From assembly GCF_026810505.1 (NCBI RefSeq), contig NZ_CP101750.1, forward strand, positions 7,552,515-7,616,514: a DNA stretch of 64,000 bases, given 5' to 3'. Positions 1 to 64,000 of this stretch are shown piece by piece. A model generated the notes under the pieces. It made no database searches. It was not told where the DNA came from and worked only from the letters and a program-made list of their open reading frames with translations. The first letter of the stretch is position 1. Each line of letters starts with the position of its first letter. The position numbers were made by a program, and so were the translations under genes. Origin of the DNA: Streptomyces sp. Je 1-369. GTDB taxonomy: Bacteria; Actinomycetota; Actinomycetes; Streptomycetales; Streptomycetaceae.

Positions 1-861
1 GAACCCCTCCCCTCCGCCGACGCCGAACGGCTCCCCGCCAGCTCCCTCTACGCGGCCGCCGCCCTGCGCGCCGACTGCCCCTACGTGAACTTCACCCCCT
101 CCACGGGCCTCCACCACCCGCGCCTCACCGACGCGGCACGCACCTCCGGCCTCCCCTTCGCGGGCCGTGACGGCAAGACCGGCCAGACCCTGCTGCGCTC
201 CGTACTCGGCCCGATGTTCGCCCAACGCGCCCTCGCCGTCCGCGCCTGGTCCGGCACGAATCTCCTCGGCGGCGGTGACGGCGCCGCCCTGGCCGACCCC
301 GCGGCCGCCGCGGCGAAGAACGCGGGCAAGGAACGCGTCCTCGCCGACACGCTCGGCTCCGCCCCCGAGGGCGAGGTCCACATCGACGACGTCCCCTCCC
401 TCGGCGACTGGAAGACGGCCTGGGACCACATCGCCTTCGACGGCTTCCTCGGCACGCGCATGGTCCTGCAGACCACCTGGCAGGGCTGCGACTCGGCGCT
501 CGCCGCCCCCCTGGTCCTGGACCTCGCCCGCCTGACGACCCGCGCCCACGAACGCGGCCTCTCCGGCCCCCTGCCCGCCCTCGCCTTCTACTTCAAGGAC
601 CCCGACGCCGACGCCCCCGCGGCGCTGGGAGAGCAGTACGCCACACTGATCGACTTCGCGAAACAGCTGGGAGGAGACGTCGCCGGGGGAGGCGGCCGTG
701 GTCTCGGAGAGGGAGACCTCGCCGGGGGAGGTGGTCGCGGACCCGGAGGGGGAGACCTCGCCGGGGGAGGTGGTCATGCTCCCGGACAGGGAGGCGGTCG
801 TGCTCCAGGGCGGGCCGACCGTGGCCCCGCCGACGGCACGCCCTCCGGCGCGTCCTCGTGA
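1..861 (+). CDS. Inositol-3-phosphate synthase-like protein, 5' end outside window
   Basis: The frame is open from base 1, so roughly the first 100 residues are missing. What remains resembles the C-terminal half of the myo-inositol-1-phosphate synthase family: the NLLGGGDG segment, the IDDVPSLGDWK strand and the CDSALAAPLVLDLARL helix match the conserved NHLGNNDG, VGDSK and EDSLLAAPIILDL positions of that fold. Family members cyclise glucose-6-phosphate to inositol phosphate with NAD. From residue about 225 the protein runs into a Gly/Arg-rich tail of three 13-residue repeats that the family does not normally carry. The stop overlaps the GTG of the prenyltransferase by 4 bases, so translation is probably coupled. 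Its place at the head of an ebo locus suggests that it makes the cyclitol core of the pathway product; the substrate is inferred. Confidence 0.8.
   Translation, partial: EPLPSADAERLPASSLYAAAALRADCPYVNFTPSTGLHHPRLTDAARTSGLPFAGRDGKTGQTLLRSVLGPMFAQRALAVRAWSGTNLLGGGDGAALADPAAAAAKNAGKERVLADTLGSAPEGEVHIDDVPSLGDWKTAWDHIAFDGFLGTRMVLQTTWQGCDSALAAPLVLDLARLTTRAHERGLSGPLPALAFYFKDPDADAPAALGEQYATLIDFAKQLGGDVAGGGGRGLGEGDLAGGGGRGPGGGDLAGGGGHAPGQGGGRAPGRADRGPADGTPSGASS
673..789 (+). repeat. Three 39-bp G-rich tandem repeats in the synthase tail
   Basis: Three units of 39 bp (starts 673, 712, 751) each encode a 13-residue unit of the form GD(L/V)AGGGG(R/H). The coding strand is G-rich here whereas the rest of the gene prefers C at third positions. 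The period is a multiple of three, so gain or loss of units keeps the frame. Confidence 0.85.
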
Positions 862-1961
862 ACGCCGCAGGCACCCGGCGCGCCTGGGCCGAACTCCTCC
901 GCCTCCCCGCCCTGTTCACCGTCCCCGGCGACGCCTTCGCCGGCGCGGCGGCGACCAACCTGCGTCCCAACCATCGCACCCTCCTCGCCATCGGTTCCTC
1001 CCTCTGCCTGTACGAGGCCGGCATGGCCCTCAACGACTGGGCAGACCGCGCCGAAGACGCCGTCGAACGCCCCGAGCGCCCCCTGCCCTCCGGCCGCGTC
1101 GCCCCACCCGCGGCCCTCACCGCGGCCACCGCCCTCACCGTCGCGGGCCTCGCCCTCGCCTCCCGCGCGGGCCGCCCGTCCCTCGCGGTGGCGGGCGCGC
1201 TGGCCGGGACGGTCTGGGCGTACGACCTCACCCTGAAGCACACCCCCGCCGGTCCGGCAGCCATGGCCACCGCGCGCGGCCTCGACCTGCTCCTGGGCGC
1301 GACCGCCACGGCGGGCCCCGGCCACGACCCGCGCGCCCAGGCCACCGCTGCCGCCCCCTCGGCGGCGACCCTGGCCGCCCACACCCTGGCCGTCACCGTC
1401 GTCTCCCGCCACGAAGCGCAGGGCGGCTCCTCGACCGCTCCCTTGGCCGCACTGGCGACGACAGCGACCCTGGCCCGCCTGGTCGCCACCACACGCCGCC
1501 GCTCTGTTGGCGGGCGTGGGGCCCAGAGGAGGCGGGGTGGTCCGGGAGGTGGAGGTGGAGGTGGAGCTGGCGGGGGCGGATTGCAGCGGGGCTGGGGTGC
1601 CCTGCGAGGGGAGGTCAGCGGGAACGGTTCGCAGCGAGCCCAGGGTGCCCTGAGAGGGGCTGCCGACGGGGGCGGCGATCGGGACGCCCGCGACCTCCGA
1701 ACCGCCGCCGATACCTGCCACCGAGCCCTCAGTGGTGCCCTCGCGCTGGCCTACGCCGCAACCGCCGCCAGGCCTCTCTTCCACGCAGTCCTCAATCCGT
1801 CACCTCCCCTCACCCAGCGCGCCGTCGGCGGCGGAATCCGCGCCATGATCCCGCTGCAGGCCGCCCTCGCCGCCCGCACCGGCGCCCCCGCCACGGCCCT
1901 CCTGACGGCCGCCCTCGCCCCGGCCGCCCGACGGTTCGCACGAAAGGTGAGCGTCACATGA
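858..1961 (+). CDS. UbiA-like prenyltransferase (EboC-like)
   Basis: A polytopic membrane protein of 367 residues in the UbiA prenyltransferase superfamily. The first Mg/diphosphate motif is clear at residues 59-67 (NDWADRAED) followed by RPLPSGR at about 75; a second, weaker motif YDLTLK lies near 125 and is followed by an RGLDLLLG segment. Start GTG 858 overlaps the upstream stop (GTGA), and its own stop overlaps the next start (ATGA). A Gly/Arg-rich stretch at residues about 214-280 has no hydrophobic character and interrupts the predicted helices. In ebo loci EboC is the UbiA member and is thought to prenylate a small polar precursor; the acceptor here may be the cyclitol phosphate from the preceding enzyme, which is inference. 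Confidence 0.82.
   Translation: MNAAGTRRAWAELLRLPALFTVPGDAFAGAAATNLRPNHRTLLAIGSSLCLYEAGMALNDWADRAEDAVERPERPLPSGRVAPPAALTAATALTVAGLALASRAGRPSLAVAGALAGTVWAYDLTLKHTPAGPAAMATARGLDLLLGATATAGPGHDPRAQATAAAPSAATLAAHTLAVTVVSRHEAQGGSSTAPLAALATTATLARLVATTRRRSVGGRGAQRRRGGPGGGGGGGAGGGGLQRGWGALRGEVSGNGSQRAQGALRGAADGGGDRDARDLRTAADTCHRALSGALALAYAATAARPLFHAVLNPSPPLTQRAVGGGIRAMIPLQAALAARTGAPATALLTAALAPAARRFARKVSVT
1500..1695 (+). repeat. G-rich low-complexity insert inside the prenyltransferase
   Basis: This segment encodes the Gly/Arg/Gln-rich stretch of the prenyltransferase. It contains a run of GGAGGT triplets near 1547-1570 and two imperfect copies of a block around a GGGTGCCCTG(C/A)GAGGGG core (near 1596 and 1644). 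Strand composition switches from C-rich to G-rich exactly here, as in the repeat tail of the neighbouring gene. Confidence 0.7.
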
Positions 1962-2914
1962 GCGGTACGGAAGGTGCGCGCCGCACGGGCGGACCGTTCC
2001 CGCGAAGCCACCGCACCGGGCTTCGCTACGGCTACGGCACCAACGGGCTCACCGATCTCCGTCTCGACGACGCCCTCGGTCTCCTCGCCGACCTCGGCTA
2101 CGCAGGTGTTGGCCTGACGCTCGACCACATGCACCTGGACCCCCTCGCCCCCGATCTCGCCGCCCGCACCCGCCATGTGGCCCGTCGGCTCGACCGCCTC
2201 GGTCTGGGCGTCACCGTCGAGACGGGGGCCCGTTATGTCCTCGATCCGCGCCGTAAGCACGGTCCCTCCCTCCTCGATCCCGACCCGGAACGGCGCGCCG
2301 AACGCGGTCGTCTGCTGATCAGTGCCGTTCAGGTCGCCGCCGACCTCGGTGCGCACGCCGTGCACTGCTTCAGTGGCGTCACCCCGGCGGGCACCTCGGA
2401 CGGCATCGCGTGGCGCCGCTTCACCGACGCGCTCGGCCCCGTACTCGACGCCGCCTCGGACGCCCGTGTCCCACTGGCCATCGAGCCGGAACCCGGCCAC
2501 CTCCTCTCGTCCCTCGCCGACTTCCATCACCTGCGCCGGAAACTCGGTGACCCAGACCCCGAACTCCTCGGCCTCACCCTCGACATCGGTCACTGCCAGT
2601 GCCTCGAACCCCTTCCTCCCGCAGACTGCGTACGCGCCGCCGCCCCCTGGCTTCGGCACGTCCAGATCGAGGACATGCGCCGCGGAGTCCACGAGCACCT
2701 GCCCTTCGGCGACGGAGAGATCGACTTCCCGCCCGTCCTCGAAGCGCTTGCCACCGTCGGCTACCAGGGACTGACCGTCGTCGAACTGCCCCGTCACTCC
2801 CACGCGGGCCCCGATCTCGCCGCCCGCTCCATCGACTTCCTGCGCCGAGCGGAAGCCGCAGTCCCGGCCCCCGCAACCGCCGGTCCCGTTCCCGCCGAAG
2901 GAGGTACCCCGTGA
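1958..2914 (+). CDS. Sugar phosphate isomerase/epimerase family TIM barrel
   Basis: 318 residues of the xylose isomerase-like/AP endonuclease 2 TIM-barrel superfamily. Visible features are the N-terminal GYGTNGLTDLRLDDAL strand-helix, the IEPEPGH segment with a probable metal-binding Glu, the LDIGHCQC segment (Asp and His ligands) and HVQIEDM near the C-terminus. The frame is open far upstream, but ATG 1958 is chosen because it overlaps the prenyltransferase stop (ATGA) and the sequence before it is not family-like. Its stop overlaps the EboA GTG. It is the first of three barrel proteins of this superfamily in the locus. The exact substrate is unknown; a sugar or cyclitol phosphate is likely. 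Confidence 0.8.
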   Translation: MSGTEGARRTGGPFPRSHRTGLRYGYGTNGLTDLRLDDALGLLADLGYAGVGLTLDHMHLDPLAPDLAARTRHVARRLDRLGLGVTVETGARYVLDPRRKHGPSLLDPDPERRAERGRLLISAVQVAADLGAHAVHCFSGVTPAGTSDGIAWRRFTDALGPVLDAASDARVPLAIEPEPGHLLSSLADFHHLRRKLGDPDPELLGLTLDIGHCQCLEPLPPADCVRAAAPWLRHVQIEDMRRGVHEHLPFGDGEIDFPPVLEALATVGYQGLTVVELPRHSHAGPDLAARSIDFLRRAEAAVPAPATAGPVPAEGGTP

Positions 2915-3585
2915 CCAACACCTCCGAGATCGCCGCCCTCCGCACCCACCTCGAGAACGACCTCGGTGGAGCCGCCCGCGCCTGGCTCGACCAGGCCACC
3001 GCCGAGGCCGCCGCCCACGGAGAGCGACCCCACCGGGAGGGGCCGGAGCCCACCCCCACGTGGGAGCTGCGGTTCGCCGAGGCCGGACGCCGCTGCGGCC
3101 CACGCCATGCCGACGCCGCCCGTATCCTGCTCCTGCACGCCGCGAACGCCACCCCCGTCACTCTCGCCCGCATCTACGCCCAGGGCACCGCGGCCGAACG
3201 CCGGGCCGTTCTGCGGGCACTGCCCCACCTGGTGCCGGGACCCGACGCGCTGCCCCTGGTCGAGGACGCTCTGCGCACCAACGACACAAGCCTCGTCGCC
3301 GTGGCCGTCGGCCCCTACGCCGCAGCGCACCTTCCCCCGCACGACTGGCGGCACGCCGTCCTCAAGTGCCTGTTCACCGGTGTCCCGCTGGACGCCGTCG
3401 CCGACCTGCCGCAGCGTGCCCGCGGAGACACGGAACTCGCCCGGATGCTCGGCGACTACGCGACGGAGCGGTCCGCGGCCGGCCGACCCGTCCCCGGCGA
3501 CCTGCACCGAGCCATGGAGCTGACCGCCCCCGCGTCCCCCACGGCCCCCGTGGGCCCCCTCACCGGCGAGGAGCAGGAGTCCTGA
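2911..3585 (+). CDS. eboA: EboA-domain protein
   Basis: 224 residues, helical, soluble, with the layout of the EboA family: an N-terminal helical region, then a segment near residues 55-100 (FAEAGRRCGPRHADAARILLLH) and HEAT-like helices ending in an LKCLFTGVPL segment. EboA is the namesake component of ebo clusters; no catalytic role is established for it, and cyanobacterial ebo genes are linked to export of an early scytonemin precursor to the periplasm. GTG 2911 has a GGAGG box at 2900-2904 and overlaps the preceding stop. The stop and the EboB start share one base (TGATG). Confidence 0.8.
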   Translation: MTNTSEIAALRTHLENDLGGAARAWLDQATAEAAAHGERPHREGPEPTPTWELRFAEAGRRCGPRHADAARILLLHAANATPVTLARIYAQGTAAERRAVLRALPHLVPGPDALPLVEDALRTNDTSLVAVAVGPYAAAHLPPHDWRHAVLKCLFTGVPLDAVADLPQRARGDTELARMLGDYATERSAAGRPVPGDLHRAMELTAPASPTAPVGPLTGEEQES

Positions 3586-4436
3586 TGCGCATCTTCGACC
3601 CCCACATCCACATGACGTCCCGCACCACCGACGACTACCAGGCGATGTATGCCGCCGGCGTCCGTGCCGTCGTCGAGCCCGCGTTCTGGCTCGGCCAGCC
3701 ACGGACGTCGCCCGCCTCCTTCTTCGACTACTTCGACTCCCTCCTCGGCTGGGAACCCTTCCGCGCGGCCCAGTACGGCATCGCCCACCACTGCACGATC
3801 GCCCTCAACCCGAAGGAGGCGAACGACCCCCGCTGCACCCCCGTCCTCGACGAACTGCCCCGCTATCTCGTCAAGGACAACGTCGTCGCCGTCGGAGAGA
3901 TCGGCTACGACTCCATGACGCCGGCCGAGGACACCGCGCTCGCCACCCAGCTGCAGCTCGCCGCCGACCACGAACTGCCCGCTCTCGTGCACACCCCGCA
4001 CCGCGACAAGCTCGCGGGCCTGCGCCGCACCATCGACGTGATCAGCGAGTCCGCCCTGCCCCTCGAGCGTGTCCTCATCGACCACCTCAACGAGACCACG
4101 GTCAAGGAGGCCAAGGACAGCGGCTGCTGGCTGGGCTTCTCCGTCTACCCCGACACCAAGATGGACGAGGGACGGATGGTCGCCATCCTCCGGGACTTCG
4201 GGCCCGACCGGGTGCTCATCAACTCCGCCGCCGACTGGGGAAAGAGCGATCCCCTCAAGACCCGCAAGGTCGCCGATGCCATGCTGTCTCACGGGTATGA
4301 CGAGGACGACGTCGACCTCGTCCTGTGGCGCAACCCCGTGGCGTTCTACGGACTCAGCGGCCGCCTCCAGCTCGATGTGCGCGAACCGGACGCCGCCACC
4401 CACGAAGGCAACTCCATCCTGCGCGGCGGGGCGTGA
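3585..4436 (+). CDS. eboB: TatD-family metal-dependent hydrolase (EboB)
   Basis: 283 residues with the amidohydrolase/TatD barrel signature: HIH metal pair at residues 7-9, GEIGYD (Glu ligand) near 105, a VHTPHRDK segment (His) near 131, IDHLN (His) and a final INSAADWG Asp. All metal-binding positions expected of TatD enzymes appear present, so an active hydrolase is likely. The ATG at 3585 shares its A with the EboA stop, and the gene ends 3 bases before EboE. Its place between eboA and eboE matches ebo loci in other phyla. The substrate is not known; phosphodiester or amide cleavage in processing the ebo product is possible. Confidence 0.85.
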   Translation: MRIFDPHIHMTSRTTDDYQAMYAAGVRAVVEPAFWLGQPRTSPASFFDYFDSLLGWEPFRAAQYGIAHHCTIALNPKEANDPRCTPVLDELPRYLVKDNVVAVGEIGYDSMTPAEDTALATQLQLAADHELPALVHTPHRDKLAGLRRTIDVISESALPLERVLIDHLNETTVKEAKDSGCWLGFSVYPDTKMDEGRMVAILRDFGPDRVLINSAADWGKSDPLKTRKVADAMLSHGYDEDDVDLVLWRNPVAFYGLSGRLQLDVREPDAATHEGNSILRGGA

Positions 4437-4439
4437 CCC

Positions 4440-5609
4440 ATGCGCTTCCGGCACCCCGACGGCTCCACCGTCCACCTCGCCTACTGCACCAACGTCCACC
4501 CGGCCGAAACCCTGGACGGTGTGCTCGCCCAGCTCCGCGACCACTGCGAGCCCGTGCGGAAGAAGCTCGGCAGGGACCGCATCGGCATCGGCCTGTGGCT
4601 CGCCAAGGACGCCGCCCACGCCCTCGTCACCGACCCCGCGGCACTGCGCGGCCTGCGCACCGAACTCGACCGGCGCGGACTCGAAGTCGTCACCCTCAAC
4701 GGCTTCCCCTACGAAGGCTTCGGTGCGGAACAGGTCAAATACCGTGTGTACAAGCCCGACTGGACCGACCCGGAGCGCCTCGGCCACACCACCGAACTGG
4801 CCCGGCTGCTCGCCGCCCTCCTCCCCGACGACGTCACCGAAGGCACCATCTCCACCCTGCCGCTCGCCTGGCGCACCCCCTTCGACCCCCAGCGCGCCGA
4901 GGCTGCCCGCACGGCCCTCACCGTGCTGGCCCAGCGCCTCGACGCCCTCACCGAGCTGACCGGCCGCTCCATCCGCATCGGCCTCGAACCGGAGCCCGGC
5001 TGCACCGTCGAGACGACCGCCGACGCCATCGCCCCACTCACCGCGGTCGGCCACGACCGCATCGGGGTCTGTGTCGACACCTGTCACCTCGCCACCTCCT
5101 TCGAAGATCCGGAGACCGCCCTCGACGCCCTCGCCGCCGCGGGCGTCCCCGTCGTCAAATCGCAGCTGTCCGCCGCACTGCACGCCGAACACCCTCACCT
5201 CCCCGCCGTACGCGAAGCCCTCGCGGCCTTCGACGAACCCCGCTTCCTCCACCAGACCCGGACCCTGACCGGCGCCGGCCTGCGCGGCACCGACGACCTC
5301 GGCGAAGCACTCACCACCGACGTGCTGCCCGACACGGCACCCTGGCGCGCCCACTTCCACGTCCCCCTCCACGCGGCCCCCGCCGCGCCCCTCACGTCCA
5401 CGCTCCCCGTCCTCCAGGACGTCCTGACCCGGCTCGTCGGCGGGCCCGCCCCCCTCACCCGCCACCTGGAGGTCGAGACCTACACCTGGCAGGCCCTCCC
5501 GCCCGCGCTCCGCCCCCGCGGCCGACCCCAGCTCGCCGAGGGCATCGCCGCAGAGCTCTCCCTCGCCCGCGACCTCCTGACCGACCTCGGCCTCAAGGAA
5601 CTCCCATGA
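4440..5609 (+). CDS. eboE: EboE: metabolite traffic TIM-barrel protein
   Basis: 389 residues, xylose isomerase-like TIM barrel. The N-terminus (LAYCTNVHPAETLDGV) and the internal LNGFPYEGFG, IGLEPEPGCTVE and CVDTCHLATSFE segments are typical of EboE. Asp/Glu/His residues in the last two supply a probable divalent-metal site. The gene starts 3 bases after eboB and ends in an ATGA overlap with eboF, so the block is one translation-coupled operon. The length agrees with EboE homologues. Reaction unknown; a role in building or loading the exported metabolite follows from the family context, not from the sequence itself. Confidence 0.85.
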   Translation: MRFRHPDGSTVHLAYCTNVHPAETLDGVLAQLRDHCEPVRKKLGRDRIGIGLWLAKDAAHALVTDPAALRGLRTELDRRGLEVVTLNGFPYEGFGAEQVKYRVYKPDWTDPERLGHTTELARLLAALLPDDVTEGTISTLPLAWRTPFDPQRAEAARTALTVLAQRLDALTELTGRSIRIGLEPEPGCTVETTADAIAPLTAVGHDRIGVCVDTCHLATSFEDPETALDALAAAGVPVVKSQLSAALHAEHPHLPAVREALAAFDEPRFLHQTRTLTGAGLRGTDDLGEALTTDVLPDTAPWRAHFHVPLHAAPAAPLTSTLPVLQDVLTRLVGGPAPLTRHLEVETYTWQALPPALRPRGRPQLAEGIAAELSLARDLLTDLGLKELP

Positions 5610-6982
5610 CCCCGGCCCCCTTGCTGGTTCTTGACGTCGTCGGCCTCACCCCGCGCCTCCTGGACCACATGCCGCGCCTCAAATCGCTCGGGCAGTCCGG
5701 GTCCAGAGCCGCCCTCGGCACCGTCCTGCCCGCCGTCACCTGCGCCGCCCAGTCCACCTTCCTCACCGGCACCACCCCCGCCGAGCACGGCATCGTCGGC
5801 AACGGCTGGTACTTCCGCGAGCTCGGTGACGTACTCCTGTGGCGTCAGCACAACGGCCTCGTGGCCGGCGACAAGCTGTGGGAAGCCGCCCGCCGCGCGC
5901 ACCCCGGCTACACCGTCGCCAACATCTGCTGGTGGTACGCCATGGGCGCCGACACCGACTTCACCATCACCCCCCGCCCCGTCTACTACGCAGACGGTCG
6001 CAAAGAACCCGACTGCTACACCCGGCCCCCGGCCCTCCACGACGAACTCACCGACAAGCTCGGCACGTTCCCCCTCTTCCACTTCTGGGGACCCGGCGCC
6101 GACATCGTGTCCAGCCGCTGGATCGTGGACGCCACCCGGCACATCATCGAGACCCGCCACCCCGACCTCGCCCTGTGCTACCTCCCTCACCTCGACTACG
6201 ACCTGCAACGCTTCGGCCCCGACGACCCGCGCTCCTTCCGCGCCGCCGCCGAGCTCGACGCGACCATGGCGCCGCTCCTGGACGACGCGAAGGCGGAGGG
6301 CAGGACCGTCGTCGCGCTGTCCGAGTACGGCATCACACGGGTGAACAGGCCCGTCGACCTCAACCGGGTACTGCGCCGCGCGGGTCTGCTCGAGGTGCAC
6401 ACCCAGGACGGCATGGAGTACCTCGACCCGATGGCCTCCCGTGCCTTCGCCGTCGCCGACCACCAGATCGCCCACATCTACGTCCGCCGCCCGGAAGACC
6501 TCGACGCCACCCGCGCCGCCCTGGAGGGCGTCCCCGGCATCGAGCAACTCCTCGACGACGAGGGCAAGAAGGACCACCAGCTGGATCATCCGCGCTCCGG
6601 CGAACTCGTCGCCGTCGCGGAGCCGGACGCCTGGTTCACGTACTACTACTGGCTCGACGATGCCCGCGCGCCCGACTTCGCGCAGCTCGTCGAGATCCAC
6701 CGCAAACCCGGTTACGACCCCGTCGAGCTCTTCATGGACCCCGAGGACCCGTACGTCCGCGTCAAGGCCGCGGGCGCGCTGGCCCGCAAGAAGCTCGGCA
6801 TGCGCTACCGCATGGCGGTCGTGCCCCTGGATCCGTCACCTATCCGCGGCAGCCATGGCCGCCTTCCCACGAGCGAGGACGAAAGTCCGCTCATTCTGTG
6901 CTCCACCCCCCGCGCCGTCAGCGGCCGTGTCGCGGCCACCGATGTGAAATCGCTCCTGCTCGATCTCGCAGGTCTGCGGTGA
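5606..6982 (+). CDS. eboF: EboF: alkaline phosphatase-superfamily phosphodiesterase
   Basis: 458 residues of the nucleotide pyrophosphatase/phosphodiesterase branch of the alkaline phosphatase superfamily. The N-terminal VLDVVGLTPRLL strand carries the first metal-binding Asp, the TCAAQSTFLTGTTPAEHG segment contains the probable Thr nucleophile, and SEYGI plus VADHQIAHIY supply later metal ligands. Start ATG 5606 overlaps the eboE stop; the longer open frame upstream is a shadow. No signal peptide is seen, so the enzyme should be cytoplasmic. It is the last gene of the tightly coupled block; 153 bases separate it from the Tat-exported barrel gene. Cleavage of a phosphate ester in the pathway intermediate is likely but unproven. 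Confidence 0.83.
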   Translation: MTPAPLLVLDVVGLTPRLLDHMPRLKSLGQSGSRAALGTVLPAVTCAAQSTFLTGTTPAEHGIVGNGWYFRELGDVLLWRQHNGLVAGDKLWEAARRAHPGYTVANICWWYAMGADTDFTITPRPVYYADGRKEPDCYTRPPALHDELTDKLGTFPLFHFWGPGADIVSSRWIVDATRHIIETRHPDLALCYLPHLDYDLQRFGPDDPRSFRAAAELDATMAPLLDDAKAEGRTVVALSEYGITRVNRPVDLNRVLRRAGLLEVHTQDGMEYLDPMASRAFAVADHQIAHIYVRRPEDLDATRAALEGVPGIEQLLDDEGKKDHQLDHPRSGELVAVAEPDAWFTYYYWLDDARAPDFAQLVEIHRKPGYDPVELFMDPEDPYVRVKAAGALARKKLGMRYRMAVVPLDPSPIRGSHGRLPTSEDESPLILCSTPRAVSGRVAATDVKSLLLDLAGLR

Positions 6983-7135
6983 TGACCATGACCACCGGCC
7001 CGCGTCGCTGAATCTGCCTGATCTCCACTGAACCAGACAGCTCGGACCCTGCCATCAGGGCCCGACCCTCAGTGATCCCTGATCCGTCCTTCGAACCCAT
7101 CCCTGACGCGCCCCGACGCCACCGAGGAGAACCGC

Positions 7136-8212
7136 ATGAGCCGTAAGCCGACCTCCACCGACCCCGAACTCGCGCAGAGACTCAGCCGACGCGGCATGCT
7201 CGGCGTGGCCGCGGGCGCCACCGCCGCGGCGCTCGTCGGGGCGGCCGCACCGACCGCCTCGGCAACTCCGACCGCCCCGGCGACCCCCACCGGCCCTGCC
7301 GCCGCGGGCAAGGGGCGCGGGCGTCCCGTCCTGCCGCCCGGCCGGCTCGGCATCCAGCTCTACAGCCTCCGCGACAAGGTCTCCTCCGTCGGATTCGCGC
7401 CCGTCTTCGCCGAGCTGGAGAAGTACGGATACGACGAGATCGAATTCGCCGGATACACCCAGGGCTCCGCGGGCGCCATCACCCTGGCCCAGCTCAAGAG
7501 GCTGGCCCGCGACCACGGCTTGAACCCCATCGGCTCCCACGTGGGCTATTACGACGACAACAACCCCAACGCGTACACGTTTGCGCAGAACCTCACCAAG
7601 GTCCTCGATGACGCCGAGGCTCTCGGCCTCAAGCACATCGGCACCGCCGCGGGGCCCTTCCGCTACGGCACCACCGTCGACGCCTGGAAGCGGGCGGCGG
7701 AGGACTTCAACACGTACGGCGAAGCGGCCCGCAAGCGCGGCATGAAGTTCTACCAGCACAATCACGCCGAGGAGTTCTCCTTCGCCACCGACAAACCGAA
7801 GGTCCGGCTCTACGACGTGCTCCTCGCGGAGACCGACCCCGACTTCGTGTACCTGGAGATGGACATCTACTGGGCGTTCAGCGCGCAGTTCCGCTTCGGC
7901 AAGCGCGTCGACGGCACGGCCGCCCCCTTCCACCCGCTCGACTACGTACTGAAGCAGCCCCACCGTTACCCCCTGTTCCACGTCAAGGACGGCATCCGTG
8001 ACGAGACCACGCGTGACGGCTATCGCATGACGGACGTCGGCGACGGCGACATCGACTACAAGAAGTTCCTGTCGAAGGTGACGGCGCGCACCCACCATGG
8101 AAAGCGCTATCACCACTGGCAGACCGAGCACGACAAGCCGGTCGAGTCCTACGCCTTCGCCCGCAAGTCCAGCGAACACCTGCACTCGCTGCGCGGCCGC
8201 TGCGGCGACTGA
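7136..8212 (+). CDS. Tat-exported sugar phosphate isomerase/epimerase-like protein
   Basis: 358 residues. The N-terminus has a twin-arginine signal (SRRGML followed by an Ala-rich hydrophobic stretch to about residue 45), so the mature protein is exported folded. The rest is an AP endonuclease 2-type TIM barrel: LGIQLYSLRD, GYDEIEFAGY, NHAEEF, EMDIYW and FHVKDG segments supply typical Glu/Asp/His metal positions. A GAGGAG box precedes ATG 7136 at good spacing. It follows the ebo operon after 153 bases on the same strand. An exported enzyme of the same fold as two cytoplasmic ebo proteins fits a pathway whose product acts outside the membrane; the connection is inferred from position. Confidence 0.8.
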   Translation: MSRKPTSTDPELAQRLSRRGMLGVAAGATAAALVGAAAPTASATPTAPATPTGPAAAGKGRGRPVLPPGRLGIQLYSLRDKVSSVGFAPVFAELEKYGYDEIEFAGYTQGSAGAITLAQLKRLARDHGLNPIGSHVGYYDDNNPNAYTFAQNLTKVLDDAEALGLKHIGTAAGPFRYGTTVDAWKRAAEDFNTYGEAARKRGMKFYQHNHAEEFSFATDKPKVRLYDVLLAETDPDFVYLEMDIYWAFSAQFRFGKRVDGTAAPFHPLDYVLKQPHRYPLFHVKDGIRDETTRDGYRMTDVGDGDIDYKKFLSKVTARTHHGKRYHHWQTEHDKPVESYAFARKSSEHLHSLRGRCGD

Positions 8213-8370
8213 CCGCACAAGAACCCCGCGTACCGGTAATCGCCTCGTCACCCTCGGTGAGATCGCATCCCGTCATCGGCAGGTGGATACGCAGGTGAAA
8301 GGCACTCCGAAACCTTGGTATTGTTGTCCATGTCGCCGCGGGGAACACCCCGCACGGCGGCAGACACCTA

Positions 8371-8455
8371 GTCCGGGTGGCGGAATGGCAGACGCGCTAG
8401 CTTGAGGTGCTAGTGCCCTTTATCGGGCGTGGGGGTTCAAGTCCCCCCTCGGACA
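8371..8455 (+). tRNA. tRNA-Leu(GAG)
   Basis: An 85-nt class II tRNA. The acceptor stem pairs GTCCGGG (8371-8377) with CTCGGAC (8448-8454) with one G-U, discriminator A at 8455. The anticodon stem CTAGC/GCTAG encloses loop TTGAGGT with anticodon GAG at 8404-8406, reading leucine CUC/CUU codons. A long variable arm (GCCC/GGGC) and GGTTCAA T-loop are present. CCA is not encoded. Confidence 0.97.
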
Positions 8456-8481
8456 CAGAGCAGTAAAAGAGCAGTGCATCG

Positions 8482-8514
8482 AATGGTGCCGACCGGAGTC
8501 CGGTCGGCACCATT
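8482..8514. terminator. Bidirectional stem-loop terminator
   Basis: A perfect 15-bp inverted repeat (8482-8496 with 8500-8514) with a 3-base loop, followed by a T-rich stretch on the + strand and preceded by A-rich sequence. It lies between the tRNA and the stop of the convergent GntR gene, so it can end both transcripts. Confidence 0.85.
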
Positions 8515-8530
8515 CTTCTTGTGGCGGCGC

Positions 8531-9193
8531 TCAGGTCGTGGCCCACAGTGACCGTACGTGACCCAGGTGTCGCGCCATGCACTTCTCCGCTCCCTTGGCA
8601 TCGCCCGCCAGCATCAGGTCGAGGAGTTCGATGTGCTCCTCGGCGGACGGGGTCAGCTGGTCGCGCTCGTCCAGGGCCGTCAGGCCGTAGAGGCGGGAGC
8701 GCTTGCGGAGGTCGCCGACCGTTTCGACCAGGCGGTCGTTGCCCGAGAGGGCGAGGAGTGAGAGGTGGAAGCGGCGGTCGGCCTCCAGATAGCCGATGAG
8801 GTCGTGGTCGCGGGCGGCACGCACGATCTCCTCGGCGATCGGACGCAGTACCTCCAGGTCCTCCTTGGCGGCCGTGCGCGTGATCCGTCCGATCATGGGG
8901 ATCTCGATCAGGGCGCGGATCTCCGTGTACTGGTCGAGGTCGCGCTCGTTCACCTCGGTGACCCGGAAGCCCTTGTTGCGGACCGGCTCGACGAGCCCTT
9001 CACGGGCCAGGTCGAGCATCGCCTCGCGCACCGGCGTCGCCGAGATGCCGAAGTCCTCGGCCAAGCCGGGCGCGGAGTAGATCTCGCCGGGGCGCAGCTC
9101 GCCCGAGATCAGGGCGGCCCGCAGTGCGTGGCCGACCTGGTCGCGCAGCCGCTCCCTGGTGGTGATGAGGTTCTTCTGCTTCAGGTGCCCCAT
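8531..9193 (-). CDS. GntR/FadR-type (FCD) regulator of hydroxyproline genes
   Basis: 220 residues. The N-terminal winged helix-turn-helix (residues about 10-75, ALISGELRPGEIYSAPGLAEDFGIS then TPVREAML in the recognition region) is followed by a helical FCD ligand-binding domain (EIRALIEIPM, DRRFHLSLLALSGN with the His/Asp metal positions, EEHIELLDLML). ATG at 9193 is chosen because a GGAGGGG box lies 6 bases upstream; an earlier in-frame start would add 14 unlikely residues. It is the last gene downstream of the hydroxyproline epimerase and on the same strand. FCD regulators usually respond to small acids or amino acids, so hydroxyproline or a breakdown product is the likely effector. Confidence 0.85.
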   Translation of the reverse strand: MGHLKQKNLITTRERLRDQVGHALRAALISGELRPGEIYSAPGLAEDFGISATPVREAMLDLAREGLVEPVRNKGFRVTEVNERDLDQYTEIRALIEIPMIGRITRTAAKEDLEVLRPIAEEIVRAARDHDLIGYLEADRRFHLSLLALSGNDRLVETVGDLRKRSRLYGLTALDERDQLTPSAEEHIELLDLMLAGDAKGAEKCMARHLGHVRSLWATT

Positions 9194-9235
9194 GGTGTCC
9201 CCTCCGGTGGTACCCGCGCCCGCGCGGATCACCAA

Positions 9236-9254
9236 AGTACAATGTCACGTTGCC
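9236..9254 (-). promoter_or_regulatory. Possible operator upstream of gntR
   Basis: Read on the - strand this is GGCAACGTGACATTGTACT. It shares a GCAA-N4-ACATT-(N2)-ACT pattern with the box upstream of the collagenase gene at 16756, and its complement shares GTCACGTTGC with one unit of the repeat array at 10324-10398. Autoregulation by the GntR protein is inferred. Confidence 0.3.
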
Positions 9255-9281
9255 AGTTCGGGGCTCCGGGGGATACGGGGG

Positions 9282-10286
9282 TCAGAGTGTGAAGCCCGCC
9301 GGGAACGGGTCGTCGGGGTCCAGGAAGTACTGGGCCGTGCCCGTGATCCAGGCCCGGCCGGTGATCCTGGGCACGACCGCGGGCAGGCCCGCCACCTCCG
9401 TCTCCGCCACGAGTCGGCCCGTGAACTCCGTACCGATGAACGACTCGTTGACGAAGTCGCGGTCCAGCGGGAGTTCGCCGCGGGCGTGCAGCTGTGCCAT
9501 GCGCGCCGACGTGCCCGTGCCGCACGGCGAGCGGTCGAACCAGCCCGGGTGGATCGCCATGGCGTGCCGGGAGCGGCGGGCGTCCGAGCCGGGCGCGGCC
9601 AGGTAGACGTGTTTGACTCCGCTGATGTCCGGCTGTTCGGGGTGCGTCGGGCGGTCCGGCGACGCGTTGATCGCGTCCATCACGGCGAGCCCCGCCGCGA
9701 GCAGGTCGTCCTTGCGCGCACGGTCGAACGGCAGCCCCAGCGCGTCGAGCTGGACGAAGGCGTAGAAGTTTCCGCCGTAGGCCATGTCGTACGTCACCGT
9801 GCCGTACCCCGGCACCTCGACCTTGCGGTCCAGGGCGACACAGAACGCGGGAACGTTGGTGAGCGTGGCCGAGGTGGCCGCGCCGTCGGTCACCCGTACG
9901 TCGACGGCGACCAGGCCCGCCGGAGTGTCCAGGCGGACCGTCGTGACCGGCTCGGTGACCTGCACCATCCCGGTCTCCACCAGGACGGTCGCCACGCCGA
10001 TCGTGCCGTGGCCACACATCGGGAGGAGCCCGGACACCTCGATGTAGAGGACTCCGTAGTCGGCGTCGGGACGGGTCGGGGGCTGGAGGATGGCACCGCT
10101 CATCGCGGAGTGGCCGCGCGGCTCGTACATCAGGAGCGTGCGCAGGTGGTCCATGTGCTCGATGAAGTGCAGCCTGCGGTCGGCCATGGTGGCGCCCGGG
10201 ATCACCCCGACGCCGCCGGTGATCACGCGGGTGGGCATGCCCTCGGTGTGCGAGTCGACGGCGTGGAACACGTGACGGGTGCGCAT
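9282..10286 (-). CDS. 4-hydroxyproline 2-epimerase (proline racemase family)
   Basis: 334 residues of the proline racemase family. Both catalytic cysteines are present: Cys91 in PMCGHGTIG and a second Cys near 255 in the SPCGTGTSA motif, which separates epimerases/racemases from the 3-hydroxyproline dehydratases that have Thr at one position. The family epimerises trans-4-hydroxy-L-proline to cis-4-hydroxy-D-proline. Neighbours coding for a D-amino-acid-type dehydrogenase and a DapA-like deaminase support that substrate over proline or diaminopimelate. The gene is separated from the DapA-like gene by a 135-base region holding a five-copy repeat, so it may have its own promoter. Confidence 0.9.
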   Translation of the reverse strand: MRTRHVFHAVDSHTEGMPTRVITGGVGVIPGATMADRRLHFIEHMDHLRTLLMYEPRGHSAMSGAILQPPTRPDADYGVLYIEVSGLLPMCGHGTIGVATVLVETGMVQVTEPVTTVRLDTPAGLVAVDVRVTDGAATSATLTNVPAFCVALDRKVEVPGYGTVTYDMAYGGNFYAFVQLDALGLPFDRARKDDLLAAGLAVMDAINASPDRPTHPEQPDISGVKHVYLAAPGSDARRSRHAMAIHPGWFDRSPCGTGTSARMAQLHARGELPLDRDFVNESFIGTEFTGRLVAETEVAGLPAVVPRITGRAWITGTAQYFLDPDDPFPAGFTL

Positions 10287-10323
10287 GGGCGTCTCTCCCT
10301 CCGGTTGTCGTACGTGAACCTTC

Positions 10324-10405
10324 GGCGGTCACGTGGATTGGCGGTCACGTGGATTGGCGGTCACGTTGCTCGGCGGTCACGTGGACCTTCGGCGGTCATA
10401 CGTGG
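10324..10405. repeat. Five-copy GGCGGTCACGTGG direct repeat array
   Basis: GGCGGTCA occurs at 10324, 10340, 10356, 10372 and 10391 (spacings 16, 16, 16 and 19), four copies continuing as CACGTGG or CACGTTG and the last as TACGTGG. The array fills the gap upstream of the epimerase gene, so it is well placed to be a regulator-binding array or upstream activating region. Confidence 0.85.
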
Positions 10406-10421
10406 TCCGTTGAGCGTCGGG

Positions 10422-11330
10422 TCAGCGGTGGCCCGCCGCCGTCGCCTTCTCCGTGGCCGACCGCACCAACGCCTCCGTGGCGCCGGACAGCGGGGAGCGC
10501 GGCGGGCGGGTCGGGCCGCCGCGTCGGCCCACGATGTCCATCGACAGCTTGATGGACTGCACGAACTCCGTCTTGGAGTCCTGGCGCAGAAGCGGATGCA
10601 GCGAACGGTAGAGGGGGAGCGCCGTCGCCAGGTCGTGGGCGCGGGCGGCGCCGTAGAGCTCCGCGCAGGTGGCGGGGAAGGCGTTCGGGTATCCGGCGAT
10701 CCAGCCGACCGCGCCCGCGAGGGCGAGTTCGAGCAGAACGTCGTCCGCGCCGATCAACAGGTCCAGGTCCGGCGCGAGTTCGGCGATCTCGTACGCCCTG
10801 CGGACGTCGCCGGAGAACTCCTTCACGGCTACGACCGTGCCGTCGCCGTGCAGCCGGGCCAGCACGTCCGGGGTCAGGTCGACGCGGGTGTCGAGGGGGT
10901 TGTTGTACGCGACCACGGGCAGGCCGGCCCCGGCGACCTCGGCGTAGTGGGACCGTACGGCGTCTTCGTCGGCGCGGTAGGTGTTCGGCGGCAGGAGGAG
11001 CACGGAGCCGCAGCCCGCCTCCGCCGCGTGCTCGGCCCAGCGGCGGGACTCCGCGCTGCCGTACGCGGCGACGCCGGGCATCACGCGGGCTCCGTCGCCC
11101 GCGGCCTCTACGGCGGTACGGACGACGCGGGCGCGTTCGTCGTCGGTCAGGGTCTGGTACTCGCCCAGGGAGCCGTTCGGGACGACGCCGTCGCAGCCGT
11201 TGCCCATGAGGTGGCCGACGTGCTCGGCGTAGGCGTCGTAGTCGATGGAGAGGTCCTCGCGCAGGGGGAGCGCGGTGGCGACCATGATGCCGCGCCAGGG
11301 GCGGTCTGCGGTCCAGTTTCCTGCGGTCAT
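10422..11330 (-). CDS. DapA-family lyase/deaminase, probable pyrroline-4-hydroxy-2-carboxylate deaminase
   Basis: 302 residues of the dihydrodipicolinate synthase family. The Schiff-base lysine is Lys170 (VVAVKEFSGD), the proton-relay Tyr is Tyr142 (VVAYNNP) and the substrate-carboxylate loop is GSLGE at 53-57. In bacterial hydroxyproline catabolism a DapA homologue deaminates delta1-pyrroline-4-hydroxy-2-carboxylate to 2-oxoglutarate semialdehyde, and the neighbours fit that step. The start overlaps the stop of the FAD oxidoreductase (ATGA). A general DapA-like aldolase cannot be ruled out from sequence alone, but the context makes the deaminase role most likely. Confidence 0.85.
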   Translation of the reverse strand: MTAGNWTADRPWRGIMVATALPLREDLSIDYDAYAEHVGHLMGNGCDGVVPNGSLGEYQTLTDDERARVVRTAVEAAGDGARVMPGVAAYGSAESRRWAEHAAEAGCGSVLLLPPNTYRADEDAVRSHYAEVAGAGLPVVAYNNPLDTRVDLTPDVLARLHGDGTVVAVKEFSGDVRRAYEIAELAPDLDLLIGADDVLLELALAGAVGWIAGYPNAFPATCAELYGAARAHDLATALPLYRSLHPLLRQDSKTEFVQSIKLSMDIVGRRGGPTRPPRSPLSGATEALVRSATEKATAAGHR

Positions 11331-13009
11331 GAGGGCTGCCCTTCGGTCGGGTGGTGGGGCGGGAGATCAGGAGGGTGAGGGGTGGTGGGAGGTTGTCGTT
11401 CCGGGGTGGTCAGGTTGGCCAGGACGCCCAGGGGGACCGGCGTCGCCAGCGGGCGTCGGTCGGGGGCGGTGCTGGGCGGTGCCTCGGGTGGGGCGGTGGC
11501 ACATGGGGGCGACGACAGGCACGACACGGCCCACCCGCACACCCGGCCCTGGCACCAGCCCATGCCCGCCCGGGTCAGCAGCTTCACGGAGCGTGCGTCC
11601 CGGGCGCCGTACTCCGTGATGGCCTCGCGGATCCGGTCCGCCGGGACCTCCTCGCAGCGGCAGACGTCGGTGTCGTCGGAGAGCCACCGCGTCCAGCCCT
11701 CACCCGGCGCGTGCGTGACGGCCATCGCGTCGGCGAAGGCGTTCATGCGGTCGCGGCGGCGACGCAGGGAACGTAGGCGCGAGCGCGGGGCGGGACGTCG
11801 GCCGGTCAGCCGGGACGCCACGGCCAGGGCCGCCAACTCGCCCTCGCCGAGGGCATGTTGTGCGCCGCCCACGCCCGACGTCTCGCCCGCCGACCACAGG
11901 CCGCGCAGCGAGGTCTCCTGCAGTGGGCTCAGGGCCAGGGCGTGCGTACCGTCCGGAGTGCGGCGTGTGGCGCAGCCCAGGCCGGTCGCCAGGTCGATCT
12001 GCGGGATCAGCCCGTGGCCCACGGCGAGGGCGTCGCAGTCGATACGCCGTTCCGTGCCCGGTATCGGACGCCACTCGTGGTCGAGTCGCGACACCGTCAC
12101 CGCTTCCACCCGGTCCTTGCCGTGCGCCTCGGTGACGGCGTGCCGCGTGCGCGGGCGAACCCGGTGGCGGAGCAGGGCCTTGGCGTGGTGTGCGCCCTCC
12201 GTGAGCTTGTGGGGCTGGGTGGCGAGGGCGCGCGGGTGGCGTGCGTACCCGAAGTACGAGGATGCCTCCAGCAGTTCGGGTACTTCGGCACCTGCCGTGA
12301 CGAGTGACCCGGCCACGGCCAGCAGGAGCGGGCCACTGCCTGCGACGATCACGCGTCTGCCGGGCAGGACGAGACCGGACTTCAGCATGGCCTGGGCGCC
12401 GCCCGCGCCGACGACACCGGGCAGGGTCCAGCCGGGGAAGGGGAGTTGTCGTTCGTACGAGCCCGTCGCCAGGAGGACCGCGCGCGCTCGCACCCGTGTC
12501 GAGCGCTGCTCCTCGCCGGGGCCGGGGCCGGGGTCGGCCGTAAGGGCGTGGATGGTCCAGTCGTTCTCGGCCTCGCGCGTCACCGTCCAGACGTGGTGGT
12601 CGAAGAGGCAGGTGACGTCGCCGGTTCGCAGTCGGTCACGCAGGTCGGTGAAGACGGGCCAGTCGTGGTGCAGGGCTTCGGGGCGGGTGGCGTGCGTGGC
12701 CGGTGCGGGGTGCCGGTAGAACTGGCCGCCCGGTTGTGGGGCTGAGTCCAACAGCGCCACGGACAGGCCTAGTTCAGCGGCCGTCACGGCGCCTGCGAGG
12801 CCTGCGGGTCCGGCGCCGATCACCGCGAGATCGTACGGGTCGTGCTCGTATGGGGTGTGCTCGCATGGGTCGTGCTCGTACGGGTCGTGCGCATGAGGGT
12901 CGTGGGCATACGGGTCGTGCGCATACGGGTCGTGCTCGGACGGTGGTGTCTCGTACCCCTCGGCCGCGCGGTCTCCAAGACGGCGGGCATCACTTCTCGA
13001 ACCCGGCAT
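11327..13009 (-). CDS. FAD/NAD(P)-dependent oxidoreductase with BFD-like [2Fe-2S] domain, D-hydroxyproline dehydrogenase subunit
   Basis: 560 residues. After an unusual N-terminal run of seven HDPY-type pentads (residues 25-59) comes an FAD Rossmann motif GAGPAGLAG at 65-73, a second dinucleotide motif (VIVAGSGPLLL) and a C-terminal BFD-like iron-sulphur site (CRCEE ... CQGRVC). This organisation matches the large subunit of hydrogen-cyanide-synthase/octopine-oxidase type amine dehydrogenases, where it works with a small [2Fe-2S] protein and a DAO-type subunit, both encoded just upstream. ATG 13009 is used; the open frame extends further only as a shadow of the neighbouring gene, which it overlaps by 20 bases. 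Electron transfer from the D-hydroxyproline-oxidising subunit is the likely role. Confidence 0.85.
   Translation of the reverse strand: MPGSRSDARRLGDRAAEGYETPPSEHDPYAHDPYAHDPHAHDPYEHDPCEHTPYEHDPYDLAVIGAGPAGLAGAVTAAELGLSVALLDSAPQPGGQFYRHPAPATHATRPEALHHDWPVFTDLRDRLRTGDVTCLFDHHVWTVTREAENDWTIHALTADPGPGPGEEQRSTRVRARAVLLATGSYERQLPFPGWTLPGVVGAGGAQAMLKSGLVLPGRRVIVAGSGPLLLAVAGSLVTAGAEVPELLEASSYFGYARHPRALATQPHKLTEGAHHAKALLRHRVRPRTRHAVTEAHGKDRVEAVTVSRLDHEWRPIPGTERRIDCDALAVGHGLIPQIDLATGLGCATRRTPDGTHALALSPLQETSLRGLWSAGETSGVGGAQHALGEGELAALAVASRLTGRRPAPRSRLRSLRRRRDRMNAFADAMAVTHAPGEGWTRWLSDDTDVCRCEEVPADRIREAITEYGARDARSVKLLTRAGMGWCQGRVCGWAVSCLSSPPCATAPPEAPPSTAPDRRPLATPVPLGVLANLTTPERQPPTTPHPPDLPPHHPTEGQPS
12833..12937 (-). 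repeat. Seven 15-bp tandem repeats coding EHDPY-type pentads
   Basis: 105 bases made of seven 15-bp units that encode EHDPY, AHDPY, AHDPH, AHDPY, EHDPC, EHTPY and EHDPY. The array sits directly in front of the FAD-binding motif. The unit length is a multiple of three so copy number can change in frame. Confidence 0.92.
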
Positions 13010-13298
13010 GACCGCTCCCCTCCTGCGTCGTGACCGTGTCGCCGGGGCGGGCGGTGACCAGGCAGGCGCGCCTGTTGGGGCGGCCGTTGACGGTGGCGAG
13101 GCAGTCGTAGCACTGGCCGATGCCGCAGAACGCCCCCCGCGGCTGCCTGCCACCCCTCGTGGTCCGCCAGGTGAGAACGCCCGCCGACCAGAGCACGGCC
13201 GCGATGGACTGGCCCGGCAGCGCGTCCAGTTGGCGTCCGTCGAAGGTGATCGTGAAGGTGGGCCCGGGGGAGGCCCCCACGAGCTCGGTCGGTTTCAC
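12990..13298 (-). CDS. Small [2Fe-2S] subunit of D-hydroxyproline dehydrogenase
   Basis: 102 residues, plant-type ferredoxin fold. The cluster-binding motif CGIGQCYDC and a later Cys in RRACL give the four ligands; a preceding ITFDGRQLDALPGQSIAAVL segment is the usual ubiquitin-like strand pair. The start GTG 13298 overlaps the stop of the DAO-type subunit (GTGA) and the gene overlaps the next one by 20 bases. Small proteins of this kind are the gamma subunit in heteromeric sarcosine-oxidase/HcnA-like dehydrogenases. The three genes are therefore read as one enzyme complex. Confidence 0.88.
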   Translation of the reverse strand: MKPTELVGASPGPTFTITFDGRQLDALPGQSIAAVLWSAGVLTWRTTRGGRQPRGAFCGIGQCYDCLATVNGRPNRRACLVTARPGDTVTTQEGSGHAGFEK

Positions 13299-14539
13299 CG
13301 GACTGCCTCCTCTCGTGCGAAGCGCTCCGGTGCGAACGGGGCGGGATCGAGCGGGAGTTCGGTGCCCGTCAGCATCGCGGAGATCAGCGCGCCGGTCGCC
13401 GGGGCGAGGCCGATGCCCGCGCCCTCGTGGCCGCAGGCGTGCAGCAGGCCGGGGAGGCGCGGGTCGGGGCCGATCGCCGGGAAGTGGTCCGGCAGGTACG
13501 GGCGGAACCCGGCGTAGGTGCGGATCGCCCGCACCTGTGCCAGGGCGGGGAACAGGCGTACCGCCTGGGCCGCGAGGCGGCGCAGGGCCTCCACCGACAG
13601 CGTACGGTCGAAGCCCACCCGTTCCCGGCTCGCCCCGATCAGCACCGGGCCCGCCGGTGTGCCCTCGACCACGGCGGAGGTCTGGAGCGCCGCCGAGCCG
13701 CTCGCGACGTCGGCGACGTACTCCGCGGAGTACACCTTGTGCCGCACCACGCGTGGCAGCGGTTCGGTGACGAGGACGAATCCGCGGCGGGGCAGCACCG
13801 GGAGCTCCAGGCCCGCAAGGCGGGCGACTTGACCTCCCCACGTACCGGCGGCGTTGAGTACGTGCGGTGCGTGCATCTCGCCGAGCCGCGTCGTCCGGAC
13901 GCCCCGTACGTCGCCCTGTCCGCCGGTGAGGATCGCGGTGACTTCCTCGCCGAGCCTGAGCGTGAGGTGCCCGGTGTCGGCGGCCGCCCGGAGCAGGTGT
14001 GCGGCGGCGAGGGCGGGCTGGACCTGGGCGTCCTGCGGATAGTGGACGCCGCCCGCCCTGCCCGGTGCGAGATGGGGTTCGAGGTCGGCGAGGCGGTCGG
14101 CCGGGACCTCCGTGGCCTCGACGCCCGCCTGCCGCTGCGCCGCGGCGAACCGGCGCAGGGCCGCGAGCTCGGGTTCGGTCGAGGCGACGACCACGCCGCC
14201 CTTCGTCTCGTACTCGATGCGGGAGGGCAGCTCGGCGGCGAGCTCGCGCCACAAGTGAGCCGAGTGGAGCGCGAGTTCGAGTTCTGGCCCCGGAGCCTTG
14301 TCGGAGACGAGCAGGTTGCCCTCGCCCGCGCCGGTCGTGCCGCCCGCGACGGGGCCGCGGTCGATGACGGTGACGTGGAGGCCGGCGCGGGCGGCGTAGT
14401 AGGCGCAGGCGGCGCCGACCACTCCGGCGCCGACGACTATGAGGTCTGCGGTGCGGGCGGGGGGCGAGGTGCGAGCGGGGGCCGAGGTATGGGCGCGGTT
14501 GGGGAGCTGTGACCGTTCGGACGCGTGTCTCGTGAGCAC
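13295..14539 (-). CDS. DAO-family FAD oxidoreductase, catalytic subunit of D-hydroxyproline dehydrogenase
   Basis: 414 residues of the D-amino acid oxidase/glycine oxidase family. The FAD-binding motif VVGAGVVGAACAYYAARAG begins near residue 35 after a Pro/Ala-rich N-terminus; the C-terminal HACGHEGAGIGLAPATG segment is the usual second FAD contact. It is the first gene of the operon. Start GTG 14539 lacks a clear ribosome-binding site and lies 2 bases after an AT-rich inverted-end box, so a start inside the variable N-terminus (up to about residue 30) is possible. Oxidation of cis-4-hydroxy-D-proline to the pyrroline is inferred from the epimerase and deaminase genes nearby. Confidence 0.85.
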   Translation of the reverse strand: MLTRHASERSQLPNRAHTSAPARTSPPARTADLIVVGAGVVGAACAYYAARAGLHVTVIDRGPVAGGTTGAGEGNLLVSDKAPGPELELALHSAHLWRELAAELPSRIEYETKGGVVVASTEPELAALRRFAAAQRQAGVEATEVPADRLADLEPHLAPGRAGGVHYPQDAQVQPALAAAHLLRAAADTGHLTLRLGEEVTAILTGGQGDVRGVRTTRLGEMHAPHVLNAAGTWGGQVARLAGLELPVLPRRGFVLVTEPLPRVVRHKVYSAEYVADVASGSAALQTSAVVEGTPAGPVLIGASRERVGFDRTLSVEALRRLAAQAVRLFPALAQVRAIRTYAGFRPYLPDHFPAIGPDPRLPGLLHACGHEGAGIGLAPATGALISAMLTGTELPLDPAPFAPERFAREEAVR

Positions 14540-14541
14540 GG

Positions 14542-14564
14542 CAGTAATATTTCACATGGCACTG
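14542..14564 (-). promoter_or_regulatory. Candidate operator in front of the hydroxyproline operon
   Basis: On the - strand the box reads CAGTGCCAT-N7-ATTACTG, with CAGT/ACTG inverted ends, immediately in front of the first operon gene. Its two halves recur as CAGTGCAAT-N5-ATTACTA upstream of the collagenase gene. It is one of the few AT-rich spots in the region. Confidence 0.45.
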
Positions 14565-14615
14565 TCGGTGCCAAGAGGTCGCACGCGTAAGGGAGTTGCC
14601 GGGCGCGGAGAAGTG

Positions 14616-15362
14616 CTAGTCGCGGCGGTGGTGCGTCCCGGGCGTGTACCCGTACGCCCTGCGGAACACGTCGATGAACGCGCTGGTCGACGACCATCCG
14701 CAGCGGTGCGCGACCGCCGTGACCGGCATGCCGTCGGCCAGCATGCGCAGCGCGTGGTAGAGGCGCAGCTGGGTGCGCCACTGCGGGAACGTCATGCCCA
14801 GCTCGCGGCGGAAGAGCCGACTCAGGGTGCGTTCGCCCGCGCCCGCTCCGGCGGCCAGTTCGGCCAGGCCTCGCGGATCCGCCGGGCTGTCGTGCAGCCG
14901 GTCGCAGACGGCGGCGAGGCGGGAGTCCGAAGGCGTGGGCAGCTGTACGGGCTGCTGCGGCGACGTGCGCAACTGGTCGAGGAGTACGGCCCGCAGGCGT
15001 CGGCGTTCCGGGGACTCGTCCTCCGGGTCCCGGGTGCAGGCGAGGATCAGTTCGCGCAGGAGCGGGCCGATGGAGAGCACGGTCGGGGCGTCGAGGCCGA
15101 GCGGGTTCGTGCCCGCCGGCAGGCCGACCAGGTGCAGGGCCAGGTGGCCGTGGGCGCGGTGGGCGTGGACGCAGCCCGCGGGGACCCAGATGGCCCGGGT
15201 GCCGGGCGCGAACCAGGTGCCCGCGTCGGTGGTGACGGCCACGACGCCGGAGCCCGCGTAGACGATCTGGTGGTCGTCGTGGCGGTGCGCGTCGATGCGT
15301 TCGCCGGGAGACAGTTCCCGGAGAGCGGTCGGCGCCTCGGGGGTGTGGCGGATTTTCGGCAC
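14616..15362 (-). CDS. AraC-family regulator with cupin sensor domain
   Basis: 248 residues. The N-terminal half is a cupin (SPGERIDAHRHDDHQIVYAGSG with the metal-type His residues, then the GTWFAPG and IWVPAG turns). The C-terminal 90 residues hold two helix-turn-helix motifs typical of AraC (LAELAAGAGAGERTLSRLFRRELG and VTAVAHRCGWSSTSAFIDVFRRAYGYTPG). It lies between the hydroxyproline operon and a divergently read MFS gene whose start is about 30 bases away, so it most likely controls that transporter and possibly the operon. Confidence 0.88.
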   Translation of the reverse strand: MPKIRHTPEAPTALRELSPGERIDAHRHDDHQIVYAGSGVVAVTTDAGTWFAPGTRAIWVPAGCVHAHRAHGHLALHLVGLPAGTNPLGLDAPTVLSIGPLLRELILACTRDPEDESPERRRLRAVLLDQLRTSPQQPVQLPTPSDSRLAAVCDRLHDSPADPRGLAELAAGAGAGERTLSRLFRRELGMTFPQWRTQLRLYHALRMLADGMPVTAVAHRCGWSSTSAFIDVFRRAYGYTPGTHHRRD

Positions 15363-15392
15363 AGGTTGGCACTTTATCGGAAGCGGGCCAGG

Positions 15393-16715
15393 GTGGCGGG
15401 TGGCGACGATGAGCCGGTGTTCTCCCGAACGAAAGCCGCGTCAGTCGCCCCTACGCCCTCCACTCCTCCGCCCTCCACTCCTCAGCCCGCCACTCCTACG
15501 TCGTCCAGTCGTACGCCGTCCACCCCTACGCCTTCGCCCCCGACCCCCCGCCGCCCCATCACCCTCCTGGCCCTCAGCCACGCCTGCGTCGACGTCTATC
15601 AGGGTGCCGTCGCCGCCCTCGTGCCGTTCTTCGTCGCCGAGCGCGCCTACGCCTACGCCGCCGCGTCCGGCATCGTGCTCGCCGCCTCGCTGCTGTCCTC
15701 CGTCGTCCAGCCCCTGTTCGGGGCGCTCACCGACAAGTGGGCCATGCCGTGGCTGCTGCCGGTGAGCACCCTGGTGGGCGGTGCGGGAGTCGCGCTCGCG
15801 GGCGTCGGCGGGAGCTACCCGGTGACGTTGCTGGTCGTCGCCGTGTCGGGCGTCGGCGTCGCCGCGTACCACCCGGAGGCCGCACGCGTGGCCCGGCAGG
15901 CGAGCCGGGGGAGTCACACCGCGATGAGCTGGTTCTCGCTCGGCGGCAACGTCGGCTTCGCGACCGCGCCCCTGCTGGTCTCCGCCGTCGTCGCCACGGG
16001 CGGCCTGCGCGCCTCCCCGCTCCTGGTCGTGCCCGCCCTCGCGGGAGCGGTGCTGTGCGTGGCGGCGGCGCGGGGCCTCCGGGCGGCACGGGACGCGGCG
16101 GGCCCGCGGGAGGAGGCCGCCCAGGGGGGAGGCCAGGTCGCCGCCGAGGACGACTGGCCGTCGTTCCTCAAGCTGTCCGGCGCCGTCGTCTGCCGCTCGG
16201 TCGTCTTCACCGGACTGAGTACGTTCATCGCGCTGTACGTCCCCGAGCGCACCGGAGCGGGTGAAGTCGCGGGCACGGTCGCCCTGTTCGTGCTCTACCT
16301 CGGCGGCGCGGTCGGGACCGTCGCGGGCGGCCGGCTCGCCGCCCGGCACGGCCGCCTCCCCGTCGTCAGGTGGTCGTACGCCCTGACCGTCCTCGCGGTG
16401 GCCGGAGTCGTCCTCGTCCCCGGGCCCCTTCTCTACGTCTTCGTCGCACTCACCTCGGCAGGCCTGTACGTGCCGTTCTCCCTGCACATCACCCTCGGGC
16501 AGGACTACCTGCCGCGCCGCATGGGCACCGCGAGCGGCGTCACTCTGGGGCTGACGGTGAGCATCGGAGGCCTCGCGAGTCCGCTGATCGGGGCGGTCGC
16601 GGACGCCGCCTCCCTGCGGACGGCGCTCGCTCCGCTGACCGTGCTGCCCGCGCTCGGCTGGCTCCTCCTGCGCACGCTGCGCGAGCCGGGCACGGAGGGT
16701 GTCGTCAGCCCTTGA
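15393..16715 (+). CDS. MFS transporter (drug/metabolite efflux type)
   Basis: About 440 residues with twelve predicted hydrophobic segments starting at ITLLALSHACVDVYQG; the LFGALTDKW loop is the MFS motif A region. The overall look, with an early HACVD motif and two six-helix halves, is of the fosmidomycin-resistance type permeases. The first 50 residues are a Thr/Pro/Ser-rich low-complexity stretch coded by CTCC-rich near-repeats, absent from usual relatives. The start is uncertain: GTG 15393 and GTG 15417 are both possible. Divergent to the AraC regulator, which may control it. Cargo unknown. Confidence 0.8.
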   Translation: MAGGDDEPVFSRTKAASVAPTPSTPPPSTPQPATPTSSSRTPSTPTPSPPTPRRPITLLALSHACVDVYQGAVAALVPFFVAERAYAYAAASGIVLAASLLSSVVQPLFGALTDKWAMPWLLPVSTLVGGAGVALAGVGGSYPVTLLVVAVSGVGVAAYHPEAARVARQASRGSHTAMSWFSLGGNVGFATAPLLVSAVVATGGLRASPLLVVPALAGAVLCVAAARGLRAARDAAGPREEAAQGGGQVAAEDDWPSFLKLSGAVVCRSVVFTGLSTFIALYVPERTGAGEVAGTVALFVLYLGGAVGTVAGGRLAARHGRLPVVRWSYALTVLAVAGVVLVPGPLLYVFVALTSAGLYVPFSLHITLGQDYLPRRMGTASGVTLGLTVSIGGLASPLIGAVADAASLRTALAPLTVLPALGWLLLRTLREPGTEGVVSP

Positions 16716-16755
16716 CGGCCAAATTGGCGGCGACCAACGGCTCCTGAGGGGTTGT

Positions 16756-16776
16756 CAGTGCAATATCACATTACTA
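16756..16776 (+). promoter_or_regulatory. Candidate operator upstream of collagenase
   Basis: CAGTGCAAT-N5-ATTACTA lies about 130 bases before the collagenase start. The left block matches the box at the hydroxyproline operon in 8 of 9 bases and ATTACT is identical; the spacer differs by two bases. Confidence 0.4.
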
Positions 16777-16802
16777 CGTTACGCATCACATGACGCAGTG
16801 GC

Positions 16803-16828
16803 GGCCATGAGGCAACGCCTCAAAGGCC
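16803..16828. other. Hairpin between MFS gene and collagenase
   Basis: TGAGGC-AAC-GCCTCA with an outer GGCC/GGCC pair forms a stem with a small internal loop. It may end the transporter transcript or act in the collagenase 5' region; no T-run follows. Confidence 0.4.
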
Positions 16829-16904
16829 GTCGCATGTAAGCCAGTTGCCGTCATGCGTCACGTACACCGCACCTCAGCCCCCACCTCCCACACAGGAGCC
16901 ATCG

Positions 16905-19256
16905 GTGTCCCACATGTCCCAGACACGTCTACGCACCCTGCGCAGATCCGTGCTCGCCGGCGCGATAGCGGCGACCCTCTGCGCCTCGGCCGTCCAGCTC
17001 GGACACGCTGCCGAGCCCGCCCCCGCGGCGGCGCAACCCCGCACCGCCACATCCGCACCCCCCGCCCGGACCCCCCTGGACGTCGTCGACCGCCGGGCGA
17101 AGGCCCCGAAGCCCGGCGCCTACGAGATCCCGGCACCCGGCGGGCTCAAGGACGGCCGCACTCCCGGCCCCCGCACGCCCAAGCCGAAAGCGAAGCCGAC
17201 AGCGAAGCCGAAAGCGAGCTCCGCGAAGGCCGCGCCCTGCACCCTCGACGGTGTCACCGGACTCTCGCCCGACCGGTTCGCCGACTTCCTCGCCGACCCC
17301 GCCGTCACCGCCGACGGCTGTCTCCGCACCCTGATCTGGACCTGGGACGCGCGGCTCGCCCCCGTCATGTCGGACGCGCACGTCCAGGCCGTCTCCCGCC
17401 GCGTCGCCGGGCTCGCGGCCGCCCACGACGGCAAGAACGGCAGCAACCTCCTGGAGCTGCTCACGTATCTCCATGCCGTCGCCTACCAGGACTTCTCGCA
17501 CGATGAGATCGATGTCACCGACGGGCCGACCGTGGACGCGATGCGGCGCGCCGTCGACGCCTTCGGCTCCGCGCCCCGCACCTTCGACGTGACGCGGAGC
17601 AACGCCGATTCGCTCCGCGAGGCGCTCTACGCGGCGAGCGCGCCGGGGCTCCGTCAGCATCAACTACCGTTGATCAAGCGGGTTCTTACCACCATGGACG
17701 CCAAGCACCCCGGCACCGCGAAGGACGCCGCCTGGGCCGGTTCCGCGCTCGCCGCGCTGTCCGTGAGCTATCTCGGCGTGTACCCCGGCAACCGGGACGC
17801 CGCCTTCCACGCCGCGGTGAAGGCCGACCCCTCCTACCGTGCCGCCTTCAAGGCCTTCGGCGGATACACCCACCTCAAGGGCACCGCCAACGCCTGGGTC
17901 GTGCGCGACGCGCTGAGCGAGTACGGAAGGTTCGGGCAGGTCGACGGGATCACCGCGGAGATCGTCTCCGGGCTCGGCGGGCTCGTGGACGTCGTCGTCC
18001 GCAACTTCGGTGAGGGCAGCGCCCCTTGGGCAAAGGTCGCCACCTGGCTGAACGAGTTCGGCGCCTGCGCGCCCTACAAGGTGTGCAAGGCCGACATCGA
18101 GCGCCGCCTCTTCCCGCAGACCTATGCGTACGACAAAGGCGGCATGAAGGTCCGCACGGCGCTCGACCGGGGCACCGTCGACCAGCTCTACTACGCGAGC
18201 AAGCAGGTCAAGGCGCAGTTCCACCGGGTCGTCGGCACCGAGGAGCCGCTCGCGGGCGACCCCAACACCACGCTGACGACGGTCCTTTACGCCTCGCGCG
18301 CCGACTACGAGAACTACCACCCGCTGCTCACCGGCATGGACACGAACAACGGCGGCGTCTACATCGAGCGCGGCGCGACCTTCTACACCTATCAGCGGCG
18401 GGTCCCGCAGGACTCCACGCTGACGCTGGAGGAGCTCTTCCGCCACGAGTACACGCACTACCTGAACGGCCGCTGGGCCGTGCCCGGGTTCTTCGGCGAG
18501 GGCCCCTGGTACCAGGGCGACCGGACCACCGCGATGGACGAGGGCACCGCAGAGTTCTTCGACGGCGCCACCCGCGACGACGGCATCGAGGTCCGCAAGT
18601 CACTGGTCCAGGGCATCATCGACGACACGGCCGACGGCGGCCCGCGGATGACCGTCGACCAGCTCCTGCACGCCACCTATGACGGCGACGGTTTCCGCTT
18701 CTACGACTACGCCGGAACGTTCTTCGAGTTCCTGTGGGCCGAACGCCCCGCCCTGCTCAAGGAGATGTACGGGTACCTGCGGGCCGACGACCCGGCGCGC
18801 TTCGACGCCTGGCGCGACCGGCTCGGCAAGGACCGCGGACTGCAGAGCCAGTACGACGCGTTCCTCGACAAGCAGATCGCGCACGTCGACGACCTCTTCG
18901 TGCCCGACACCACGTACGTGCCGGTCGCCGAGCTCCGCGACACCACCGCCGACCAGGTACGTGCCTCCATCGCGGCGACGACGGGCATCACGCCCGCCTG
19001 CCGGTCGAACGGTGCGCCGGAGCGGCCGCGGTACACCTGCACGGGCCGCATCACCGCGAACCTCGGTGCGTCCGGCGACCCCGACGCCGTGTTCAAGGAC
19101 ATGTCGGAGACCGTCGACTACTTCCTCCTCGAACGGTCCACGGCGGGCGACAACAACCTCGCCGACATGAACTGCTCCTTCGGCGAGGTCGACATCTGGA
19201 CCGACGGCCGCGCGGGCAGCGCGGACTTCAGCTGCGAGGGGCCGCTGAAGGGGTGA
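16905..19256 (+). CDS. Secreted M9 collagenase
   Basis: 783 residues. A basic, hydrophobic signal peptide (to about residue 36, cleavage after GHAA) directs export. A Pro/Ala/Lys-rich linker leads to the peptidase M9 activator and catalytic domains. The zinc motif HEYTH is at 514-518 and the third ligand Glu546 (DEGTAEFF) lies 28 residues after the last His, the spacing of clostridial collagenases. No PKD or collagen-binding domains follow except a short C-terminal domain with Cys residues. GTG 16905 is chosen because AGGAG lies 6 bases upstream; ATG 16914 is too far. Extracellular digestion of collagen releases hydroxyproline, which the neighbouring operon can degrade. Confidence 0.92.
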   Translation: MSHMSQTRLRTLRRSVLAGAIAATLCASAVQLGHAAEPAPAAAQPRTATSAPPARTPLDVVDRRAKAPKPGAYEIPAPGGLKDGRTPGPRTPKPKAKPTAKPKASSAKAAPCTLDGVTGLSPDRFADFLADPAVTADGCLRTLIWTWDARLAPVMSDAHVQAVSRRVAGLAAAHDGKNGSNLLELLTYLHAVAYQDFSHDEIDVTDGPTVDAMRRAVDAFGSAPRTFDVTRSNADSLREALYAASAPGLRQHQLPLIKRVLTTMDAKHPGTAKDAAWAGSALAALSVSYLGVYPGNRDAAFHAAVKADPSYRAAFKAFGGYTHLKGTANAWVVRDALSEYGRFGQVDGITAEIVSGLGGLVDVVVRNFGEGSAPWAKVATWLNEFGACAPYKVCKADIERRLFPQTYAYDKGGMKVRTALDRGTVDQLYYASKQVKAQFHRVVGTEEPLAGDPNTTLTTVLYASRADYENYHPLLTGMDTNNGGVYIERGATFYTYQRRVPQDSTLTLEELFRHEYTHYLNGRWAVPGFFGEGPWYQGDRTTAMDEGTAEFFDGATRDDGIEVRKSLVQGIIDDTADGGPRMTVDQLLHATYDGDGFRFYDYAGTFFEFLWAERPALLKEMYGYLRADDPARFDAWRDRLGKDRGLQSQYDAFLDKQIAHVDDLFVPDTTYVPVAELRDTTADQVRASIAATTGITPACRSNGAPERPRYTCTGRITANLGASGDPDAVFKDMSETVDYFLLERSTAGDNNLADMNCSFGEVDIWTDGRAGSADFSCEGPLKG

Positions 19257-20772
19257 GACCCCCGCCCGCGAGCAGTTCCGCCGCCGCGATGCCCGAGACA
19301 CGGGTCGCGCCGTGGGTGATCAGGCGGGTGGCGCCGAGCGCGTCGCCCGCCGGGACGCCCATCTCCACGACCAGGGCATCGGGGCGGCACCGCAGGATGC
19401 GGTTGAGGGTGTCGGTCATCCAGCGGTGCCGGGCCGCGTCCCGCACGACGACCACCAGAGCGCGGCCCGTCGCCGGGGTCAGCACCTCGCCGTCCAGGAT
19501 GTCGGCTGCGTGGGCGAGGTCGGGCTCCGTGAGCCGTACGGACGTGGTGCCGGGGCGCAGGTCCCGCAGCGGCTCGGCGACGCCCCACGGGGTGTGGCCG
19601 TCGATGGCCAGGTTCATCGTGGGGGACAGCTCCACGACGTGCGGGACGCCCACGACGGGGAGCGACGCGTTCGCCGTGCCGGTGCGGTGGTGCACCCGCA
19701 CGGCTCGGCGGGCGGCGACCAGGCCGATGTCGGTGGGGCCCGCCGCGCGGGCGACGGCTCGCGATCGCTCGCCGGACCAGGCAGCGAACTCCCGTACGCG
19801 CGTGCTCGCTTCGACGAGCCGCGCCTCGGGCAGCGTGCCGTCGATGACCGCCTTCACCAGGGCTGTGGAGAGCAGGTCGAACGTGGCCTCGTCGGCACTC
19901 TCGCCGCCCACGCACACCGCGTCCACACCGCCCGCCAAGGCCTTGACCGTCGCGCCGTCGATGCCGTAACGGTCGGTGACCGCACCCATCTCGATGCCGT
20001 CGGTGACGACGAGGCCGTCGAAGTTCAGCTCCCCGCGCAGCAGTTCCACCAGGATGCGGTGGCTGAGGGTCGCGGGCAGGTCCGGATCGTAGGCGGGGGC
20101 GAGGAGGTGCGCGGTCATCACGGCGCGTACGCCCGCCTCCATCGCCGCGATGAACGGCGGCAGCGCGGTGAGCGCGATCTCCTCGGCGGAGCCCTTCACC
20201 TGGGGCAGGCCGTAGTGCGAGTCGACGACCGTGTCGCCGTGGCCGGGGAAGTGCTTGGCGCAGGCGGCGACGCCGGCGTCCTGAAGGCCGCGGACCCAGG
20301 CGGCCGTGTGGCGGGAGACGACGTCGGTACGGGAGCCGAAGGAGCGTACGCCGATCACCGGGTTGAGCGGGTTGGAGTTCACGTCGGCGCTCGGCGCGAA
20401 GTTGAGGGAGACACCCGCGGCGTGCAGATCGCGGCCGATGTCGTGGGCCACCCGCTCGGTCAGGTCGATGTCGTCGACGGCGCCGAGGGCGAGGTTGCCG
20501 GGCCGGGACGAGCCGGTCCACGCCTCCAGACGGGTCACGTCGCCCGCCTCCTCGTCGATGGCGACGATCAGGTCCGGGTTCTCCGCGCGCAGGTCCGTGG
20601 TGAGCCGGGCGACCTGCTCCGGTGTCTCGATGTTCCGTGCGAACAGGACGACGGAGCCCAGACCCTCGGCGATCCTGCGGCGCAGCCAGGCGGGGGCCGT
20701 GGTGCCCTCGAAGCCGGGCTGCAGCACGGAGTGGGCGAGGTGCTCCAGAGACGGGTCACTGCTCGGTGCCAT
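19228..20772 (-). CDS. Glycoside hydrolase family 3, beta-N-acetylhexosaminidase (NagZ-like)
   Basis: 514 residues, no signal peptide. The NagZ signature KHFPGHGDT is at 173-181 with the Asp-His acid/base pair in DSHYG at 184-188, and the nucleophile is Asp258 in VVTDGIEM. NagZ-type enzymes remove GlcNAc from chitin or peptidoglycan fragments. A second (alpha/beta) domain follows after residue 340. ATG 20772 is preceded by GGAGG. Its 3' end overlaps the collagenase 3' end by 29 bases in convergent orientation. A DasR-like box lies 70 bases upstream, which fits GlcNAc control. Confidence 0.9.
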   Translation of the reverse strand: MAPSSDPSLEHLAHSVLQPGFEGTTAPAWLRRRIAEGLGSVVLFARNIETPEQVARLTTDLRAENPDLIVAIDEEAGDVTRLEAWTGSSRPGNLALGAVDDIDLTERVAHDIGRDLHAAGVSLNFAPSADVNSNPLNPVIGVRSFGSRTDVVSRHTAAWVRGLQDAGVAACAKHFPGHGDTVVDSHYGLPQVKGSAEEIALTALPPFIAAMEAGVRAVMTAHLLAPAYDPDLPATLSHRILVELLRGELNFDGLVVTDGIEMGAVTDRYGIDGATVKALAGGVDAVCVGGESADEATFDLLSTALVKAVIDGTLPEARLVEASTRVREFAAWSGERSRAVARAAGPTDIGLVAARRAVRVHHRTGTANASLPVVGVPHVVELSPTMNLAIDGHTPWGVAEPLRDLRPGTTSVRLTEPDLAHAADILDGEVLTPATGRALVVVVRDAARHRWMTDTLNRILRCRPDALVVEMGVPAGDALGATRLITHGATRVSGIAAAELLAGGGLTPSAAPRS

Positions 20773-20841
20773 GGCGCGACCTCCGAAGTTGCGGGTACGT
20801 GGGACGGATGGTGCACGGAATGTGCGGCGGGGCTCCTGCCA

Positions 20842-20857
20842 ATTGGTCCAGGCCAAT
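20842..20857. promoter_or_regulatory. DasR-responsive-element-like box
   Basis: ATTGGTCCAGGCCAAT matches 12 of 16 positions of the published dre consensus A(C/G)TGGTCTAGACCA(G/C)T, including the TGGTC and CCA half-sites. It lies between the divergent GH3 and alcohol dehydrogenase genes. DasR is the GlcNAc-6-P-sensing GntR repressor of Streptomyces. Confidence 0.5.
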
Positions 20858-20998
20858 CGGATAGTGGATATTGGCTCGTACCAAACCGGGCTGTCAAGGA
20901 GTCGGAACCGGTCGAGCCGGGCGAATCCACCATGACGGTGCGTGAGTTGGGGAATCCTTGAGGCTTCCGCAGGTCGCATCCGCTGAGGGGAGAGAGTC

Positions 20999-22000
20999 AT
21001 GCGCAGGTACGAACTCGTCGGCAGGCGCGACATCCGGCTGGTCACCGACGTGGCGGTGCCGGAGCCGGGGCCTTTGGAGGTGCTGGTCCGCGTACGGGCC
21101 TGCACGGTCTGCAACCGCAGCGACCTCGCCTACTTCCACTACTACGGACTGCGCGACCACTGCTCCCAGGGGTGTTTCGGCCATGAGATCGCCGGAGTGG
21201 TCGAGGCGACAGGGGCGGGAGTGCAGCGTGTGGTGCCCGGGCAGCGCGTGTTCGTCCGCACGCCGCTCACCACCGGGTACGCCGAGTTCGCCCTGGCCCG
21301 CGAGATCTCCGTGGGCGCCCTGCCCGACGCCGTGCCCTTCGAGCAGGGCGCGCTCCTGCAACTCCTCCCGCTCGCCGTGCACGCCACCCGCGGCGTCCGG
21401 CTCGGCGACCGCGTCGCCATCGTCGGGCAGGGGCCCGTCGGGCAGATGGCGCTGCGGGTCGCCGTGGCGCGCGGCGCGGCCGAGGTCGTCGCCGTCGACC
21501 TCGACGACTGGCGGCTCGAACGCTCCTCGGCGGCGGGCGCGGACGCGGTACGAAGGGTGGACGGGAGCGCCGGGCAACTCGCGGCCGTAGGCGCGGACTT
21601 CGACGTCGCCGTCGACGCCGTCGGCACCCCCACGACGCTCAACGCCTGCGTGGGACTCGTACGGCAGAACGGCCTCGTCGTCCTCCTCGGCACGCACCAC
21701 GTCGACACGCACGTCACCGTCGACCTGGTCACCTGGGAACGTAAGGGCCTGCGGGTGCACAGCTCCGCGGAACCCCTCGACACCGCGCGCGCCGAAGCCC
21801 TCGCCGTCGCCGAACGCCTCGCCCACCGCCGCACCGAAGCCCTGCGCCTGCCCGACCTCCACACGCACACGTACCCCCTCGACGAACTCCCCAAGGCCAT
21901 GGAGCAGCTCTCCGCGAGCCGCGCCCTCTACCCCGATGCCGAACACGCCCCCTACGACGGCCCGCCCCCCGAGACCCTGAAGGTGGCGATCGTGCCCTGA
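20999..22000 (+). CDS. Zinc-type alcohol/polyol dehydrogenase (MDR family)
   Basis: 333 residues of the medium-chain dehydrogenase family. Catalytic zinc residues are Cys38 (CTVCNRSD), His62-Glu63 (GHE); the four-Cys structural zinc lobe is absent. The NAD(P)-binding turn is GQGPVGQMAL near 142. ATG 20999 has a GAGGGGAGAG box. The gene is followed after 15 bases by a Gfo/Idh/MocA oxidoreductase on the same strand, a pair typical of sugar or cyclitol redox steps. The nature of the substrate cannot be read from sequence. Confidence 0.82.
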   Translation: MRRYELVGRRDIRLVTDVAVPEPGPLEVLVRVRACTVCNRSDLAYFHYYGLRDHCSQGCFGHEIAGVVEATGAGVQRVVPGQRVFVRTPLTTGYAEFALAREISVGALPDAVPFEQGALLQLLPLAVHATRGVRLGDRVAIVGQGPVGQMALRVAVARGAAEVVAVDLDDWRLERSSAAGADAVRRVDGSAGQLAAVGADFDVAVDAVGTPTTLNACVGLVRQNGLVVLLGTHHVDTHVTVDLVTWERKGLRVHSSAEPLDTARAEALAVAERLAHRRTEALRLPDLHTHTYPLDELPKAMEQLSASRALYPDAEHAPYDGPPPETLKVAIVP

Positions 22001-22015
22001 GCGGGGGAAGCCGTC

Positions 22016-22966
22016 GTGAAGTGGGGCATCGCCGGGTACGGCGACATCGTGACCCGCCGCGTCCTGCCCGCCCTGCACGCCCTCGGCGAGGAACCCGTGG
22101 CCCTCTGGGGCCGCGACCCGCACCGCGCCGCACGTACCGCGGAACGCCATGCCGTCGCCAGATCCGGTGCCGCCTTCGACGTCCTGCTGTCCGGCGTCGA
22201 CGCCGTGTACATCGCCACACCCGTCGTACACCACGTGCCGCTCGCCCGCGCCGTCCTGGCAGCGGGCCTGCCCGTCCTGATCGAGAAGCCTCTCGCCGGC
22301 GGCCTCGGCACCGGGGGCACGCTCGACACGGCGGGGCGGCGCGCGGGGGTCGCCTACTACCGCAGGCTCGCGCCCGCCGTACGACGGCTGCGCGAGGAAC
22401 TCGACGCCTGGACGCCCGACCGGGTCGAGGTGCACTTCCGGTGTGCCTTCGCACCCGGCCCCGACGACCCGATGCGCTGGCGCACCGACCCCGGCCTGTC
22501 CGGCGGCGGGGTCCTTGCGGACGCGGGAAGCCACCGGATCGACCTGCTGCTCCATCTGTTCGGGCGCCCCTGTGAGCTGACGGCCCGGCTCGGCGACCGC
22601 TTCCCGCGCGGCGCGGAACGACGCGCCGAACTCACCCTGCGCTGGCCCTCCGGCCTCCGGGCGCACTGCCTCGTGGAGTGGCGCGAAGGGCCGCCCGTGG
22701 ACCGCTTCCGGCTGACGGGCGGCGGCCGCACACTGACGCTCGCGCCACTGGACGCGGGCCGTATCGACGCACCCCCGGGCCCGTCGCTCCTGCTTCCCCC
22801 GCCCGCCAACCCCCACCAGTCCCTGCTCGCCGACTTCGCGGCCGCCGCGGCGACGGGGAAGGAGCCGGTGTGCCCGGTGGCGGAGGCCCGCCTCGTCGAC
22901 GAGGTGATCGTGGCGGCGGAGCGGTCGGACGCGGCGGGAGGGCGCCCGGTGCGGATGTGGGGGTGA
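22016..22966 (+). CDS. Gfo/Idh/MocA-family oxidoreductase
   Basis: 316 residues. N-terminal Rossmann motif GIAGYGDIVT, the catalytic-site EKPLAGG motif with Lys near 92 and a C-terminal alpha/beta domain with AGSHRIDLLLHLFG are the family marks. GTG 22016 follows the dehydrogenase stop by 15 bases. NAD(P)-dependent oxidation or reduction of a sugar or cyclitol is the usual role. Its 3' end faces the PhyH gene with a shared hairpin between them. Together with the preceding gene and the aminotransferase fusion it could feed an aminated polyol or similar, which is inference. Confidence 0.82.
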   Translation: MKWGIAGYGDIVTRRVLPALHALGEEPVALWGRDPHRAARTAERHAVARSGAAFDVLLSGVDAVYIATPVVHHVPLARAVLAAGLPVLIEKPLAGGLGTGGTLDTAGRRAGVAYYRRLAPAVRRLREELDAWTPDRVEVHFRCAFAPGPDDPMRWRTDPGLSGGGVLADAGSHRIDLLLHLFGRPCELTARLGDRFPRGAERRAELTLRWPSGLRAHCLVEWREGPPVDRFRLTGGGRTLTLAPLDAGRIDAPPGPSLLLPPPANPHQSLLADFAAAAATGKEPVCPVAEARLVDEVIVAAERSDAAGGRPVRMWG

Positions 22967-22972
22967 AGGCAT

Positions 22973-22998
22973 ACGGGGCGCGGTGGGTCACGCCCCGT
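22973..22998. terminator. Bidirectional hairpin between convergent genes
   Basis: ACGGGGCG (22973-22980) pairs with CGCCCCGT (22991-22998) over a 10-base loop. It sits between the Gfo/Idh/MocA stop and the PhyH stop, overlapping the latter. No T-run, as is common in high-GC genomes. Confidence 0.55.
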
Positions 22999-23848
22999 CG
23001 TCCGCCGACCAGGGGCGGAGCCAGCGCGGGTCAGGTCTGTCGTCGGAGCGTACGAAGCGGGTGTCCACGGAGAGGCGCATCGTGTCCGTCGTCGTGTCCA
23101 GGGAGGCGTGGATGATGCGGGGCAGGTGCACCATCACGTCGCCCGCCGCGAAGTCCGCGTACAGCCAGCGGCGGCCGAGGGTGCGGGCGGTCAGCTCCAG
23201 GTCGTGGCAGATCTGCCGCCGGTCGCCGGGCCGGTCGGTGGTGTCGCGCAGCGGGGCGTACTCCTCGGGCGGCAGTCGGTGGGAGCCCTCCAGGTAGACC
23301 AGGGCGCCGGTGGGCGGCGGGCAGTCGCCGACCGGGATCCAGAAGGTGACGACGCGCGGCGATCCCTCGTCCATGTAGTCGAAGTCGACGTGGGCGCGGG
23401 AGGCGCGCCGGGTGCCGCGGTGGAAGTGGCGCAGGATGCGGCGCGGCAGCATCTCCGCCTTGGCGTCGAGGAGCTGACCGGCGAGCTCGGACAGGGCGGG
23501 GTTCGCCACGAACTGGTCGAAGGGCTCCGAGCGTACGAACGCGTGGGCCGGGTGCCCCGCCACTCCGTACTCCGGGACGTCTTCGGGTACGCGGCCGGAG
23601 AACACGCCGTCCTCGGGCGTACTGCCCGGTGCGAGCAGGCCCGGCGGGAAGAGGGAAAAGTACCGGCCGCGCAGCCGCAGCACCTCCGCGCGGTCGAGCA
23701 GACCCGGCAGGTACAGGCAGCCGTCCGCGTGCAGCCGCTCCCGCAGCGCGCCGGCGTCCCTCGTCTCCAACAGGTCCGCGCTGGGGCGCAGCGGGCCGAA
23801 GAGTTCCGGCGTGAAGGGTATCGGTACGCCGTTCGACGACAGGTTCAC
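22988..23848 (-). CDS. Phytanoyl-CoA dioxygenase-family Fe(II)/2-oxoglutarate oxygenase
   Basis: 286 residues. The facial triad is visible: His153-x-Asp155 (HVDFDY) and a distal His at 241 or 247 (GDVMVHLPRIIHAS), with the 2-oxoglutarate-binding Arg258 (MRLSVD). The enzyme should hydroxylate or otherwise oxidise a small molecule. Start GTG 23848 has a GGGA box about 10 bases upstream; the longer frame upstream is a shadow of the synthetase. Fourth to sixth genes of the operon are separated by short gaps (50 bases here), so it is likely the last gene of the biosynthetic set begun by the radical SAM gene. Substrate unknown. Confidence 0.82.
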   Translation of the reverse strand: MNLSSNGVPIPFTPELFGPLRPSADLLETRDAGALRERLHADGCLYLPGLLDRAEVLRLRGRYFSLFPPGLLAPGSTPEDGVFSGRVPEDVPEYGVAGHPAHAFVRSEPFDQFVANPALSELAGQLLDAKAEMLPRRILRHFHRGTRRASRAHVDFDYMDEGSPRVVTFWIPVGDCPPPTGALVYLEGSHRLPPEEYAPLRDTTDRPGDRRQICHDLELTARTLGRRWLYADFAAGDVMVHLPRIIHASLDTTTDTMRLSVDTRFVRSDDRPDPRWLRPWSADDGA

Positions 23849-23898
23849 GATGCGTGTCCCTCGATCCTTCGGGTCGGGTGGACCGGCCTGCGGACCGG

Positions 23899-25014
23899 TC
23901 AGTAGACGCCTTCCACCGCCTCTTCGGCGGCCCCGGACTCCACGAAGGGCCGCACGGCGGCGACCCCGTCCCAGGGGAACCACGGATGCGGCCCGGTCCT
24001 GACCGCGCTGTCCCGCTCCAGGAGGTTCGGCAGGAAGAGGTCCTCCAGGAGCGTCGTGGCGCGCACCCGGCCCCGCTGTCCGACCTCGACCTCGCGCCAC
24101 GGGTCGGAGTCGTCGACGACCTTCAGGACCGCGAAGGGCGGCGGCAGGTGGTAGGAGTGCCCGGTGCCGCCCTCGACGGTGGCCGCGTCCGCCAGGGGGT
24201 CGGCCTGGAGAGCGTGGCCGACCAGCGTGTTGCCGTACGTGTCGATCCACTGCACGTCCGCCAGGTGCTCCTCGCGCAGGAACTCGGCCTCCGCGGCGCT
24301 GCACGAGGTGCCGCCGGTGCAGACCGCGCGGATGCCGTACGTGTGCAGGGGCCCGGGCAGCCGCATCGCGAGCTCGACGAGCAGCCGGGAGGTCGTGAAG
24401 AGCAGCGCGGGGCGCTCGGCGGCGAGCAGCGTGAGGGTCTGGTCGATCAGGTGGGCGGTGTAGCCGTCGGCCTCGCCGCCCGAGCGCAGCGCGGCCTTCA
24501 CCCAGCGCGGGTCGAAGTCGATGGCGTGCACGGCGCCGCGCCAGCTGTCCGCGAGGCCCTCCACGAAGTGCCCGTACGCGTGCGGCCCGCTCGGCGTCAT
24601 CGCCAGGATGTCGCCGCCCGCGACCCCGCGCGCCTCGAGCACGGTGCGGTAGACCTCCACGTCGTACGCGAGGCGCGTGACGTTGACGATCCGGCAGGGC
24701 GGGCCCGTGGTGCCGCCCGTCTCGAAGACCCGGAAGGGCCGGTCGCGGTAGCCGCGCGGCAGCAGATCGCGGGCATTCGCGGCGCGCAGCTCGGCCTTGT
24801 CGAAGAGGCCGAAGCGGTCCAGGTCGGCGAAGCCGCCGATGTCCTCGACCGGGTCGAAGCCGAGCTTCCCGCGCCGGGCGACCCAGAAGGGGCTGCCGGT
24901 CTCCGGGTCGAAGTGCCAGCGCATCATGCGGCGCGTCCACGTGTCGAGGCCGACGCCGAGCTCCGGGACGCGCTCGCGCAGCCTGTCGGGCAGCGTGCCG
25001 AAGGCGGTCGTCAT
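23899..25014 (-). CDS. Adenylate-forming carboxylate reductase component (GriD/LuxE-like)
   Basis: 371 residues of the acyl-adenylating (ANL) superfamily, close in layout to PaaK/LuxE-type proteins. The ATP loop ETGGTTGPP is at 98-106, and a later DTYGNTLVG motif occupies the second adenylation core position. It lacks a full C-terminal ANL subdomain and an acyl-carrier domain. In grixazone biosynthesis GriD (PaaK-like) acts with GriC (acyl-CoA reductase-like) to reduce an aryl acid to its aldehyde with ATP and NADPH; LuxE and LuxC form a comparable pair for fatty acids. The next upstream gene is the matching reductase, 7 bases away, so activation of a carboxylic acid is the likely role. Confidence 0.8.
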   Translation of the reverse strand: MTTAFGTLPDRLRERVPELGVGLDTWTRRMMRWHFDPETGSPFWVARRGKLGFDPVEDIGGFADLDRFGLFDKAELRAANARDLLPRGYRDRPFRVFETGGTTGPPCRIVNVTRLAYDVEVYRTVLEARGVAGGDILAMTPSGPHAYGHFVEGLADSWRGAVHAIDFDPRWVKAALRSGGEADGYTAHLIDQTLTLLAAERPALLFTTSRLLVELAMRLPGPLHTYGIRAVCTGGTSCSAAEAEFLREEHLADVQWIDTYGNTLVGHALQADPLADAATVEGGTGHSYHLPPPFAVLKVVDDSDPWREVEVGQRGRVRATTLLEDLFLPNLLERDSAVRTGPHPWFPWDGVAAVRPFVESGAAEEAVEGVY

Positions 25015-25021
25015 GCGGGCC

Positions 25022-26233
25022 TCACTTCGCTGGGCGGTACACGAACAGGGCGTCGGCGGTGATGGCGTCCGCGGCACGGGGGGAGGCGCTCAGGACGGCG
25101 GCGAAGGGGAAGGGGACCTCGTGGCCGATCAGCGGGTGGGACGCCGCCGCGTCGTCCGTGCCTCGCGTGAACGCCGTGACATGGCCGTCAAGGAGGGCGA
25201 TGTGGGGCAGCGCGTACACGTCGTCGGCCGTGCTGTGCAGGACGGGCGGGCGGCGGGTCAGGATGCGGTCGCCGGGGCGGAGACGGTCACGGATGCCGCG
25301 CGTCGTGCTCTCGGCGGCGCCCGGCTCCCGGAAGGCCGTCAGCGGCCACGGCCCGTCCGGGGGCAGTGCGTCGAGGGCGGCGGCGAGGCCCCGCGCCAAG
25401 GGCGCGGCGGCGTCGGGCTTCTCGCACACGACGGTCCGTACGTTGCTGCAGAAGCGCCCCGAGTCGGCCGCGATCAGCGGCAGCAGCCAGGCCACGGCGT
25501 CGTCCGTCGGCATGTCGGGCGGCACGAGTGCGCAGCCGCGTCCTGGGCCGTGCAGGGTGAGCGCGGGGGAGGAGCGGACGGAGGCGGCGAGGCGGGCGCC
25601 GCCGTAGACGACGTGCCGGTCGGTGAGCCGTAACAGGCCCTGCAGGGAGCGCTGTTCGCCGGGGTAGAAGCCGAGGCGGGCCCGTGGCCAGCCCGCCGCG
25701 AGCAGGGCCGCGACCAGCCGCGCCGCGGAGACCGGCTCGCGCCGGCTCGGACGCAGCCACACGCCCGCCGAGCGCTCGGCCTGGTCGCAGACCGCGTCCA
25801 GGCAGGTGAAGGTGTTGCCCGGCAGCGCGACCAGGGCCAGCGCCCCGTCGGGCTCGGGGGCGTCATCCTTCTTCAGGACGCCGTCCCGCAGCATCGCGCA
25901 CCACCGGTCCACCAACGGGCCGGGCAGCCCCGCGCTCTCCCACAGTGCCGCGCGGAACGCCTCGGCGCTCTGCTCGCCGATGCCTCCGACGGTGAGGGTG
26001 CCGGTGTCGAACAACTCCAGTGCGGTGAGCAGGAGTTCGCGGCGGCCGGTGAACAGGGGCAGCGCCGGGAGGGCGCCGTCCCACCATCGCCGGTCCGCGT
26101 CGGCGACTATCTCCGGCACCAGCGCGAGCTCCCGTCCCGCGGGGCCGGGCAGCGGCGCCCGGTCGAGGGAGGTGCGCCACTCCCCTCGGCGGAACGCGGA
26201 GATCGTCACTGCGACGGAGGGTTCGGGGGTCAC
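25022..26233 (-). CDS. Acyl/aryl carboxylate reductase (GriC/LuxC-like)
   Basis: 403 residues of the aldehyde-dehydrogenase-like acyl-CoA reductase family. The catalytic cysteine is Cys262 in the SGRFCSNVR motif, and the cofactor-binding region is LVALPGNTFTCLDAV followed by AGVWLRPSR near 135-163. Such enzymes take an activated acyl group onto the Cys and reduce it to an aldehyde with NAD(P)H. The start overlaps the stop of the fusion gene (GTGA) and the end is 7 bases from the adenylating partner. The linked aminotransferase suggests that the aldehyde is then converted to an amine. Confidence 0.8.
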   Translation of the reverse strand: MTPEPSVAVTISAFRRGEWRTSLDRAPLPGPAGRELALVPEIVADADRRWWDGALPALPLFTGRRELLLTALELFDTGTLTVGGIGEQSAEAFRAALWESAGLPGPLVDRWCAMLRDGVLKKDDAPEPDGALALVALPGNTFTCLDAVCDQAERSAGVWLRPSRREPVSAARLVAALLAAGWPRARLGFYPGEQRSLQGLLRLTDRHVVYGGARLAASVRSSPALTLHGPGRGCALVPPDMPTDDAVAWLLPLIAADSGRFCSNVRTVVCEKPDAAAPLARGLAAALDALPPDGPWPLTAFREPGAAESTTRGIRDRLRPGDRILTRRPPVLHSTADDVYALPHIALLDGHVTAFTRGTDDAAASHPLIGHEVPFPFAAVLSASPRAADAITADALFVYRPAK

Positions 26234-28371
26234 GGCAGCTCGCTGCGGAGTGCGGCGACCACCCGGACCTGCTCGTCCTCCGTGAGGGACGGGTACAGCG
26301 GCAGCGCGACATGGTGCCGCGCGAACCAGCGGGCCCGCTCGAACGCGCCACCTGCCGCGTCCAGTTGCCGCTGCGGCGCGAACTGGGGTTGGTCGCACAG
26401 CAAGTGGTCGTACACCTCGCCGGCCAGCGCCACCCCGTGCCGTTCCCGCAGGACCTTCTTCAGGAGCGGGCGATCCAGCGGGCCGTCGGGATCCAGATAG
26501 GCGAGGTACTTGTAGTAGTTGCTGCCGGCCGCCGCGGGCACGGCGTGCGGGCGGATCCCCGGGACGTCGGCGAGCAGCACGTCGTACCGGGCGGCGAGCG
26601 CCCTGCGCGCGGCCAGGGTGCCGGAGAAGCGCTCCAGGTCCACCGTGCCTACGGCGGCGTGCAGTTCGCTCAGGCGCCAGTTGCCGCCCGGCCGGTCGTG
26701 CAGCGTGGATCCCTGGGCGCTCTTGCCGTGGTCGCGCCAGCGCCGCACCTGCTCCAGGTCGTCCGCCGACGCGGCCGACAGCAGGCCGCCCTCGCCGCTC
26801 ACCGCCACCTTCGTGGGGTAGAACGAGAACGCGCCGAACCGTCCGAAGCTCCCCGCCGGACGCCCGCCGAGCGTCGCCCCGAAGGCGTGCGCCGCGTCCT
26901 CCACGACGGGGATGCCGCGCAGGTGACAGTGGGCGAGCGCCGCGTCGAGCGCGGGTGAGACGATGCCGCCGATGTGGACGGGCAGCACGGCGGCGGTGTC
27001 GGGGTGCCGGTCGAGGGCGGCGTGCAGGGCGTCCGGGTCCATGCCGAGACCGTCGAGCTCGATGTCGACGAAGCGCACGGCCGCCCCGGCCCGTACGGCC
27101 GCGGCGGCCGTCGCGAAGAACGTGTTGACCGGTACGAGCACCGTGCGGCCCGCCACGCCGATGATGCGCAGGGCGATCTCCAGCGCCGCCGAGCCGGACG
27201 CGACCGCGGCGGTGTCCGTGCCGGTCCAGGGGCGGGCGAGCTCCTCGAAGCGGGCGACCTGCGGGCCCTGCGTGAGGATGCCGGAGTCCAGTGCGGCGTC
27301 GACGCGGTCGAGCACGGTGCGCCGTTCGTCGACCTCGAAGTGGATGCGCTGGGCGGGCACTTGGGGAGCTTCGCATGGCTGCGGCCGGATCCCGCTGAGC
27401 GTGCGGGCGAAGAAGTCCGCCGCGTGGCCGACGTGGGTGCCGTGTCCCATGGCGAGTTCGTGGACCTCGGCTTCGGCTCCGGCGCTCGCGTACGTCTCCC
27501 GGACCGCGTCGGCCGCGGCCCGGGCGTCGTCGGGGTCCAGGTAGGAGTCGGCCGTGCCGTACTGGAGCTGGAGCGGGGCCGGGGCGAGGGTGCCGTACAG
27601 GTCGGGCAGGTCGGCGTACTCCAGGATGCCGGGGAGCACCGCGCCCTCGTGCCCGGTCAGCAGCCGCTCGAACAGGGCCTGGTAGGTGCCGAGGTGGCTC
27701 GCCGCGCAGAGCGGGAGATCCCGGCGTCCGGAGAGCAGCGCCGTGTGCAGGGCGACCGCCGCGCCGAGACTGTGGCCGAAGAGCCCGACGCGTCGCGGGT
27801 CGACGCGCGGGTGGGCGGCGAGGACGTCCAGGGCGCCCAGGGCGTCGCCGGTGAGGGCGCCGAGCAGGGAGTGGCCGGTGAGCGCGAACGCGTGGGCCAG
27901 CAGCGTCCCTTCGTCCCGGCCCGCTCGGCGTCCGGCGTCCAGGCCGCCGCCGATGCCGTGGTCGAAGGAGAGCGTGACGAAACCGGCCCGCGCCAGCTGC
28001 TCGGCGACGTTGCGGTCGGGGTGGTCCGGTGGCACGTCGCCGGTGAGCTGGTCCAGACGGGCGTTCTTGCCGCCGAGGACGAGGACGGCGGGACCGGGCG
28101 CCGGGTCGGGCGTCGCACCGGGCGCCGGGTCGGACGGCGCGAGGAGCGTGCCGTGGAAGGAGCCGCGTACGGGGGACTGGAACACCAGCCGCTCGCGGTG
28201 CAGTCCATCGCGCACCGAGGCGGTGCTGTCGGCGGTGGTGAGCGGGGCCCGATCGACACGGGCCAGCCGCTCGACGACGGCGCGCACGCCGTTCATGGCG
28301 TTCACGGCGCCCTTGGCCTGCCGCAGGGACGGCTCGGCGGCGAGGAGCCCGCTTAGGTGGCGTAGTTGCAT
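26230..28371 (-). CDS. Fusion of alpha/beta-hydrolase and DegT/DnrJ/EryC1-type aminotransferase
   Basis: 713 residues in one unbroken frame. Residues 1-335 form a dienelactone-hydrolase-like domain: nucleophile Ser201 in GHSLG, an Asp near 275 (YGTADSYLDP) and His310 (MGHGTH). After a short linker, residues 345-713 are a complete PLP aminotransferase: Asp492 in EDAAHA, the PLP lysine Lys521 in FSFYPTKVA, and the usual N-terminal TQGP motif. ATG 28371 lies 7 bases after the radical SAM stop. Members of this aminotransferase family aminate keto-sugars, cyclitols or aldehydes. I am not aware of a characterised enzyme with this domain order; a hydrolase that releases or trims the product of its fused transaminase is one reading. 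Confidence 0.82.
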   Translation of the reverse strand: MQLRHLSGLLAAEPSLRQAKGAVNAMNGVRAVVERLARVDRAPLTTADSTASVRDGLHRERLVFQSPVRGSFHGTLLAPSDPAPGATPDPAPGPAVLVLGGKNARLDQLTGDVPPDHPDRNVAEQLARAGFVTLSFDHGIGGGLDAGRRAGRDEGTLLAHAFALTGHSLLGALTGDALGALDVLAAHPRVDPRRVGLFGHSLGAAVALHTALLSGRRDLPLCAASHLGTYQALFERLLTGHEGAVLPGILEYADLPDLYGTLAPAPLQLQYGTADSYLDPDDARAAADAVRETYASAGAEAEVHELAMGHGTHVGHAADFFARTLSGIRPQPCEAPQVPAQRIHFEVDERRTVLDRVDAALDSGILTQGPQVARFEELARPWTGTDTAAVASGSAALEIALRIIGVAGRTVLVPVNTFFATAAAAVRAGAAVRFVDIELDGLGMDPDALHAALDRHPDTAAVLPVHIGGIVSPALDAALAHCHLRGIPVVEDAAHAFGATLGGRPAGSFGRFGAFSFYPTKVAVSGEGGLLSAASADDLEQVRRWRDHGKSAQGSTLHDRPGGNWRLSELHAAVGTVDLERFSGTLAARRALAARYDVLLADVPGIRPHAVPAAAGSNYYKYLAYLDPDGPLDRPLLKKVLRERHGVALAGEVYDHLLCDQPQFAPQRQLDAAGGAFERARWFARHHVALPLYPSLTEDEQVRVVAALRSELP

Positions 28372-28378
28372 GTGCGGC

Positions 28379-29584
28379 TCAGACGAAGTCGCCGTGCAGG
28401 GTGCTGGGTACTTCCAGCGCGTACGCGTCCAGGGCCTCGTCGAGTTTGATCTGGCCGCGTTTGAGGAGTTCAAGGAGCTCGTTCTGGGGGCGGTAGAAGC
28501 ACGACTTGCAGAGGTCGGTCCGACGCGGGTTGGACGCCTCCCATTCCGCGCGCGGCCCGCCCTCGAGGACGTCCGCATATCCCTGTTCGAGGACATTGCC
28601 GATCAGATAGCGGCTGTTGAGGTGGACCTGCGGGCACGGGTAGAGATTTCCGTCGGCGCCGACGGCCGTCACGAACCGGCTGTAGTGGCAGTGCTCGAAG
28701 TCGCCCTCGACCTCCTCCACCTGGTCCATCGGGCCGCGGTCCAGTTTGGGGACCGACACCTCGAAGTCCTGCGTGGAGAGGGCGGCGGCGCGGGTGAGGG
28801 ATTCGGAGATCTCCGGCATCACGGATTCGATGGTTTCGTGGCCGAGGGCGCTGTAGAACTCGGGTTCGAAACGCACGTAGTGGGCGCCGGACTCGTGGGC
28901 GATGTGGGCCGCCTCCAGGATCTCCCGGTAGTTCTGGAGGGTGATCACGTAGTTGAAGCCGATGCGGAAGTCCGGGTCGACGGCGTTCTCGCGGAGCTTG
29001 CCTACCGATCCGATGAACTTCGAGAACGTCTGCTCGCGGTCCCGCGTGATGTCGTCGAAGGTGGCTTCCGTACCGGCGTTCAGGCCGATGCGGACCCAGG
29101 TGTGAGTCTCGGCGACGCAGTCGGCGACCTTGGGGCGGCCGAGGCGCGAGCCATTGGTGATGAGCCCGATCCGCAGCCCCGCCGCGTGGCCGGCCCGGCA
29201 GATGTCCGCGTAGCCGGGGTGGATGGTGCACTCGCCGCTGCCGCAGAACGTCACGGCCCGGCCGTCGTTCGCGGCGAATTCGCGGAGCAGCGTGACCGCC
29301 TTGTCGGTGGCGATCGAGTCCTTGAACGAGAACAGGTCGTAGAACTGTTCCTCGTTGGGCGAGTGGAAGTTGCAGAAATTGCACCGCATATTGCAGGCGC
29401 CCATGATGCCGATCCGCATGTGAACGGGTTTGATCTCCTGACCCGCCACGAAACGCCGCAGCAATTCGCCGTGAGCCAGGACCTTCTGTGGCGAGTGGGC
29501 CTGATCGAGACTGACGATGGGCAGACCTTCACGATTCTGGGGAGCTGCCATTTTGATGTCGCCGGAACCGGGTGTGCTGTTCAC
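28379..29584 (-). CDS. Radical SAM enzyme with SPASM-like C-terminus
   Basis: 401 residues from the preferred start. The [4Fe-4S]/SAM motif is Cys64-x3-Cys68-x2-Cys71 (CNMRCNFC), followed by a GSGECTIHP loop and a partial TIM barrel. Further cysteines near the C-terminus (CHYSRF, YPCPQ, CKSCF) suggest auxiliary clusters as in SPASM or twitch proteins. The start is uncertain: a strong promoter at 29638-29666 excludes the longest frame; GTG 29584 follows GGGGGG closely, and ATG 29551 is an alternative. It is the first gene of the operon. The reaction cannot be assigned; peptide modification or methyl/isomerisation chemistry are both possible. Confidence 0.82.
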   Translation of the reverse strand: MNSTPGSGDIKMAAPQNREGLPIVSLDQAHSPQKVLAHGELLRRFVAGQEIKPVHMRIGIMGACNMRCNFCNFHSPNEEQFYDLFSFKDSIATDKAVTLLREFAANDGRAVTFCGSGECTIHPGYADICRAGHAAGLRIGLITNGSRLGRPKVADCVAETHTWVRIGLNAGTEATFDDITRDREQTFSKFIGSVGKLRENAVDPDFRIGFNYVITLQNYREILEAAHIAHESGAHYVRFEPEFYSALGHETIESVMPEISESLTRAAALSTQDFEVSVPKLDRGPMDQVEEVEGDFEHCHYSRFVTAVGADGNLYPCPQVHLNSRYLIGNVLEQGYADVLEGGPRAEWEASNPRRTDLCKSCFYRPQNELLELLKRGQIKLDEALDAYALEVPSTLHGDFV

Positions 29585-29637
29585 GAGCCCCCCACGAAAG
29601 ATCGATGTGCGGTGTCGTTCTTCTGGCGGTTCTCGGG

Positions 29638-29666
29638 ACATTAGGGAGCGCCACAAAGGCTGTCAA
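29638..29666 (-). promoter_or_regulatory. Strong sigma-70-type promoter of the radical SAM operon
   Basis: On the - strand, TTGACA (29666-29661) is followed after exactly 17 bases by TAATGT (29643-29638). The start point would be near 29630, inside the longest open frame, which shows that the radical SAM protein starts downstream. One of the clearest vegetative promoters in the window. Confidence 0.75.
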
Positions 29667-29682
29667 TGGGTCTAGACAACCC
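29667..29682. promoter_or_regulatory. Weak dre-like box next to the operon promoter
   Basis: TGGGTCTAGACAACCC sits directly upstream of the -35 box. It has the GGTCTAGAC core of a DasR site but only about 11 of 16 consensus positions. Regulatory meaning is speculative. Confidence 0.25.
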
Positions 29683-29874
29683 GGGACTTGTTGGCGGAAT
29701 CAGGGACGCCGGTCTGTTGGAGGAACCGTCCGACGTGGTACTCGGGGACCCCGTGCACGTCGTCCGGGGTGCGCCGGGCGGGGACGACATGCATGTGACG
29801 GGCGGCGAACGCCGTCGGCGCCGCCGCCCGGCGGGTGTCAAGAGGCGGAAATTCGTCAAGTACGACGTGGAGTG
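29672..29874 (-). pseudogene. Possible remnant of a protein-coding gene
   Basis: A - strand frame ending in TAG (29674-29672) reads about 65 codons with strong G/C third positions, including an ARHMHVVPARR and a PEYHVGRFLQQTG segment. It has no ATG, GTG or TTG start at its 5' end, and the only ATG is internal (at about residue 30). The coding pattern without a start suggests the tail of a decayed or truncated gene. I do not recognise the family. It occupies most of the 414-base gap 29585-29998; the rest of that gap (29880-29998) shows nothing I can assign. Confidence 0.3.
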
Positions 29875-29998
29875 AAGCACGGGGGCCCGTGAGGCCTGCG
29901 GGTATGCGCAGGCGTGCGCCTGTGCGCGGGATCAGTGCGCCGGGAGCGACACGGTGATCGACGTGGTGGCCGCGGTCTTGTCGAGGCCGAGGTCGGGC

Positions 29999-30478
29999 TC
30001 AGATGCCGTTGGCGAACCGCTTGAACGCGGCCTGGAACCTGGGGCCGACGACCCCGTCGAACGGGTCGGTGAGCCCCCAGTTCGTCTGCAGCATCTTGTG
30101 CAGCGACTTCAGCGTGGCGGTGCCGAGGTCCCCGTTGACCGGCCCGGTGTAGTTCCAGTCCGCCCTGAGATAGCGTTGCATGGCCGCCCAGCTGCTGGTG
30201 CCGAGCCTTCCGTCGATGGAGCCCGTGTACTGCCAGTGCGCCGCCAGCCAGGTCTGCACCTTCCTGGCCTCCGCGGTGGTGAGGCCGAGGTTGTTGTGCG
30301 AGGCCGGGATGCCGACGCCGGTGGTCGTCGCGGCGGGCTTCGCGCCCCGGCCGTCCGCCGCGGCACCCGTCGTCGCGCCCGCGAGGCTCCCGGCGGCGAG
30401 ACCGGCGCCGATGGCGAAGCCGAGGAAGGCCCTGGTCGCGGTGCGTCGCCGTAGGTGAGTTCGCTCGTGCGGTCGCAT
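29999..30478 (-). CDS. Secreted peptidoglycan-binding-domain protein
   Basis: 159 residues. An Arg-rich N-terminus followed by the hydrophobic AFLGFAIGAGLAAGSLAG stretch is a signal peptide with probable cleavage near residue 41. The remainder contains repeated WxxxW-type helices with DGRLG and NGDLGTAT turns and the FDGVVGP motif, characteristic of PG-binding-1-like domains. It may bind cell wall outside the membrane; no catalytic domain is attached. A GGGGG stretch 6-8 bases before the ATG may be the ribosome-binding site. It is read on its own. Confidence 0.82.
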   Translation of the reverse strand: MRPHERTHLRRRTATRAFLGFAIGAGLAAGSLAGATTGAAADGRGAKPAATTTGVGIPASHNNLGLTTAEARKVQTWLAAHWQYTGSIDGRLGTSSWAAMQRYLRADWNYTGPVNGDLGTATLKSLHKMLQTNWGLTDPFDGVVGPRFQAAFKRFANGI

Positions 30479-30755
30479 GGGTGTCCCCCTGTCTTCGGCG
30501 CCTCCTCGGGTCGGGGCGCTCGGACAGAACGTACTTCTCGGGCGGGCCCGTCCTCGTCAACCCGTGAGTTGACCTCCCGCTCCATCGACCGCGGTAGTCA
30601 CTGCGTACGGGCAAACCTGCGCGGTACGTGGAAAGCCGCGCCCTCGTGTCCGCTCAACAGCCGTCCCGTACGGCGCTAGCCCACACCCCGCGCCTCCGCA
30701 CTGTGGTGCCCGCGACCATGGGAGGGGCCGCCCCCGCTTCCTTAGCGTTCCTGGC

Positions 30756-31508
30756 ATGACGAGCGAACACTTCACCGGCCGGTCCGTCCTGGTGACCGGC
30801 GGCGGGAGCGGCATCGGGCGGGCCTGCGCCGAGGCGTTCGCCGCCGGTGGCGCCCTGGTCCATGTCGTCGACGTGGACGCGGATTCGGCCAAGGCGGTGG
30901 CCGACGCGGTCGGCGGGGTCCCGCATGTCGTGGACCTCACCGACGCGGGCGCGGTCCCCGGACTGCCGACCGCCGTCGACATCCTGGTCAACAGCGCGGG
31001 CACGCAACACGTCGCCCCCATCGAGGAGTTCGACCCCGACCGGTTCGAGCAGCTCCAACGGCTCATGGTCACCGCACCCTTCCTGCTGCTCAAGCACTGT
31101 CTGCCGCACATGTACGGGCAGGGGTGGGGCCGCGTCGTGAACATCTCCAGCGTGCACGGGCTGCGGGCCAGCCCCTTCAAGTCCGCGTACGTCGCCGCCA
31201 AGCACGGCCTGGAGGGGCTCAGCAAGGTCGCCGCGCTGGAAGGCGCCCCGCACGGGGTGACCAGCAACTGCGTCAACCCCGGCTATGTCCGTACGCCGTT
31301 GGTCGAAGGACAGATCGCGGACCAGGCCGCCGTGCACGGCATCGCGCCCCGGGACGTCGTCTCGGACGTCCTGCTCGACCGGTCCGCGATCAAGCGGCTG
31401 ATCGAACCGGCGGAGGTCGCCGCGGTCGCGCTCTGGCTCTGCGGACCCCATACGGGGTACGTCACCGGAGCCTCGCTCCCGGTGGACGGCGGCTGGGGGG
31501 CGAGCTGA
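30756..31508 (+). CDS. 3-hydroxybutyrate dehydrogenase-like SDR
   Basis: 250 residues of the classical short-chain dehydrogenase family. Cofactor motif TGGGSGIG at 14-21, NNAG-equivalent NSAG, catalytic Ser in NISSVHG, and Tyr-x3-Lys in SAYVAAKHG, then the NPGYVRTPLV segment. The later QIADQAAVHGI segment and the C-terminal LPVDGGW are typical of D-3-hydroxybutyrate dehydrogenases, which interconvert 3-hydroxybutyrate and acetoacetate. A TAGCGT -10 element at 30743-30748 ends 7 bases before the ATG and there is no ribosome-binding site, so the mRNA is probably leaderless. Confidence 0.85.
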   Translation: MTSEHFTGRSVLVTGGGSGIGRACAEAFAAGGALVHVVDVDADSAKAVADAVGGVPHVVDLTDAGAVPGLPTAVDILVNSAGTQHVAPIEEFDPDRFEQLQRLMVTAPFLLLKHCLPHMYGQGWGRVVNISSVHGLRASPFKSAYVAAKHGLEGLSKVAALEGAPHGVTSNCVNPGYVRTPLVEGQIADQAAVHGIAPRDVVSDVLLDRSAIKRLIEPAEVAAVALWLCGPHTGYVTGASLPVDGGWGAS

Positions 31509-31543
31509 CGAGGCGGGGCCCGGGGCGCGCCGAACTCCCCGAG

Positions 31544-31709
31544 GAAAACCCTGGGTTCGCCCGTGAGGCCAAGTGGTTGAACGGCGGAACCACCGGCTCA
31601 CGGCTCCCGCGAAGGGGTCGCCCGCGCGGGCGTACGTCCCGTGCGTCCCGCCTGTCTCGCGGGTCCCGGCGGCCCACCCCGGCCCCCGGTACCGGACTCC
31701 AGGGTTTTC
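31544..31709. repeat. 11-bp inverted repeat pair flanking 144 bp
   Basis: GAAAACCCTGG at 31544-31554 is perfectly repeated in inverse orientation as CCAGGGTTTTC at 31699-31709. The AT-richer arms stand out in the local composition. The sequence between them carries no gene I can support. Together with 31710-31801 this fills the gap between the SDR and the repeat ORF. Confidence 0.5.
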
Positions 31710-31801
31710 ACGGTCGCCCTCGCCCGCGCGCGGGGAGAAGGTGTACCCACGGCCGCGGAACCGTGGCGGACCTGAAAACACCGATGGGGGAAAGAGATCC
31801 G

Positions 31802-32512
31802 GTGACCGGACGTACTACGGGGGTGTACGAACGGGTGGTCCGTACAGGATCGGGGGAGCGACCGTCGCGAGGGCGGGGGACGGGGGTGCCCGACGGCACC
31901 CCCGCTCGGGTGCGGAACGTATCCGTGACCGGGCGCGCTCCACTGCTGCCGTCGAGGCTGTGGGTCGCCGGACGACGGCGTGAAGTGAGCCCGCGACGCG
32001 GGCGGAACGACCCCGGCGGTTCGGTCGAGGACCGGACCGCCCACGCCCTTGTCGCGCGTCCGCGGGGCCCTGCGGTCAGGTACGCCGCCGCGGGCCCGCC
32101 CGCCGAGAGCCCCGCACCCGTGCCAGCGTCCTGGCAGGGGATGCCGCGCCGCACCGGATCATCCGTGCCGGACCTGCCGCGACGCACCGGATCACCCGTG
32201 CCGGACATGCCGCGCCGCACCCCGCCACCCGTGCCGGACATGCCGCGACGTACCCGACCACCCGCGCAGGACAAGCCGCGCCGCACCGGATCACCCGTGC
32301 CGGACATGCCGCGCCGCACTCCGCCACCCGCGCAGGAAATGCCGCGCCGCACCGGATCACCCATGCCGGACATGCCGAGCCGCACCCCGCCACCCGCGCC
32401 GGAAATGCCGCGACGTACCCGACCACCCGCGCAGGACAAGCCGCGACGCACCGGATCACCCGTGCCGGACATGCCGAGCCGCACCCCGCCACCCGCGCAG
32501 GACAAGACATGA
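31802..32512 (+). CDS. Hypothetical protein ending in eleven 11-residue repeats
   Basis: 236 residues from GTG 31802 (GGAAAGAG lies 5 bases upstream); ATG 31784 in the same frame is an alternative. The N-terminal 110 residues are Arg/Gly/Val-rich and match nothing I know. From residue 114 there are eleven units of 11 residues, of type (M/L/K)P(R/S)RT-x-x-P-x-(P/Q)-(D/E), and then Lys-Thr-stop. The repeats are Pro/Arg-rich and should be disordered. The stop overlaps the next start as ATGA, which favours true translation and coupling. Other frames through the repeats are also open because the unit has no stops, so expression is not certain. Confidence 0.45.
   Translation: MTGRTTGVYERVVRTGSGERPSRGRGTGVPDGTPARVRNVSVTGRAPLLPSRLWVAGRRREVSPRRGRNDPGGSVEDRTAHALVARPRGPAVRYAAAGPPAESPAPVPASWQGMPRRTGSSVPDLPRRTGSPVPDMPRRTPPPVPDMPRRTRPPAQDKPRRTGSPVPDMPRRTPPPAQEMPRRTGSPMPDMPSRTPPPAPEMPRRTRPPAQDKPRRTGSPVPDMPSRTPPPAQDKT
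32141..32503 (+). repeat. Eleven 33-bp tandem repeats
   Basis: 363 bases of eleven contiguous 33-bp units starting at 32141. Units alternate between three types distinguished by the middle codons (ACCGGATCACCC, ACCCCGCCACCC and ACCCGACCACCC), with only scattered changes elsewhere. The order of types suggests duplication of multi-unit blocks. Not CRISPR: there are no unique spacers. Confidence 0.95.
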
Positions 32513-33540
32513 CGCACCCCACCCCCACCCCCACCTCCTCGCGCGGCGCCCCACCCCCCGCCCCCGAGACCGGCCTGTTCTCCCTCGCCGACCTGGCCGT
32601 GGAGACCGTCACCCGACTCGCCGAGCGCACCGTCGAGTTGCACCGGGACCCCACCGCCCACACACGCCCCCTGACCGGTGCCGCGCTCGGCATCCTGTTC
32701 GCCCTGCCGTCCACCCGCACCCGTACCGCCTTCACCGTGGCGGCCGCCCGCCTCGGCGCCGCCACCGTCGCCTACGGCCCCGGGGACCTGCACCTGTCGG
32801 CCGGTGAGGCCGTCGAGGACACCGGACGGTCGCTCGGGACCATGCTGGACGGGCTCGTCGCCCGGCCCGCCGGTTCACTCGACGACCTGCGCCGGCTCTC
32901 CCGCCACGGACATCTGCCCGTCGTCAACGCTATGACGCCGGAAGAACATCCCACGCAAGGACTCTGCGACCTGGCCACGCTGCGGCTGACACTGGGGAGC
33001 CTCGACGGGCTGCGACTCCTGTACGTGGGGGAGGGCAACGGCACCGCGACGGCGCTCGCGCTCGCCCTGTCCGGCGTCCCCGGCTGCGAGGCCACGTTCG
33101 CCTGTCCGCCCGGCCACGGCCTGCCCGACGGACTCCTGGCGACCGCGAGGGAGCGCGCCGGCCGGGCCGGGGCCACCTTCACCTGCCGTGACTCGGCCCG
33201 GTCCCTGCCGGTCGGCGTCGACGTCGTCTGCACGACCCGCCGCAGGACCACCGGCGCCGGGCAGCCCGACGGCGCGTGGCGTGAACGGTTCCGGCCGTTC
33301 CACGTCGACGAGGAGTTCATGACGCGCCGCCCCGGCGCCCTGCTCCTGCACGACCTGCCCGCGCGCCGCGGCGAGGAGGTCTCCGGCGCGGTCCTCGACG
33401 GCCCGAGGTCGGCGGCTTGGACGCAGGCCGCCATGAAGCTGAGCGGCGCGATGGCCGTCCTCGAACGGTTCACCGGCCCTCAGGCCCCGGGGACGCCCGC
33501 GGCCCCCGAGACCGCCGCCGTCTCGGACGCCGACGCCTGA
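32509..33540 (+). CDS. Ornithine/aspartate carbamoyltransferase-family protein of unknown substrate
   Basis: 343 residues. The carbamoyl-phosphate-binding STRTRTAF motif at 68-75 and the NAMTPEEHPTQ motif at 140-150 are intact, and an LHDLPARRG segment replaces HCLP near the C-terminus. The amino-acid-binding loop that reads DxxxSMG in ornithine carbamoyltransferase is VVCTTRRRTTG here, so ornithine is unlikely to be the second substrate. No other arginine genes are nearby. The start overlaps the stop of the repeat protein (ATGA), and the 3' end overlaps the LuxR gene by 61 bases. It probably carbamoylates another amine, perhaps in specialised metabolism. Confidence 0.75.
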   Translation: MTHPTPTPTSSRGAPPPAPETGLFSLADLAVETVTRLAERTVELHRDPTAHTRPLTGAALGILFALPSTRTRTAFTVAAARLGAATVAYGPGDLHLSAGEAVEDTGRSLGTMLDGLVARPAGSLDDLRRLSRHGHLPVVNAMTPEEHPTQGLCDLATLRLTLGSLDGLRLLYVGEGNGTATALALALSGVPGCEATFACPPGHGLPDGLLATARERAGRAGATFTCRDSARSLPVGVDVVCTTRRRTTGAGQPDGAWRERFRPFHVDEEFMTRRPGALLLHDLPARRGEEVSGAVLDGPRSAAWTQAAMKLSGAMAVLERFTGPQAPGTPAAPETAAVSDADA

Positions 33541-36299
33541 GCGAGCAGGCGGACCAGCTGGGCCCTGCGGTGCACCCCGTCGAGCTTGCGGTAGATGTTG
33601 CTCAGGTGGAACTCGACGGTCTTGACGCTCAGGAAGAGGCGTTCCGCCACCTCGTGGTTGGTCAGGCCACGGCCGACCACCAGCGCGACCTGCAGCTCCT
33701 GCGGAGTGAGCCGTTCCAGGGGCGCACGCTCGGGGCGCACCTCGGTGCCGCCCGCCGCGTGCAGCTCGGCCGCGACCCGCGCCGCCCAGCCCGTCGCCCC
33801 GAGCCGCTCGAACGTGGCGAGGGCCCGCTCCAGGAGGCGCCGCGCCTCGCTGCGCCTGCCCTGCCTGCGCAGCTGCTCGCCCCACGCGAACTCGGTCCGC
33901 CCCCGCTCGAACGGCACCGGACGCTCCGAAAGCAGCGCGAGCGAGCGCCGCATGTGCCGCGACGCCGCCTCCGGGTCCCCGGGTTCCAGGAGGCCCCGGC
34001 AGCGTGCCGCCGCCCCCGCGGTGACCGGACGGTGGCCGCGTCCCGCCTCGTACTCCAGGACGTCGAGGACCTCACGCGCGTCGTCGGTCCTGCGCAGATG
34101 GACGTACGCGTCCGCGAGGTCGGCCGCCCACGTCAGATACAGGCCGTCGCCACGCCCGTACCGCTGCGAGAACGCGCGTACCTCCTCCAAGTGGTGCACC
34201 GCCTCCTCGAAACGGCCGAGGCCGAGCTCCAGGAGGCCGAGCCCGCCGAGCGCCCGCGCCGCGTCCATCGGCAACTCCGTGGAGCCCGCCCACTCCATCG
34301 CCTTCGCGGCGTGCCGCCGGCAGTCCTCCTCGCGGTTGAGCGCCGCCTCCGTCTTGACCAGCGCGGCGAGCCCGCGCGACACCTCGATCAGCTGCCCGCT
34401 GGCCTCCGCGAGCCGCACCGCCTCGTCGGCGTGGGCGAGCGACAGCGTCCAGCGGCCCCGCCAGAACTCGACGACGGACAGCGTGCACAGCAGGTGCGAG
34501 AGCAGCCCCACCGCGCTGGAGCCGCGCGCCGTGTACGCGGCCCGGTCCAGCATGCTGTGCGCCTCGTCGAGCTCCTCGGCCGCGAGGTGGCACAGGCCGC
34601 CCACCCCGGCGAGCGGGTAGGGGAAGGCGGGGTCGGGGGAGGCGAGGGGCTCCGCCAGTTCGCGCAGGAGTGCGCGGCCCGCTTCGGCGTCGCCGCCGAG
34701 CAGCAGCACCAGGGTGTGCAGCAGACGTACGGGAAGCAGCGTCTCGTGCGCGGAGTCGGCGAGCTCCATCGCCGCGGCGGAGGTGCCCCGGGCCGCGGTG
34801 AGGTCGCCGACCGCCAGCTCGGTGAGGGCGATGCCGCCGAGCATGACGGCGGCGAGCGCGGGGTCGACCTTCTCCGCCTCGTCGACGGCCGACTTGAGCA
34901 GCTCGCGGGAGCGCGTCGGGCGACCCCGCTGCACGTCGAGGTAGCAGCGGAGCTGACGGATGTCGAGCTGGGTGCCGAGCTGTTCGGCGTGCTCCAGGGC
35001 GCGGTCGAGGATCGCGGCGGCCTCGTTCAGCGAGCCCGCGGCCTGCGAGGCGCGGGCCGCGCGCAGCAGCCGCTCCGCCTTGCGCTGCCCCTCCGGGGTG
35101 AAGCGCGCGGCCCGCTCGTACAGCCGGGAGGCCAGCGGATAGGCGAGGGTCTCGGGGGCGCCGGACGCGGCGTTCTCCAGCAGGGACGCCACGTGCTCGT
35201 CGGGTTCGGCGCCGGACGCGGCCAGGTGCCAGGCGTACTGCTCCAGGGCGGGCGCGGTGGCTCCTTGCAGGGAGCGGGCGATGGCGTGGTGGGCCCGGCG
35301 CCTGCGCACCGGGGTCGCGCCGTGGTAGACCGCCGAGCGCACGAGCGGATGCCGGAAGGCGTATCCGTCGCGCTCCTCGACGACCAGGCCCGCGTCCTCC
35401 GCGGCCTCCAGCGACTCGTAACTGAGGCCGTGCGCGCGCAGAGCCGCCTCGGTGCCCGCCAGCGGGCGCGTGCCGAGGACGGCGAGGAGCAGCATCGCGT
35501 CCTGCGCCTCGGCGGGCAGCCGCGCCACGGCGCTGCCGAAGGTGTGGGCCAGCATCTCGCCGATGGGCAGGGGCGCCCCGGAACCGTCACCCGCGTCGTC
35601 GCCCGCGCCGCTGCCCGCGAGGAGGGCGGGGAGTTCGATGAGCGCGAGGGGGTTGCCGCGGGCCTCGGCGAGCAGCCGGTCGGCCTCCTGCGGGGTGAGT
35701 TCGGCGGTGCCCTCCTCGGCGATCAGCCGGTGCGCGGACTCCGCGTCGAGTCCGGTGAGCGTGAACGTCTCGACGGAGGCGAGCCGCGACACGGCCTCCT
35801 CCTGCTCGTCGCGGGCGGTGAACAGGACGACGACGCCCTCGCGGCTCAGCCTGCGGGTGGCGAAGGCGAGCGCGTCCAGGGAGTACGGGTCGAGCCACTG
35901 CGCGTCGTCGACGGTGACCAGGACCGGGCCCTCCTCGGCGAGCGCGCCGAGCAGGCTGAGCGTGCCCGCGGCCACCGCGAAGCGGTCCTGGGCGACGGCG
36001 GGTCCGAGGGCGAGCGCGCCGGTCAGCGCGGCGCCCTGCCGCTCCGGTATGCGGTCGAGGAAGTGCAGGACAGGGCGGAGCAGATCGGCGAGGCCCACGT
36101 ACGGCAGGTCGGACTCGACCTCGACGCCGCGCGTGCCGAGCCGCAGCAGGCCGTCGGCCTGGGCGGCGACGTACCCGACGAGGCTGGTCTTGCCGATCCC
36201 GGCCTCCCCGCGGATGAGCAGGGCGCCGCTCTCGCCCCCGCGTGCCTTGTCGATGAGAGCGAGAAGACGAGCGCATTCCGCGGAACGCCCCAGGAGCAT
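33480..36299 (-). CDS. Large ATP-binding LuxR-family (LAL) transcriptional regulator
   Basis: 939 residues. An N-terminal AAA-type ATPase has Walker A GEAGIGKTS at 31-39 and a Walker B-like VLVTVDDAQWLDP near 130. A long tetratricopeptide-like helical region follows. The C-terminal LuxR helix-turn-helix (LTPQELQVALVVGRGLTNHEVAERL, then SVKTVEFHLSNIYRKL) occupies about 860-920. ATG 36299 is preceded by TACGCT at -10 distance with no ribosome-binding site, so it may be leaderless. Such LAL proteins often control specialised-metabolite genes; convergent overlap with the carbamoyltransferase hints at, but does not prove, a link. Confidence 0.92.
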   Translation of the reverse strand: MLLGRSAECARLLALIDKARGGESGALLIRGEAGIGKTSLVGYVAAQADGLLRLGTRGVEVESDLPYVGLADLLRPVLHFLDRIPERQGAALTGALALGPAVAQDRFAVAAGTLSLLGALAEEGPVLVTVDDAQWLDPYSLDALAFATRRLSREGVVVLFTARDEQEEAVSRLASVETFTLTGLDAESAHRLIAEEGTAELTPQEADRLLAEARGNPLALIELPALLAGSGAGDDAGDGSGAPLPIGEMLAHTFGSAVARLPAEAQDAMLLLAVLGTRPLAGTEAALRAHGLSYESLEAAEDAGLVVEERDGYAFRHPLVRSAVYHGATPVRRRRAHHAIARSLQGATAPALEQYAWHLAASGAEPDEHVASLLENAASGAPETLAYPLASRLYERAARFTPEGQRKAERLLRAARASQAAGSLNEAAAILDRALEHAEQLGTQLDIRQLRCYLDVQRGRPTRSRELLKSAVDEAEKVDPALAAVMLGGIALTELAVGDLTAARGTSAAAMELADSAHETLLPVRLLHTLVLLLGGDAEAGRALLRELAEPLASPDPAFPYPLAGVGGLCHLAAEELDEAHSMLDRAAYTARGSSAVGLLSHLLCTLSVVEFWRGRWTLSLAHADEAVRLAEASGQLIEVSRGLAALVKTEAALNREEDCRRHAAKAMEWAGSTELPMDAARALGGLGLLELGLGRFEEAVHHLEEVRAFSQRYGRGDGLYLTWAADLADAYVHLRRTDDAREVLDVLEYEAGRGHRPVTAGAAARCRGLLEPGDPEAASRHMRRSLALLSERPVPFERGRTEFAWGEQLRRQGRRSEARRLLERALATFERLGATGWAARVAAELHAAGGTEVRPERAPLERLTPQELQVALVVGRGLTNHEVAERLFLSVKTVEFHLSNIYRKLDGVHRRAQLVRLLAQASASETAAVSGAAGVPGA

Positions 36300-36411
36300 G
36301 CGTAAAGCGTACCGGCGGTAAGCGACTTCGGAGCGGCGCGGAAGGGAACGTATCTTTTCTTGTCGGGCCGCGCCTCTGTCAACCGTCGACGCCCCTCGCT
36401 ACCCTCCGCGC

Positions 36412-37488
36412 ATGATTCCCACGGTGGTCTGGGGTACCGGCAACGTCGGCCGTGCGGCCGTGCGTGCCGTCGAGGCCCATCCGGATCTCTCACTCGCGTC
36501 CGTACTGGTGCACAGCCCGCGGAAGGTGGGGCGCGACGCCGGTGAACTGGCCGGTCTGGGGCGGGCGTTGGGGGTCACAGCGACCGATGACGTCGAGGCG
36601 GTGCTCGCCGCGCGGCCGCGTGCCGTGGTGTACGCGGCCTCCGGGGACCTGCGCCCCGACGAGGCGCTCGCCGACGTCGTCAGGGCGGTGCGGTCCGGCG
36701 CCGTCGTCGTCACGCCCGCGCTGTACCCGCTCTACGACCAGCGCGGCGCGCCCCCGGAGTTCAGGGACCCCGTGCTCGCGGCCGTCGCGGACGGCGGGGG
36801 CTCGCTGTTCGTCTCCGGCGTGGACCCCGGCTGGGGCAACGACGCGCTGCCGCTGCTGGTCAGCGGCCTCGGCTCCACCGTGGACGCGATCCGCTGCCAG
36901 GAGATCTTCGACTACTCGACGTACGACCAGGAGGACTCGGTCCGCCAGTTGATCGGCATGGGGCACCCCATGGAGTACGAGCCGCTGATGCTCGCGCCCT
37001 CCGTTCCCACCATGGTGTGGGGCGGGCAGCTCCGGCTGATGGCGCGGGCACTCGACGTACAACTCGACGAGATAAGCGAGACGTTGGACCGGCGACCGCT
37101 CGACACCACCGTGCGGACGCGGGCGATGGGGGAGTTCGCGGCGGGCACGCAGGGCGCGGTGCGCTTCGAGGTGCGGGGCATCGTCGGGGGCGAGCCGCGC
37201 ATCGTCATCGAGCACGTCACGCGCATCCACCCGTCCTGCGCGCCCGACTGGCCGAGCCCGCCCGACGGCGGCGACGGCGCGCACCGCGTGATCGTCGAGG
37301 GCCGGCCGCGCATCGTCGTCACGGTCGAGGCGACCGACGAGGGCGAGAACCGTTCGGCGGGCGGCAACGCCACGGCCGTGGGCCGTCTCGTGAACGCCGT
37401 CGACTGGCTCGTGGCCGCCGAACCGGGCCTCTACGACGCGCTGGACGTCCCGCTGCGCCCGGCAGCAGGCCGACTGGGAAGGAAGTGA
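36412..37488 (+). CDS. DapB-like NAD(P)-binding dehydrogenase
   Basis: 358 residues with N-terminal Rossmann motif VVWGTGNVGRAAVRAV and the domain layout of proteins related to dihydrodipicolinate reductase N-terminal domain/2,4-diaminopentanoate dehydrogenase. A GVDPGWGNDALPLL segment and an internal EIFDYSTYDQ segment are conserved in this group. TACCCT ends 4 bases before the ATG, so translation is likely leaderless. A small AhpD-like gene follows after 3 bases. The exact substrate is not evident. Confidence 0.75.
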   Translation: MIPTVVWGTGNVGRAAVRAVEAHPDLSLASVLVHSPRKVGRDAGELAGLGRALGVTATDDVEAVLAARPRAVVYAASGDLRPDEALADVVRAVRSGAVVVTPALYPLYDQRGAPPEFRDPVLAAVADGGGSLFVSGVDPGWGNDALPLLVSGLGSTVDAIRCQEIFDYSTYDQEDSVRQLIGMGHPMEYEPLMLAPSVPTMVWGGQLRLMARALDVQLDEISETLDRRPLDTTVRTRAMGEFAAGTQGAVRFEVRGIVGGEPRIVIEHVTRIHPSCAPDWPSPPDGGDGAHRVIVEGRPRIVVTVEATDEGENRSAGGNATAVGRLVNAVDWLVAAEPGLYDALDVPLRPAAGRLGRK

Positions 37489-37491
37489 CCC

Positions 37492-37983
37492 ATGAGTGGT
37501 TCCCTGCGCATCGACATCCCCGAGGGGGAGGAAGCCATCCCCTACGTATGGGGCGACATGGTCCCGGGGATCGGCGCGGCGGCGTCCAACTTCTCCCTCG
37601 CGGTGTACGCCCACACGACCCTGGGCCTGCGCGAGTTCGAGGCCGCGCGGCTGCGCGTCGCCCAGATCAACGGCTGTGTGTTCTGCCTGGACTGGCGCAC
37701 CGAACGCGACGGGGAGAAGGTCGAGAAGGGGTTCGAGGACGCCGTGACCCAGTGGCGCACCACCGACTCCTTCGACGACCGCACGAGGCTGGCCGCGGAG
37801 TACGCAGAGCGGTACGCCCTGGACCATCACAACCTGGACGACGCCTTCTGGGCGCGGATGACCGCGCACTACAGCCAGGCCGAGATCGTCGAACTGAGCA
37901 TGAGCATCGGGTCGTGGCTCGCCTTCGGCCGGCTCAATCACGTGCTCGGCCTCGACACGGTGTGCGTGCTGCCGAAACCCTGA
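37492..37983 (+). CDS. AhpD-like carboxymuconolactone decarboxylase-family protein
   Basis: 163 residues, all-helical. The redox-active CxxC motif is CVFC near residue 61-64, preceded by RVAQINGC and followed by an acidic/His-rich region, as in AhpD-type peroxidases. Start ATG lies 3 bases after the DapB-like stop, so the two genes are a transcription unit. The likely role is a thiol-based peroxidase or a CMD-fold enzyme acting with its partner dehydrogenase. Confidence 0.83.
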   Translation: MSGSLRIDIPEGEEAIPYVWGDMVPGIGAAASNFSLAVYAHTTLGLREFEAARLRVAQINGCVFCLDWRTERDGEKVEKGFEDAVTQWRTTDSFDDRTRLAAEYAERYALDHHNLDDAFWARMTAHYSQAEIVELSMSIGSWLAFGRLNHVLGLDTVCVLPKP

Positions 37984-37986
37984 CCC

Positions 37987-39666
<1,680 letters not shown>

Positions 39667-39873
39667 TCAATCGAAACGAGTTCTACTGCGGGCTGCGTGG
39701 GAAGTCACGCCATACCAAAAAGTAACTTGTGTCCGATCCCGCACCCCTCGTGGTGGCCGTTCACACCACCGGGCGCACAACCATGGTGCTCCGCCATATA
39801 CGCCACTGATCTGCGGTTTCCTACCTTGTGCCGGTACGGAAGCATCCCCGCAGAACTCCTGGAAGTGGTGCAC

Positions 39874-41259
39874 ATGGCCTCGCAAGGAACCGCCCCGCCC
39901 GCCCGCACCGGCATCGTCCGCATCGTGGCCGCGAGCCTCGTCGGCACCACCATCGAGTGGTACGACTTCTTCCTCTACGGCTCGGCGGCCGCGCTGGTCT
40001 TCAACAGCCTCTTCTTCCCGTCCAGCGACCCGCTCGTCGGCACGATGCTCTCCTTCCTCACCTACGCGGTGGGCTTCGCGGCACGCCCCCTGGGCGGCGT
40101 CGTCTTCGGTCACTACGGCGACCGGATGGGCCGCAAGAAGCTCCTCGTCATCAGCCTGCTGATGATGGGCGGCGCCACCTTCGCGATGGGCCTCCTCCCC
40201 ACTCACGCGACCATCGGCGTCGGCGCGCCCGTCCTGCTCACCGTGCTCCGCCTCGTCCAGGGCTTCGCCCTCGGCGGCGAATGGGGCGGCGCCGTCCTCC
40301 TCGTCTCCGAGCACGGCGGCGACAAGAGCCGCGGCTTCTGGGCGTCCTGGCCCCAGGCAGGCGCGCCCGGCGGCAACCTCCTCGCCACCGGTGTCCTCGC
40401 GCTCCTCGCCGCCGTCCAGTCCGAGGAAGCCTTCCTCGCCTGGGGGTGGCGCGTGCCGTTCCTGCTCTCCGGGGTGCTGGTGATGATCGGCCTGTGGATA
40501 CGGATCTCCGTCACCGAGTCGCCGGTCTTCCTGGAGGCACAGCGCAAGGCCGAGGCGGCCGCGGCCGCCGGAGCCGAGGAGAAGCCGCCCGTTGTCGAGG
40601 TGTTCCGCAAAAGCTGGCGCGAAGTGCTCACCGCGATCGGCACCCGGTTCGGCGAGAACGTCTCGTACTACATCCTCACGGCCTTCGTCCTCGTCTACGT
40701 CACCGTCCACCTCGACCTGCCGAAGAGCGACGCGCTCAACGCGGTGCTCATCGGCTCCGCGTTCCACTTCGTCACCATCCCGCTGTGGGGCGCGCTCTCC
40801 GACCGGATCGGGCGCCGCCCGGTGACCCTCATCGGCGCCCTCGGCATGGCAGGCTGGGCCTTCGCCTTCTTCACACTGATCGACTCACGCTCGTTCCCCG
40901 TCATCGCGCTCGCCGTCACCGTCGGGCTGCTCTTCCACGGCGCGATGTACGGGCCGCAGGCCGCGTTCATCTCCGAGCTCTTCGACACGAAGGTCCGCTA
41001 CTCGGGCGCCTCGATGGGCTCCCAGCTCGCCTCGATCATCGGCGGCGCGCTCGCCCCGATCATCGCCGTGGAACTCCTCAAGGACTACGACTCCGCGCTC
41101 CCCGTCGCCCTCTACATGAGCGCCGCGGCCGTGGTCACGGCGGTCACGGTGCACTTCGCGAGGGAGACGAGGGGACGCGACCTGGCAACGGACGAAACCA
41201 CGGAACCCGTGCCCCACCCGGCACCGCGGCGCGAGGGCACTGTCCCCCTCAACGGCTGA
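39874..41259 (+). CDS. MHS-family metabolite:proton symporter
   Basis: 461 residues, twelve hydrophobic segments. Family marks are the IEWYDFFLYGSAAAL start of helix 1 and the GHYGDRMGRKK motif A; an internal RLVQGFALGGEWGGA segment is the classic MHS signature. Such proteins import organic acids, betaines or aromatic acids. ATG 39874 has GGAAG 8 bases upstream. The PucR-type regulator follows after 60 bases. The 228-base gap to choA holds AT-rich sequence and probable promoters for both. Cargo is not identifiable. Confidence 0.85.
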   Translation: MASQGTAPPARTGIVRIVAASLVGTTIEWYDFFLYGSAAALVFNSLFFPSSDPLVGTMLSFLTYAVGFAARPLGGVVFGHYGDRMGRKKLLVISLLMMGGATFAMGLLPTHATIGVGAPVLLTVLRLVQGFALGGEWGGAVLLVSEHGGDKSRGFWASWPQAGAPGGNLLATGVLALLAAVQSEEAFLAWGWRVPFLLSGVLVMIGLWIRISVTESPVFLEAQRKAEAAAAAGAEEKPPVVEVFRKSWREVLTAIGTRFGENVSYYILTAFVLVYVTVHLDLPKSDALNAVLIGSAFHFVTIPLWGALSDRIGRRPVTLIGALGMAGWAFAFFTLIDSRSFPVIALAVTVGLLFHGAMYGPQAAFISELFDTKVRYSGASMGSQLASIIGGALAPIIAVELLKDYDSALPVALYMSAAAVVTAVTVHFARETRGRDLATDETTEPVPHPAPRREGTVPLNG

Positions 41260-41319
41260 CCCCACCCGATCCGACACCGGCCATCGACCGCACCCACCCC
41301 GCCGGGAGACCATCGCCCC

Positions 41320-43224
41320 ATGCTCCCCACCACCCAGGGCGCGGGCCACGCCGAACCGGAGGCGGGGCTGCGCAGTCTGCTCGATCTGCTCGACCGGGGC
41401 GCGCCCGCCGAGGACTTCGCGCGGCCCGCCGCCCGGGCCCGCGAGGCAGGCGCCACCGCCGACGACCTGGCCGCGCTCGACGAAGCCACCGACGTCGCGC
41501 TGCGCATCCACCGCACCCTCGGCGCGCACCGCCGCCGCGAAGCCGAACTCACCGCGCTGTTCGACACCGCCAGCGACCTCGCCGCCCTCCGCGACCCGGA
41601 CGCCGTGCTCCGCGCCATCGTGCGCCGCGCCAAACTGCTCCTCGGCACCGACGTCACGTACCTCTCGCTCAACGACGAGGCCGCGGGCGACACCTACATG
41701 CGGGTGACCGACGGCAGCATCGCGGCCGCCTTCCAGCAACTGCGGCTCGGCATGGGCGAAGGGCTCGGCGGCCTCGTCGCGCAGACCGCCCGCCCCTACG
41801 TCACCCACGACTACCAGCAGGACCCCCGCTTCCACCACACCGACGCCATCGACAGCGCCGTCCTCCAGGAAGGGCTCCGGGCCATCCTCGGCGTACCGCT
41901 GCGCCTCGGCTCGCGCGTCATCGGCGTGCTGTACGCCGCCGACCGCGCCGCCCGCGAGTTCGCGACCGAGGAGATCGTGCTGCTCTCCTCCCTCGCCGAC
42001 CACGCCGCCATCGCCATCGACGGCGCCCGCCTCCTCGAAGAGACCCGCGCCGCACTCGTCGACCTCAACGCCGCCACCGAGACCATCCGCGCCCACAGCA
42101 GCGCCATGCGCCGCGCCGAACAGGCCCACGACCAGCTCACCGACCTCGTGCTGCGGGGCGGCGGCGCCGACGAGGTCGCCGACGGCATCGCCGCCCTCCT
42201 CGACGGCGGCACCCTCATCCACGACGCGGACGGCGTCGAACTGGCCCGCACCGGCACCGACCCCCTGCCACCGCCCGCACCCGCCGTCGCCGCATCCCGC
42301 GCCAGCGGCCGCGCCGTACCGCAGAACGGCACCTGGGTCTGCGCGGTCCTCGCCGGGCCCGAACTCCTCGGCAGCATCGCCCTCACCGGACGCCCCGAAC
42401 TCGCCGACGCCGACCGCCGCCTCTTCGAGCGGGCGAGCATCGTCACCGCGCTGCTCCTGCTCCTTCGCCGGTCCGTCGCCGAGACCGAGGACCGCGTACG
42501 CGGCGAACTCCTCGGCGACCTGCTCGCCCCCTCCGGCGACCCCGCGGGCCTGACCGGCCGCGCCCGCCGCCTCGGCGTCCGGCTCGACCGCCCGCACGGA
42601 GTGTTCGTCGCCCACAGCGACAGCGCGCCCCGGCCGCGCCTGCTCGCCGCCGCCCACCGCACCGCCCGCACCCACAGTGGGCTCGCCGGACTCCACCACG
42701 ACAACGTGGTCATCGTGACCCCCGCCATCACCCCGGGCCGCGACGCCGCCACGCTCGCCACCGCCCTCGGCCGGACCGTCGGCGCCCCGGTCACCGTCGG
42801 CGCCGCGGGCCCGGCCACCGGACCCGCCGGACTGCCCGCCGCGCACGCCGAGGCCCTGCGCTGCCTCTCCGCGCTGCGCGCACTCGGCCACACCGGGCAC
42901 GGCGCGGCCCTCGCCGACCTCGGCTTCGTCGGACTGCTCATCGGCGAACAGGCCGACCTCGGCGGCTACGTCAGAGCGACCCTCGGCCCCCTCCTCGACT
43001 ATGACGCCGAACGCGGCACGGAGCTGGTGCGCACCCTGGAGGTGTACTTCGGCCAGGACCGCAGCCTCACCAGGGCCAAGACGGCACTGCACGTCCACGT
43101 GAACACCGTGGTGCAGCGGCTGGAACGCGTGGCGCGGCTCCTCGGCGACGACTGGAACACCCCAGCCCGCACCCTGGAGATCCAACTCGCCCTGAGACTG
43201 CACCGGTTGACGCCACCGGGGTGA
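41320..43224 (+). CDS. GAF-domain PucR-type transcriptional regulator
   Basis: 634 residues. A GAF domain at about 85-215 (LFDTASDLAALRDPDAVL ... VLYAADRAAREF), a coiled linker, and a C-terminal PucR-type helix-turn-helix with TALHVHVNTVVQRLERVARLL near 590-615. PucR-like activators commonly control nearby catabolic or transport genes and bind a small molecule in the GAF or linker region. It follows the MHS transporter by 60 bases, so control of that importer is likely. Confidence 0.86.
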   Translation: MLPTTQGAGHAEPEAGLRSLLDLLDRGAPAEDFARPAARAREAGATADDLAALDEATDVALRIHRTLGAHRRREAELTALFDTASDLAALRDPDAVLRAIVRRAKLLLGTDVTYLSLNDEAAGDTYMRVTDGSIAAAFQQLRLGMGEGLGGLVAQTARPYVTHDYQQDPRFHHTDAIDSAVLQEGLRAILGVPLRLGSRVIGVLYAADRAAREFATEEIVLLSSLADHAAIAIDGARLLEETRAALVDLNAATETIRAHSSAMRRAEQAHDQLTDLVLRGGGADEVADGIAALLDGGTLIHDADGVELARTGTDPLPPPAPAVAASRASGRAVPQNGTWVCAVLAGPELLGSIALTGRPELADADRRLFERASIVTALLLLLRRSVAETEDRVRGELLGDLLAPSGDPAGLTGRARRLGVRLDRPHGVFVAHSDSAPRPRLLAAAHRTARTHSGLAGLHHDNVVIVTPAITPGRDAATLATALGRTVGAPVTVGAAGPATGPAGLPAAHAEALRCLSALRALGHTGHGAALADLGFVGLLIGEQADLGGYVRATLGPLLDYDAERGTELVRTLEVYFGQDRSLTRAKTALHVHVNTVVQRLERVARLLGDDWNTPARTLEIQLALRLHRLTPPG

Positions 43225-43295
43225 GTTGACACATTCCCGCCTGTTGGATCCGGCACCCATGCGACCTACCCTGGAACCGCCTGAAAGGGAGTCGC

Positions 43296-44942
43296 ATGAG
43301 CGGACGCATAGAGCGCACCGAGACGACTGCACGACCTGTACGGCTCGGCAAAGGGGAACGGATCGCCGACTGGGCGGACGGAAGGCTCGGCATCAACTCC
43401 CTGGCCAAGAGCCAGATGCGCAAGATCTTCCCCGACCACTGGTCGTTCATGTTCGGGGAGATCTGCCTCTACAGCTTCATCATCCTCATCCTGACCGGCA
43501 CCTACCTGACGCTCTTCTTCGACCCGAGCATGACCGAAGTGGCGTACGACGGGACGTACGTGCCGCTCAAGGGCATCCTGATGACCAAGGCGTACGAATC
43601 CACGGTGGACATCAGCATGGAGGTGCGCGGCGGCCTCCTCATCCGGCAGATCCACCACTGGGCCGCGCTCGTCTTCGTCGCCGGGATGCTCGTGCACATG
43701 ATGCGGGTGTTCTTCACCGGCGCCTTCCGCAAACCGCGCGAACTCAACTGGGTGTTCGGCTGGACCCTGCTGTTCCTCGGCATCATCACCGGCCTGACCG
43801 GCTACTCGCTCCCCGACGACATGCTCTCCGGCACCGGCATCCGCTTCGCGCAGGGCGCCATCCTCGCCACCCCCGTCATCGGGACGTACCTCTCCTTCTT
43901 CCTCTTCGGCGGGGAGTTCCCGGGGAACGACATCATTCCGCGGCTCTACCCCATCCACATCCTGCTGTTGCCGGGCATCATGCTGGGGCTCGTGGTCGTC
44001 CACCTGATCCTGGTCTTCTACCACAAGCACACCCAGTTCGCCGGTCCCGGCAAGACCGAGAAGAACGTGGTCGGGGCGCCGCTCCTGCCCGTCTACATCG
44101 CCAAGGCGGGCGGCTTCTTCTTCCTCGTCTTCGGCGTCCTCGCGATCATGGGCGCGGTGGCCACGATCAACCCGGTCTGGCTGATGGGTCCCTACCGTCC
44201 CGACCTGGTATCCACCGGCGCCCAACCCGACTGGTACCTGGGCTTCTCCGAGGGGCTGATCCGGGTGATGCCGGGATGGGAGATCAACGCCTGGGGCCAC
44301 ACGCTCAACCTGGGCGTCTTCATCCCCTTCGCGCTCTTCCCTCTCATCCTCCTCGCCATCGGCGTCTACCCGTTCATCGAGTCCTGGGTCAAGGGCGACC
44401 GGCGGGAGCACCACATCGCGGACCGGCCGCGCAACGCGCCGGTCCGCACCGGCCTCGGCGTCGCCTGGCTCGCGCTGTTCGGCGTGCTGATGGTCGGCGG
44501 CGGCAACGACCTGTGGGTGACCCACTTCCACCTCTCCATCAACGACATCACGATGTTCGTGCGCGTCGGCGCCTTCGTCGTGCCCGCCCTCGCCTTCCTC
44601 GTCACGCACCGCATCTGCCTCGGTCTCCAGCACAGGGACCACGAGAAGGTGCTGCACGGCAGGGAGACCGGCACGATCCGACGCCTCCCGCACGGCGAGT
44701 ACGTCGAGATCCACGAACGGCTGCCGCAGTCCGAGCTGTACCGCCTCACCGCCCACGAGCAGCCCCGCCCCTACGAGATAGGCCCCGTCGTCGACGCCAA
44801 CGGCGTCACCCGCAAGGTCCGCCTCTCCGAACGCCTCCGAGCCCGCCTGGCCCGTGCCATGTACGGCCCCAAGGCCCAGGTCCCCAAGGCGACGCCGGAG
44901 GAGTACCTGGCGATCCAGCGAGGGGAGGGTGATCACCACTGA
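43296..44942 (+). CDS. QcrB-like cytochrome b, solitary copy
   Basis: 548 residues, very similar in layout to the QcrB subunit of the actinobacterial bcc-aa3 oxidase: conserved N-terminus LGINSLAKSQMRKIFPDHWS, heme ligands in RQIHHWAALVFVAGMLVH and YPIHILLLPG/VVVHLILVFYHKH, and PDWYLGFSEG at the quinol pocket. ATG has AGGGAG 5 bases upstream and a TACCCT element at 43267-43272. QcrC and QcrA, which normally precede qcrB, are absent and a phosphoesterase follows, so this looks like a second, unlinked copy. It might swap into the oxidase under special conditions or with a pathway-specific inhibitor; this is inference. Confidence 0.9.
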   Translation: MSGRIERTETTARPVRLGKGERIADWADGRLGINSLAKSQMRKIFPDHWSFMFGEICLYSFIILILTGTYLTLFFDPSMTEVAYDGTYVPLKGILMTKAYESTVDISMEVRGGLLIRQIHHWAALVFVAGMLVHMMRVFFTGAFRKPRELNWVFGWTLLFLGIITGLTGYSLPDDMLSGTGIRFAQGAILATPVIGTYLSFFLFGGEFPGNDIIPRLYPIHILLLPGIMLGLVVVHLILVFYHKHTQFAGPGKTEKNVVGAPLLPVYIAKAGGFFFLVFGVLAIMGAVATINPVWLMGPYRPDLVSTGAQPDWYLGFSEGLIRVMPGWEINAWGHTLNLGVFIPFALFPLILLAIGVYPFIESWVKGDRREHHIADRPRNAPVRTGLGVAWLALFGVLMVGGGNDLWVTHFHLSINDITMFVRVGAFVVPALAFLVTHRICLGLQHRDHEKVLHGRETGTIRRLPHGEYVEIHERLPQSELYRLTAHEQPRPYEIGPVVDANGVTRKVRLSERLRARLARAMYGPKAQVPKATPEEYLAIQRGEGDHH

Positions 44943-44977
44943 AGGCACCGCAGCGCCGCCTCGGTTAGCCTCGCAGC

Positions 44978-45835
44978 GTGATGGCATCCGAGAACACTCC
45001 GAAGCTGCTCGCGATCAGCGACCTGCATGTGGCGTACGCGGAGAACAGGACGTACGTCGAGACGATCAGACCCCGGTCGGACGGGGACTGGCTGATCGTC
45101 GCGGGCGACGTCGCCGAGCGCATGGCCGACATCGAGTGGGCGCTGCGCACGCTCGCCGGGCGCTTCGCGAAGGTGGTGTGGTCGCCGGGCAACCACGAAC
45201 TGTGGACGCCGAAGGACGACCCGGTCCAGGTGCGCGGCGAGGAGCGGTACCAGCACATCGTCGCGTTCTGCCGCGAGTTGGGCATCGCGACGCCCGAGGA
45301 CCCCTACCCCGTGTGGGACGGGCCGGGCGGCCCGGTCGTCGTCGCCCCGCTCTTCCTCCTCTACGACTACACCTTCCGCCCCGAGGGCACGCACACGAAG
45401 GAGCAGGCACTGGAGGTCGCCCACGAGGCGGGCGTCGTCTGCACGGACGAGTACTTCCTGCACCCCGACCCGTACGCGACCCGCGACGACTGGTCCCGCG
45501 CCCGCGTCAAGTACACTGAGGACCGCCTCGCCGAACGCCCCGCGGGCCTCCCGACGGTCCTCATCAACCACTGGCCGCTGCTCCGCGAACCCACCCGCAT
45601 CCTGCGCTACCCCGAGTTCGCCCTGTGGTGCGGCACCGAGCGCTCCGCCGACTGGCACGTGAAGTACGAAGCGGCAGCCGTCGTCTACGGCCACCTGCAC
45701 ATCCCCCGCACCACCGTCCACGACGGCGTACCGCACATCGAGGCATCCGTCGGCTACCCGCGCGAGTGGCGCAGGGACTTCCACCCCGACCCGCATCTGC
45801 GGCAGGTGTTGCCGGTGCCGCCCGCGGAGGGCTGA
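44978..45835 (+). CDS. Calcineurin-like metallophosphoesterase
   Basis: 285 residues. The metal-binding motifs are complete: ISDLHVAY (DxH), IVAGDVAE (GD), WSPGNHELW (GNHE), NHWPLL and YGHLHIP (GHxH). TAGCCT at 44966-44971 places the transcription start at about the GTG/ATG pair, so translation is probably leaderless from GTG 44978 or ATG 44981. In other Streptomyces homologues are often next to a phosphopantetheinyl transferase gene; none is seen here. Substrate not known. Confidence 0.88.
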   Translation: MMASENTPKLLAISDLHVAYAENRTYVETIRPRSDGDWLIVAGDVAERMADIEWALRTLAGRFAKVVWSPGNHELWTPKDDPVQVRGEERYQHIVAFCRELGIATPEDPYPVWDGPGGPVVVAPLFLLYDYTFRPEGTHTKEQALEVAHEAGVVCTDEYFLHPDPYATRDDWSRARVKYTEDRLAERPAGLPTVLINHWPLLREPTRILRYPEFALWCGTERSADWHVKYEAAAVVYGHLHIPRTTVHDGVPHIEASVGYPREWRRDFHPDPHLRQVLPVPPAEG

Positions 45836-45840
45836 ACACG

Positions 45841-47808
45841 TCAGGGCTGCGCCGGCAGGGGTCTGCGGGCGAGGAGTTCGGCCAGGCCCTGGCGGGTGGC
45901 CGCCAGGACCACGCGGTCCTCGGGGCGCAGTTCGTAGGACGGGTCCAGCTCCCACTCCAGGCCTGAGGGGAGGTTCGGGTCCTGGTGCGAGGCGCGTTCC
46001 AGGGCGACAACGCGCCATGCCCCCGGCCGGAACACCTCGGCGATCCTGCGGCCCGTCAGCTGCGGCTGGAGTGAGACGTCGAGTGCCGCGAAGAGCAGCA
46101 CCGAGCGTTCGACGGGCAGGGCCCCCAGGATCTGGCGGCCCATCATCGCTCCGGCGAAGGCGGGCGCGGCCAGGGCCGACACGCTGCGGCTGCGGGTGAG
46201 GGCGCCGGGGTGGGCGGCGCGCAGGGTGCGGTAGACGGCGGTCGCGAACTCGTCGTCGTAGAGGCGCAGCGCCACCCGCAGATCGGGCTTGACCGACCGT
46301 GCGTACAGGGCCGCTTCGAGGTTTATCGTGTCCGCGCTGGTCAGCGCGAGCAGCGCGTGCGCGCGGTGCACCTTCGCCGCCTCCAGGACACCCTCCTCCG
46401 TCACGTCACCGATCACCGTGGGCACGCGCAGCCGCCGCGCCAGGGAGATGCCGCGCGCCTCCGGGTCGGCCTCCACGCACACCACCGGGATGTCCAGCTC
46501 GCGGAGTCGCGCGAGGACCCGTGTGCCGATCTTGCCGAGGCCGAGCAGGACGACGTGGCCCGAGAGGCCGCGCGGCGGGCGGCGCAGCGAGGACGCGGTG
46601 CGGAACGTGCCGAGGGCCTCCAGGACGGCGGCGAAGAGGATGGGCAGGAGGAGCAGTCCGACCAGGCCTGCGAGGAGTTGGAGGACCTGGCGGCTCATCG
46701 GGCCGTCGGTCGCCGGATCGTTTATCGAGAAGAGGTCGAGGAGCGTCAGGTACGTGGCGTGCAGCGGCGTGGTGTCCTCGGTGGTGACGATCGACGCGAT
46801 GGCCATGCCGACGACGGCCGCCGCGAACCCAGCCACCGACCAGCGAAGGCGACGCGAGAACAGCTCGCGCAGCGGTACGCCGCGCCCCGCGAGGAACCCG
46901 GGCGGCGGGGCGGTCCCCGAGTACGAGACGGTCTCCAGGACCAGCGCGCCCCGGCCGGGAGCGGCGGCGACGGCGGCGTCGTCGGGCAGCAGCCGGGGCC
47001 CCGCTCCGGCGCCCGCGTCGTCCGAACCCTCGGCGCCCGCCGGGTCGTTGGCGGTGGACGAGAGCAGCGCGAGGGTGGCGAGACCGCGCGGCGCCACCTG
47101 GCCCGGCGCCGGGGGAGTGCGTTCCACGGCGCGCAGCAGCAGCCCGTCGGCGTGTACGACCTTGCTGGTACCGGCGACCGCGGTGGCCGCGAGGGCGGGC
47201 GCCGCGGTGTCGGCGTCGGACAGGACGGTGACGCTGGCGTCCGTCGTCGCCAGGCCCGCAACGGCCGCCGCCTGGTCGAGCAGTTCCTCCACGTGCTGGC
47301 CGAGCTTGCGGTTGTACAGCCGGATCACCAGACGGAGGCGGGGGTTGAGCCGCCGCGCGGCAAGCGCCGTACGGATGTTGGTCTCGTCGTCGTCATGCAT
47401 CAGCGCGAGCGCGGCGGCCCGCGGGACGCCCGCGTCGACGAGGACGTCGTCGGTGAGCTCGGGGGCCTCCAGGGTCCGCGGCAGGTCGGCCGCGCCGCCG
47501 CCCTCACCGGTGCCGTTCCCGTTCCCGTTCCCGTTCCCGTTGACGTGCGCGGAGCCGTTGCCGTTGCCGGTCGTTCGTGACACCGCGGCGGTGATACGTC
47601 CGATCAGTGCGGTCGTCCGGGCCCGTCCCGTCAGCCGGCTCGGCTCGGCGCCGCCGGACGGCAGGACGAGGACGACCTGTTCGCCGTAGACACCGCGGAG
47701 CTCGGCGGCCAGCCGGTGGGCCAGGACGTTGTCACCGCCGCACACGACCATGTGGCCGGTGGCGGGCGGCGAAGGGCGCTGTGGAGGGAGCGAAGATGCG
47801 TGCGACAC
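45841..47808 (-). CDS. TrkA/RCK-domain ion channel-like protein (CASTOR/POLLUX type)
   Basis: 655 residues. Two RCK-N (Rossmann) domains are visible, one N-terminal (HMVVCGGDNVLAHRLAAEL near 20) and one C-terminal (HVVLLGLGKIGTRVLARL near 430, then VCVEADPEARG). Between them lie a pore-like pair of hydrophobic stretches (VAGFAAAVVGMAIASI and LLAGLVGLLLLPILFAAVL). This is the layout of CASTOR/POLLUX-related channels. Residues about 80-100 carry an (Asn-Gly)n tract coded by a 6-bp repeat. Start GTG 47808 has no clear ribosome-binding site; ATG 47751 is an alternative. Its 3' end faces the phosphoesterase 5 bases away. Confidence 0.82.
   Translation of the reverse strand: MSHASSLPPQRPSPPATGHMVVCGGDNVLAHRLAAELRGVYGEQVVLVLPSGGAEPSRLTGRARTTALIGRITAAVSRTTGNGNGSAHVNGNGNGNGNGTGEGGGAADLPRTLEAPELTDDVLVDAGVPRAAALALMHDDDETNIRTALAARRLNPRLRLVIRLYNRKLGQHVEELLDQAAAVAGLATTDASVTVLSDADTAAPALAATAVAGTSKVVHADGLLLRAVERTPPAPGQVAPRGLATLALLSSTANDPAGAEGSDDAGAGAGPRLLPDDAAVAAAPGRGALVLETVSYSGTAPPPGFLAGRGVPLRELFSRRLRWSVAGFAAAVVGMAIASIVTTEDTTPLHATYLTLLDLFSINDPATDGPMSRQVLQLLAGLVGLLLLPILFAAVLEALGTFRTASSLRRPPRGLSGHVVLLGLGKIGTRVLARLRELDIPVVCVEADPEARGISLARRLRVPTVIGDVTEEGVLEAAKVHRAHALLALTSADTINLEAALYARSVKPDLRVALRLYDDEFATAVYRTLRAAHPGALTRSRSVSALAAPAFAGAMMGRQILGALPVERSVLLFAALDVSLQPQLTGRRIAEVFRPGAWRVVALERASHQDPNLPSGLEWELDPSYELRPEDRVVLAATRQGLAELLARRPLPAQP
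47513..47542 (-). repeat. 6-bp tandem repeat coding Asn-Gly
   Basis: Five units of CCGTTC (last CCGTTG) on the + strand, reading AACGGG on the coding strand, encode part of the NGNGNG tract of the RCK protein. A hexamer repeat keeps frame when units are gained or lost. Confidence 0.9.
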
Positions 47809-47930
47809 AGACAGAAGAGTGCCTCAAGTGCCGCACCGGTTCCGCTGCCGCGCCGGTTCGGCCGCCGCGACGGTCCCGCTGCCGCGACGGTCCCGCCGCC
47901 GTCCCGGTTCCGCGCGCGGCACGACGGTTC

Positions 47931-47948
47931 TGACTGATCCGTCAGTCA
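47931..47948. promoter_or_regulatory. Inverted repeat TGACTGA-TCCG-TCAGTCA
   Basis: A perfect 7-bp inverted repeat with a 4-base centre in the 243-base gap between the RCK gene and the XRE-TetR gene. A second perfect palindrome, GTCTGCGCAGAC, lies at 47965-47976. Both look like protein-binding sites and could serve either divergent gene. Confidence 0.5.
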
Positions 47949-48006
47949 GCATCGCAATTCCTGCGTCTGCGCAGACACGGCGCGGAGAAAGGCGTATGGA
48001 TCACTG

Positions 48007-48043
48007 CCCGCGCGTTGCGTTCGCCGCAACGCGCGGGTAGGGT
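48007..48043 (+). promoter_or_regulatory. 13-bp palindromic operator and -10 of the XRE-TetR gene
   Basis: CCCGCGCGTTGCG (48007-48019) and its exact inverse (48025-48037) flank a 5-base centre and abut a TAGGGT -10 element (48038-48043). The ATG follows 8 bases later without a ribosome-binding site, so the regulator is probably leaderless and repressed by protein bound at this site. Confidence 0.65.
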
Positions 48044-48051
48044 CGCCGACC

Positions 48052-48912
48052 ATGGAGTACGACCCCGAGGTGGCGGACCGCGTCCGCAAGGTGATCGCCG
48101 ACGCCGGAGTGACCCAGCGCGAATTCGCCCGCCGCATCGTCATGGACCCCTCCAAGCTGTCCCGGTCCCTCGGCGGCACCCGGCGCTTCACCGCGGCGGA
48201 GCTCGCCCGCATCGCGGACACCGGCGGGGTCGACGCGGGCTGGCTGCTCGGCGCGGCCCGCCCTCCGGGGAGCACCCCCCGGCCCTCGGAGCCCGCCGCG
48301 CGACGCGAACGGGCCGTGGCGCCCGAGGGCGGCCGCCCCTTGCAGATCGTCCGCGAGACCGTCCGGCTCATCGCCGAGCGCGGCTTCCACGCCGTCCGCG
48401 TCCAGGACATCGCCGCGGCCTGCGACACCAGCACCGCCGCCATCCACTACCACTTCCCGGGCCGCGACGACCTCCTCGAGGCAGCGGTGCGCTGGTGCAT
48501 GGACGAGGACATGGCGCGCCGCGCGGCCCGGATCGCGGACGCCGCCGACACCGCCGACGAACTCCGGCAGCTCATCGAGCTGCAGATCCCCCGCACCCCG
48601 CAGCAGCGCTGGCAGTGGAGCGTCTGGCTCGACCTGTGGGCGGAGGCCGCCCGCTCCACCGCCATGGGCCGCCTGCACGCCGACTACTACCGGCAGTGGC
48701 GTGCGACCGTCGCCGACGTCATCCGCCGCGGCATCGCCGAAGGCGTCTTCCGGTGCGCCGACCCCGAGGCGGCGGCGCTGCGCCTGACCGCGCTGATCGA
48801 CGGCCTCGCCACGCAGGTCCTCGCCTCGGCGCCCGACGCTCCCGGCGCGGGCCCGGACGACATGCACGAGTCCCTCATCGCCTACGTCGACGCCACGCTG
48901 ACCGCGCACTGA
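48052..48912 (+). CDS. Double helix-turn-helix regulator: XRE domain fused to TetR domain
   Basis: 286 residues. Residues 1-65 form an XRE/Cro-type HTH (VTQREFARRIVMDPSKLSRSLGG), followed by a Pro-rich linker and a TetR-type HTH at about 95-140 (ERGFHAVRVQDIAAACDTSTAAIHYHFPGRDDLLEAAV). The C-terminal helical domain is BetI-like (LDLWAEAARSTAM). BetI-type proteins repress choline, betaine or carnitine genes, and the carnitine catabolism genes follow on the same strand after 90 bases. Palindromes in front of this gene and at 48933 are likely targets. The XRE-TetR combination is uncommon. Confidence 0.88.
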   Translation: MEYDPEVADRVRKVIADAGVTQREFARRIVMDPSKLSRSLGGTRRFTAAELARIADTGGVDAGWLLGAARPPGSTPRPSEPAARRERAVAPEGGRPLQIVRETVRLIAERGFHAVRVQDIAAACDTSTAAIHYHFPGRDDLLEAAVRWCMDEDMARRAARIADAADTADELRQLIELQIPRTPQQRWQWSVWLDLWAEAARSTAMGRLHADYYRQWRATVADVIRRGIAEGVFRCADPEAAALRLTALIDGLATQVLASAPDAPGAGPDDMHESLIAYVDATLTAH

Positions 48913-48932
48913 CACCCGTACACACACCCTCC

Positions 48933-48945
48933 GTACGGACCGTAC
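48933..48945. promoter_or_regulatory. Operator-like palindrome in front of the carnitine operon
   Basis: GTACGG-A-CCGTAC is a perfect 6-bp inverted repeat around one base, in the 90-base promoter region between the XRE-TetR gene and the BKACE gene. Its size and symmetry suit a TetR-type dimer. Confidence 0.5.
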
Positions 48946-49002
48946 TGAGCTTACGAACACGTCCCCCGTACTCAACACCCCACCCCCGAGGGAGAGTTCC
49001 GC

Positions 49003-49899
49003 ATGCCCGTGAACGACAACGTCATCATCACCGCCGCCCTGACCGGCGCGGGCGACACCGTCCGCAAGAGCCCGCACGTGCCCGTCACCCCCGAGCAGAT
49101 AGCCACCTCGGCGGTCGAGGCCGCCGACGCGGGCGCCGCCGTCGTCCACATCCACGTACGCAACCCCGAGACGGGCGAGCCCTCCCGCGACCCGCGCCTG
49201 TACCGCGAGGTCGTCGAGCGCATCAAGGAGACCGGCACCGACGTCGTCATCAACCTCACCGCCGGGATGGGCGGCGACCTCGTCGTCGACCCCATCGTGC
49301 CGTTGCAGGACCTCGGTGAGCTGCCCGGCACCGACCTCGTCGGCGGCCTGGACCGGCTCCCGCACGTCGAGGACCTGCTGCCGGACATCTGCACGCTCGA
49401 CTGCGGCTCCCTCAACTTCGGCGACAACCTCTACGTCTCCACGCCCGACATGCTCCGCCAGGGCGCCAAGCGCATCCAGGAGCTCGGCGTCCGCCCCGAG
49501 CTGGAGATCTTCGACACCGGCCAGCTCTGGTTCGCCAAGCAGCTCCTCGCCGAGGGACTGCTCGACAACCCCACCGTCTTCCAGCTCTGCATGGGCATCC
49601 CGTGGGGCGCCCCCGCCGACCCGGGCGTCCTCCAGTCCATGGTCAACATGCTGCCCGAAGGCGCACAGTGGGCCAGCTTCGCGCTCGGCCGGATGCAGAT
49701 GCCGTGGGTCGCCCAGTCCATCCTGCTCGGCGGGCAGGTCCGCGTCGGCCTGGAGGACAACCTGTACCTCGGCAAGGGCAACAAGGTGACCAACGCGCAG
49801 CTCGTCGAGCGCGCCGTGCAGATCACGGAGAACCTCGGCTCGCGCGTCGCGACCCCGGACGAGGCCCGCCAGAAGCTCGGCCTGAAGCCCCGCTCCTGA
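49003..49899 (+). CDS. 3-keto-5-aminohexanoate cleavage-family enzyme, probable dehydrocarnitine cleavage enzyme
   Basis: 298 residues of the BKACE (DUF849) family, zinc-dependent TIM barrels that condense acetyl-CoA with a beta-keto acid. The zinc motif [10 protein letters not shown] is near 46, NLTAGMGG and the LDCGSLNFG segments line the pocket, and LEIFDTGQL is conserved. ATG has a GAGGGAGAG box. The next two genes encode a carnitine dehydrogenase-like protein and a thioesterase; in Pseudomonas the equivalent trio converts carnitine through 3-dehydrocarnitine to betainyl-CoA and acetoacetate, and then glycine betaine. That context makes dehydrocarnitine the likely substrate. Confidence 0.87.
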
Positions 49900-49945
49900 C
49901 GCCACACCGACGCCCCCACGCCTGCCCCCCACTGAGGACATCACC

Positions 49946-50908
49946 ATGAGCAGCAGCACCACCACCCCTGAAGACGTCCGCCGCGTCGCCTGCGTCGGCG
50001 CCGGAGTCATCGGCGGCGGCTGGGTCGCCCACTTCCTGGCCCGCGGCTACGACGTCACCGCCTGGGACCCCGCCCCCGACGCCGAGCAGAAGCTGCGCCG
50101 CCTCGTCGAAGCCGCCTGGCCCGCCCTCACCCGGCTCGGGCTCGCCGAAGGCGCCTCGCGGGACCGCCTCACCGTCACCGCCACGCTCGAAGCGGCCGTC
50201 GCCGACGCCGAGTTCGTGCAGGAGAGCGCCCCCGAGAAGCTGGAGCTCAAGCGCGACCTGCTCGCCCGCCTGGACGCCGCCGCCCCCGCCGGTGTCGTCA
50301 TCGCCTCCTCCACCTCCGGCTACCCGATGACCGACATGCAGACCGGGGCCGCGACCCCGGGCCGCCTCGTCGTCGGGCACCCCTTCAACCCGCCGTACCT
50401 GATACCCCTCGTCGAGGTCGTCGGCGGCGAGCGGACCGACGCCGAAGCCGTGGCGTGGGCGTCCCGCTTCTACGAGGTCGCGGGCAAGTCCGTGATCACC
50501 ATGAAGAGCGAGGTCCCCGGGTTCATCGCCAACCGCCTCCAGGAAGCCCTGTGGCGCGAGGCCCTGCACATGGTCGCCAACGGCGAGGCCACCGTGCGGG
50601 AGATCGACGACTCCATCACCGAGGGCCCCGGCCTGCGCTGGGCGTTCATGGGCCCGATGCTCACGTTCGCGCTCGCGGGCGGCGAAGGCGGCATGGCCCA
50701 CATGCTCGACCACTTCGGCCCGTCCCTGAAGTCCCCCTGGACGCGGCTCGAAGCGCCCGAGCTCGACAAGAAGCTGTACGACGCCGTGGTCGCCGGATGC
50801 GATGACGCGGCGGACGGCCGCACCATCGCGGACCTCGTCGCCGAGCGCGACCAGGGCGTCATCGACGTCCTGCGCGCCACGGGCCGTCTGAACGGAGGCC
50901 GGAAGTGA
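49946..50908 (+). CDS. L-carnitine dehydrogenase (3-hydroxyacyl-CoA dehydrogenase family)
   Basis: 320 residues. NAD-binding motif GAGVIGGGWVAHFLARGYDV near the start, catalytic-region GHPFNPPYLIPLVEVV and GFIANRLQEALWREAL segments are those of the 3-hydroxyacyl-CoA dehydrogenase superfamily; the short length and GGGWVAHF motif are typical of carnitine 3-dehydrogenases. The gene follows the BKACE gene and overlaps the thioesterase start (GTGA). It should oxidise L-carnitine to 3-dehydrocarnitine with NAD. Confidence 0.88.
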   Translation: MSSSTTTPEDVRRVACVGAGVIGGGWVAHFLARGYDVTAWDPAPDAEQKLRRLVEAAWPALTRLGLAEGASRDRLTVTATLEAAVADAEFVQESAPEKLELKRDLLARLDAAAPAGVVIASSTSGYPMTDMQTGAATPGRLVVGHPFNPPYLIPLVEVVGGERTDAEAVAWASRFYEVAGKSVITMKSEVPGFIANRLQEALWREALHMVANGEATVREIDDSITEGPGLRWAFMGPMLTFALAGGEGGMAHMLDHFGPSLKSPWTRLEAPELDKKLYDAVVAGCDDAADGRTIADLVAERDQGVIDVLRATGRLNGGRK

Positions 50909-51396
50909 GCGAGTCGCTGCCGCTGGCCCGGCACCGCGTCCGTCCCGAGTGGATCGACTACAACGGCCACATGAGCGAGGCCTTCTACGTCCTCGTCTTC
51001 GGCTACGCCACGGACGCCATGATGATCGAGACGGGCCTGCACGCCGGCTACCGCGAGTCCACGGGCTGCTCCCTCTACACGGTCGAGGCGCACGTGCGGT
51101 ACCTGAACGACGTCTCCGAAGGCGCCCATCTCGCCGTCCGCACCCGACTGCTGGGCGCGGACGCGAAGAAGGCGCGCTTCACCCACGAGATGTACGTCGT
51201 CGAGGACGAGGGCGACGAACCGGGCCCGGACGCGGCGCCCGTGGCTACGACGGAACTGCTCGCGCTCCACGTCGACCGGAACGCGGGCCGCGCGACCCCC
51301 TTCCCGGGAGAGATCCGCGACCGCCTCGAGTCTCTGGCGGAACCGGCACCCGCTTGGGCAGGCCGTGCGATCGCCGAGGTACCCCGGGCCGGCTAG
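50905..51396 (+). CDS. Hotdog-fold thioesterase, probable betainyl-CoA thioesterase
   Basis: 163 residues. The 4HBT-type hotdog motif WIDYNGHMSEAFYVLVFGYATD is near 13, the first Asp being in the catalytic position. Start GTG 50905 overlaps the dehydrogenase stop. In carnitine operons this enzyme hydrolyses betainyl-CoA to glycine betaine. A Streptomyces intergenic repeat lies directly after its stop codon. Confidence 0.86.
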   Translation: MSESLPLARHRVRPEWIDYNGHMSEAFYVLVFGYATDAMMIETGLHAGYRESTGCSLYTVEAHVRYLNDVSEGAHLAVRTRLLGADAKKARFTHEMYVVEDEGDEPGPDAAPVATTELLALHVDRNAGRATPFPGEIRDRLESLAEPAPAWAGRAIAEVPRAG

Positions 51397-51437
51397 GGGC
51401 GCGGGGAACTGCGCGATCGGCCACGACGGACCGGCAG
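51395..51437 (+). repeat. Streptomyces intergenic repeat after the thioesterase
   Basis: The block starting AGGGGCGCGGGGAACTGCGC and ending in GACGGACCGGCAG is a copy of a short sequence that I recognise as frequent at 3' ends of Streptomyces genes. It sits between the thioesterase stop and the stop of the convergent transporter gene. Confidence 0.65.
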
Positions 51438-51446
51438 ACGAAGAAC

Positions 51447-52748
51447 TCACCGCTCCAGCGGCCCGTGCGCGGTCTCCGGAAGCCGCAGATAGACGGCCGA
51501 AGAGACGACACAGAGCACGGCCACGTACACGGGAAAGAGCCCGGGAGACCCGATCTCCTTGAACAGCGTTCCCATGTATGGGGCCGTGCCGCCGAACAGG
51601 GCCACGGTGAGCGAGTAAGGGAAGCCGATCCCGGCCGCCCGCACCCTCGCCGGGAACACCTCCGCGTTGACCGCCGCCGAGATCGACGTGAATCCGGTGA
51701 GCAGCACCATGCCCGCGCACTGTACGAGCAGCAGCGAAATGAACGAACCGGTGAGGGACTTGAGCAGGGGCACGCTCAGGAGCGCGAAGCCGATGCCGAA
51801 GAAGAGCAGCGGCGGCCTGCGTCCGATCCGGTCGGACAGCAGTCCGCCGACCGGCTGGAGCACCGCGAAGAACGCGAGCGCGACCGTGCCCGCGAGGAGC
51901 GCCTGGCCCTTGCTGATGTCGGTGTTGAGCTCGGCGTACGTCGGCAGGTACGACGTCCACGTGTAGTAGGCGAGCGTGCCGCCCGCCGTGATGCCGCAGA
52001 TCAGCAGGGACTGGCGCGGATGGTGCCGCAGCGCGTCGAAGAGCCCGGGCCGGTCACCGTCCTCGGTGGGCGCCCGGTGCGTCTCGTGCGCCCCCTGCCT
52101 GATCCAGAACCCGACCAGGCTCAGCGCGGCCCCGACGATGAACGGCAGCCGCCAGCCCCACCCGTCCATCTGCCCTTCGGAGAGCACGGCGACGAGGAGC
52201 GCGGCGACTCCGGACGCGGCGAGCTGGCCCGCGCTCGTCGACACGTACTGGAAACTGGAGAAGAGGCCTCGCCGCCCGGGGCCCGCCGACTCGACGAGGA
52301 ACGTCGTCGACGCGGCGAACTCGCCGCCCACGGAGAGCCCCTGGAGCAGCCGGGCGAGTACGAGGACGACGGGCGCGAGCACGCCCACGGACGCGTACGT
52401 CGGGGTCAGGCCGACCAGCAGACTGCTGCCGCCCATCAGCAGGATCGTGACGGTCAGCGCGGCCCGCCGACCGCGCCGGTCGGCGACCGCGCCCATGAGC
52501 AGCCCGCCGACGGGCCGCATGAAGAACCCCACCGCGAAGACGGCGAAGGTGGAGAGCAGCGGGACGAGCGAGTTGCCGGAGCTCTTCGGGAAGACCTGGT
52601 CCGCTATGTACGTGGCGAGGAACGTGTACGCGTACCAGTCGTACCACTCGACGGCGTTGCCCACCGACGCCGCGAGCAGCTGTCGTATCGGGCGCCGCTC
52701 GTGGTTGGGGACGGCCGCGGTCACCTGGTCGTGCTGTGTCATGATCAC
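51447..52748 (-). CDS. MHS-family transporter next to carnitine genes
   Basis: 433 residues, twelve hydrophobic segments, with the VEWYDWYAYTFLATYIADQVF helix 1 signature and a MRPVGGLLMGAVADRRGRR motif A. The internal RLLQGLSVGGEF segment confirms the MHS group, which includes proline/betaine/carnitine and citrate importers. It is convergent with the carnitine operon and could import carnitine or betaine; a regulatory link is not visible. Confidence 0.83.
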   Translation of the reverse strand: MIMTQHDQVTAAVPNHERRPIRQLLAASVGNAVEWYDWYAYTFLATYIADQVFPKSSGNSLVPLLSTFAVFAVGFFMRPVGGLLMGAVADRRGRRAALTVTILLMGGSSLLVGLTPTYASVGVLAPVVLVLARLLQGLSVGGEFAASTTFLVESAGPGRRGLFSSFQYVSTSAGQLAASGVAALLVAVLSEGQMDGWGWRLPFIVGAALSLVGFWIRQGAHETHRAPTEDGDRPGLFDALRHHPRQSLLICGITAGGTLAYYTWTSYLPTYAELNTDISKGQALLAGTVALAFFAVLQPVGGLLSDRIGRRPPLLFFGIGFALLSVPLLKSLTGSFISLLLVQCAGMVLLTGFTSISAAVNAEVFPARVRAAGIGFPYSLTVALFGGTAPYMGTLFKEIGSPGLFPVYVAVLCVVSSAVYLRLPETAHGPLER

Positions 52749-52809
52749 GACCTTCCCCTGCCTCGCGGCGCCTCACACGTACTGTCCGAAAGGCGGACGG
52801 GGCTTGCGG

Positions 52810-53670
52810 TCAGCCGGTCGTCGGCTTGTACGCGTACACCGCGGTCGTCACCAGACACGGCGCGGGCGGCACGACCTCGACGCGCAGGGTGCGGCGCGCG
52901 GAGTCGTAGTCGACGCCCTCGGTCTCGAACGAGCCGGAGCAGATGCTGCGCTGCGGCGCGGCGAAGAGACTCGCGACGCGGCCCGTCACCGGCTTCCCGT
53001 CGAGCGGCCGCTCCAGGTCGACCTGGAGGACCGGGCGGTCCACGGGGAACAGCTCTTTCGACGCGTCGTTCGAGGCGCACACCAGACGCGTTTCGGAGAC
53101 GAAGTCGCAGCCCTGGATGTCGCGCACCGGCTTGTCGAGCGTGATCTGCCCGGCCTGGGGGAGCGCGCCGCCGGTGGGCGGGGTCGAGGCGTTGAGGAGG
53201 GGCGCGGGGAATACCTGGAGGCGGTTCTGGCCGCCCCACTCGCCGGACACCAGCCACTGGTTGTCGGGCGAGACGGCCGCGAAGGAGTTGTTGAGCTTCT
53301 CGCCCGCGTCGAGCTTGTGCTCGTAGAGGTGCCGTTCGCCGTCCGGCGTGGTGACGGCGAACATCTTCGACTGTGCGGAGTCGCCGCCCTGGTAGGCGTC
53401 GAAGGTGTGGCCCTTCGCGATGTCGGGGTCGCCTATGTGCCCCCAGCCCTTCATGCGCAGGTCGAGGGGTATCGAGCCGAGACCTCTGTAGAGGAGGCTG
53501 CCGTCGGCGCGGCCGGCCAGCCCCTGACTGCCGGTCAGGGAGTTGACGTGCGAGGTGCCTGACTCCTGCCAGCCACCGGGTGCCGCGGGCGCGGCCGACG
53601 CGCCGCCGCCCGTCATCACCGCCAGTGCGACGGCGCCGAACAGGGCGGTTGATGCCTTCCAGACGGTCAT
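52810..53670 (-). CDS. Secreted hypothetical protein with beta-propeller-like repeats
   Basis: 286 residues. A signal peptide (VALAVMTGGGASAAPAAP, cleavage near 26) is clear. The mature part has repeated strand-rich stretches such as HVNSLTGSQGLAGRADGSLLYRG and VSPDNQWLVSGEWGG, as in beta-propeller proteins. Four cysteines (GCDFV, LVCAS, SICSG, APCLV) may form disulphides. ATG is preceded by GGAGGTAG. No catalytic motif recognised. Divergent to the GH4 gene. Confidence 0.75.
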   Translation of the reverse strand: MTVWKASTALFGAVALAVMTGGGASAAPAAPGGWQESGTSHVNSLTGSQGLAGRADGSLLYRGLGSIPLDLRMKGWGHIGDPDIAKGHTFDAYQGGDSAQSKMFAVTTPDGERHLYEHKLDAGEKLNNSFAAVSPDNQWLVSGEWGGQNRLQVFPAPLLNASTPPTGGALPQAGQITLDKPVRDIQGCDFVSETRLVCASNDASKELFPVDRPVLQVDLERPLDGKPVTGRVASLFAAPQRSICSGSFETEGVDYDSARRTLRVEVVPPAPCLVTTAVYAYKPTTG

Positions 53671-53788
53671 CTGGCGCTACCTCCGTGGGGGTCGGACGTA
53701 AGGGACGGACGTGGGGTCGAGTCGCTGCGGCGTCATCGTACGTAACGTGAGCCCCGGTGATAACGGTTCAACGGAAGGCGGTTCGGAG

Positions 53789-55129
53789 ATGCAGCTGACA
53801 ATTCTGGGAGGTGGCGGGTTCCGCGTGCCGCTCGTGTACAGGGCCCTCCTCGGGGACCGCGCCGAGGGCCGCGTCACCGACGTCGTCCTGCACGACCTGG
53901 ACGCGGCACGGCTCGGCGCCGTCACCCGCGTACTCGCCGACCAGGCCACCGACATCCTTGACGCGCCCACCGTCACCGCCACCGCCGACCTCGACGAGGC
54001 GCTCCGCGGCGCCGACTTCGTGTTCTCCGCGATCCGCGTCGGCGGCCTGGAGGGGCGCGCCGCCGACGAGCGCGTCGCCCTCGCCGAGGGCGTCCTCGGA
54101 CAGGAGACGGTCGGCGCGGGCGGCATCGCGTACGGCCTGCGCACCGTGCCCGTCGCCGTCGACATCGCCCGCCGCGTCGCCCGGCTCGCCCCCGACGCCT
54201 GGGTCATCAACTTCACCAACCCCGCGGGACTGGTCACCGAGGCCATGGCACGCCACCTGGGCGACCGCGTCGTCGGCATCTGCGACTCACCGGTGGGCCT
54301 CGGCCGCCGGGTCGCGCAGGTGCTCGGCGGCAACCCCGACGAAGCCTTCATCGACTACGCGGGCCTCAACCACCTCGGCTGGCTGCGCGGGCTGCACATC
54401 GCGGGCCGCGACGAACTGCCGCGGCTGCTCGCCGATCCCGGCCTCCTCGGCTCCTTCGAGCAGGGCAGGCTGTTCGGTGCCGACTGGCTCCAGACGCTCG
54501 GCATGATCCCCAACGAATACCTGCACTACTACTACTTCAACCGCGACACCGTACGCGCCTACCAGCAGGCCGCACGGACCCGCGGTGCCTTTCTCCACAC
54601 CCAACAGGCCCGCTTCTACGACGAGATGCGCAGCGCCGACACCCCCGCCCTCAAGACCTGGACCACGACCCTCGCCGAGCGCGAGGCGGCGTACATGGCG
54701 GAGAACAGGGAAGCGGCGGGCGTGGGGGAGCGGGCCGAGGAGGACCTGGAGTCCGGCGGGTACGAGAAGGTCGCCCTCGCGCTGATGCGGGCCATCGCGC
54801 GCGACGAACGGGCGACCCTGATCCTCAACGTCCGCAACGGCACGACCCTCTCCGCGCTCGACGCGGACGCCGTCGTCGAGGTGCCGTGCTCCGTCGACGC
54901 CAACGGCGCTCACCCCATGTCGGTCTCGCCGCTCCCCGGGCACGCCACGGGTCTGGTGTGCGCGGTCAAGGCGGTCGAGCGCGAGGTGCTCGCGGCGGCG
55001 GACAGCGGTTCGTCGGCCACCGCCGTCAAGGCGTTCGCCCTGCACCCGCTGGTCGACTCGGTGGCGGTGGCACGACGACTGGTGGACGGCTACCGGGCGG
55101 TGCATCCCGGGTTGGCGTACCTGAGATGA
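53789..55129 (+). CDS. GH4-family 6-phospho-beta-glucosidase
   Basis: 446 residues of NAD- and divalent-metal-dependent glycoside hydrolase family 4. The N-terminal dinucleotide motif GGGGFRVPLVYRAL, the FTNPAG segment, ICDSPVGLGRR (metal Cys) and YAGLNHLGWLRG (His) are diagnostic. ATG 53789 is preferred to the longer frame since GGAAGGCG lies 8 bases upstream. It hydrolyses phosphorylated glucosides taken up by the PTS, though no PTS gene is in view. A ferredoxin-like gene follows after 7 bases. Confidence 0.9.
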   Translation: MQLTILGGGGFRVPLVYRALLGDRAEGRVTDVVLHDLDAARLGAVTRVLADQATDILDAPTVTATADLDEALRGADFVFSAIRVGGLEGRAADERVALAEGVLGQETVGAGGIAYGLRTVPVAVDIARRVARLAPDAWVINFTNPAGLVTEAMARHLGDRVVGICDSPVGLGRRVAQVLGGNPDEAFIDYAGLNHLGWLRGLHIAGRDELPRLLADPGLLGSFEQGRLFGADWLQTLGMIPNEYLHYYYFNRDTVRAYQQAARTRGAFLHTQQARFYDEMRSADTPALKTWTTTLAEREAAYMAENREAAGVGERAEEDLESGGYEKVALALMRAIARDERATLILNVRNGTTLSALDADAVVEVPCSVDANGAHPMSVSPLPGHATGLVCAVKAVEREVLAAADSGSSATAVKAFALHPLVDSVAVARRLVDGYRAVHPGLAYLR

Positions 55130-55136
55130 TCACCGT

Positions 55137-55526
55137 ATGAGTCCCGTCGTCTCCATCGGTGCCGCAGCCCGCCGCCCCTGCACGCTCGTCGTGTGCCGGG
55201 GCTGCTGCTGCGGCGACGCGCGCAAGAATCCCGGCATCGACCACGACTGGCAGCTGGAACGGCTGCGCTCCGCGGCGGCGGCGTCGCGGGGCCGGTTCAC
55301 GGTGCGCACGAGCGACTGCCTCGGCCCGTGCGGCCAGGCCAACCTGGTCGTGGTCCAGCCGTCGTACGAGGGACGCAGGCGGGGCGGCCGCGCGGCCTGG
55401 GTCGGCTTTGTCACGGACGACGAGTCCCTCGACGGCATACTCGCCTGGGCGGAGGCGGGCGGCCCGGGCCTGGCGCAGCCGTCGGCGACGCTCGCGTTGC
55501 AGATGGTGGATCCGCGGGCGGTCTAG
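55137..55526 (+). CDS. Small Cys-rich (2Fe-2S) ferredoxin-like protein
   Basis: 129 residues. Cysteines in VVCRGCCCGD and SDCLGPCGQ match the thioredoxin-like [2Fe-2S] ferredoxin group. It probably carries electrons or senses redox state. It lies 7 bases downstream of the GH4 gene on the same strand, so the two may be co-transcribed, but no functional link is obvious. Confidence 0.8.
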   Translation: MSPVVSIGAAARRPCTLVVCRGCCCGDARKNPGIDHDWQLERLRSAAAASRGRFTVRTSDCLGPCGQANLVVVQPSYEGRRRGGRAAWVGFVTDDESLDGILAWAEAGGPGLAQPSATLALQMVDPRAV

Positions 55527-55562
55527 GCCCCCTGTACAGGGCCCCCGGTACAGGTCCTCGCG

Positions 55563-56063
55563 CTACTCGCCGATGATCTGGTCCAGGAACCCGTCGAGGT
55601 TCCGCAGGGTGCGGGCGTTCTGCTCCTCCGGCGTGAGGCTTTCCTCCAGGCGGCGGGTGAGCACCGTGTGCTTCTTGCCCCGTACGTAGAGGGAGCAGGC
55701 CAGGTCCGCGCAGATGTACATGCCGACCGAGTTGCCCTGACGGCCCGCCGCGCCCGCCTTCGGGGCGACGAGCAGCGCGATGCCGGAGCCGGACTGCGGT
55801 GTCACGCAGACCGAGCAGATGCTCGACTTCAGCAGGCTCTTGCGCGTCCCCGTGGAGGCGCGCAGAGCGAAGCCCACGGGCTTGCCGTCCCGCCATGTCA
55901 CGACGTAGCCGCGGTCGGGGGCCTTGGGGTCGCGCCACCCCAGGAAGTCCAGGTCGGACCAGGGAGTGTCGGGGAAGCCCGTGGGGAGAGTGAGCCGACG
56001 GGCCTCGCCCTTCGAACAGTTCACAAAGGACGCGCGGATCTCGTTCTCACCTACGGGCTGCAT
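55563..56063 (-). CDS. FBP-domain (EF-G-binding zinc finger) protein
   Basis: 166 residues. Cysteine pairs SSICSVC and CADLAC form a treble-clef zinc finger of the type seen in FusB/FBP elongation-factor-G-binding proteins, preceded by the conserved GWRDPKAPDRGYVV segment. Start ATG 56063 lacks a strong ribosome-binding site; the longer frame upstream is a shadow of the GNAT gene. In that family the domain rescues EF-G from fusidic acid; whether this member does so is unknown. Confidence 0.8.
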   Translation of the reverse strand: MQPVGENEIRASFVNCSKGEARRLTLPTGFPDTPWSDLDFLGWRDPKAPDRGYVVTWRDGKPVGFALRASTGTRKSLLKSSICSVCVTPQSGSGIALLVAPKAGAAGRQGNSVGMYICADLACSLYVRGKKHTVLTRRLEESLTPEEQNARTLRNLDGFLDQIIGE

Positions 56064-56100
56064 GGTCCGGAAGCTATCAACGACAAGCGGAACAGGCCTC

Positions 56101-56856
56101 TCATTTTTCGGCGGCCGCCGCCTGGCCGGGCACGAGCGCCCCGCGGAACGCCGTCGTCCGCCGGAGCCGGAAGCCGAGTGACTCGTAGAGCCGGATGGCG
56201 TTCGTGTTCCCCGCCGCCGTGTGCAGGAACGGCCGCTCGCCGCGCGCCCTGATGCCGTGGGCGACGGCGAGGACGAGACGGGTCCCGAGGCCCTGGCCGC
56301 GGTGCGCGGGGTCGGTGCAGACCGCGCTGATCTCCGTCCAGCCCGGCGGGTGCAGCCGCTCCCCGGCCATCGCGACGAGGGCGCCTCCGCGGCGTATCCC
56401 GAGATACGTGCCGAGCTCGACGGTGCGGGGCGCGAAGGGGCCCGGCTCCGTGCGCCCGACCAGATCCAGCATCTCGGGCACGTCGTCAGGACCGAGCCGC
56501 ACGGCCTCCGGGTCCGGCGCGGCGGCGACCCCGTCGTCCACGAGCTGCACGCCCGGCACGTCGAAGGTCTTCTCCCACCCGTCGGGTATCCGCACCGTCG
56601 AAGCGAGCAGCGGCACCTCGGCGCCGGGCCCGGCGAACGCGGCCAGATCGGCCCAGTCCGCATCCGTCACGTCGTCGGGCAGCGCGAGGAACGGCGACAC
56701 GCCGACCGGATACCGCACCACGCGCCCTCGCCCCTCGGCGAAGTGCGCGTGCGGTCCTGTGAGGGAGGCGAGGGCGGGGTTGTCGAGGGGGTGGGGGGTG
56801 GCGTCGGCTGTGTCTGTGGCGTCCGCCGTACCCCCCTCTTCCACCAGCGTCGTCAC
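56101..56856 (-). CDS. GNAT-family N-acetyltransferase
   Basis: 251 residues. The C-terminal half is a GNAT domain: the acetyl-CoA loop AHRGQGLGTRLV (R/Q-x-x-G-x-G/A), a following LHTAAGNTNAIRLYESLGF motif and C-terminal strand. The N-terminal 120 residues form an additional domain common in this subgroup. GTG start overlaps the upstream quinone oxidoreductase stop (GTGA), so the two genes form an operon. Substrate unknown. Confidence 0.86.
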   Translation of the reverse strand: MTTLVEEGGTADATDTADATPHPLDNPALASLTGPHAHFAEGRGRVVRYPVGVSPFLALPDDVTDADWADLAAFAGPGAEVPLLASTVRIPDGWEKTFDVPGVQLVDDGVAAAPDPEAVRLGPDDVPEMLDLVGRTEPGPFAPRTVELGTYLGIRRGGALVAMAGERLHPPGWTEISAVCTDPAHRGQGLGTRLVLAVAHGIRARGERPFLHTAAGNTNAIRLYESLGFRLRRTTAFRGALVPGQAAAAEK

Positions 56857-57776
56857 GCCGTCACCTCGATCACGATCTTGCCGCGTGCGTGGCCGTCCTC
56901 CACCGCGCGCAGCGCGTCGCCCGCGCGGTCCAGGGGGTACGTCGCCGTCACCTGCGGACGCAGTACGCCCGCCACGGCGAGGAGTGCGATCTCGTCCAGG
57001 ACCGCCGACGTGCGGGCCCGGGCCACCGGTGCGCCGCCCAGTTCCGTCACCGTTTCCTTCGCCGCCGCCGTGATCAGTTTTCTGCGGTCGGAGAGCAAGG
57101 GGGCCACCTCCGCCAGGTCCGCGCCGCCCACCAGGTCGAAGACCGCGTCGACGCGGCCACCCGGGGCCGCCTCACGTACGCGCTCCGCCAGCCGGGGGCC
57201 CGGCGGCACGTGGACGGCGCCGAAGGACTCGACGAACTCCTTCTTCGCCGCGCTCGCCGTGCCCACCACCCGCAGTCCGAAGTGCCGGGCGATCTGGGTC
57301 GCCGCCACCCCGACGCCGCCCCCGGCGCCCGTGATCAGCAGGGTCGCGCCCGCGGGCAGGTCCAGCTGGCGCAGCCCGTCGTACGCCGTCGCCGCGGCCA
57401 CCGGCAGTACCGCCGCCTCGACGAACGGGAGCGTGTCCGGCTTGTGGGCGGCGATGTCCGCGGGGACCAGCGTGAACTCCGCGTACCCGCCGGTGACCGG
57501 ATTGCCGAAGACCGGGTCGCCGACCGCGAAGCCCTCGACACCGGGTCCGACCGCCCGTACGACACCGGCGACCTCGCTGCCCAGCACCTCATGACCGGCA
57601 AGCGGCGCCTGCCCCGGCCGCCGCTTGCCCGCGCGCAGCTTCCAGTCGACCGGGTTCACACCGGCCGCACGCACCGCGACGAGCAGCTGCCCGGGTCCCG
57701 GCTCCGGTACCGGAAGGTCGAGGAAGGCCTCCACCTCCGGTCCCCCGTGACGGGTGAACGCGTACACCTTGGGCAT
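56853..57776 (-). CDS. NADP-dependent quinone oxidoreductase-like (MDR) protein
   Basis: 307 residues. Medium-chain dehydrogenase without zinc ligands. N-terminal GGPEVEAFLDLPVPEPGPGQLLV segment, VNPVDWK motif and cofactor turn ITGAGGGVGVAATQIARHFG are typical of zeta-crystallin-like quinone reductases. ATG has GAGGGA 5 bases upstream. First gene of a two-gene unit with the GNAT gene; function probably detoxification or reduction of an enone. Confidence 0.87.
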   Translation of the reverse strand: MPKVYAFTRHGGPEVEAFLDLPVPEPGPGQLLVAVRAAGVNPVDWKLRAGKRRPGQAPLAGHEVLGSEVAGVVRAVGPGVEGFAVGDPVFGNPVTGGYAEFTLVPADIAAHKPDTLPFVEAAVLPVAAATAYDGLRQLDLPAGATLLITGAGGGVGVAATQIARHFGLRVVGTASAAKKEFVESFGAVHVPPGPRLAERVREAAPGGRVDAVFDLVGGADLAEVAPLLSDRRKLITAAAKETVTELGGAPVARARTSAVLDEIALLAVAGVLRPQVTATYPLDRAGDALRAVEDGHARGKIVIEVTA

Positions 57777-57946
57777 CTGGTTCCCTCACATCCCGCTCGT
57801 CGATAGGCCATCAGGAATGACCAACAAGATCGGTCGGCTATTCCCGGGGGACGTTCACGGCGCCATTGCGAGTGCTGAGACGCGATCCCGGGGGCAGGCT
57901 GTCCGGTGAGGGTGTGGAGGGACAGAGACAGGGAGAGGGCCGCACG

Positions 57947-58906
57947 GTGGAGCCGACCGGTGGGAACGAAGACGATCTGCTCGAAGGGCTGTCCGTCGAC
58001 GAGGCGCGCCCGGAGCGTCCCGTGCTCCTCGACGAGCAGGGGCGGCCCCTTCAGACGTGGCGGGAGAACTACCCGTACGCGACGAAGCTGACCCGGAGCG
58101 TGTACGAACGGCGCAAGCGGATCCTCCAGATCGAGCTGCTCAAGCTGCAGAAGACCGTGCGTGAGCAGGGGCTGCGCATCGCGGTGCTGTGCGAGGGACG
58201 TGACGCGGCGGGCAAGGGCGGCACGATCAAACGGTTCACCGAGCGGCTGAACCCGCGCGGTGCCCGGACGGTGGCGCTGGACAAGCCCACCGAGCGCGAG
58301 GCGGGCCAGTGGTACTTCCAGCGGTACGTCGCGCAGCTGCCGTCGGCCGGTGAGATCGTCTTCTTCGACCGGTCCTGGTACAACCGCGCCGGTGTCGAGC
58401 CGGTGATGGGCTTCTGCACCCCCAAGGAGCACCAGCACTTCCTGGAGCAGGCGCCGCAGTTCGAGAAGATGATCACCGAGGACGGCATCGTCCTCATCAA
58501 GTTCTGGTTCTCCGTCTCCCGGGCCGAGCAGCGGACGCGGTTCGCGATCCGGCAGGTCGACCCCGTGCGCCAGTGGAAGCTGTCCTCCACCGACATCGCC
58601 TCACTGGACCTGTGGGACGCCTACACCTACGCGAAGGTCCAGATGTTCCGGGCCACGGACGCGCCGCACGCCCCGTGGACCGTCGTGAAGACCAACGACA
58701 AGCGGCGCGGCCGCCTCGAAGCCATGCGCCATCTCCTGCTCCAGCTCGATTACGAGGCGAAGGACACGGAGGCCGTCGGCAAGGCCGACCCCCTGATCAT
58801 CGGCCCCGCCAACACGCTCCTCGAACCGGGGGAGGACCCCACGGACCTGTCGCCGAGCAAGCTCGCGGACAAGGGCCGGGGGCCCGGCCAGCACCCTGGC
58901 AGGTGA
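57947..58906 (+). CDS. ppk2: Polyphosphate kinase 2
   Basis: 319 residues. Walker A GRDAAGKGGTIKRF and Walker B FFDRSWYNRAGVEPVMGF motifs, and the lid-region RFAIRQVDPVRQWKLS are the PPK2 marks. It makes nucleoside di- or triphosphates from polyphosphate or vice versa; this length is that of one-domain PPK2. GTG 57947 has GAGGG upstream; the frame extends to a TTG at 57866. Divergent to the quinone oxidoreductase. Confidence 0.92.
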   Translation: MEPTGGNEDDLLEGLSVDEARPERPVLLDEQGRPLQTWRENYPYATKLTRSVYERRKRILQIELLKLQKTVREQGLRIAVLCEGRDAAGKGGTIKRFTERLNPRGARTVALDKPTEREAGQWYFQRYVAQLPSAGEIVFFDRSWYNRAGVEPVMGFCTPKEHQHFLEQAPQFEKMITEDGIVLIKFWFSVSRAEQRTRFAIRQVDPVRQWKLSSTDIASLDLWDAYTYAKVQMFRATDAPHAPWTVVKTNDKRRGRLEAMRHLLLQLDYEAKDTEAVGKADPLIIGPANTLLEPGEDPTDLSPSKLADKGRGPGQHPGR

Positions 58907-58938
58907 CACGGGCGCGGCCCCCGGTGCGCCTTTGCCTA

Positions 58939-59487
58939 CTACAGCCCCACCGTCCCGTCGATCCGCTCCCGCAGCAGATCGGCGTGGCCGTTGTGGCGGG
59001 CGTACTCCTGGACCAGGTGCAGGAGCACCCAGCGCAGCGACACCGTGCCGAACAGCGGGCTCTGCCCCTCGACGTCGAGATCGGGCGCCTCCGCCACGAA
59101 CTTCTCGGCGAACTCCACCTCGGCCCGCCACGCCTCCCAGGCCGCGGCGACCGCACCCGGCTCCGCCACCGCTCCGTCGAAGTCCTCGTCGGCGTTCTCC
59201 GGCGTGGCGTAGAGGGGCGACACGTCGAGACCGGCGAGGGCCATCCGGAACCAGCGGCGCTCCACGTCGGTGAGGTGCCGGAGCAGGCCGAGCAGCGACA
59301 GCGCGGAGGGCTCGACGGACCGTTCGCCCAACTCGGCCTCCAGACCCCGGCACTTGATCTCCAGGGTTTCGCGCTGGGACCGCACGAAGCTGATGAGCAT
59401 GGCCCGTTCGTCCCCGGTGGTGACCGAGCCGAAGCGGGGGTCCTTCGCTTCGCCCGTGAAGAAGACGGCTCTTCTGCTTGAAGTCAT
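58939..59487 (-). CDS. DinB-like (DUF664) metalloprotein
   Basis: 182 residues, four-helix DinB fold. Histidines in LRHLTDVERRW and the C-terminal HNGHADLLRERIDG provide the metal-binding triad characteristic of the family, which includes mycothiol-dependent enzymes. ATG 59487 gives the family-like N-terminus; an upstream extension is unlikely. It precedes nothing on its strand for 8 bases beyond the serine hydrolase stop, so it may be in an operon with it. Confidence 0.82.
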   Translation of the reverse strand: MTSSRRAVFFTGEAKDPRFGSVTTGDERAMLISFVRSQRETLEIKCRGLEAELGERSVEPSALSLLGLLRHLTDVERRWFRMALAGLDVSPLYATPENADEDFDGAVAEPGAVAAAWEAWRAEVEFAEKFVAEAPDLDVEGQSPLFGTVSLRWVLLHLVQEYARHNGHADLLRERIDGTVGL

Positions 59488-59494
59488 GCACTCA

Positions 59495-60733
59495 TCATCG
59501 GCCCTGCACGGTACCCCGTTCACGGAGCCCCTCGTACAGCGCACCGACCAGGTGGACGCTGCGCAGGTCCTCGCCCGAGGTGCCCGCGCCCATGCGGTTC
59601 ATCGTGTACGCGTACGAGACGCCGTTCTCCGGGTCGGCGAAGGCGTACGACCCGCCCGCGCCGCCGTGCCCGAACGCCCGCGGGCTGGGGCCCGCCTGAC
59701 CGTACTGGTTGAGCATGTAGCCGAGGCCCCACGGCCACGTCTCGGCGAGCGGGGTGCCCACCCGCAGGACGAGGTCCGGCTCGTCGCCGTCGCTCTGACT
59801 GGTGCGCAGCCGCTCCAGGGCGCCGGGCGAGAGGAGCCGTCCGCACGCCAACTCCGCGTACACGGCGGCGATTCCGCGTGCGGTGGCGTGGCCGTTGGCG
59901 GCGGGGATCTCCGCGCGGCGGTAGGGGGCGGCGTTCACGTCGCCGAGCGGCAGGTACTGGAGTGCGAGGGTGGCCGGTGCCATGGGGTGGTCCGACAGGC
60001 CGGCGACCGGAGGCTTCGGCGCGTCGCCGAATATGGTGCGCGAGGACGAGGATGAGGACGAGGACGACGCGGAGGGCGGCGTCTCTCGGGAAACCGGCGG
60101 CGCCATGTCCGCGCACCGCCCGTGCTCGCTCTCCGGCGTGCCGACGTGGACGTCCGCGCCCAGCGGCCCGGTGACCTCCGTACGCAGGAACGTCCCGAGC
60201 GAGACCCCCGTGATGCGCCGGACGACCTCGCCGACCAGGAAGCCGAACGTCACCGCGTGGTAGCCCTGGGCGGTGCCGGGACGCCACCACGGCCGCGTCG
60301 CCGCCAGCGCCTCGGTCACCTTCTCCCAGTCGTACACCGCGCCCGGCGCCATCGGCTCGCCCGGCGCGATGAGCCCGGCACGGTGGCTGAGCAGCCAGCG
60401 CACCGGGATGTCGGCCTTCCCGGCCTCGGCGAACTCGGGCCAGTAGCGTGCGACGGGTGCGTCCAGGTCCAACTCGCCGCGGTCGACGAGGAGATGGGCG
60501 CAGAGCGCCGTCATGCCCTTGGTCGTGGAGTAGACGTTGACCAGGGTGTCCCGCTCCCAGGGGCGGGTGCCGGACCGGTCCGCGTCGCCGCCCCACAGGT
60601 CGACGACGAGCTCACCGTCGACGGTGGCCGCGACGGCCGCCCCGAGCTCGTCGCGCTCGGCGAAGCTCCGCTCGAACTCCGCTCGCACGCCGTCGAAGCC
60701 GGGGGCGCAGGTGCCGTGGATGCGCACAGTCAT
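59495..60733 (-). CDS. Class C beta-lactamase-related serine hydrolase
   Basis: About 412 residues from ATG 60733 (ATG 60742 and 60757 are alternatives). The SxxK nucleophile motif is STTK at 69-72, a YxA/N-type motif in GYHAVTFG near 157 and the HGG motif in GHGGAGG near 355. Residues about 218-232 hold a tract of nine serines coded by TCC/TCG repeats that is unusual for the family. No signal peptide. It resembles EstB-type esterases rather than true beta-lactamases. Confidence 0.87.
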   Translation of the reverse strand: MTVRIHGTCAPGFDGVRAEFERSFAERDELGAAVAATVDGELVVDLWGGDADRSGTRPWERDTLVNVYSTTKGMTALCAHLLVDRGELDLDAPVARYWPEFAEAGKADIPVRWLLSHRAGLIAPGEPMAPGAVYDWEKVTEALAATRPWWRPGTAQGYHAVTFGFLVGEVVRRITGVSLGTFLRTEVTGPLGADVHVGTPESEHGRCADMAPPVSRETPPSASSSSSSSSSRTIFGDAPKPPVAGLSDHPMAPATLALQYLPLGDVNAAPYRRAEIPAANGHATARGIAAVYAELACGRLLSPGALERLRTSQSDGDEPDLVLRVGTPLAETWPWGLGYMLNQYGQAGPSPRAFGHGGAGGSYAFADPENGVSYAYTMNRMGAGTSGEDLRSVHLVGALYEGLRERGTVQGR

Positions 60734-60771
60734 GCCGTGCATGGTTGCCCACGGCACCTAACTTTGCAAGG

Positions 60772-60795
60772 TTCGCGCGGGCGTGCCCGCGCGAA
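60772..60795 (-). terminator. Terminator after the mgtA-like genes
   Basis: TTCGCGCGGGC and GCCCGCGCGAA form a perfect 11-bp stem with a minimal loop (60772-60795), 5 bases after the stop of the C-terminal ATPase fragment. The sequence that follows on the - strand has a short T/A-richer stretch. Confidence 0.7.
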
Positions 60796-60800
60796 TCCCG

Positions 60801-61256
60801 CTACAGCCATTCGTGGTGCCGCCGTATGTACCAGCCCTTCACCCCCTGCGTGAGCGCGCAGTACGCGAGCAGCGTTCCGATCAGCCACGGGAAGTAGCTC
60901 ATCGGCAGCGGCTGCATCGACAGCGCCCCGGCCAGCGGGGAGAACGGCAGCCATAGGCCGAAGAGCATCACCGCGCCGGTCATCACCAGGACCGGCAGCG
61001 ACGCGCGGGACTGGACGAACGGGATCTTCCGCGTGCGGATCATGTGCACGATGAGGGTCTGGGAGAGCAGTCCCTCGACGAACCAGCCCGTCTGGAACAG
61101 GGTCTGCCGGGCGGGGGAGTCGGCCCCGATGACGTACCACAGGACCAGGAAGGTCGTGATGTCGAAGACCGAGCTGATCGGGCCGATCCGCACCATGAAC
61201 CGGCCGATGCCCTTCGCGTCCCAGGCCCGCGGCTTCTTCAGGTACTCCTTGTCCAT
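60801..61256 (-). CDS. mgtA: C-terminal transmembrane part of MgtA-type ATPase, separated by in-frame TGA
   Basis: 151 residues. The sequence MDKEYLKKPRAWDAKGIGRFM continues exactly where full-length MgtA proteins go on after QLAIPW, and gives the last membrane helices (VFDITTFLVLWYVIGA, GLLSQTLIVHMI, PVLVMTGAVMLFGLWLPF and a final helix). It is in the same frame as the larger part: CCG-TGA-GAC-CGC-ATG. No ribosome-binding site precedes ATG 61256, so it would depend on re-initiation after the TGA, or on read-through. If neither occurs this fragment is not expressed. Confidence 0.75.
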   Translation of the reverse strand: MDKEYLKKPRAWDAKGIGRFMVRIGPISSVFDITTFLVLWYVIGADSPARQTLFQTGWFVEGLLSQTLIVHMIRTRKIPFVQSRASLPVLVMTGAVMLFGLWLPFSPLAGALSMQPLPMSYFPWLIGTLLAYCALTQGVKGWYIRRHHEWL

Positions 61257-61262
61257 GCGGTC

Positions 61263-63530
61263 TCACGGGATCGCCAGCTGGCTGACGTCGTAGCAGAGGT
61301 TCTGCACCAGGAGGTGGATGGCGAGCATCGGCTGGAAGGGGATGAAGGCCGAGGCGACCAGGACGGAGAAGACGTTCCCGAAGTTCGAGGACGCCGTCAT
61401 CTTGATGTACTTGATGGTGTTGCCGAACGTCTGACGGCCCATCAATATGCCCTGCTCCAGGACCAACAGGTCCTTCTTCAGGAGGATGATGTCGGCGGAC
61501 TCCTTCGCGATGTCCACGGCCGTGTCGACGGAGACGCCCACGTCCGCCTCGCGCAGCGCCGCCGCGTCGTTGATGCCGTCCCCGAGGAAGCCGACCGTGT
61601 GCCCGTCGGCCTTCAGGGCGCGCACGATCCGCGCCTTCTGGACCGGGTTGACCTTCGCGAACACCGTGGTCGTACGGGCCAGTTCGATCAGCTCGACGTC
61701 GTCGACCAGGTCGACCGTCGCGCCGGTGATCAGCTCGTCGGTGTCCAGGCCGACGTCGGCGCAGACGCGCGCGGCGACCAGTTCGTTGTCGCCGGTGACG
61801 ACCTTGACCGCGACGCCGTTCTCGGCGAGGGCGCGCAGCGTGGCCGCCGCGTCCTTCTTCGGCGGATCCAGGAAGGCGAGGAAGCCGAGGAGCGTCAGCT
61901 CCGACTCGTCGGCCACCGAGTAGGTCTCGCGCTCGGCGGTGTCCGGGTCGACGGGGAAGGTGCGGGTGGCGACCGCGAGGACCCGCAGGCCCTCCCGGTT
62001 GTGGCGGTCGGTGAGGTGCGTGACGTGGGCGCGCAGCTCCGGGGTGAGGCCGACGCGCTCGCCGCCGTCCATCATGTGGTCGCACCGGTCGAGGACCTCC
62101 TCGACCGCGCCCTTGGTGATGAGCGTGTGCTCGAAGACGGGGCCGGAGAGTTCGTTGCGGCGCAGGACGACGGACATGCGGCGGCGCGCGAAGTCGAAGG
62201 GGATCTCGTCGATCACCGTGAAGAGATGGTCGACGACAACCGCCTCGGCCTCGTCGACCCGGTCGATGACCGCCTGGTCCATGAGGTTGCGGAGTCCCGT
62301 CTGGAAATGGGAGTTCAGGTAGGCGTACTCCAGCACCTCGCGGTCCTCCTCGCCGCGCGTGCCGAGGTAGCGGTCCAGGACGATGCGGTCCTCGGTGAGC
62401 GTGCCCGTCTTGTCCGTGCACAGGACGTCCATCGCGCCGAGGTTCTGGATCGCGTTGAGCTGCTTGACGACGACCTGGTGCTTCGACATGGCGACGGCGC
62501 CGCGCGCCAGGTTCGCCGAGACGACCATCGGCAGCATCTCGGGGGTGAGGCCGACCGCCACGGAGATCGAGAACAGCAGCGCCTGGTCCCAGTCGCCCTT
62601 GGTGAAGCCGTTGATCGCGAAGACGACCGGAACCATCACCAGCATGAACCGGATCAGCAGGAGGCTGACCCTGCGCACGCCGACGTCGAACGCGGTCTGC
62701 GGGCGGTCGCCGGTGAGCGCGCTCGCCATGGAGCCGAAGTAGGTGTGCGCGCCGGTCGCGACGACCACGCCGGTCGCCGTGCCTGACGTCACCGACGTGC
62801 CCATCAGGCAGAGGTTGTCGGCCTCGACGGGGTCCGCGGTGGCCTGCTGGCCCAGGTCATGGGCGCGCGTGTCGGCCTTGGCGACGGGCAGGGACTCGCC
62901 GGACAGCGCGGCCTGGCTCACCATCAGGTCCTTGGCGGTGAGCAGCCGCAGATCGGCGGGGACCAGGTCGCCGGCGGCGAGGCGCACGAGGTCGCCGGGG
63001 ACGACCTGCTCCATCGGGATCTCTTCGGTGTCCGCGGTCTCGCACCAGCGCCGCCGCACCGCGCAGGACGTGGTGACCAGCTTCTTGAGCGCCTCGGCGG
63101 ACCGGGAGGACCGGAACTCCTGCCAGAACCGGAGCAGGGCGCTGATGAGCACCATCGAGGTGAGGATGTAGACGCCGGGGTCGGCGGGGTCCTGCCAGTA
63201 CATGACGGCGGCCAGTACGACGAGCACCCCGATGAAGGGGTTCCAGAAGGACTTGGCGAGCTGCGCGGTCCAGTGCGGGGCGCGGTCGTGGGCGACGGTG
63301 TTCTCGCCGTACCGCTCGATGCGTTCCAGGACCTGGTCCTGACGCAGGCCGCGCGTCGTGGCGTTGAGCTCGTGCAGGACGTCGCGGGCGGGGAGCGCGC
63401 TGAGTTCGGCGAGCCGGGCGCCGACCTCGCGGGTGCGGGCGTCGAGTTCGGCGGCCTTGCGGGTACGGGGGGCGGGGCGGGGGTTCTCGCCTGGCGGGGC
63501 CAGGCGTACCTGGGGAATCAGCTTGTTCAT
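61263..63530 (-). CDS. mgtA: MgtA-type magnesium P-type ATPase, truncated at an in-frame TGA
   Basis: 755 residues of the P3B magnesium-translocating ATPase. Visible are the actuator-domain SGESLPV (TGES-equivalent), the phosphorylation motif DKTGTLT, the hinge GDGINDA and several membrane helices. Homologues are about 900 residues; this frame ends after QLAIP, where a Trp codon TGG is expected but TGA is present, and the remaining 151 codons continue in frame after GAC-CGC. The combined length is about 909. ATG 63530 has GGAGGG upstream. A leader with an upstream ORF and hairpin precedes it. Whether the protein is whole, two-part or dead depends on the TGA. Confidence 0.9.
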   Translation of the reverse strand: MNKLIPQVRLAPPGENPRPAPRTRKAAELDARTREVGARLAELSALPARDVLHELNATTRGLRQDQVLERIERYGENTVAHDRAPHWTAQLAKSFWNPFIGVLVVLAAVMYWQDPADPGVYILTSMVLISALLRFWQEFRSSRSAEALKKLVTTSCAVRRRWCETADTEEIPMEQVVPGDLVRLAAGDLVPADLRLLTAKDLMVSQAALSGESLPVAKADTRAHDLGQQATADPVEADNLCLMGTSVTSGTATGVVVATGAHTYFGSMASALTGDRPQTAFDVGVRRVSLLLIRFMLVMVPVVFAINGFTKGDWDQALLFSISVAVGLTPEMLPMVVSANLARGAVAMSKHQVVVKQLNAIQNLGAMDVLCTDKTGTLTEDRIVLDRYLGTRGEEDREVLEYAYLNSHFQTGLRNLMDQAVIDRVDEAEAVVVDHLFTVIDEIPFDFARRRMSVVLRRNELSGPVFEHTLITKGAVEEVLDRCDHMMDGGERVGLTPELRAHVTHLTDRHNREGLRVLAVATRTFPVDPDTAERETYSVADESELTLLGFLAFLDPPKKDAAATLRALAENGVAVKVVTGDNELVAARVCADVGLDTDELITGATVDLVDDVELIELARTTTVFAKVNPVQKARIVRALKADGHTVGFLGDGINDAAALREADVGVSVDTAVDIAKESADIILLKKDLLVLEQGILMGRQTFGNTIKYIKMTASSNFGNVFSVLVASAFIPFQPMLAIHLLVQNLCYDVSQLAIP

Positions 63531-63633
63531 GGCAGACCTCCCTCCGTGCGGGGCATGACGAGGCAGACCCGGGCACGAGGACGTGGATGTGTGGATGCGG
63601 GGTGAAGAAATCTCCGGGGTGCCGAGGGCGTAT

Positions 63634-63660
63634 CGACGTCGACCGGGGGCGTCGACGTCG
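63634..63660 (-). promoter_or_regulatory. Strong hairpin in the mgtA leader
   Basis: CGACGTCGAC (63634-63643) pairs with GTCGACGTCG (63651-63660) in a perfect 10-bp stem with a 7-base loop. It lies between the upstream ORF and the mgtA start, without a T-run. It could act as an attenuation or translation-control element. Confidence 0.55.
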
Positions 63661-63813
63661 TGGCTGCGGCACGGCGGAGCAGGGGAAACGCGGGAGAAGC
63701 GCAGGAGAAACCGCGGCGGGGAGCGCCTCGGAGGCGGCGGCGCAGAGCGGCCGGAACCTACCGAATACGACCAGCGGCCACGGAGGGGCGGCGGTCAGCT
63801 GCGGAACGCGGCC

Positions 63814-63858
63814 TCAGAGAAGATCACCGCTGACGCAAGGACTTCCTTCGGGACTCAT
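63814..63858 (-). CDS. 14-residue upstream ORF (leader peptide) of mgtA
   Basis: ATG 63858 follows a perfect AAGGAGG ribosome-binding site (63873-63867) by 8 bases. It encodes MSPEGSPCVSGDLL and ends at TGA 63814-63816, 283 bases before mgtA. Such a strong initiation site in front of a tiny frame is typical of a regulatory leader peptide. Pro and acidic residues recall the Pro/acid-rich MgtL leader of enterobacteria, but the sequence is not homologous. No gene product function beyond regulation is suggested. Confidence 0.6.
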   Translation of the reverse strand: MSPEGSPCVSGDLL

Positions 63859-64000
63859 CCCGAACACCTCCTTGCGATCGCGGGACGGAGCGGAACGCAC
63901 CACCGAACGGTGCACGGCCCAGTGAGTCACGCGCGTACCCCTATGTCAAATATGGGACCTTTGCCCCTGTGTGCCCGGGACTTGTGTCCTGCCCACCAGA
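63859..64000 (-). promoter_or_regulatory. Presumed promoter region of the mgtA leader
   Basis: A - strand TTGACA lies at 63949-63944, in an AT-richer stretch, but I cannot find a convincing -10 at 16-18 bases. A short CACCG-AA-CGGTG inverted repeat is at 63901-63912. No gene is visible in this last 140 bases of the window. Confidence 0.3.

Follow-up and report, generated by a model that had tools for sequence, protein, structure and literature searches.

Pairs of enzymes that reduce an aryl carboxylate to the aldehyde are known from the GriC/GriD and griseoluteic acid cases, and griseoluteic acid is adenylated by EhpF in Pantoea/Enterobacter. In the AHBA and kanosamine routes an aminated precursor is supplied by a DegT-type aminotransferase and a Gfo/Idh oxidoreductase. 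Butirosin-type aminocyclitol pathways employ the radical SAM enzyme BtrN and the DegT-type enzyme BtrS, and the radical SAM enzymes BlsE and DesII both act on sugars. We know of no match between the enzyme set of the cassette reported here and those of allosamidin, pactamycin, nagstatin, siastatin or butirosin, and no pathway with this gene set was among the literature matches listed, a search outside of which most subscription papers lie. A further described type is the azasugar three-gene cluster, composed of an aminotransferase with a published signature, a phosphatase and a dehydrogenase (PMC8382821, accessible part).

The window is a stretch of 64,000 nucleotides from Streptomyces sp. Je 1-369. 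A sequence-only reading had proposed an operon of five genes on the minus strand, spaced by 7, −4, 7 and 50 bases, and the checked gene coordinates agree with this, as do the families that had been assigned to the five genes. The proposed extent of 22988-29584 was too narrow, as the genes for an alcohol dehydrogenase (ADH), a Gfo/Idh oxidoreductase and a GH3 enzyme share the recurrent neighbourhood. The link to GlcNAc, which arises from GH3, GH84 and dasR-family neighbours, was absent from that reading and has to be added. The genes are:

28379-29584, minus strand: radical SAM/SPASM enzyme (rSAM), 401 aa, GTG start
26230-28371, minus strand: alpha/beta-hydrolase-DegT fusion, 713 aa
25022-26233, minus strand: ALDH/LuxC-like reductase, 403 aa
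23899-25014, minus strand: LuxE/EhpF-like adenylate-forming enzyme, 371 aa
22988-23848, minus strand: PhyH oxygenase, 286 aa
22016-22966, plus strand: Gfo/Idh/MocA oxidoreductase, convergent accessory partner (PF22725 8.5e-17, PF01408 2.8e-13)
20999-22000, plus strand: Zn-dependent (MDR) alcohol dehydrogenase, convergent accessory partner (PF00107 2.6e-16)
19228-20772, minus strand: GH3 NagZ-type beta-N-acetylhexosaminidase, divergent from the ADH gene (PF00933 4.6e-69 on a longer frame)

Co-occurrence of the five families elsewhere had been named as a check. All five were found together in 25 of 35 loci, which is far beyond chance and rules out a chance neighbourhood. Since the gene caller chose frames on the wrong strand or of excessive length at several loci, a gene was scored as present or absent by tblastn; one query that proved to be an antisense frame of the GH3 gene was dropped. 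The complete cassettes occur in Streptomyces, four other actinobacterial genera, an actinobacterial MAG and Bradyrhizobium, in five gene arrangements (rearranged orders in L023/L028/L029, L024, L031 and L033), and two cyanobacterial contigs carry one cut and one decayed copy. Among 295 congeners the cassette-type LuxE (78-100%) was present in seven genomes, all of them within the nine that have the rSAM, while the rSAMs of the remaining two are of 76% and 52% identity. The pairwise distances of eight protein queries (seven genes, the fusion counted as two) correlate with r = 0.886 to 0.975. Common descent within Streptomyces explains part of both the conservation and the distance correlation. 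The cassette has apparently spread horizontally.

From the data presented below we infer, with a probability of roughly 0.55, that this conserved and carrier-free cassette would make an aminated, hydroxylated small metabolite from a GlcNAc-related precursor.

The rSAM enzyme matches PF04055 (9.4e-17) and PF13186 (2.2e-7) in Pfam, and the alignment shows a CNMRCNFC motif and four further conserved cysteines (C299, C317, C359, C362). Its C-terminus is SPASM/Twitch-like. The AF2 model (pLDDT 86) gave BlsE 7vob (6.4e-13) and DesII 8hzv as top Foldseek matches with a TM of about 0.6, a similarity of fold that does not fix the reaction. An identity with the BlsE cytosylglucuronate decarboxylase was rejected, as TIGR04466 scored 40.6 bits against a cut-off of 400 and the likeness is one of fold only. 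Prokaryotic viperin, an antiviral enzyme, was rejected as well (NF038283, 53.2 bits against a cut-off of 180); the PADLOC pVip match (1.6e-18) spans residues 60-224 only, which is the radical SAM core.

The proposed carboxylate reductase pair of an adenylate-forming and an ALDH enzyme is supported by profile matches and adjacency: the two genes adjoin each other in 26/26 sequences. Judged by its profiles, the protein called LuxC is an ALDH-superfamily reductase of the LuxC/GriC type. Members match Pfam Aldedh in 15/15 cases and LuxC in 9/15 (E up to 1), and the window's own protein matches Aldedh at 0.003 and has no LuxC match at E up to 1. Its profile (A1) found GAPN 1ky8 in the PDB at 4.2e-14, and Cys262 within GRFC is invariant in the alignment. 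The LuxE type did not hold for the second enzyme: AMP-binding was matched by 11 of 13 members, Pfam LuxE by none (E up to 1), and EhpF is closest. On these matches and its ETGGTTG motif it is an ANL-type adenylate-forming enzyme, EhpF/GriD-like, aligned with EhpF (3hgu/3l2k) at 1.2e-43 over residues 25-371.

Among solved structures EhpF is nearest to the adenylating enzyme, and an aromatic acid pathway therefore has to be considered, in which the EhpF/LuxC-like pair would reduce an aryl carboxylate to the aldehyde and DegT and Gfo/Idh would supply an aminated precursor. Plasmid relatives of 38-40% identity point in the same direction (of the 10 listed among 28 records seven are named arylcarboxylate reductase, one phenazine biosynthesis protein and two hypothetical protein), and the matches of DegT include AHBA synthase 1b9h (3.8e-27). 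Against this, PseC and other sugar aminotransferases match the DegT domain better than 1b9h does. The cassette enzymes share 57-89% identity with the window's, compared to 34-44% for other Streptomyces relatives. One plasmid relative of 38% sits beside aroF and isochorismate synthase, whereas no shikimate-type or DAHP synthase gene occurs in the cassette or among its annotated neighbours, most neighbours being unannotated. We regard the aromatic pathway as unlikely. Since the closest functionally named relatives (EhpF, arylcarboxylate reductases) use aromatic acids, the acid reduced by the cassette need not be sugar-derived.

The hydrolase-aminotransferase fusion is indeed in frame in 25 of 26 sequences. 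Its N-terminal part (about residues 1-330) is an alpha/beta hydrolase with a GHSLG nucleophile motif, and its C-terminal part (residues 351-709) a DegT/DnrJ/EryC1/StrS aminotransferase (PF01041 3.8e-78), the PLP lysine of which lies in SFYPTKVAVSGEGG and is kept in 26/26 sequences. The modelled hydrolase domain (pLDDT 86) resembles acetyl xylan esterase, cephalosporin C deacetylase and CE15 glucuronoyl esterase folds in Foldseek, which would place it nearest to sugar esterases. The nucleophile motif of CE7 esterases is GxSQGG. The hydrolase domain has GHS(L/M)G instead (GRSLG in L034; one sequence, a broken piece, aligns otherwise), and it was rejected as a CE7 carbohydrate esterase, which it resembles in fold only. 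Most named DegT relatives that were found have keto-sugars or ketones as substrates. One listed relative, the octulosonate transaminase 5k8b, aminates a terminal aldehyde, so that the route from carboxylate to aldehyde to amine proposed in the sequence-only reading may hold.

PhyH is of the Fe(II)/2-oxoglutarate oxygenase type (PF05721 2.7e-14), with H153xD155, H241/H247 and R258 invariant in the alignment and profile matches to PtlH 2rdn (3.7e-11), SnoN and SnoK. ADH and Gfo/Idh are both missing near L009, L021, L022 and L031 and accompany the cassette in the other 21 of 25 complete loci; in the Bradyrhizobium locus (L033) the ADH gene is part of the cassette, where DegT and LuxC flank it. 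DegT and Gfo/Idh enzymes are, by family knowledge, typical of polysaccharide or capsule loci, and the enzymes might be thought to build an uncommon sugar destined for a glycan at the surface. L024 and L033 have an epimerase gene nearby, and five loci have one for a glycosyltransferase. As the glycosyltransferase family occurs in only 5/36 sequences, and as no polymerase or flippase was seen among the annotated neighbours, which are part of all neighbours, we consider a capsule sugar very improbable.

A hint towards GlcNAc arises from the glycosidases. The NagZ-type GH3 motif is KH(F/L)PG...DSH; it was checked in the GH3 proteins of the window, where it reads KHFPGHGDTVVDSH in the translation, and of L033, and was found in both. 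A GH3 gene stands beside the cassette in 16 of the 25 complete loci, L033 among them. The L033 genome has a second GH3 copy elsewhere (49%), and the genome of the window two more GH3 relatives (53% and 42%). In the cyanobacterial L035 a GH84 NAGidase gene (1.8e-58), unrelated to GH3, lies just upstream of the rSAM gene. These links, and those to DasR, might be incidental, with GH3 and GH84 as chance neighbours or self-resistance copies and an unrelated amino aldehyde or amino alcohol as product. Seven of the 25 complete loci (L022, L023, L024, L027, L028, L029, L031) have no GH3 within the examined DNA, and in two others (L021 and L026) the sole GH3 is that of the das locus. Mere coincidence is in our view improbable, as the rSAM gene is accompanied by genes of two unrelated beta-N-acetylglucosaminidase families in different phyla and the Bradyrhizobium cassette contains another NagZ copy.

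The second hint concerns regulation, for which these elements are relevant:

29638..29666, minus strand: operon promoter, −35 TTGACA (29666-29661), 17-base spacer, −10 TAATGT (29643-29638)
29666..29681, minus strand: candidate DasR-like operator GGTTGTCTAGACCCAT, agrees with the dre consensus at 12/16 positions and extends into the −35 box
20842..20857, minus strand: candidate DasR-like operator ATTGGCCTGGACCAAT in the GH3 promoter region

The promoter that had been called strong is present as TTGACA-17-TAATGT. A generic promoter scanner reported none, the −10 box matching at only three of six positions, but TTGAC occurs 66-103 bases upstream in 23/23 aligned Streptomyces-type sequences (the window and 22 loci); L022, the one of 24 left out of the alignment, shows no such box upstream. 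The exact core GTCTAGAC is found 86-114 bases upstream of the rSAM gene in 16/36 sequences and 20 lack it: every one of the 12 that are not of the Streptomyces type, and eight that are. The GH3 candidate operator is identical in 5 of 16 sequences examined. The rSAM operator of the window scores 12/16, and the others scored reach 12-14. Chance can equal such a score (L028, lacking the core, also has 12/16, and shuffled sequences reach the operator score in 3.5-7% for the das-locus loci that keep the core). The rSAM gene directly follows a dasR-family gene in 5/35 loci. DasR identity was tested for L026 alone, the protein of which matches DasR 4zs8 at 2.5e-142; the DasR encoded in the genome of the window is 88% identical to it. 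Genome-wide the dre-type motif is not enriched (219 matches versus 279 for a control pattern), and therefore only the positional conservation of the operator was used. This lack of enrichment would also fit incidental links, as would the known DasR targets, which include antibiotic-production genes (PMC4398421, accessible part, from which the dre consensus for scoring was taken). The Streptomyces operon is probably repressed by DasR.

Returning to a metabolite from a GlcNAc-related precursor, the families suggest the following steps. The glycosidase could free or unmask a beta-GlcNAc-type unit, on whose sugar-like skeleton Zn-ADH, Gfo/Idh and rSAM might perform redox or radical chemistry. Removal of an acyl or ester group may fall to the hydrolase domain, and amination of a ketone or aldehyde to the DegT domain fused to it. 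A carboxylate would be adenylated by the EhpF-like enzyme, and the LuxC-like enzyme would form an aldehyde by reduction of this acyl adenylate. Condensation of the aldehyde with the newly installed amine could give a cyclic imine. Hydroxylation would be the task of PhyH. With DasR as repressor, expression of the operon in Streptomyces would track the GlcNAc or chitin supply.

A bolder and less probable reading is that the cassette is a new route, free of carriers, to an iminosugar or aminocyclitol that mimics GlcNAc. After rSAM chemistry, a sugar carboxylate would be adenylated and reduced to the aldehyde and the ring closed on the amine installed by DegT; the product would inhibit beta-N-acetylglucosaminidases or mimic their substrates, and DasR would switch its synthesis. 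A product that targets these enzymes would account for the co-location of the non-homologous NagZ-type GH3 and GH84. More generally, the cassette would connect chitin sensing with small-molecule production in Streptomyces. As an orphan pathway whose enzyme set is fixed and whose candidate inducer (GlcNAc or chitin oligomers) can be tested, it allows a direct search for its product, and it provides a new case of an EhpF/GriD-type reductase pair tied to sugar-type enzymes. Its presence in Actinomycetota and Bradyrhizobium and the cyanobacterial remnants suggest that it is probably of ecological use.

With the azasugar clusters the cassette shares the general proposed logic by which an amine-forming enzyme and a dehydrogenase lead to a nitrogen-containing sugar mimic. 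It does not fit the three-gene signature in the accessible part of PMC8382821, however: the aminotransferase is of the DegT type, a phosphatase is absent from the cassette genes, and rSAM, reductase pair and PhyH are additional. Common to the cassette and the butirosin-type pathways are rSAM, DegT and a dehydrogenase, but the cassette is devoid of 2-deoxy-scyllo-inosose synthase and possesses a carboxylate reductase pair. BlsE and DesII are the nearest folds to the rSAM model and have the radical SAM core and an auxiliary cluster region in common with it, whereas the cassette genes include no nucleoside or dTDP-sugar gene. As in EhpF and the GriC/GriD aryl carboxylate reductases, an ANL-type adenylating enzyme lies beside an ALDH/LuxC-type reductase. 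In contrast to these, the cassette enzymes form a separate identity group (at least 57% versus 34-44%), genes of aromatic pathways are absent from the cassette, and the pair stands together with rSAM, the DegT fusion and PhyH in 25 complete loci.

The operon proposed from sequence alone, five minus-strand genes separated by gaps of 7, −4, 7 and 50 bases, was recovered from the window sequence. The genome is a single contig of 8.82 Mb, and the closest named relatives of its radical SAM (rSAM) protein are from Streptomyces. The genes discussed here are:

28379-29584, minus strand, rSAM/SPASM protein
26230-28371, minus strand, hydrolase-DegT fusion
25022-26233, minus strand, ALDH/LuxC-like reductase
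23899-25014, minus strand, LuxE/EhpF-like adenylating enzyme
22988-23848, minus strand, PhyH protein
19228-20772, minus strand, GH3 protein with NagZ motif, adjoining the ADH gene

The single promoter assumed before the operon is present as TTGACA-17-TAATGT. A generic promoter scanner did not report it, but TTGAC is kept in 23 of 23 aligned Streptomyces-type upstream regions (the window and 22 loci, L022 omitted and L025, labelled Streptosporangium, included). Farther upstream of the operon, 33480-36299 encodes a large regulator of LuxR type that combines an AAA ATPase with TPR repeats, and 32509-33540 holds a gene of the aspartate/ornithine carbamoyltransferase family.

We scanned a species-genome collection with six rSAM peptide patterns, which gave at least 35 named loci. 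The five families, whose co-occurrence elsewhere was the check put forward, stand together in 25 of 35 loci. L007 and L034 are cut by contig ends, L025 has a reductase piece only and its contig ends soon past the rSAM gene, and relative to the five-gene set genes are lost in L025, L032, L035, L038 and L040. Of the 25 complete loci, 21 also carry a Gfo/Idh and a Zn-ADH gene; neither was found in the examined DNA of L009, L021, L022 and L031. The gene set is real and larger than five genes. Five arrangements occur: that of Streptomyces; ADH/Gfo upstream and divergent (Nonomuraea L023, MAG L028, Nocardiopsis L029); LuxC/LuxE apart and divergent (Dactylosporangium L024); PhyH before LuxC (Actinospica L031); and ADH inside the cassette with divergent PhyH (Bradyrhizobium L033). 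Hydrolase and DegT domains form a single frame in 25 of 26 sequences, the sole exception being L010, several genes of which show frame breaks. Pairwise distances for eight protein queries (seven genes; 325 or 231 pairs) correlate at r = 0.886-0.975, to which common Streptomyces descent contributes.

Among 295 congeners drawn, 7 genomes encode a LuxE of the cassette type (78-100%), all within the 9 that bear the rSAM gene; other LuxE-like proteins among the matches listed reach 34-44% identity. The rSAM protein was detected at E up to 1e-60 in 6 of 150 relatives, and among 396 phylum-wide genomes only in the window's own. The Clostridia loci L037, L039 and L041 carry a different cluster, in which a non-cassette rSAM relative (48-54%) stands beside another member of the rSAM family and a stand-alone DegT enzyme. 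This cluster also has an acyl carrier protein, with a Pfam PP-binding match in L037 and L039, and an acyltransferase of AAT type, assigned by Pfam in L039 and L041. The actinobacterial cassettes of L023, L024 and L028 have three neighbour families in common: a protein resembling N,N-dimethylformamidase, for which L028 gives a Pfam DMFA2_C match; a glycosyltransferase, assigned by Pfam in L024; and an MFS transporter, assigned by Pfam in both L024 and L028.

The rSAM protein has a CNMRCNFC motif and, by alignment, conserved C299, C317, C359 and C362; its model (pLDDT 86) is closest in fold to BlsE and DesII. The generic SPASM model TIGR04085 remained narrowly under its cut-off (26.2 versus 27), and BlsE, viperin and the other family models shown scored far under theirs. 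Most members carry GHS(L/M)G in the hydrolase domain, which in L034 reads GRSLG; the model of this domain is closest in fold to acetyl xylan esterase, cephalosporin C deacetylase and CE15 glucuronoyl esterase. The DegT domain, with its PLP lysine kept in 26 of 26, matches sugar aminotransferases; one relative listed, 5k8b, aminates a terminal aldehyde. In the PhyH protein the HxD, H and R residues are conserved, and it is similar to PtlH, SnoN and SnoK.

A reductase pair of LuxC/LuxE or GriC/GriD type had been proposed. The reductase belongs to the ALDH superfamily with an invariant Cys, and Pfam LuxC is hit as well in 9 of 15 members (E up to 1). The adenylating partner matches EhpF at 1.2e-43 and does not match Pfam LuxE. 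Ten of its 28 plasmid relatives were listed (38-40% identity): seven are annotated as arylcarboxylate reductase, one as phenazine biosynthesis protein and two as hypothetical. The plasmid search found no relative of the reductase.

The neighbouring genes suggest a link to N-acetylglucosamine. GH3 adjoins the cassette in 16 of 25 complete loci (15 Streptomyces and L033); in L021 and L026 the sole GH3 is the das-locus one, and none was found in the examined DNA of L022, L023, L024, L027, L028, L029 and L031. The window's genome has two further GH3 relatives (53% and 42%), the former about 3.5 kb from dasR, and the L033 GH3 shows the NagZ motif, with a second copy at 49% elsewhere in that genome. 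An M9 collagenase-type peptidase gene (16845-19256) adjoins GH3 in the window, its family also occurring in L008-L011. In L021, L025, L026, L032 and L040 the rSAM gene follows one gene family, whose one tested member (L026) is DasR (4zs8, 2.5e-142). Its surroundings include GH3 genes, assigned by Pfam for L026, and a gene of glucosamine-6-phosphate isomerase type, assigned by Pfam in L021 and of the same family in L025, L032 and L040; by eye, there are also ABC sugar transporter-like genes. Glycosyltransferase-family genes occur in L019, L021, L023, L024 and L028 (Pfam for L021 and L024).

Decay is visible in some loci. In L032 and L040 (10001-11227) the rSAM gene behind the dasR-family gene has lost the first motif Cys (L032) or the entire motif (L040), indicating that the insertion is decaying there; core cassette genes are gone. 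In the cyanobacterial locus L035 (5713-8433) the rSAM gene is of full length, but only fragments of the hydrolase, DegT, LuxE and PhyH genes remain behind it; a GH84 NAGidase gene lies upstream, 48 bases from the rSAM frame.

A passage of PMC4398421 gives the consensus of dre, the DasR operator, as A(G/C)TGGTCTAGACCA(G/C)T. The candidate operator GGTTGTCTAGACCCAT adjoins the −35 box in the window and scores 12/16 against this consensus. Of 36 sequences (window and 35 loci), 16, Streptomyces-type throughout, have an exact copy of the core GTCTAGAC at 86-114 bases upstream of the rSAM gene. Variants are GTCCGGAC in L011 and GTCCAGAC in L009; L028, lacking the core, also scores 12/16, at a different position. 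With 200 shuffles per sequence, the window score was reached in 1% and that of core-keeping das-locus loci in 3.5-7%. The GH3 promoter region holds ATTGGCCTGGACCAAT in 5 of 16 picked sequences (Streptomyces order), the remaining ones scoring 11 (four) or 8-10 (seven); top matches around dasR and the das-locus GH3 of the window's genome score 13-14. Genome-wide, the 12-base core with up to two mismatches is rarer than its reversed control (219 versus 279), so the case for the putative operator is its position and its conservation rather than the number of matches.

The enzyme families are compatible with redox chemistry of sugar type, deacylation, amination, carboxylate-to-aldehyde reduction and hydroxylation. 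In line with the sequence-only reading, no carrier protein is found among the cassette genes. We infer that aldehyde and amine might condense to a cyclic imine. The five-gene set is not described among the literature matches listed, in agreement with the sequence-only reading, which knew of no such pathway. We rate the cassette as an orphan cluster with a new combination of biosynthetic genes.
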